In this document: in pieces, positions 1 to 27,736 of the stretch
Layout of the letters: each line of letters begins with the position of its first letter
Numbering within the stretch: position 1 is the first letter of the stretch
DNA from: Spirogloea muscicola
Lineage: Eukaryota > Streptophyta > Zygnematophyceae > Spirogloeales > Spirogloeaceae
Assembly: GCA_009602725.1 (NCBI GenBank)
Contig: WELB01000041.1
Coordinates: 86,266-114,001 of the forward strand
Direction of reading: 5' to 3'
Length of the DNA stretch: 27,736 bases
Notes under the pieces: model-generated
What the model was told of the DNA's origin: nothing
Seen by the model: the letters and a program-made list of their open reading frames with translations, nothing else
Database searches by the model: none
Made by a program: the position numbers and the translations under genes

Positions 1-215
1 TCCAGGACCCTAGCCTCTCTGATTTGCGGCTGCTTAGCAGGGGTTACTGAGTAATTTGTAGCTGCTTTCTTTCTTTGTGTGCTTTGGTTTCTTAGCGCTT
101 CCTCTGGCTTCCTCTGGCCCCCTTCTCGTTCTTTGTTCATTCTTTTTTGGGCTGGCTTGTCCAGCCCCTATCCTCAATGGGCGAGCCCTTTCTTTCTTGA
201 TGGCTGTGGATGGCC
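1..215 (+). mobile_element. 3' end of a non-LTR retrotransposon (copy 1, subfamily B)
   Basis: The window opens inside the last codons of a retrotransposon ORF. Bases 3-50 read QDPSLSDLRLLSRGY and a TGA, the same tail as the copy ending at 4729. A T-rich 3'UTR follows, with a perfect hairpin at 149-167 (GGGCTGG, 5-nt loop, CCAGCCC) and the conserved trailer CCTATCCTCAATGGGCGAGC. The tail and UTR match 4680-5035 closely. The copy is 5' truncated by the window edge or by its own insertion. Confidence 0.75.
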
Positions 216-362
216 AGCCCAAGGAGGATATTGACCCCCTTAGGTTTGTACCTATGGTGGTCCAAGCTTGGAATCTGGAACTTGGAACGTGGAACATGCT
301 TACGATTCAGCAGTAGACAATGTCTGAGATGTAAGCCATACGTCTTGTTGGTGGTAAAGAGA

Positions 363-426
363 AAGCTCTTCCAGTAGAGGGCGAAAGACTCTGACCTGGT
401 AGGTCAGAGTCTTTCTGGAAGAGCTT
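363..426. repeat. Long imperfect hairpin (26-bp stem)
   Basis: The arm 363-374 (AAGCTCTTCCAG) pairs with 415-426, and 384-397 (AAAGACTCTGACCT) pairs with 401-414. The loop is 3 nt, and the only irregularity is a 9-nt bulge (375-383) on the 5' side. All 26 pairs are Watson-Crick. It could be a small-RNA precursor, a fold-back element or a local inverted duplication. I see no coding role for it. Confidence 0.75.
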
Positions 427-647
427 GCTTGCAAGGTGCTCCAAGGACAACCGTAAAGCGCCATAACGACAGTACTTCGCAGCCCTTCTGCAGCACAGTT
501 TGTGCGACTCCGTCACTTCGTCGCTGACAAAAACACATCAGCGAGGTGAGTTGTTGTTGGGGCTAAATATCATCTCTTTTCCGTCAACAACTATGTTAGG
601 TTGTCTGAACAATCTTCCTCTCGGAAGTTTCCTTCTCTGAAGATCTC

Positions 648-1604
648 ATGCATGCACCAGTCTCCGAGTTGGCCGGTGGAGCACCAGAGAACACGTTGCC
701 TGGCTTGTTTGGTCTGGCTCTACATTTGCATCAATGTATTTGCACAGGTGTCGTACGAGTGGGGCATAACTCTCGGTGCAAAAATGAGCTCTGGCGCACT
801 CCCAAGGATGAGTCAGGACGAGCAGCCGCCATCACAAAGGCTGCATCGGTCAGGATACAGGACATTGGCCCTTCCTTTACCAGAGTCCTCTGGGTATCAA
901 GTGCAAGCCTTCCGTCCTGATTTGACGGGCACACTTGTGTCTTGGGCATGGTTGTTCCAATCGAGGATGAAGCTGTTGACAGAATCTGTTGTTAAATTCC
1001 TTGACACCTCAATGTTGATGATAGCAGTCTTCGGGAATGGGCAAACTTGAGCAGTCGGGAGCATCCTGTCCTGCCAAGAAAGCTCTGTACGACTACACTG
1101 GTGCAGATCTACGTAGGGGCGAAGTCTCACATCCTGGAAGTGCTCTATTCAACAGGCTGTGGCTGTATGGCCGACAATGTGGCCGCCTGCTTGATGTCTT
1201 GGGAGACCAGCAACAAAGCCCATCGCGCACTTCTAGGAGTACGCTGACCAGGCCTGTGACCTTTTGCAGGTCACTGTTCTTCCGGAATCCACCTGATGGC
1301 CGCCGAACATAGACAATATCTTGGTGGCCGGCCACATTGTCGCCCATCCGTGCACTGCCTCTTGAGATTTCCTCTCCTCAGCTTCACTGAGCCGCCCATC
1401 CTACTTCGAGGTCCCTGCCCTTGTGTCAGAGCATTCTCTGCCCATATTACCTGTAAGCACTATCAAGCACTTGAAAATTGCTGTTGCAGAGTAGTAGCTG
1501 CTCTGATTCCTCTTGCTCTATCAGCTGACGCCCATCAAAGTGGTCATTCTTTGGCTTGTCAGCATCTGAAATTGATGCCTTCTAGTAAGCATGCAAGCAC
1601 TTGA
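648..1604 (+). pseudogene. Possible decayed or unspliced coding stretch, unidentified
   Basis: One plus-strand frame runs from 648 to 1604 with about five stops, fewer than expected by chance for over 300 codons. Open pieces are 648-920 (containing ELWRTPKDESGR), 1047-1247 (containing GCGCMADNVAACLMSW) and 1296-1604. Some stops might sit in introns, but I could not find a phase-consistent set of splice sites. No domain is recognisable. It may be a decayed element, exons of an unknown gene, or chance. Confidence 0.2.
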
Positions 1605-2557
1605 TGGCATCAGGCCTGTTGCGAAGGGGTTGTTGGGTTTATTAAGTCCTGGCTGGATCTGCTCCAAACAGAGTAGTCACGCCTGGGGTGTTCCCTATTG
1701 ATGTATTTATTAAGAAATGTCTGAGAGGTAGCTTGACGCTCGTCCGACCAATGCTGCAACACCACGAATCTCAAATTACAAAGCTCACTCGTATGACATT
1801 CCTCATGTACATATCTATTGCACTAAGTTGTTGTTGTAGAAGCATCACACATCTGAGGACCACAATACCCAGCAGAGAAGGCCGGCTTGACTTCCGTGCT
1901 GTATGAATGTGTGTAAGCAATGTGTAAGCAAGTGGCCCCTTCAAGCAAACGAGCTCTGCACATAATTCATGGTGGAACTTCAGAATTTGCATGACTGCTT
2001 TGCCAGCCCGTTAAGATTTGAGGCTCATATAGCTTACTGCATACCTCCTTGCAGAACTGATGGTACTCTATATGCTTGACCCACAGTGACGTGCTACTCG
2101 TTTTGCATGCACTTCTAAGTTTGAATGACGTACAGTACCCACTTCATTCTTCTCTCACGCCAGATATGGAAGGATGTGAGAACACCATGCTTGCTGGATA
2201 CAAGCAAATCGAAGCCTTTCAGAAATTTGATTAAGACAGGACCTCGAGCTTGCCGGCAAGGCCACAGATCACGTGCATTTGAGGAGAAGCCTTTTCTCCA
2301 CAAGGGCTGACATGTGTCATCAACAGCCTTGCTCTATTGGTGGCACTTGACTATGGCAAGCTTGTGTTGTAGCTCAAGTTGGATCAACTTTGTAAAGGAC
2401 GGCAACTTGGTGCACGCCACCATGTCGGCAAGTGAAATCTGCACATATGGTGACAGTTACTCAGTTACAGTATCGACAAGTGACATTAACTTGCGGCAAA
2501 ACGATGCCTCAACAACATATATTGCATTCAAGTCTTCCGACTCTTAAGATAAACAAA
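1605..2557. other. Intergenic, no supported gene
   Basis: Only short ORFs under 80 codons occur on either strand, with no recognisable motif, splice-consistent chain or RNA fold. The region ends at the stop codon of the minus-strand secreted-protein gene, so part of it should be that gene's 3' flank. Confidence 0.5.
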
Positions 2558-3688
2558 TCAGGCTACAAGACTCTGCTGCAATAAGTACATCACGTAGCTT
2601 GCATGCAGTGCACTGAACAAGCCATTCTCCTCAGGACTCACATTTGCTGTTTGAACAGCAGGTGGAGCTCCAGTCTTCTTGTTTGCAGCAAGTTTTGCAC
2701 AGCATTGTGAGGCGTTTGGCAGAAGGCAATACTTGAGGATGAAAGCAACAGCAGGTTGCAGCTGTGGCGCAATATACAAAGGGGCAGATGTGGCCAGCAA
2801 AGTTCGTCAGCACTCCAGCAGTCGTGTCTGCCTAGCAAGTACTGGGCAGTCTCTATGAGGATTCAGCAATTACCCAGCATGATAACCTCGCAAGTACGTG
2901 AAAATAGACTGCACCTGCTTTTCAGTGAAAGGACATTTGCCGGGAGGCCCAGGAGGAATTTTGTCTGTGCAGGCAGCGATGCACGCAGATTGTGAGCTAA
3001 TGATATGCCGGTATCCACAATCCAAAAACGCCCTGTTGACTGTGGGTCATTCACAGTGGCTGACAAGCAAGAAGATGGAAAAAGGAAAGGCAAATGAGTC
3101 TCTGGACACTTAGACAGATTGCCTGATTACATTGTGGGGGTGGGGCTCTCTTCTTTGCAATTGGAGGCGAGATTGATTTCTTTGCAATTGGAGGCGAGGT
3201 TCTCTTCTTTGCAATTGGAGGCGACTTGTGGTGGCCACCCTTCTTCTTCGTGACTGGCGCAGCAAGCATGCGCCTCGATGACAGCACCGCTTGGGACAGA
3301 TGCTGGAGGGCTCCAGCATCTCTGAGCTTCAGTCCGGTCTGTATCACTGCAATGAGCACAGTTTAAGTCCAAACGCTTAGGAGTAATAATGGCCATAACT
3401 ACTGACCGTCTCACATTCAGGGCCTCCCAATGGCTGCCTCATAATGAAGGACGGACAGGCAAGCTAGCAACTTTCCAGGTGACAGCACAAAGAGCTTTGT
3501 CACATACAGGCCTCAGTACACTGCCTCGCACAGAATTTCAGAGTAAGGAATGCAAAGGCATGGCAAAGCAAGTCAAGGCGGTCAGCATGATTAGAGAATG
3601 GGGACGTACGTCTAAGGGCGGCTTCCTGCGCCGAGCAGCCGGACACAGCACAGGCCAAGCCGGCGAGGAAGAGCATGAGGTGCCTCAT
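2558..3688 (-). CDS. Predicted secreted Lys/Pro-linker cysteine protein, family member 1
   Basis: I do not recognise the family. Four exons join in phase: 3688-3610, 3346-3131, 3039-2915 and 2761-2558. Exon 1 encodes a classic signal peptide (hydrophobic MLFLAGLACAV, small residues before QEAA). Exon 2 gives a basic linker with three 9-residue repeats built on SPPIAKK. Exon 3 adds three cysteines (DCGY, SACIAAC) and ends GKCPFTEKQ. Exon 4 begins LQPAVAFILKYC and carries NASQCC. The core is C-P-x16-C-x7-C-C. Intron phases are 1, 1 and 0, shared with the paralogues at 6170 and 9917. A final 66-nt in-frame segment (GTGAGT..TTGCAG, from 2641) may be a retained intron: both forms end at the same TGA, giving about 207 or 185 residues. 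The start at 3688 is chosen because it begins the signal peptide; the frame stays open upstream. It probably acts outside the cell or in the wall; role unknown. Confidence 0.68.
3151..3231 (-). repeat. 27-bp tandem repeat, three units, in coding sequence
   Basis: Units begin at 3151, 3178 and 3205 and share TTCTTTGCAATTGGAGGCGA. On the minus strand they encode three 9-residue blocks centred on SPPIAKK, inside the linker of the secreted protein. The 27-bp period preserves frame, so unit number can change without breaking the gene. Confidence 0.9.
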
Positions 3689-4391
3689 TCTGTTGCTATG
3701 GGCAGCCCTGCACACAAGCATGACAGGTGGTCCGAAATGCGACACAGTTAGAGCCGAGGTGTCTTTGCTTCGACCCCCACGGCGCACGAAGTGTTTGCGT
3801 TCCACGACAACTCCTGGCTGAGGCTGGAGGCATCCGACGAGGACACGAGCCTCGCAGCCCCGTTCGACCGAGGCAACAAGCGTCATCCCGAGCAAGGACT
3901 TCACGGCAGCAGGCAGCATTCGTGAGGCGAAACTCAGAGGCGCGTTGAGAAGGTCCAAGCGCAAGTCACCCGTGCGCACGGGCTGAAGCGAGGTGACGAG
4001 GCAGCTCTGAGTGCGAGGCAGAGCCTGGGAGCTCGGGGCCAATGCGTCCGAAGCACAGAGCAACGCCAGCGAGCGCCTTGTGAGCAGCGGACGGGAAGCC
4101 CTGAAGGCAGAGACTCGGCGACGAGCGCGGGGAGGGAGGGCCAGGCGAGCTGCGCACCTGGCGCGGCGAGGGGGGAGGCGCCGCCGCGGCGGTGGGACTT
4201 GATGGGGAGCGAGCGCTGCGGAACATGGGAAATTGGGCCGAGCCCTCGTCGTTGCGCCGTCGCCCGGTACTTCGCCGGACGGCTTCCTGGCTCGGATTGG
4301 CCTCCCCTTCCGTCAAAAAAAGCGGGCCCCGTGCAGCCTGCCCCTTCCGATAGGCCCTTGCAGAGACCGTCTGCTCCCTCCGGAACGATGT
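3689..4391 (-). promoter_or_regulatory. GC-rich 5' island upstream of the minus-strand secreted-protein gene
   Basis: GC content rises sharply, most strongly at about 3950-4300, directly upstream of the predicted start at 3688. Long overlapping ORFs on both strands (for example 3934-4413 minus and 3966-4550 minus) have biased, low-complexity composition and no motif, as expected of GC-rich noncoding DNA. CGG/CCG runs occur near 4180-4195. By analogy with the islands near GST, Argonaute and MED31 it is probably promoter and 5'UTR. Confidence 0.45.
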
Positions 4392-4444
4392 ATTGGCTTG
4401 AATTGGCCTCCATTTCATTTCATGCGCCCCGCGCGCCTTCTCTC
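4392..4444 (+). repeat. Dispersed ~50-bp repeat, copy a
   Basis: The segment reads ATTGGCTTGAATTGGCCTCC, then CATTTCATTTCATGCGCCCC, then GCGCGCCTTCTCTC. Close copies lie at 8961-9020 (minus), 15328-15379 (minus) and 15685-15748 (plus). Flanks differ, so it behaves as a mobile or duplicated short element. Confidence 0.7.
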
Positions 4445-4549
4445 CGGATAGCGCACGCAGACCTGAAGGCGGCTCCCCGCACCGTCGGCCACTTCTGAAG
4501 GCCCAGTCTCCAAGCGAGCTGCTCCGTCTCGCCCCGTTACCTCGAAGCA

Positions 4550-5035
4550 TGCCGCGGCGGCCTCTCTGTGTATCGTATGCGCCTGGCCGTCTCGCTGCAG
4601 CGGTCTATGGCTCGCGCGCTGCACCTTCGTGCCGGCAGAGCCCTCGCTGCTGCCTCTGGCTCTGGCCAGGGGACCCACTTCCAGGAGCCTAGCATCTCTG
4701 ATCTGCGGCTGCTTAGCAGGGGTTACTGAGTAATTCGTAGCTGCTTTATTTCTTTGTGTGCTTGTTTTCCTTAGCTAGGAGATTTAGTCACTTGGAAAGA
4801 TTCTTTTTGTTACTTCTCTCGTGTAGGGGCCCTGGGTGTGTGCGTGCTTGTTTCTCTTAGCGCTTCCCCTGGCCCCCCTTCTCGTACTCTGTTCATCCTT
4901 TTTAGGGCTGGCTTTTCCAGCCCCTATCCTCAACGGGCGAGGCTTTCTTCCCCTCTCTGTTCATTCTTTTTCGGGCTGGTTGTTCCAGCCCCTATTCTCA
5001 ATGGGCGAGCACTTTCTTCCCCTGGGCGCCTGGCC
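4550..5035 (+). mobile_element. 3' end of a non-LTR retrotransposon (copy 2, subfamily B)
   Basis: An open frame into the TGA at 4727-4729 encodes the conserved C-terminal tail (YRMRLAVSLQRSM.. RALHLRAGRALAA.. SDLRLLSRGY). It matches 18510-18667 and the tail at 3-50. The 3'UTR contains two hairpins, 4905-4923 and 4973-4991, because the hairpin unit is duplicated in tandem. The copy is severely 5' truncated at about 4550. Confidence 0.8.
4888..5022 (+). repeat. Tandem duplication of the retrotransposon 3'UTR hairpin unit
   Basis: Two units of about 67 bp (4888-4953 and 4956-5022) share TCTGTTCAT, a T-run, GGGCTGG..CCAGCCCC, CTCAA.GGGCGAG and CTTTCTTCCCC. Differences lie mostly outside the stems, so both can form the hairpin. 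Confidence 0.85.
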
Positions 5036-5537
5036 CGCGGGGAGCCGGGCCCGGAGAGGGGCGGTGGTGGCCGGCCCCCTGGCCAGCCGGACTGACCCGG
5101 ACGTCGGGGGCCCGGCGTCCGGAGCTCGCGGGCCGGTCATCGGGCTGTCCGCCCGTCGCACCAGCCTGCCGACGGCGCCGTCGTCGGCCGGATCGGCCAA
5201 GTGCCGGGCGAAACTCCGGTCAAAAGGGGCCGGCGGTCGCGACCAGCTGGGCGGCGGCCGGGAGGACGCGTCCGGGCCCCCCGACGACATCCCCCGACGA
5301 CCGACGCTGCCCGACGCGGATGCGGGCGTTCATGTCGACGGAACTGGCCGCAGTACGGACGCCCGTCAGTCTGCCACGTGGCGGCCCCAATCTGGCCCTC
5401 CCAAGTGGCCGAGCCCGCGCCCAGGCGCTTCTCACAGAGCCCTCTGGGCGGTGCTCCTGGCTCTCCGTCAGGGACCCGGGCCAGCCACCCCTGCACCTGC
5501 AATACCACAAACCTGCGGATCGCCCGCCGCCGCCGCC

Positions 5538-5568
<31 letters not shown>

Positions 5569-5660
5569 CGACAGCGTGCCTCAGGGAGTCCAGGGACGGC
5601 TGCCGCCTCACGGCGTGGGTGCGGAGTCGGCCCCTCCGAGCGGGCCGCACAGCCAGGCCT
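5036..5660 (+). promoter_or_regulatory. Strongly GC-rich island with a (CCG)n tract
   Basis: This is among the most GC-rich stretches in the window. A near-perfect CCG/CGC tract at 5521-5573 would give polyproline, polyalanine or polyglycine depending on frame. Several long ORFs overlap on both strands, none with a recognisable domain. It lies upstream of the plus-strand secreted-protein gene at 6170 and could be its promoter or a 5' noncoding exon. A short unrecognised exon within it cannot be excluded. Confidence 0.4.
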
Positions 5661-6169
5661 CCGGGACGCCTCAGTGATCAGCGGCCGTCTCGGAAGCCCA
5701 GACTCGTGGAACATACACAGTGGAAGACGCCCAGTCGTTGTGAAGGTTCTTGATGTGCTCCATCAGTTGGTGGTGACCTCCTGCCGGGCTCCTTTGGAGG
5801 CGCTTCGACTCGAGCCGCAAGGGGTGTGTGCATCCTAGCGCCCGAGGTGCAATGTTCGCTTCTCTTGTCAAGATTGGTGCCTCGCTGCTTTCTATGGTTG
5901 GACAGCGCCTTGCTGACAGGATTTTCTTCCACTCTGCTCGAGGCTCTTTCCATACCTGGTACGAAGAAGCCTTTGACATCAAGGAAAGGTCAGGTTATGT
6001 TGAGGGGCTGCACTGAAAACCCATGAACGCTACGTCAGAGGACAGCAAATGCGAGTAGCTATGTAAGACGTCAATTGGTGCCGTAGAATGCCTCATCAGA
6101 TCGTCAACTTTGACATGCTGTAAAGCTTCTCTGCTGCACTGCAGATCCAGTCGACCATTCAAGGTTGTG
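5661..6169. other. Short competing ORFs, unassigned
   Basis: The plus frame 5828-6016 (contains GQRLADRIFFHSARG) and the minus frame 5671-5982 (contains GGHHQLMEHIKNLHNDW) both look less random than their surroundings, but they overlap and neither can be tied to a family. They may be 5' flank of the gene at 6170 or a decayed element. I make no gene call. Confidence 0.25.
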
Positions 6170-7397
6170 ATGAGGATAAGAGGTCTACGGACAATAGTGA
6201 TACTACTGCTCTCCTCCTTTTCGACCTTCGCATCAGCGTATCCTGGTATGTCAGCAAGTAGCCTGGGCTGCGCATTTACTAGTTATTATAGTTGCCATGC
6301 TCAAGAGTTGGGCCACTCTGGAGCTTCCTTTTAGCAACGCAGAACCGGTTTGTTGGAGCGGGCAGACGAGTCAGGGTATGGGGTGCATCAGAAAGTCCCA
6401 ACTGTTATTGTCATGGATATGGGGGTGCATGTCTGTGACGTGCCTCAAGAGAGGACGCTCCACTACGGAGATAGCAAGCCTTGAAGTGCTGACAAGGACA
6501 AGCAGAAGCCGTACTAGAGGAAAAGGTCCAGTCGATGCACATCAATGCTCTATCTGATGCTTAATATGGTCACTTAGTGTCGCACAACAGATGGAGTTCT
6601 GCAATCAACCCAAAGGATAAAGACGGGAGCGAAGCATCATGCAACCTTTCCACCCCCACCATCCAAGCACAAATCCACGACAAGGAAAGTACCAGCCCCT
6701 CACGCAAGCCAGGGGGCCAGTTCTTCCAAGAAGAGCCCTCCACCAAGCACAAATCGAGTTGCACCGGCAGGTCTATTCTTTACTTGTCATGGCCCTCATC
6801 AACTCAAGGTGTTCGGGAGAATTGAAGAGAGGTTGTAGTCGTTGCAGCATTTAAATCAGACTTTCACATTGTGGTGACCAAGCTTGATAGAATATGACCA
6901 GGATCACAGGAAGAGGTCACCTGACAGCAGCTACATGGCAGGCAAGGATCTGCATATAGTAGCACCAATGTCGTTAAGTCTGCTGGGAGTGTCTGTGTGC
7001 TGACTTGACTTCTCCTTCACTTGCTGACTCAGGAAGAAAGTACGGACACTGTCCAATGAATGAAAGCCAGGTATACATGTGTTTGTCAATCCAAGACACC
7101 CAAAAGTAGGACGACATGCAATATCAGAGAGCTTTGTGCAGCGCCTGAGGAGAACCATCAATGCTTTGGGTGCAGGCCAAGGTTATTGTCGACAAGCTGC
7201 TACAAGTCTGCGTGAAGCGAAGCACAAAGTCTCTCTGTTGCAAGTGGCAAGCCCTTGTAACCAAAGCCTTTCCAGCTTCACAGAACGTGAGCATTTCGTA
7301 CACAAACCTGCCCTTGAAGGCCATGATCGGTCCTGCTTCTCTTTCCTGCACGTTTGCAGTTCTGAATCTTGACTCTATATTGTCTACTAGAGCCTAG
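6170..7397 (+). CDS. Predicted secreted Ser/Pro/Lys-linker cysteine protein, family member 2
   Basis: This is a paralogue of the gene at 2558-3688. Phase-consistent exons are 6170-6245, 6591-6770, 7033-7070 and 7176-7286, plus a short terminal part. Exon 1 is a signal peptide (MRIRGLR, then IVILLLSSFSTFASA). Exon 2 is a linker rich in Ser, Pro, Lys and His (KHHATFPPPPSKHKS; SSSKKSPPPSTNR). Exon 3 ends YGHCPMNESQ. Exon 4 carries DKLLQVC and SLCC, giving C-P-x16-C-x8-C-C. Intron phases 1, 1 and 0 match member 1. Exon 4 ends at AAC/GTGAGC, mirroring AAT/GTGAGT in member 1. The protein ends either by read-through to the TAG at 7395-7397 (about 171 residues) or by splicing to CAG/TTC-TGA at 7360-7365 (136 residues). 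Exon 3 could instead begin at 6979, but 7033 has the better pyrimidine tract. Function unknown, probably extracellular. Confidence 0.62.
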
Positions 7398-8293
7398 TAC
7401 CACACCAGTAAATTGCTATACAAATCTTACATACTGCACATTCTCATGTTGTGTGCCAGCTCGATGCGAAAGATGCGGCAGCATGTTTACAACTTCCATC
7501 CTTTCAGACATTGTACCAGCTTGAGTTGAAAGGCACAGTGACTATCACAGATTGCAACTGAGACCTTTCCACATCATTTGCTTCAAGCCTTTGCAAACAG
7601 AACTGCGTCCAGTAGGCAGCAATGTTGCTCTGCCGGACAGAATCAGCTGCCTGCTAGGTATGTTAGTCAATAATTTCACATGGCAGCTTGCATGTCATGG
7701 TGATTTTGCTCCTCGAAGATCCTCAACAAATGTCAGAGGGGAGGTTGTGAGCAATGCGACTCACATGAGCACTCAGCTCAACGACCACATCCGGTCGCAG
7801 ATCTGATGCAAATGTCTCGAGTGCCATGTGATATCAATGACATCTAGGAGTTGCCAGGAGTTGACAAGAGATGAGAGCGGCTCTTGTAGGTCGTGGTAGC
7901 TATGTAACCTGATGACATGCTGTTGGAAAGAGATTGGAGGTTCAAGCAGAGGCAATTGTACGCCGTAAGTCAGCAGCGCTGGCAATTTAGGAGACAGTGA
8001 TCTCGTGTCACCTGGACTGTTGACAAGGTAGCAAAGGTGCACCCTTAGCTGCCCAATCTCGTTAGCTGCCCAATGCGCGTACACCACATAGGCAGGAAGC
8101 AAAAGTGGGCATCTCATGCATTGGGTGAATAAATGCTGCCGGGCGCAAACAGGAGCCACAGGAACGGGCTGGCGAAGTATGCACGTGTTCCTCTGCTCGG
8201 AGGCACGCAGCAGGGCTACTGATAAGCGTGTACCTGGTGATGGACGGCCAAGTACATCTACAAATGTAAGCCGCTTGCTGCATGTCGACCTGC
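7398..8293. other. Intergenic, with one unassigned minus-strand ORF
   Basis: The longest ORF is minus 7773-8159 (128 codons, containing PPISFQQHVIRLHSYHDLQ). It has no recognisable motif and no linked exons. A 17-bp-period duplication of TTAGCTGCCCAAT occurs at 8045-8074. Nothing else can be supported. Confidence 0.35.
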
Positions 8294-8575
8294 TCAGGAG
8301 CCGCTGGTCAGCGTGTTAAGGTCGCTACTCGATGCCCAAATACTGGCTGGCAGATAGTAAGCCCCACCGCCACCATGCAGAGCTTGTCCAGCTCTGTAAT
8401 GCAGACCATGAGAGCTTGAGCTGACACGCGGCTGCGCAAGAATGACACAAACTCTGCCGGCAAGCCAGTCTCGACTAGAAGCACATCTACACAACGTGCA
8501 TCGAAGAGCTCGCCCATAAAGAAGAGGGGCTGGCAAAGCCAGCTCAAAAAGAATGGAGCTATGTCCAAAGCCAAA
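8294..8575 (-). mobile_element. Retrotransposon 3' end (copy 3), frameshifted
   Basis: On the minus strand a UTR hairpin (8527-8545) is followed by a C-terminal coding relic. The relic begins ETGLPAEFVSFLRSRVSA, homologous to the intact copy's EMGLPAAYLSLLRRRVSA near 16960-17010. It then shifts frame and ends ASSSDLNTLTSGS plus stop at 8294. The hairpin of one copy therefore sits immediately before the coding tail of another. Confidence 0.7.
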
Positions 8576-8654
8576 GAAAGAAGTGCCGAAAAAGGACTAC
8601 ACTACAAGGCGCGAGATGGTGCAGAGGGAGACAGAGGCTTCTCTGTACACACCT

Positions 8655-8946
8655 GTTGTCCATTCTTTTTGGGCTGGCCTTTTCCCAGCCCCCATTTGCT
8701 GCTGCATAACTGTCGTTCTTGCGACGTGCTCAGGCTAATGCCTTGCACCAGAAAGCTGGGCGAGCTCTAGTTGGTGGCAGAAGGGCTTCGTATCTGCCAT
8801 CTAGTATTCAGGCATCGATTAGCGACCTTTATGTACTGACCCGTGGTTACTGAGCGGGTCAATGCTGTAGGGTCTGAGGTCTTCAGATGTGCTTGCCTTT
8901 GTACTTGGCCATTTGGCCTAAATCGTTTGTTTCAAATACACGAAAT
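8655..8946 (+). mobile_element. Retrotransposon 3' end (copy 4, subfamily A)
   Basis: The hairpin at 8671-8691 (GGGCTGG..CCAGCCC) is directly followed by an open frame from 8710 to the TGA at 8851-8853. That frame encodes RRAQANALHQKAGRALVGG and ends SDLYVLTRGY, nearly identical to the intact copy at 16980-17145 except for a short deletion. The subfamily A trailer follows (GTGCTTGCCTTTGTACTTGG.. AAATACACGA). Confidence 0.8.
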
Positions 8947-8960
8947 TCGCACCAAACAAG

Positions 8961-9020
8961 AGAAAGACGCGCGGGCGCTTGAAACTAATGGAGGCCAATT
9001 CAAGCCAATTACATTGTTCA
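8961..9020 (-). repeat. Dispersed ~50-bp repeat, copy b
   Basis: The reverse complement reads ACAATGTAATTGGCTTGAAT, then TGGCCTCC, then a variable bit, GCGCCCGCGCGTCTTTCTCT. It aligns with the copies at 4392 and 15685, including the leading ACAATGTA. Confidence 0.65.
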
Positions 9021-9054
9021 GGCAGAATCTAATGCAGAATAAGCAAAGCTACAT

Positions 9055-9105
9055 CAAACGGGGGCAAGCAAGGGCTGTAAACGGGAGAGCCCACGGGAAG
9101 GATGT
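9055..9105 (-). mobile_element. Degenerate retrotransposon 3'UTR fragment
   Basis: The minus strand shows GGGCTCTCCCGTTTACAGCC followed by CTTGCTTGCCCCCGTTT. This resembles the hairpin plus trailer (GGGCTGGCTTTTCACAGCCC, TTGCCCCC) of the copies at 17418 and 18765. No coding tail is attached. Confidence 0.45.
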
Positions 9106-9199
9106 CGTGGACTCTCCACGTCAACAATGAGTGCCGGTGGTGTTGCAGAATTAGCCGTCAGTTCCAACGGGACTTTGAGATAAGGCAAGGTGGCAGGAA

Positions 9200-9620
9200 A
9201 TCGCCTTGGCGTTGCTGCCAGTAAGCGTCGGTCAATGCCCGCCCCGAGGCGGCGGGGGGCCAGGATCCACGCAATTGTTTCCCGTCGCCGTCGCACGCGC
9301 CCAGCCGCCCTCCGTCTGCTTGTGGCGGTCCTGGCCCCATGAGTACATCCACCAAGGGTCTCGCAAACCGTGGTTTAACTGCCGTTCCGCCTGTGGCCGC
9401 GCGCACATCGGGCAGCCGCCTGGCCGATTCGCCGCCGCCGCCGCCCGCCGCTGTGGCCCGCGACCCGCTCCGGCTGCGACCGCCTCGCCGAGCCGCGGTG
9501 AGGGCACCTCGGCCCGCTGGGGCGCGCACTGCTCGAAGCCTCGGCACCTAAGCGTCCTCGTCGCCGTCCACGGCAGCCGTGCGACTTCAGTCGGGCTCCG
9601 CCTGCTTTGACAGCTCTTCT
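9200..9620 (+). promoter_or_regulatory. GC-rich 5' island upstream of secreted-protein gene 3
   Basis: A GC-rich block with CCG repeats (about 9433-9455) lies roughly 300 bp upstream of the start at 9917. Overlapping ORFs on both strands lack recognisable domains. Its position and composition match the other islands at gene 5' ends, so promoter or 5'UTR is the likeliest reading. Confidence 0.4.
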
Positions 9621-9916
9621 CGCCTCCGGCCAGTCTAATCGGTTCTCTGCTCCAGCAGGCCAGTGTTCGTTCTTCGCTGCGTTAGCCCTCGGTGCTATGT
9701 CCAAGCTAGGAGGGAAGTCTGTTGTCAGTTATGATGATAGCTACAGAGTATTTGTGGTACTGATATTTGACTTGCCAAAAACCGCCTTCTTACTGCATCC
9801 ATATTGCAAATCGTATAAGTGCTACTTGAGTGCTTCAGACATTGTTACTCACACGCCAGCCAGCATGACTATGGCGAGTTGGTGCTTCTGGTCTTCCAGC
9901 TTCCCGAAACCTCTGG

Positions 9917-10976
9917 ATGGCATCTCGGGGAGCAGTTGCTGCGGTCTTGTGCCTGCTGGCCCTGTTTGCTCTTGCCTGTAAGTCCAGTGTGGCTTACCAA
10001 TTCCTCGATGTTCTAAAGACTTGAAGGTTATGCTCTTAGTAAGGTCAACCACAGCATTTGTGACAAATGTAAGCCGGTGCAGTGAAATGAGTACAAGCCA
10101 TTGCAAAGTAGGATGCACAAGAGTTGTAGGTTCACTTGGGCCGTAGATACTGTCACAGCGTCATGTGACAGTCAAGTAATCGCTGACTTGTGCTGGCACT
10201 GCCTCTGCTGCCAGATGATGCTAGGATCTTGACAGTCATTGCCTTTGTCATGCAGCTCTTGAAGCAGAGGCTGCAGGACACCATCCTGCTGGTGTAGGCC
10301 ATCATCCTGTCAAACCAGGTCATCACCCCCCTGGTTCTGGTCATCGGAAGTGTCCCGTGACGGCCACTCAAGTATGTCAACTCACAGAACCTTGGTAGTG
10401 ACCTCAGAGTGCTATTCAGGGTGCTTAATGTCCCATCAAGCTGTCCTTCCGAGAAGGATTTTGCTTCTTTGAAAAAGATATGGCATAGTAGCCAACAGGT
10501 CTCAGGTTGTCTGCTTTCTCACTCTAGGCCCCCCGTGTCTGAATATATGTGAATGACTTCTCTCTTGCTTCTGTACTGCCATAGCAGATTCAGCTACTTA
10601 TCAACCAGGTTCTGAGCCTGTGTGTTGATCCGACCCTCAATGCAAAGTGCTGCACATATATCAAAGCACAAGCGAAGGAGTATCAAGCAGTAAGTTTGGA
10701 CAGGCTGACATTAAAATACAGATGTGCCTAGCTCGTTTTGGCATGAAGCATGGCATGTACACTGCGACACCAGGCTGCTGTACATCGTGCAAGCAATTGA
10801 TTTTCCTTCTAAGTTTGAACCAGAAACAAAGGGCCTGCATTAACACAATATTGTCTCTTGGCTTGCAGTTCCTGACATCAGCAAGTTATGCGCCCTGCTT
10901 TCAATATCCAAATGTGATTGCGGCCTTACCAAAGCTTCTACCCTTGGAGGGCAGACTGAATGCATGTCTTAAATGA
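9917..10976 (+). CDS. Predicted secreted His/Pro-rich cysteine protein, family member 3
   Basis: This is the cleanest member of the unnamed family. Exons 9917-9977, 10256-10371, 10588-10689 and 10869-10976 join in phase (1, 0, 0) to encode 128 residues. Exon 1 is a signal peptide (MASRGAVAAVLCLLALFALA) followed by a GTAAGT donor. Exon 2 has three GHHP units within about 20 residues and ends GHRKCPVTATQ. Exon 3 reads IQLLINQVLSLC then NAKCC, giving C-P-x16-C-x8-C-C, and ends at a GTAAGT donor. Exon 4 (ATSA-like start FLTSASY) adds two more cysteines and ends with TGA. Compared with members 1 and 2, the intron between the linker and the CP exon is absent, so the two are fused. The linker is His-rich rather than Lys-rich, so metal or polyanion binding is possible, but this is a guess. 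Probably extracellular. Confidence 0.7.
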
Positions 10977-11039
10977 AGTTGATGACTTAGCTGACTTGAT
11001 GGAGAGAAGATTTAGAGCTTATCTCATTGTTGCATCTTC

Positions 11040-11270
11040 ATGGACTGTCACTTAGAGTGGCTGTTGCGAAGGGTGGGCAACAGCCAGCAAAAGTTGGACA
11101 AAGTCAATAGTACATCATATCTCCTCAAAGATTTTGGCAAGCAGGAAGATGTCATTGCTGCTTTGAGTACTAATGTGCTACTTTGTCCTTCCACTATGCT
11201 CGTCTGGATTGAGATGCTGGGCAAGCAGTGCATCCCTACATGCTGGTGGCTGTATACTGACACCAATTAA
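11040..11270 (+). CDS. Hypothetical short ORF
   Basis: An ATG-started 76-codon ORF of normal-looking composition (contains VGNSQQKLDKVNSTSYLLKD and ends with TAA). It has no known motif, signal peptide or membrane segment. It begins 64 bp after the stop of the secreted-protein gene and could be part of that gene's 3'UTR. Coding status is doubtful. Confidence 0.18.
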   Translation: MDCHLEWLLRRVGNSQQKLDKVNSTSYLLKDFGKQEDVIAALSTNVLLCPSTMLVWIEMLGKQCIPTCWWLYTDTN

Positions 11271-12160
11271 GAGCTGCTCTCTTTGTAAATTGGACCTCCT
11301 GGCGCTGCCTCTTCCTACTCAATTGGGTAATTGGTGAATCAGCGAAGTGGCTGGGGAGCCATCTGACTTAGCGCAGTAGGTTGTCGAAGCGCTCCCTGTG
11401 TAATGGGGTGGCACGGCTTGTTGGGCTCATCTTAGGCAACCGTGCTTGCTCTCGCGCTCAGTTATGGCTATTCCCACTATTGCTGCAAGTAGAACCCGTG
11501 CTAGTCTCATCTGTGTCTGCCGCTTTGATTGGTTCTGCGTCTGTAGAGCTAAGACGGGAGCAGTCTGCTTGTCTCATGGACAGTGGCGAAAGCCGAGCTA
11601 AGGACTCGGTATGGAAATTGCAAGATGCCGCTTTTGGTCGAGAGTTGCAACACCAAGTGTGCCCGCCCTTGTGAATTCAAAATTCGGACGCCGTTGGACA
11701 GTGCACTAATGACTCATTTTGGCTGGCGGTTTATGGAAAATGCTTCCAGCCTTCTCAGCACGTTGTCATCATAGAGCGATGAGCATCTGATACGTGCCTG
11801 TCGGTTACTTGGCGCCTTAATATTCACGATAGGCCGTCTTCAGTGCACTTCAGCCACCATTGCTTTTGGAACATTGCAAAGAGCTTTGATGCCTTGTGGC
11901 AAACCCTGGGTTCAGCCCAAGGCTGCAGGAGTTCGCTTTAAATTGAGGCACTGAGGATGCTCTTGGACCAAGATGGCATAGTCCAGTTGACCTCTCCAGA
12001 GAAGTAGGTCTTTGTAAGGTGGAGTGTGTGTGGTGGCGGTGTGCATATGGTGGCTGCAACTGCAACTTTGAGAAAAGGAGTGTGGTGCGCATGTTCCAAA
12101 AAGGGAGGCCAGCTTAGCTAGTGCATTGTTCAGGCAAACACTACTGGGGGCCACACATAG
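11271..12160. other. Intergenic, one cysteine-containing ORF of unknown status
   Basis: The plus frame 11583-11774 contains ESCNTKCARPCEFKIRTP and a possible acceptor just upstream (GGACAG at about 11583). It could be a terminal exon of an unseen gene, but no upstream exon fits. Minus ORFs at 11850-12196 have no recognisable content. Confidence 0.25.
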
Positions 12161-12212
12161 CAAAGCCTGCTGAAGGGGGTAGGGCAAGTGAGCCAAAGCC
12201 TGCTGAAGGGGG
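12161..12212 (+). repeat. Short direct repeat, 33-bp period
   Basis: CAAAGCCTGCTGAAGGGGG occurs at 12161-12179 and again at 12194-12212. It is a simple local duplication with no coding context. Confidence 0.8.
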
Positions 12213-12380
12213 GACTTTGATTTTCACGAGTAAGGCTTGCAGATCCGACAGGCCAACTTGAGCTTGAGTAGCAGAGGAGCAAGTGCTGCAGCAAAGGAGC
12301 GGGCGTAAATGGCAGCTGTATGAATAGGATATGAGATTGTTCGTACGTGAGTCAGGAGTCTCGTTCTGAAAGGTGAACTC

Positions 12381-12440
12381 ATAAACCCCTAAACTCCTAG
12401 ACCCGTACTCCCGAAAATCTAACCCGAAATCCTAGATTTT
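12381..12440 (+). repeat. Degenerate telomere-like C-rich/A-rich stretch
   Basis: ATAAACCCCTAAACTCCTAG is followed by ACCCG, CTCCCGAAAATCTAACCCG and AAATCCTAGA. It loosely resembles a decayed (CCCTAAA)n array, but no two perfect units are adjacent. Chance is possible. Confidence 0.2.
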
Positions 12441-12539
12441 AAAGCCTAACAGGCTCTGGCCCGTCACTCCGGCTGGGGATCGGGTTGAGGCAGACGGAAA
12501 GGCAACAATGCGGCTGCTGATATTAAAAGAGCGGCTGTG

Positions 12540-12985
12540 AAAGCCAGCCAGATGCATACAGGTGCTCTTAACAGAGCCACAGGCTACGCAGACAGGGCAA
12601 AAAGGCGGCAAGTGAACTGGGATCCGCAGCTCAGGCGGCCTGCGTCAAAGCCGTCAGCAGGCCGGCCCAGTGACATCAGTCGGCAAGCCGGAGCAAGCTT
12701 CCGGGGGGTCCTGCGGGCCGAGAGGCCTTCTGGGTGGCTTCGGAAGAGCCGCTTCTTCTGGATGGCTCGCTTGGGGCGGCCCCATTGGGGAATTAACGGG
12801 CGCCCGCTTGCTCAGCGCTGGCTTACTGCCCGGGTCGCCGTAGAAGCCATAAAGCAAGCGTTAGCTCCCTCTTTTAAATATCAGCAGCCGCTTGATATCC
12901 CACTATCCGCTCCCCAGCGAGTAGTAGGCTCACTGCGGCCGCTCCGTGGCGCCACTAGCGGCTGCTCGCTCGCAAGCGGCTGCGC
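12540..12985 (+). promoter_or_regulatory. 5' flank of the GST gene
   Basis: The stretch is moderately to strongly GC-rich and grades into the first exon at 12986. The plus ORF 12537-13001 has no recognisable domain and is probably noncoding promoter or 5'UTR. No clear TATA box stands out. Confidence 0.35.
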
Positions 12986-14708
12986 ATGGCCGGCTCCCTG
13001 ACGCAGTCCCTACTGGCCACCTCGCTCCTCTGCGCGCTCGGCGCCCGCGCGCCGCTGCCCGCCCTCGCCAGCATTGCCACTGCCGCCCGCAAGGCATCTC
13101 GCCTGCCGTGTGCCAACGCCTCCGCAGCAGCATTACTTCGTTCTGCTTCTACCTCTGCCGTCAGGTCTGAATCCAAGGCGTGCACCTGGCCTAGAGCGCA
13201 GCCTGGCCTCTGCAGGCCAGCAGCTCTCCGCCAAGCTTCCGCCATGGCCACCTCGGATGACAAGATCCAGTTATGGTCCATGGCCACACCCAATGGGCAA
13301 AAGGTACAAGCTCCACTAACTGGCAACGGCATACCTCTTATCATAGATCACTGCACTACCCATCATGTCGTAGGATGCGTGTGAACTGGAGCTAGACTGC
13401 CCCCCCTGTGACTGGCCACAAGCCAGTCCCCCTGCTGTGCTCACAAGTCATTAGCTCTGAAAGTGGCATGCTCTTGCAGATCGGTATTGCCTTGGAGGAG
13501 CTTGAGCTACCTTACGAGGCCCACCTAGTTGACATCAGGAAAGGGGACCAGTTCAAACCTGAATTTGTTGCCATCAATCCCAACTCAAAGATACCTGCTA
13601 TCGTAGTGCCCGACGGGCCTGGTAATCACGCCACTACTGAGCAATAGCAGCCCGCAATGATAGTCATGTCTAAGCTTGACAAAGAGTTCTGTTTGACAAT
13701 GTCAGACCATCAGCCTGTTAATTCTCCTCTGATTATCCTGGAGCAGTCTGACAGAAGAATCCCGCCTTTGACAAATGACAGGAGGCCAGCCTTTGAATAT
13801 ATTTGAGAGTGGTGCCATCCTCATGTATTTGGCTGAGAAGACTGGAAAGCTTTTGCCGAAAGACGAGACACGAAGATGGGAGGCCATCCAGTGGTTGTTC
13901 TTTCAGGTAGCTTCTATAACTTCTCCTGCGCAGCCAAGCAACACAAGAATGCAAGATGTGAAGAAGACTGATATTTTCATAAGAGACCAGGAGCACCTAG
14001 CAGTACGGTCTGTAAGATTGAGAATGAGGCTATGAGCACAGGAAGTGCAAAGTTGAGGCTTTGAGCATTGTTCACCATACGGGGCTGCTGAAACCTATGA
14101 TGCGTCAGTGATGTTGATCTCTTTTCGGCTCCCGTACTCAAATTGCTATCCAGGTTGGGGGGCTTGGGCCTATGATGGGTCAACTTGGCCACTTCAATTC
14201 GCTTCCTAAAGAAAAGCTTGACAGCCCGTATCCTAAGGAGCGCTATTTGACGGAGGTCAAAAGGTGAGCCACCCCAGTTACCACTGGTTGCATACTTTGT
14301 AATCTATTTGGTCAGCTCCTTTTGGGATGGCTAGATGTCGTATTGTTATCTCTACTCCCTGGATTATATCTTCTTCCAAGGAGCATAAAAACACGTTGCC
14401 CAACCTATCTTAGGGAGGTCTTGTGATGCTGGATGATGCAAATCTTTAACATTCGGCCTGACTATGCGTGTCCGTGGTCCTTGTGCAGACTCCTCACTGT
14501 AGTGGAGAAGCACCTGGAAGGTCAAGAATACTTGGCAGGCGACTATTCCATTGCAGACATCTCTACAGCACCTTGGGTGAATGGCCTTAATCTCTACCTG
14601 AAAGGCACCATTGAGATTAGTGATTTCCCCAACATTGCTGCCTGGCTTGAGAGGATCTATGCCAGACCTGCTGTGCAGAAAGGCATTCTGGTCAACAAAC
14701 CTGCGTAA
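12986..14708 (+). CDS. Glutathione S-transferase, Nu/YfcG-Ure2-like, with targeting extension
   Basis: Five exons (12986-13303, 13480-13621, 13782-13906, 14154-14263, 14489-14708) join in phase to give 304 residues. The thioredoxin-like domain starts near residue 93 with IQLWSMATPNGQK; the T-P-N motif (T101, N103) is the glutathione-contacting motif of Nu-class and Ure2-like enzymes. Then come GDQFKPEFVAINPNSKIPAI with the cis-proline (P145) and the FESGAI glutathione contact (E162-S163). The helical domain follows, with WLFFQ, GGLGPMMGQLGHF and GDYSIADISTAPW. Residues 1-86 are rich in Ala, Ser, Leu and Arg without acidic residues, like a plastid or mitochondrial transit peptide. An internal ATG at 13244 (residue 87, MATSDDK) would give a normal-length cytosolic form. 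The family acts in glutathione-dependent disulfide or peroxide reduction and conjugation. All splice sites are GT..AG. Confidence 0.95.
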
Positions 14709-15084
14709 AAGTTGCCGGGTCTTTCACTAGCGGAGTTGCTGCCGGACCTCATACGCTGCTACTTCATGATGCTCAATTCAGCCCTCATTTACTGCTTGTA
14801 CATGATGCGCGCAAAAGCTCCATCCAGACCTTTTATACTGAAAAACCTCGGCTTGACCATCACTTCTTTAAACTCGACTTTTTTTCCATGCCAGCTTAGG
14901 CAGGACACATGTCATTCTCTCTTCAGGTCTCAAAACGCAGGGCACATCTTGCATTGTGCAATGTTATTGCAAGTACTCCTACCCCAAGGATATGCTTGCC
15001 ATGCTGCGAGGAAAATTGCCGAGAAGTGAATCTTAGACATCTGTATTCTCCACTTAGTACTCTCAATTATACAGCTTCACTAAG
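14709..15084. other. 3' flank of GST, no supported gene
   Basis: ORFs here are short and unremarkable. The segment should contain the GST 3'UTR and ends at a minus-strand retrotransposon 3'UTR fragment. Confidence 0.45.
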
Positions 15085-15145
15085 AAAGCAGGGGCGAGGG
15101 CAGTGAAACGCCAGCCCAGAAGAGAATGAATCAGAGAAGCTGGCA
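15085..15145 (-). mobile_element. Retrotransposon 3'UTR fragment
   Basis: The minus strand reads TTCATTCTCTTCTGGGCTGG, then CGTTTCACTGCCCTCGCCCC. It aligns with TTCATTC..GGGCTGGCTTTTCACAGCCCTCGCCCC of the plus-strand copies. The hairpin survives with a mismatch (15098-15117). No coding tail is attached. Confidence 0.6.
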
Positions 15146-15327
15146 GTGGAAGACTAGCCCAACGAATGTGTTGTTGCAAAAAGCCTTTTTCAAAACACGC
15201 CTTTAGGCCTCTCACAGCTATAGTCACTACTTGTTTAGGAGAATATTTTGTCTGTTTTATCTTCCAGCAAGCAGAGCTGCTACTACCGTCAAGATTGTCA
15301 GGAGTTATTAGAATGATGTGGGCAATC

Positions 15328-15379
15328 AGAGAAGACGCGCGGTTCGCATGGAAATGAAAGGCAGGCCAAATCAAGCACG
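15328..15379 (-). repeat. Dispersed ~50-bp repeat, copy c
   Basis: The reverse complement reads GTGCTTGATTTGGCCTGCC, then TTTCATTTCCATGCGAACC and GCGCGTCTTCTCT. It matches the copies at 4392, 8961 and 15685. A minus-strand TTTCAAATACACGAAAA stretch at 15466-15485 resembles the end of the subfamily A retrotransposon trailer. Confidence 0.6.
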
Positions 15380-15684
15380 AACGAGGCAACAGCTAGTGCT
15401 ACGACTCGCGAGATGTACCCTGCTAAGGGGGCCGAAGTGAGAGTGGGGAAGCGGGCTGAAGGATGTTTTCGTGTATTTGAAACCGACTGAAGGGGGACCT
15501 CAGTACCCGCAAGTGAGCACTTACAGATCGAACAGATTGATCTGGGGAGCTGGAGAACAGACACGGAAGCCAGTGGCCTGGCATAGAGCCCATAGCGCAT
15601 GTGCATGTCAAAGTGCGTCAAGGAAAGAGAGGGCTTCAGCAAGATGGTGGCTGTCGATCGGGCCGCCGTGGAGGTTCCCTCTCA

Positions 15685-15748
15685 CACAATGTACAGTGGC
15701 TTACTTTAGCCTCCCTTTCAACTCATGCGCACCGCGCGCCTTCTCTCA
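15685..15748 (+). repeat. Dispersed ~50-bp repeat, copy d
   Basis: The segment reads ACAATGTACAGTGGCTTACT, then TTAGCCTCCCTTTCAACTCA, then TGCGCACCGCGCGCCTTCTC. It lies about 120 bp upstream of the long retrotransposon fragment, and its inverted partner (15328-15379) lies about 300 bp away. Confidence 0.65.
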
Positions 15749-15870
15749 CAACCCTCGCCTTCCAATGGTAGAGCTGTATCTTTCTGGAGGGCACCCGGTG
15801 ATGCCCGTTCAACTTCTTTGCAATGGGGTCCTTTGAACAAGACGGGTTGATCTGGTGAGCGTCCCCTGGG

Positions 15871-17145
15871 ATGGAATATGATGACTCCCTTCAGCAGTCC
15901 CTGGCAGCCCTACTACATTCTTCATCTTTCCCCTCAGCTTCAGCTTCCCTCCAGGCCTCCCTCCCTACTCGCATGGGCGGCCTTGGCTGCCGGTCGTTGG
16001 AGCAGACGGCGCAAGCAGCCTTCCTGGGCTGCTGGCACCAGATCGCCTCCCTGCTCCCCATGCGCTTCCCTTGCCTCCACGACCCTGTACGCAATGTGGA
16101 GGAAGGCTCCTTCCCCTTCCAAGCGGATCTGAGGAGCATCCGCGACTCAGCCATCAGCTCTTTCCCCTCTCTCCAACCCCTACTCACGCCATTCTCCACC
16201 CTCGCCCAAGCTTCTGATAGAGGGGCACAATCCAGACTGGTTACGGCAGTGGAAGACGAACGCCGCAGAAGGTTGAGGAGGCTGCCAGAGATTCAGAACA
16301 ATCCGAGGAGCTTGGCAAGACTCACTTCTCTGGCCACACCTGGTGCCACTGACTGGATCACCTCTCCCCCCGTCGCCAACGCCTTCAGCATCAGCTCCGA
16401 GGCCTTTCGGACATCGCTTCAACTCTTCCTCGGCCTCCCACCTAATTGCCTGATTGGGGTGCGCCAGTGCGAGTGCGGCTTCCGTGCAGAGGGTGCTGTG
16501 CTCGCCACTCACATGCTGAGATGCCCCACTGGACCAGAAGTGGTGGGCATTCACAACCTCCTTCGCGATGCCCTGGCGGGCTTGATGCGCGACGCCGGCT
16601 ACCGTGCGGTCGTGGAAGTCAACAATATCATGCCTATCACCACGGACGCCCAGGGACGTCATCATCGCCGCACACTTGACATTGTGGGCGTGCAACCTGG
16701 TGGAGGACCACGGGCCCTGGTCGACGTTGTTGTTACGGAGGCATATAAAGGCCCAGCATCAACACACATTGCTGGGCACGCAGTGGGCGGAGCAGAGCAA
16801 AGAAAACTGCGGCATTACTCCGATTACCCCCAATGCGATCAACTCCTGCCAGCTGCAATCGACATCTTTGGCTGTCTGGGTCCTCGCTTCCACACTCTGC
16901 TTCAAAACATTGCCAATCTAGGCTACACTCGACGCGCAGATGTGTTTCCGGCTGAGATGGGCTTGCCAGCTGCATATCTGTCGCTCTTGCGACGTCGAGT
17001 TTCGGCCTGTTTGCAGCGTGCTCAGGCTAGTGCCTTGCACCAGAAAGCTGGGCGAGCTCTAGTAGGTGGCAGAAGGGCTCCGTTCCTGGCATCTAGTATT
17101 CATGCATCGAGTAGTGACCTTTATGTTTTGACCCGTGGTTATTGA
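15871..17145 (+). CDS. C-terminal part of a retrotransposon polyprotein: zinc-knuckle-like motif and restriction-like endonuclease
   Basis: The ORF has 424 codons. The first ~60 residues include LPTRMGGLGCRSLEQTA, a motif common just after reverse transcriptase thumb regions of non-LTR elements. Near residue 200 a Cys/His cluster (CECGF..THMLRC) fits the zinc knuckle that precedes the endonuclease in R2-like elements. From about residue 265 come TLDIVGV, then ALVDVVVTEAYKG and RKLRHYSDY. I read these as the D, D and K positions of a PD-(D/E)XK fold. AIDIFGCLG and a basic helical tail (RRRVSACLQRAQASALHQK, RALVGG) ending SDLYVLTRGY follow. The tail is repeated in at least seven fragments in this window. 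Without a reverse transcriptase core this copy cannot move on its own. The endonuclease assignment rests on motif spacing only. Confidence 0.7.
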   Translation: MEYDDSLQQSLAALLHSSSFPSASASLQASLPTRMGGLGCRSLEQTAQAAFLGCWHQIASLLPMRFPCLHDPVRNVEEGSFPFQADLRSIRDSAISSFPSLQPLLTPFSTLAQASDRGAQSRLVTAVEDERRRRLRRLPEIQNNPRSLARLTSLATPGATDWITSPPVANAFSISSEAFRTSLQLFLGLPPNCLIGVRQCECGFRAEGAVLATHMLRCPTGPEVVGIHNLLRDALAGLMRDAGYRAVVEVNNIMPITTDAQGRHHRRTLDIVGVQPGGGPRALVDVVVTEAYKGPASTHIAGHAVGGAEQRKLRHYSDYPQCDQLLPAAIDIFGCLGPRFHTLLQNIANLGYTRRADVFPAEMGLPAAYLSLLRRRVSACLQRAQASALHQKAGRALVGGRRAPFLASSIHASSSDLYVLTRGY

Positions 17146-17240
17146 GCGGGTCAATCTGCTGTAGGTTATGTAGATTTTTAGATGTGCTTGCCTTTGTACC
17201 TGGCCATTTGGCCTACATTTCTTTCTAATACACGATCTCT
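15871..17240 (+). mobile_element. Longest non-LTR retrotransposon fragment (copy 5, subfamily A)
   Basis: This 5' truncated element holds an undamaged 424-codon C-terminal ORF (15871-17145) and a 3'UTR ending near TAATACACGA at 17228-17237. The reverse transcriptase core is missing: the frame is closed by a TGA just upstream at 15856-15858. The 3'UTR (GTGCTTGCCTTTGTACCTGG.. CATTTGGCCTAC) matches that of the copy ending near 8946. No target-site duplication is obvious. Confidence 0.8.
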
Positions 17241-17304
17241 CCTGGGAGGTGGCAAACGGCTCCTGATGGACGTCGTCCTGACTGACTGTATCGTAAGCTG
17301 CATA

Positions 17305-17480
17305 ACGTTCCAACTGCGGCTGCTGACTCGGGGTTACTAAGCTCCCATTCGCTGTAGACACCTGCATAGCTGTGTGGTATAGCGCCTTTCGGCGCATTTG
17401 GACATTGGATAGTTTCTGGGCTGGCTTTTCACAGCCCTCGCCCCCTTTGGAAGAGCTAACTTGCCTGTTTTTTGATCTTC
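17305..17480 (+). mobile_element. Retrotransposon 3' end (copy 6)
   Basis: Bases up to the TAA at 17338-17340 encode QLRLLTRGY, the extreme C-terminus of the ORF. A UTR with the hairpin at 17418-17437 (GGGCTG..CAGCCC) and the CTCGCCCCC trailer follows. It begins about 70 bp after the end of copy 5, so the two are nearly head to tail. Confidence 0.7.
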
Positions 17481-17639
17481 GTGTTACTACATCTTTTTCT
17501 GCTCGGGCACCATCACAGCATAGCCGCCTGAGAAGTAGTGGGGCCCTTGCCACCCTGCTGAGTATGCATTCTACCTGCTTGCCATGAGCATCCACGGGTG
17601 TTACGTGGGGGTGGGTGGTTTTATTACTATTGCTGCTGG

Positions 17640-17950
17640 CCTCTTTAGCTGACAAGCGTGGCTACGAAGAGGGTGGAGCACCTCCTGGAGGCTCGGTGCC
17701 TTGGGGACTTGTGTCCTGCTACCGCATGCGTATATTGATGTCCCTCCAACGATCCCAAGCGCTTGCTTTGCACTGCCGAGCTGGTCGCTCCTTCGCAGCA
17801 GCCTCTGGCTTGCGCAGCGGGGTTGCTCTTCCGCCGAGGGAATTTCGGGCACTCAACTTCAATGTACTCTAGCCCTTTACTGGCACGTTCGAACTTTGTT
17901 CATTCATATTTATGGGCTGGCCTCTCACAGCCACCGCCCTCTACTGCAAG
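17640..17950 (+). mobile_element. Retrotransposon 3' end (copy 7)
   Basis: The frame ending at the TAG (17870-17872) contains YRMRILMSLQRSQALALHC and RAGRSFAAASG, homologous to the tails at 4570 and 18510, but diverges at the last residues. The UTR follows with TTCATTCATATTTATGGGCT and the hairpin at 17915-17932. This copy is more decayed than copies 2 and 8. Confidence 0.7.
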
Positions 17951-17989
17951 CGTCTCTTCCTACTGCTTCCTCCCTTCAGCTCATCTGAC

Positions 17990-18330
17990 TTCCTATTGCT
18001 TTCTTCTCATTGCTGAAAGTACAGTTCTTCCAATTTCCGGCTAGCTGTTCACAGCCCTTGCCTTCTTTTTGGAAATGCAGATCTTCCAATCCGATCTTAG
18101 AGGCAGTGGCTGTGAAAGGCAAGCCCAATGGAATGTACAAAAATACTATTGCTGATACGGGGGTGATACGAGCGCCCTGTTTGCTTAGCAAGTGGCTGCG
18201 TACGGCCATGAATCTCCCTCTGCATGCTCCGTCATGAACACCTGTATGCATCTGGCTGGCAGTTTACAGCCGATTCTTGAATATCAGCAGCCGCATTCTC
18301 TGCATGCACCTGCCTGGCTTTCACAACCGT
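17990..18330 (+). mobile_element. Series of decayed 3'UTR hairpin remnants
   Basis: At least three partial matches to the hairpin region occur: CCGGCTAGCTGTTCACAGCC (near 18039), CTGGCTGGCAGTTTACAGCC (18251) and GCCTGGCTTTCACAACCG (18312). They sit between copy 7 and copy 8 without coding tails. Confidence 0.4.
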
Positions 18331-18339
18331 TCTTCTGTT

Positions 18340-18800
18340 GTCAGCAACTGCAGTCATCCTTCGTGATTTCGTCCCCTTGGCGGTGGACGTGCACGGGGCT
18401 CTTGGGTCCCAGTGGCTTGACCTATTGGCTAGGCTTGCGCGGCGGGCTGTGTCCCGCAGACGCGGCGAGCCAGCCGACTTCAACGCCGCGGCCTCGTGGG
18501 CTCAGGTATATCGGATGCGCCTCTCTGTATCCCTGCAGCGGTCCATGGCCCACGCTCTGCATCTGCGAGCTGGCCGTGCTCTCGCTGCGGGCTCTGGCTT
18601 TCGTCAGGGTGATAGCTTCCCGGCAGCTAGTCTGTCGGATCTGAGGCTCCTCACTCGTACTTATTGAGTGATCCATCCTCCCCCTGTTTTACCATTGCAT
18701 CCTCAGGCCCCTTTGTAGCTGCTCACCGCTCTTAGGCCCATCTGAACCTTTGTGAATTCTTTTTGGGCTGGCTTTTCGCAGCCCTTGCCCCCATTGGGAG
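18340..18800 (+). mobile_element. Retrotransposon 3' end (copy 8, subfamily B)
   Basis: The open frame to the TGA at 18665-18667 includes PLAVDVHGALGSQWLDLLAR, aligned with the endonuclease end PAAIDIFGCLGPRFHTLLQN of copy 5. Then come VYRMRLSVSLQRSM and SDLRLLTRTY. The UTR follows with the hairpin at 18765-18784 and TTGCCCCCATTGGGAGTGCC. It is the longest subfamily B coding tail here. Confidence 0.8.
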
Positions 18801-18819
18801 TGCCACTTCTTCGTGAGGG

Positions 18820-18990
18820 TTCGTCCGTTCGGTCGCCGAGCTTGGGGTGGTGTGTTCCGTTGTTCAAGGATCGTGGAGCGACCTCCATGTGCTGACTCGT
18901 GGTTACTGAGCGGGTCAGCTTGGCAGCAGGTGATGCACATCTGTCAACGTGCTTGCCTTTGTATTTAGCCACTCAGGCCCTCCACCACTC
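18820..18990 (+). mobile_element. Retrotransposon 3' end (copy 9, subfamily A)
   Basis: GSWSDLHVLTRGY plus TGA (18906-18908) is followed by GAGCGGGTCAG and GTGCTTGCCTTTGTATTTAG, the subfamily A trailer. It starts directly after the hairpin and trailer of copy 8, giving another nested head-to-tail junction. It ends about 250 bp before the Argonaute start codon. Confidence 0.7.
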
Positions 18991-19233
18991 CATACACAGT
19001 CCTTTTTCCTCGGGATTGACGACGAAACCTGCAGCCCGTCGCTGCTCCCATTTCCAAGCCCCCCGGCCCCGACCCCATCGCCGCCGCCGCCGTCGCCGCC
19101 GCCGAGGCCGCCGTCAGAGGCGCCGGCAGAGGGGCCTGCTCGGGCCTTCCGGAAGCGAGAGCCGGCAGCCCGCCGCGCGGCGCCGCCGTCGATGTCGTGA
19201 GAGCACCTCGCTGGGCCTCCTAGGGCTGAAGCC
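18991..19233 (+). promoter_or_regulatory. GC-rich promoter/5'UTR island of Argonaute
   Basis: The stretch between the retrotransposon tail and the Argonaute ATG is GC-rich, with CCG/CCGTCG repeats at about 19078-19110. No TATA box is obvious. The promoter must be compact or partly overlap the retrotransposon remnants, since these end at about 18990. Confidence 0.5.
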
Positions 19234-22200
19234 ATGCCGCGGAGGCGCAAGACGCAGCCGGGAGCGGAGGCCGGCGGCGCCGAGCGCGCGCCCGGCGGCG
19301 CCGGGCAGGCGCCTCGTTCCGCTCCTCCCCAAGGTGTCAGCTCCTCTTTGCTCATGGCCACTTGACGCCTCCGCTGGTCCTGCGATCACGCCCGCATAGC
19401 TCCGGCTGGTGTGCCCGGACAGGCATGCATGCTTGCAGTGCCAGTTCTGACACACGCGCCACCGAAGACGAACCTGGCACGACTAGGCCAGCACGTCCTG
19501 ATGCCGTCTCGAGGCATGGGCAGCTGCAGAGTTGCCAGCCGCGCCTCCTGCCCAGCCAGCCGCGCCTCCCCAGCTGGCCGCAGCTGCCCAGCCAGCCGAG
19601 TCAGTTGTCAGGGAATTTCAGGAAGTCAGGGCTGCACCACCGCCACGAGCACCGTCAGAGCAACTTGCTGCACAATTTGCAGCACAGACCATCTCCTCTG
19701 CACCACAAGCTGCTCCTGGGCTGCCAGTGGCTGCCCCACCGCAAGCTCCACAGCAGGATATTGCTGCTTCCATTGAACCGTCGCAACAAGCTCAAGGTGC
19801 GCATCCCTTGCATCTGCTGGGCATTGCAAGCATGCTCTTGGAAGACAGAGCTGAACAAGGAGTTGATGAGAACATCATAGCAAAACCAGATGTGGTGCCA
19901 AAGACCTTGTAATCAGCGCAAGGTGTGGTTCGTGAAGAGCAACTGCTTGATCCTGTTTTCGCGGCTTTAGCACTAACTGGGCTGCCAATCGTGAGTTGCC
20001 TTTGTGGTGTGACCAGGGGGTCAAGCCAGCTCCCATGCTGTTGTTCCCCCTCCACGCCCTGGGTATGGGACCATAGGACGTAAAGTCGTCTTGCGCGCCA
20101 ATCACTTCGCAGTGACCCTGCAAGACATCACGATCTACCACTATGACGTGGCAATAACACCCTCAGTCACTTCCAAGGTCGGGTCCATCTCTAGCACATC
20201 CAGTGTACCTACTTCTCATGCAGAAACAACTTCTCCTGAAGCCTGATCTCGTTGATGTCACTGTGTGCCTTGCGCATAGCATGTATTGTTGCCCTTAATG
20301 TGTGAGCGAGCGATCCATGCTCCAAATTAGCTGTCAATGAGCAGGTGCACGTGTCAATACGGTGACAGCAAGTGTTGATGGGGTCAAGTCTGGGATGACG
20401 TGGCTGCTGACTCTGCACCCACTCTCTTGCAGGGAGTCAATCGTGCAATACTAGAGGAGCTTGCTAAACAAGCTGGAGCTTTGGAGTTGGGCAATAGGCA
20501 CCTTGCTTATGATGCAAGCAAGAGCTTGTTTACAGCAGGACAGCTGCCTTTCACGCAGAAGACATTCACAGTTAATCTGCCCGACAAGGACGGTTCAAGA
20601 GAAGGACGGCTGAGAACCTTCAACGTCGCGATAAAAATGGTCAACACCGTGGGTTTAGAGCCTTTGTGGCAGTTTTTACAGGGCCGGGAGTTGGAAATAC
20701 CGCAGGAGATTTTCCAGGTCAATGCATGGCTTTTGCCCCTCAGGACTACCGGTTGCTACTGCAATATGCCTTTACTTATTTGCTACAGGCATCCAACACG
20801 CTTTTGTCTGATTGGTCTATCTGGCGTCTTTACAGGCTTATGACATAGCCTTCAGAGCAAGTTCAGCGAAGTCTTACATCCCAGTAGGACGATCATTCTT
20901 CAGCGACAGCTTGGGTCAAACAGATCTGACTGGTGGGCTGCGCTGCTATCAGGGCTTTTTCCAAGTAAGCAATGCCACCTTAGCATGAGCCTGTTCACAC
21001 ACTTTCATCATCTTGTCACATCTCTGGCATAAGCTGGCTCCCTACTGCTATGCTTCCTCACTTTTCTATCCTCTTTGTTTGGCACCCTGATGCTCCATAA
21101 GCTCATCCTTTCCGTGCATATTTGTATCTCAGGCTTTGCTCGTGACAACCACAGTATCACTTGCTGTTTAGCACACTGACTGCGATGGTGGACGGCGTGC
21201 AGAGCCTTAGGCCGACACAACAGGGCCTTGTGCTCAATATTGACAGCTCAGCCACAGCGTTCTTCGAGCCTCTTCCTGTAGTCCAATTCATTGAGAAGTT
21301 GCTCAACATGAGGGGCCCACTTCGTGGCCTCCAAGATAGGGAGCGCGTGAAGGTCAGGAAGGCACTGCTTCGTCTGCAAATCACTGTAACACACCGTGAA
21401 ACGCCTCGCAAGTGAGTTAACCAGTAATGTCTGTAGTAACTCTGTCGCCCTTGAATGACCTCTTGAGGGCACGCTGCAGCGTCTTTTCAGGACTCTTGAA
21501 GAGATCCTTCTCTACAAGGCACTCTGGCTTGCTCAAGTACATGGCAAGCCCGAGCATATTTCTCACGGGGATTGCAAGCTGTAGCACACCTTAACGTCCA
21601 CTGGAAAATCGTTTGCAAGCAGGTACCGTGTAACAGGTGTGACACGTGAGCCGGCACAAGACTTGCAATTTGAAGCAGACGGAGAAAACGTGTCGCTCAT
21701 TGCATACTTCCAGCAAAAGTACAACTACAAGATCAGATTCCCACAGCTTCCATGCATAGTAGTTGGAAGCAAGAAGAGCTGGTTGCCAATGGAGGTCTGT
21801 GTGATTGCAAAGGATCAGAGGTATCTAGGCAAGCTTGGTGAAAATCAGGTACCAACCCCTTTATTTACACCTGTGTCTAGAAGGACAGCAAGTGCTTGAT
21901 CTGCTATGTGCTGGAGGATCACGGACTGCAGCCACGGGATGCCTTTATGTAAAACTGATACCATTTTAATGTTGACAAGATGTGCATGATGCTAGTAATG
22001 ACTGGTGGGCTCCTGCAGGTGAGGAATATGTTGAAATTCACATGCAAGAGACCACCGGAGAGAGCACGCTTCATTCAGAATCTTGTGGCTGGAGCTGAAT
22101 TTGAGAGGTAGTGACAGCTCCAGCTTTCACTTTGCAAGTGCTGTATCAAGCATGGAATCATCACCAAAGCACACCACAGGAATGCCCATGCCTCATCCTG

Positions 22201-25200
22201 TGTTTGCATCACTCGCCTCAGATTTCCTGCACTCCATGGTGTTTGACCTGCCCGCTCCGGTCGTGCCACAGGGAACCCATTGCACGAGATTTTGGCCTGG
22301 GGGTGAAGCCAGAGATGATGACTGTCCAAGGCCGACTGCTTCCACCACCAAACCTCATCTATGGGGATCAGGCTCAAGTAAGAAGGCGTTGTTGTCATGG
22401 AAGTTAGCAAATTGAGCTGCATCCCATTATTAAGACTGTCAATGAGCACAATCGTACTGATACCTAGTAAACTTGTATGCCTCATCAGGTCCAGCCAAAA
22501 CTTGGGGCCTGGAACCTTCTTCAACACAGGTTCCACGAGGGCAAGCAAATCGATCGCTGGATGTTGTTGAGTTTTGCACCACCAAATTGGGTTGATACGC
22601 AAACTGCCATGCGTTTTGGATCAGCTCTTGCGGCACGTTGCAATCAGTTGGGTATGCGGGTAAGCAATATGGCCCCCGCTGTCACCCATGTTGCTTGATT
22701 GTGAGGACAGAGTATATTGAAACTCCAGAGTGTCTTGAAACTTCACGGTGATTTGCAGGCCTTGAATGTCTTGATGTTGCTGCCACTAAACAAGCCGTCT
22801 GAGTCTGTGTGAGAGGGAGTTTGATGTCACTCAAGCTCAAAGTTGCATGTCATGTCACCCATCTTATTTCAACCTGTTCTTACACTGTCAAAGATGAGGC
22901 CAGAGCCAGCAGCACCTCTGCAGCAGAGAAGGTTGGACCAGCTGGAAGTGGTGCTGAAGCAGGTTGTCCAGGCTGCTGCTGCCAAAGCAGCTCCGCTCCA
23001 GCTCATTGTGATCATCTTGCCAGATAAAGTTCCAGAGTACAATGACCTCAAGCGGGTCTGTGAGACGGAGCTCGATGTTCCATCCCAGTGTTGTCTCTCA
23101 AAACATGTACCCAAGTGAGTATTGTACTCTGCATCTTCTTTACTGGATCATCTCTGTAGCCCACCAAGCACCCGAGCAATGGTGGCTGTGCTAGCCACAT
23201 TCTTGATTGTCTGATTGAGGCTGAAGCACTAGTATCAGGGCTTCTGTCTAAGCGATGTACTTGGTGCTGCGGAGTATGAGAGTCACTGTGAGGCTTGATG
23301 CAGTACTTCTGTCCTGCAGATGCGACAGTCAGTACCTGGCAAATTTAGCCATGAAAATCAATGCGAAGGTTGGTGGGCGAAATGTGCAACTTCAGCAGGA
23401 GAAGATGAGAAACCTGGCCGGTCTTTCGGAGGTACCCACGATGATACTGGGAGCTGATGTAACGCACGCGGCTCCTGGCGATGAAGAGTCGGCCTCAATT
23501 GCAGCAGTTGTTGCCAGCAAGGTTAGCATGCACTACATGCAGATGGACAAGTGTCAATCACTGTATGTGCTTCATAAGACAGATGGCACCATGACTGGGC
23601 AGCATCCATGCATCCGACTCCTGCTTACCCTCAGGTCCCATCTGGCTACTTCGCAGGATTGGCCATGTGCCAACAAGTACGTCGCCCTTGTGGAAGCGCA
23701 GCCCCATCGTCAAGAGATCATATCTGCTCTTTACACAGAAAGGCGTAGTGCCGGTGGCCAAGTAGAGCCCGGGGGCATGGTTCTGGAGCACCTGAAGAAC
23801 TTCTACAGGGTCAGTTACATGTCCCACAAGAAGCCGAGGTTGCTGAATACATGTACATAGGAAAGCTTGGCATATGCACAGGTGTATGAGTGAGTTAGTA
23901 GGTGCAATGCGTGTTCTTTAGGGTTTTCCTTGTGAGGTGGCAAGCAGGAGAACACAAACTTGCTGGAATATGCTCAGGCCATTGTGTCTGGTTGGGCATG
24001 CAAAGTCCTGGCAGGCTCCCTGCAGCCATTTCACTGGCAATAGTTGCGAGCATGTCTTGTCCTCTCTCTGAAGCTCCTGCTTCTGGCTCTGTTTACTACA
24101 CAGGCGACAGGTCAGAAACCTGCACGGCTCATTATGTTCAGGGATGGTGTGAGTGAAGGTCAATTTTATCAAGTAGGTACGCCTGACCAAGAGCATCTGT
24201 TGAGCTGCTTGTCATCTTGGGTTGATTGTGCAGTCTCAGGTGGCTAACACAGGGACGGGATTTGGAATTAGACAGGATTGTTGCGACATTCTCTATTACT
24301 TGTAGAGCCAGCCCTGTCAGCTTGTATGCCATCGCCTCGTCAGGCCTGAACTTGTGTGTAGCTTGCAACACTTTTTGGCTTGTAATGGGCAGGTACTATC
24401 GCAAGAGTTAAGTGCAATAAAACGAGCTTGCCTTACTCTTCGGAATAATGATGGTCGCCCCTACAATCCACGTATCACATTCATCATTGTCCAGGTACTG
24501 CAAGTGGCACAATAGTCAGTCAGTGACTTCAAATGCAAAACGACTGCTCGATCAAATGGAGTGCCATGTTCTCAAGCATGACTGCACAGAGTGTCATCTT
24601 GATGCATACTAGCCTACAATGTAGGAGAGCACACAGTTTCTGCGAGTCACTCATCGCACTTGACATACCTTTTCTGTGTAGAAACGGCACCATACGCGAC
24701 TTTTTGCAACAGACCAGAACACTGATAGGTCAGGGAATGTGATGCCCGGAACTGTCGTTGACACCCAAATTTGTCACCCTCGGGAGTTTGACTTCTACCT
24801 CTGCAGCCATGCTGGTATCCAGGTGTGTGTTGAATACTCTGTCACCACAATCAGAGCATCATAGGGGGCACCTCAAGATCTGCCAGTGACCATTGCAACT
24901 TTTTCGGCAGGGCACCTCAAGACCAACGCACTATCATGCGTTGTGGGACGAGAATGGCTTCACTGCAGATGCGCTACAGCAGGTCTGCAACAGGACATCT
25001 ACCACACCATTCATTTGAATACATGAGCAGCTGCCTGCAGTTTCTCAGTTGCTTACCACCAGTTAGATCGCAGCAAAGATGAGTTTAGCATATCGCGCCA
25101 AGAAGCACGACTATGACTTATCCTCTGACAGCAAGTCACACATCCTTGTTTCTCTAGATGTGCAACAATCTATGCTACACCTATGCTAGGTGCACAAGGT

Positions 25201-25574
25201 CAGTTTCCATTGTGCCCCCCGCATATTATGCTCACCTGGCGGCATTCCGGGCCCGCCTTTATTCGGAGAATAGCACAAGTGGGTCTGACGCAGCTTCCTC
25301 TGTAAGGCCATTATCCACCTCTTCCCTATTGATATGAAGGCCATATACTGTAATCGTAGATGTTAAACAGAAGTTGTTGGTATGTTTGTGCAGTGGTTGA
25401 TTTGGTCTGCGTATGTATCAGGGGTACTTTGCGCTGCATATGCATGTCTCCCATCGTATAAAACCCCTATAAATCGTGTCATGGCGGCAGAAGAGCGAAG
25501 CAGGGACCTCAGCACCTTTGCGGGGAGTGCCACCTGTCAAGAGTACTGTAAAAGAAGGAATGTACTTTTGCTGA
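19234..25574 (+). CDS. AGO: Argonaute protein, slicer-competent, plant AGO1-like
   Basis: Nineteen exons in consistent phase encode about 978 residues: 19234-19333, 19524-19796, 20017-20177, 20433-20717, 20836-20964, 21203-21411, 21623-21848, 22019-22107, 22272-22377, 22489-22659, 22894-23114, 23320-23521, 23657-23809, 24104-24172, 24393-24494, 24682-24822, 24911-24982, 25158-25301 and 25491-25574. The start [12 protein letters not shown] and an Ala/Pro/Gln-rich leader precede the N domain ([18 protein letters not shown]). The PAZ domain spans about residues 330-460 (PCIVVG, WLPMEVC, QRY). MID has the 5'-phosphate pocket residues ([21 protein letters not shown]). PIWI carries D703 (GADVTH), E744 (HRQE), D789 ([10 protein letters not shown]) and H929 (YYAHLAAF), the full D-E-D-H set. 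The protein ends VKEGMYFC, the typical Argonaute C-terminus. It binds small RNAs and cleaves complementary RNA. Exon 2 may begin at 19530 instead. Confidence 0.97.
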
Positions 25575-26228
25575 GATAGCTATACTACAAATTCAATTTA
25601 CTTGGGGCAAGACCAGTGGCACGAGGTGCCTCTTTGTTGGTCAGTTGTCAAACGTTGCTAGTGAGCCTGTTGTCAGCGCATGTTGATGTAGCCATCTGAC
25701 GTATAAGCACCACTATAAATTGGTACACTGTCCTTACTTCATGTAGGTTCCTCCATGTGGCTTTAGAAGAAGCTCCACAACATCAGTGACAGTAACAATC
25801 TGCTGTGAAATAATTGTCATCCATTCAACATCTAGAACAATCTGTCTTCTTAGGCCTGTCACCCTTGTTGGTCAAATACTGCACATAGTGCACGTCAGAC
25901 CTTATGCAGCTCTAGCAAGCACCACCTCAGACGAGCCTGTGAAAGGCATTGAATGATGCATATGTGATTCTTCCCTTCTTTTCCAATCAGGTGCTCAGGA
26001 AAGTGTGCCATTACTTGGGCAGCAAGTCGAAGTATGATCAACCACACACAAACCGAAGAAAGAAAGAAAGTGGCTCTTCTGATTGGGGTAAGGGCTTTGT
26101 ACAGCCAGCCCGAGAAGATTTGACAAGGTCCGAAGGGGCTAAAACGCGCTTTCCCAAAGCAAATCAAACTTGCTAAAACGCAACACCCTCTGAAGGAAAG
26201 GGCGGTAGCTTCAATGCTGTACTGTAAC
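25575..26228. other. Convergent intergenic region between AGO and MED31
   Basis: This region must hold both 3'UTRs. ORFs are short and have no motif. A minus-strand retrotransposon 3'UTR remnant lies in its right half. I considered and dropped an alternative AGO exon at 25767. Confidence 0.5.
26055..26130 (-). mobile_element. Retrotransposon 3'UTR fragment (copy 10)
   Basis: The minus strand reads TCTTCTCGGGCTGGCTGTAC, then AAAGCCCTTACCCCAATCAG and AAGAGCCACTTTC. It aligns with GGGCTGGCTTTTCGCAGCCC, TTGCCCCCATTGGGAGTGCC of copy 8. The stem is weakened (GGGCT/AGCCC at 26092-26111) and there is no coding tail. Confidence 0.55.
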
Positions 26229-27598
26229 TTACAGGTGTTTTCGTTTCTTCAGGTTCTCTGTGCCTTTCAAATCATCATCCACTTCAGCTTTTCGATCTAT
26301 CCCTTGCGCAGGGGCTTCAATCACTTGTCCCAAGGCAGCACCTTGCATGGTGTACATTGTCACAGAACCAGGCAGACTTTGGGAGTCAGCAGGAGGTGGA
26401 ACAGTAGCAAGCAAAGCCTTCAGACGGTTGTTCCGAAAGTGTTGCCAGTAAAAATATTGCTGCCTGTGTGCCAGTTCCTGTAATCACAGGACCCATGACA
26501 TCACGCATATTCAGAACCGTCGAAGTGATTGTGTGCAGCTTGTGATGTTTGTCAATCGCTCTTTGCCTGTGCAAAGATTACCTCGCACTACATGATAGCT
26601 AATTTCCTTTGCAAGACCTGGGCTGTATGGTTTACCAGAGACTGTTCAGCAGGCACACCAGATAAGCCTCACAATGGTAACAACAGTCATCAAGTTACAT
26701 GGAAGCGAATGCAGACCTTGCTGTGCGGGTGGGCCATTGCTGACCGGAAATACGAGCTCTGCAAGAGCTCTAGGAAGTAGAGACAGTGTGGGTACCTGGG
26801 ATTGTACAAGATGGTTTTTGAGCACCATCGACCACAGGGTGCTCAACAATGTGATTGAAGGACTGCACAAAGAGGTTAAGTGATACTATGCATGATCAAG
26901 GACTGGGTATCTCACGACACTCTGATACTGCAAAAGGCAGAGTCGAACAATTTGCCAAGATCAGGGCTTACACTATAAAAGCAGTGTACTGAGGCCTCCT
27001 CCAGTACTGAAGGTACTTGAGATACGCGACGAAAGCGGGGTCGTCAAAGTATCTGTTTTGTGCCAGGTCTGAGGCGCGACAAGGAGAAGACAACCTCAGC
27101 CCGACCGTCTCAAGAGTTGGGGTGTAGTAACGTGGTCAGCTTCAGAGCTAGCTCCACAGCGAGCTGAGCCTGCAGCCAGCAGCCTGTGACGAAACCCTCG
27201 TGCTGCCTTCTGGAAGCACTATCACAGCATCCCTGCGCTTCCGCCTGAAACCCAATTGACTGAGGTCCTCGGGCTCAGTCCCAGCCGGGGGGCGAGAGCG
27301 CACAGTGGATGTACGATGGGTTGGCGAGGCACTGCACAAACTCCAGCTCCAGCAGCAGCCTCGTCCGGCCGCCGTCGCTCTCCTTGAGCGCGCCGTCCTC
27401 TCTGCGCTTCCGCGCGGGCACCACCGTCAGACTTCCGGACGAGGCCGCAAGCGAGCAGCCGAAGCCCCTCTCGCCATTGGCAGACTCGACTCCTGTGACG
27501 CCAAAGGTGCACCGAGACGGTGAGCGGGCTCACATGCAGTACTCCACAAGCGGCTCCACCGCGGCGGCAGCGGCGTCCTCCTCCACGGCGTCCGCCAT
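26229..27598 (-). CDS. MED31: Mediator of RNA polymerase II transcription subunit 31
   Basis: Five exons on the minus strand join in phase to about 195 residues, the usual plant MED31 length: 27598-27534, 27401-27304, 27068-26972, 26795-26717 and 26477-26229. The conserved core reads LLLELEFVQCLANPSYIH, then YLAQNRYFDDPAFVAYL, YLQYWRRPQYTAFI, YPHCLYFLELLQSSYFRSAM and ELAHRQQYFYWQHFRNNRLK, the MED31/SOH1 signature. A low-complexity tail ends KKRKHL. MED31 is a small subunit of the Mediator middle module and links activators to RNA polymerase II in the nucleus. Exons 2-5 are secure. The first exon (MADAVEEDAAAAAV) and the start of exon 2 are less certain: the frame meets a TGA at 27533-27531, so an intron is needed, and 27401 is the best phase-matching acceptor. 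The gene converges with Argonaute. Confidence 0.95.
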
Positions 27599-27736
27599 GG
27601 CGCTCGTGCGCGAGAAGCATCGAGTCGGCGGCCGCTTGCGTCTCCGCTGGAGGGGCGCCGCACGGGCGACCAGGCCTCGACCCCGGCCCCGCCCCGCGGC
27701 CACTGCCACGAGCCGCGACCGCCGCCGCCGCCACCG
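27599..27736 (-). promoter_or_regulatory. GC-rich 5' flank of MED31
   Basis: Very GC-rich, with a CCG tract at the window edge (27719-27736). An upstream in-window ORF (minus, from 27734) has Ala/Arg/Gly-rich composition and runs out of frame with MED31. Promoter or 5'UTR is the likely content; the island continues beyond the window. Confidence 0.45.

Follow-up and report, generated by a model that had tools for sequence, protein, structure and literature searches.

We identify here an undescribed but real family of small, probably secreted proteins, encoded by tandem genes, in the alga Spirogloea muscicola. Three genes (A, B, and C) lie in the window, the 27,736-nucleotide stretch analyzed (contig WELB01000041.1, hereafter C41), and a fourth paralog, D, with the same exon plan and likewise in three copies, is located away from them. 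In all four, a signal-peptide-like start and a compositionally biased linker precede a core with the pattern C-P-x16-C-x(7-9)-CC-x(21-27)-C-x22-C. A preliminary description of the window had proposed three spliced models (A, minus strand, 3688-2558; B, plus strand, 6170-7397; C, plus strand, 9917-10976), of which the places and the splicing stand and the ends of A and B do not. It had also correctly read, in A, B, and C, a first exon that resembles a signal peptide and ends in phase 1, a compositionally biased linker (rich in Pro, Lys, or His, as seen here), C-P-x4-Q at a phase-0 junction, and the next cysteine after x17, with the CC pair x7 further on in A and x8 in B and C. The exons, with the ends of A and B corrected, are as follows.

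3610..3688, minus strand: A exon 1, predicted signal peptide, ending in phase 1; frame kept in three of three copies
3131..3346, minus strand: A exon 2, SPPIAKK-repeat linker rich in Lys and Pro, ending in phase 1; 216, 192, and 189 nt across copies, differing by multiples of three
2915..2964, minus strand: A exon 3, C-P-x4-Q at its end, phase 0; 50 nt in three of three copies
2642..2761, minus strand: A exon 4, cysteine 2 and the CC pair, phase 0; 120 nt in three of three copies
2334..2438, minus strand: A exon 5 (corrected), cysteines 5 and 6 and stop; open in three copies, resembling the last exons of B and D
6170..6245, plus strand: B exon 1, predicted signal peptide, phase 1; 76 nt in three of three copies
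6591..6770, plus strand: B exon 2, Pro/Ser/Lys-rich linker, phase 1; 180 nt in three of three copies
7033..7070, plus strand: B exon 3, C-P-x4-Q at its end, phase 0; 38 nt in three of three copies
7176..7286, plus strand: B exon 4, cysteine 2 and the CC pair, phase 0; 111 nt in three of three copies
7460..7561, plus strand: B exon 5 (corrected), cysteines 5 and 6 and stop; 102 nt, in frame, 96.1% identity in all three copy pairings
9917..9977, plus strand: C exon 1, predicted signal peptide, phase 1; 61 nt in three of three copies
10256..10371, plus strand: C exon 2, joining the GHHP linker and C-P-x4-Q, phase 0; 116 nt in three of three copies
10588..10689, plus strand: C exon 3, cysteine 2 and the CC pair, phase 0; 102 nt in three of three copies
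10869..10976, plus strand: C exon 4, cysteines 5 and 6 and stop; 108 nt in three of three copies

Each of A, B, and C is present as three diverged copies, on contigs C41, C54, and C5, in identical order and orientation, and the splice sites and phases of the window genes are also found in the C54 and C5 copies. The frame is open in all nine copies and, once D is counted, in 11 of 12, the exception being a D copy on contig C359 with an in-frame stop in exon 2. A two-exon signature derived from these genes occurs three times in the window and never in 60 first-order Markov simulations (both strands). Between copies, the exons of B (94.9-95.7%) and C (94.6-97.7%) are better conserved than their introns (86.4-92.1% and 85.1-91.4%, respectively); this is barely so in A (93.2-94.6% vs 92.4-92.5%), where the SPPIAKK repeats of the linker show length changes of 27 nt and 3 nt.

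The same copies bear on the ends at 2558 and 7397, for which the preliminary description did not specify whether an intron comes first. If exon 4 of A is read straight on to 2558, the copies on C54 and C5 show indels of 1, 4, and 9 nt and stop elsewhere; if 2558 instead closes a separate exon after an intron, the model works in C54 but opens with a stop in C5. Likewise, reading exon 4 of B straight on to 7397 meets indels of 1 and 3 nt and other stops in C54 and C5. As neither end is kept in the other copies, the exons at 2438-2334 (minus strand) and 7460-7561 (plus strand) are better supported and preferred, and the ends at 2558 and 7397 may represent rare retained-intron transcripts. The last exon of B is more conserved between copies than the intron before it (83.6-92.5%), with changes mostly at third positions. 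The last exon of A is less conserved (89.3-91.3%) than intron 4 (93.5-95.5%), and its support consequently comes from its open frame and its homology to B, C, and D; in the C54 copy the stop lies three residues past the last cysteine. The end of gene C at 10976 had been placed correctly.

The new exons of A and B carry cysteines 5 and 6 at a spacing of exactly x22, the same as in C and D. The core described previously, C-P-x16-C-x7/8-C-C, was therefore incomplete by two cysteines, missed because the ends of the A and B models were wrong. All six cysteines lie inside the core, with none elsewhere in any of the 12 predicted mature proteins. When each paralog was left out in turn (7 of the 12 cores), the profile recovered it with E values of 1.3e-13 (A), 3.9e-12 (B), 6.9e-5 (C), and 7.1e-16 (D), scores that 0 of 100 cysteine-fixed shuffles reached, which supports common descent of A, B, C, and D. 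The proposal of a real, unnamed tandem family is thus borne out by open frames in three copies per gene, by a fourth paralog found through homology, and by leave-one-out E values of 7e-5 to 7e-16. The earlier remark that identity outside the cysteines is very low fits C (23-24% to A) and, to a moderate degree, B (34%), but not D (43-50% to A).

Selection between copies differs among the paralogs. The cores of B (pN/pS 0.06-0.28) and D (0.10-0.26) are under purifying selection, the values for C (0.31-0.62) are not significant, and the core of A looks relaxed or fast (0.71-2.4, none significant). Rapid evolution, as first suggested, is therefore consistent with the distance between paralogs and with the nonsignificant tendency in A, but not with the constraint on B and D.

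When these results are placed into a physiological context, a function can be proposed, with signal peptides and tethering assessed from composition and by eye. All four paralogs show an N-terminal hydrophobic stretch and then, by eye, a small-residue site. Linker pI is 10.5-11.8 in A, B, and D and 8.4 in C, linker Pro content is 15-21%, and the mature proteins have a predicted pI of 8.8-10.3. Ahead of cysteine 2, the hydrophobic moment at 100 degrees is 0.37-0.43 (none individually significant, p 0.065-0.117), and the best angle is 100 degrees in two of the four paralogs and 180 in the other two, a weak helix signal. The segment ahead of the last cysteine shows strand-like alternation, with p values for the 170-degree moment of 0.28, 0.05, 0.000, and 0.03 in the four paralogs (2000 shuffles, segment limits set by the analyst).

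We tentatively favor wall-tethered secreted proteins with a disulfide-locked head that binds a small, probably lipid-like ligand. Removal of the putative signal peptide would leave a small secreted protein of two parts. Its cysteine-free basic tail, rich in Pro and Lys (A, B, and D) or in His, Gly, and Pro (C), is expected to be disordered and would anchor the molecule to the acidic cell wall or extracellular matrix. The compact head of ~76-88 residues would be closed by three disulfides from its six cysteines; a helix, probably amphipathic, would connect cysteines 1 and 2, and the C-terminal segment up to cysteine 6 looks strand-like. The head would most likely bind its wall ligand as hybrid proline-rich proteins (HyPRPs) and lipid-transfer proteins do.

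Comparison with known families places this proposal in context. Among secreted algal proteins, many lack a match to any named family, and searching Pfam gave no match at cut-off for three proteins (best, Retinal, E 0.0046, and PDGLE, 0.021) or nine cores (best, DUF2710, E 0.11, in three of nine). Among the matches listed for these proteins and cores there was no lipid-transfer or HyPRP family and no prolamin-like profile, most matches above E 0.1 having been filtered out. The PDB chain search gave no match at E up to 10, literature searches found no six-cysteine algal family, and profiles PF14368 and PF14547 matched nothing in the genome, as was also true of the control profiles. Knottins and other six-cysteine CC peptides have the cysteine order C..C..CC..C..C in common with the family, but its spacings (x17, x21-27, and x22) are far longer than those typical of knottins.

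The layout recalls both HyPRPs and the chlorophyte lipid-transfer proteins (nsLTPs) described in PMC9832785. The HyPRP likeness lies in a Pro-rich N-terminal part followed by a C-terminal cysteine module with CC, and the difference in the six cysteines and their spacing, so that the combination of a Pro-rich domain with an eight-cysteine domain is not found here; no bona fide HyPRP from non-seed plants is reported in PMC2216038. With the chlorophyte AI and AII nsLTPs the family shares a cysteine order with a CC pair and, as predicted from its layout, secretion. Further likenesses are several introns within the cysteine region and a longer C1-C2 helix in the AII group and, in Chlamydomonas, a Pro-rich N-terminal extension and genes side by side; the chlorophyte proteins are characterized there by a long C1-C2 helix, such an extension, several introns, and adjacent genes, and binding of C20-C24 fatty acids is reported for one member after purification (PMC9832785). 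As described, those proteins have eight cysteines and CXC; in the family there are six, CXC and the eighth cysteine are missing, the C2-CC loop is short, and the last segment looks strand-like.

It is conceivable, though we consider it unlikely, that the family belongs to the eight-cysteine (prolamin/lipid-transfer) superfamily as a lineage with six cysteines, in which cysteines 1-5 and 7 persist and pair as 1-5, 2-3, and 4-7, the 6-8 bond having gone together with the C-terminal tail. The motif (C-Xn-C-Xn-CC-Xn-CXC-Xn-C-Xn-C) had previously been said not to fit, and all 12 genes do lack CXC, with a single cysteine after the CC pair, and the eighth cysteine. However, taking the last cysteine and one of the two in CXC away from the motif gives the corrected order, C..C..CC..C..C, and the likeness is therefore closer than had been supposed. 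Such a paired loss agrees with the type II pairing (1-5, 6-8, 2-3, and 4-7) given in PMC9832785, the longer helix of the AII group fits as well, and 16 HyPRPs lack one or two motif cysteines (PMC2216038). The short C2-CC spacing (x7-9) and the strand-like last exon, which differs from the all-helical lipid-transfer fold, argue against this relationship. In a profile comparison (hhalign) with six eight-cysteine proteins, the family's score was equalled or exceeded by 51 of 100 shuffles that kept the cysteines and by 40 of 100 full shuffles, but the positive control (soybean hydrophobic protein vs type I lipid-transfer proteins) failed too, so that the outcome carries little weight. It could be speculated, with considerable doubt, that this alga has a branch of the plant lipid-transfer/prolamin superfamily with six cysteines, possibly in a three-disulfide fold state that either preceded the eight-cysteine motif or arose from it by reduction, with a wall-binding tail already attached as in seed-plant HyPRPs.

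Equally unlikely in our estimate is a purely structural role, in which the head would cross-link proteins or polysaccharide without a ligand, like an adhesion domain on a proline-rich tail. The basic, repetitive linkers of varying length (SPPIAKK in A and GHHP in C) fit such a role, as does the presence of the GHHP linker beside a different cysteine module elsewhere in this genome. In A and C, moreover, pN/pS is lower in the signal-plus-linker part than in the head (about equal in D), so that constraint there is at least as great as on the head. B is the only paralog with the more constrained head, which suggests a specific partner.

A role as secreted antimicrobial or defense peptides is improbable: the proteins are small, basic, and predicted to be disulfide-rich, with diverged paralogs, and the core of A is possibly relaxed or diversifying (pN/pS up to 2.4, not significant), but B and D are conserved between copies, the linker is long, and the Pfam matches include no antimicrobial family. 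EC1/ECA1 prolamin-like proteins (Pfam PF05617) are not known to carry a basic linker. A role in fertilization or cell-cell recognition like that of the six-cysteine EC1 proteins of flowering plants appears very improbable. The likeness consists of small size, secretion (predicted for the family), and six conserved cysteines, maybe in three disulfides (PMC8702097), six being present in 12 of 12 family members; late zygotes of Chlamydomonas also express lipid-transfer proteins, according to PMC9832785. Against it, no prolamin-like match was found in Pfam, and the Trp after cysteines 1 and 5 that PMC8702097 describes for EC1 is replaced in nine aligned cores by Pro after 1 and Thr, Leu, or Phe after 5; the analyzed EC1 genes are intron-less, unlike those of the family, and the same paper confines EC1 to flowering plants (PMC8702097). 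That the genes are not genuine, being pseudogenes or a chance reading of repeats, is scarcely credible, as the stop in one D copy and the weakly constrained A, with a last exon more variable than the preceding intron, are set against 11 of 12 open frames and against D, which was first picked up by a weak last-exon match and then agreed in every other exon, phase, and spacing.

The cysteine code of the family is firm and its exon plan confirmed, and four paralogs with three natural copies each are available for tests of constraint. A lipid-transfer-like fold of the head, closed by three bonds, would bear directly on the origin of the eight-cysteine proteins of land plants; a new alpha/beta fold would instead define a new family of wall modules. 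The corrected ends matter either way, as the earlier A and B models lacked the last core exon and with it two of the six cysteines.

Several other matches were considered and set aside. Seven pattern matches to the B core in viral contigs yielded none that could be confirmed. Matches on C33, C63, C75, and C113 share the GHHP linker alone, with different cysteine spacing or none, the C89 match (E 0.023) is without the cysteine signature, and the gene C protein gave weak matches to C163 (E 2.5) and C73 (E 4.8) that are without the corresponding exon set. Further weak matches lie on C451, C75:266 kb, C38, C179, and C18, among others.

When the Spirogloea muscicola genome (153 Mb, 471 contigs) is searched with each of the small, predicted secreted six-cysteine proteins of genes A (minus strand), B, and C (both plus strand), the whole A-B-C segment is found twice more, on contigs C54 and C5, with order and orientation kept. 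Long aligned blocks are approximately 80 to 92% identical to the window (C41:86266-114001), in coding and noncoding DNA alike, and the three diverged copies consequently provide a natural test for each gene model. Window positions 199 to 14795 align with C54:492800-506500 and positions 852 to 13881 with C5:893815-907500, at approximately 80 to 90% identity with some gaps. An Argonaute exon at window 20433-20717 occurs three times at 95 to 100%, on C41, C5, and C54, with a distant 41% match on C188. Triplication of both the segment and this exon suggests a triploid or three-subgenome assembly, with roughly 51 Mb each if genome-wide.

Splice sites and reading frame are kept in all three copies for every exon of C and for exons 1 to 4 of both A and B, which bears out these parts of the preliminary description; at the start of intron 1 of A, the window has GTAC and C54 and C5 have GTGC. 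A and B have introns in phases 1, 1, 0, 0. The introns of C are in phases 1, 0, 0, and its cysteine-free linker, which follows the signal peptide, lies within a single exon together with the C-P-x4-Q. The ends earlier assigned to A (position 2558) and B (position 7397) had to be replaced, as the frame of those stretches is lost among the copies, which differ there by indels of 1, 4, and 9 nt in A and of 1 and 3 nt in B. Because these indels break the frame, translation continued past exon 4 reaches its stop at other places in C54 and C5, and such an ending of A or B is rejected, except perhaps in rare retained-intron transcripts. Treated instead as an exon of its own, with an intron before it, the earlier end of A is acceptable in C54 and starts with a stop in C5. 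Better exons lie further downstream.

Corrected last exons of genes A and B
2438-2334, minus strand, last exon of A: AG acceptor, open in 3/3 copies, C-x22-C and stop
7460-7561, plus strand, last exon of B: AG acceptor, open in 3/3 copies, C-x22-C and stop

Both match the last exon of C in phase, length (102 to 108 nt), and cysteine spacing. The corrected exon of B is 96.1% identical in each pairing of copies, versus 83.6 to 92.5% for the preceding intron. That of A (89.3 to 91.3%) is less conserved than its intron (93.5 to 95.5%) and therefore rests on its open frame and its likeness to B and to a fourth paralog, D.

In a genome search, the last exon of A and that of B match each other weakly and also match C5 (693 kb), C54 (270 kb), and C359 (48 kb) at E values of 0.02 to 2. 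A complete gene D is present at these loci, with phases 1, 1, 0, 0, the C-P-x4-Q exon end, and cysteine spacings of x17, x9, CC, x25, and x22. Since most of the initial match came from the last exon, the remaining exons of D provide out-of-sample confirmation. The C359 copy (L031) carries an in-frame stop in exon 2, and its core nevertheless remains constrained (pN/pS of 0.18 and 0.10 versus the other copies). A genome search with D recovers A and B and gives no convincing fifth member, with one further match at E 2.2; no matching exon set accompanies the two weak matches of the C protein. Scanning the window and 16 of 32 loci for the two-exon signature returned 12 distinct sites, which are the 12 genes, and none in 60 simulated windows. 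These searches may have missed more distant members at other genomic loci.

Once the ends are corrected, A has cysteine spacings of x17, x7, CC, x27, x22 and B of x17, x8, CC, x23, x22, alongside x17, x8, CC, x21, x22 in C. The linker is free of cysteine and all six mature cysteines lie inside the C-terminal core in 12/12 predicted sequences, for which signal cleavage sites were placed by eye. Leave-one-out profile comparison of 7 of the 12 cores gave E values of 1.3e-13 (A), 3.9e-12 (B), 6.9e-5 (C), and 7.1e-16 (D); the real scores were reached by none of 100 shuffles, cysteine-fixed ones included, the shuffles consisting of one row and the real A, C, and D tests of two. On these sequence comparisons, C is the outlier of the family, much of its case being carried by intron plan and cysteine spacing.

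Between copies, pN/pS of the core is 0.06 to 0.28 in B (P = 0.002 in two of three comparisons) and 0.10 to 0.26 in D (P ≤ 0.023 in all three); no comparison is significant in C (0.31 to 0.62) or A (0.71 to 2.4). As the signal-plus-linker part gives 0.35 to 0.58 in B, 0.07 to 0.25 in D, 0 to 0.26 in C, and 0.35 to 0.61 in A, the core is clearly more constrained than that part only in B. Exon identity exceeds intron identity in B and C and hardly does so in A (93.2 to 94.6% versus 92.4 to 92.5%). The earlier characterization of the family as fast evolving thus fits how far the paralogs have diverged from one another and may fit gene A, but does not fit B or D.

A relation to lipid-transfer proteins was considered. 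A Pfam search gave only weak matches, none up to the cutoff, and no chain matched in a PDB sequence search. Because the same PDB search links soybean hydrophobic protein, itself a genuine eight-cysteine protein, to a lipid-transfer protein at no better than E 0.35, this silence is compatible with a distant relation. Profile comparison with six eight-cysteine proteins gave a score equalled or exceeded by 51 of 100 column shuffles that kept the cysteines and by 40 of 100 full ones, and the positive control failed as well. The closest described group is the chlorophyte lipid-transfer proteins (PMC9832785), which, like the present family, have an extension rich in Pro, more than one intron, and genes lying next to each other, and whose long C1-C2 helix (AII) probably has a counterpart here. 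However, the present family has neither the CXC nor the eighth cysteine, both defining features of the eight-cysteine motif, and is therefore kept out of the lipid-transfer proteins. Under type II pairing the absent cysteines 6 and 8 would be partners, leaving three intact bonds. The strand-like alternation of residues before the last cysteine speaks against a lipid-transfer fold.

Overall, it appears most likely that these proteins are secreted, that the basic or His-rich tail (the linker) would cling to the wall, and that the disulfide-locked head (the core) would present a binding surface for a small ligand, by analogy probably lipid-like. Independence of tail and head is supported by length changes in multiples of three between copies of the A tail and by reuse of a GHHP tail elsewhere. 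The GHHP repeat linker of C recurs before another cysteine module, C-x7-C-x5-CC-x3-C-x9-C, at C33:487744-487905 (minus strand; L019) and C63:640647-640802 (plus strand; L020), which we take to be a knottin-like head on the same kind of tail; the C33 module has no Pfam match. Among the matches listed in open-license literature no comparable six-cysteine family from algae appeared, and we rate the family as a known type, secreted proteins with a cysteine head and a proline tail, that carries a new cysteine code.

Neighboring plus-strand genes, with rough limits set by eye, are a glutathione S-transferase around 13480-14709 (GST_N in the one exon scanned) and an Argonaute around 20433-25200 (ArgoN and Piwi in the two exons scanned). 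Between them, a 424-amino-acid open frame (15871-17145, plus strand) without a Pfam match may be a retroelement remnant, as a stretch at its terminus (17036-17152) is found again, at 70 to 72% identity, in the segments on C54 and C5. A repeated element with a GGGCTGG...CCAGCCC hairpin, possibly a retroelement 3' end, lies at 118-190, 4874-4946, 4942-5014, and 8504-8550.
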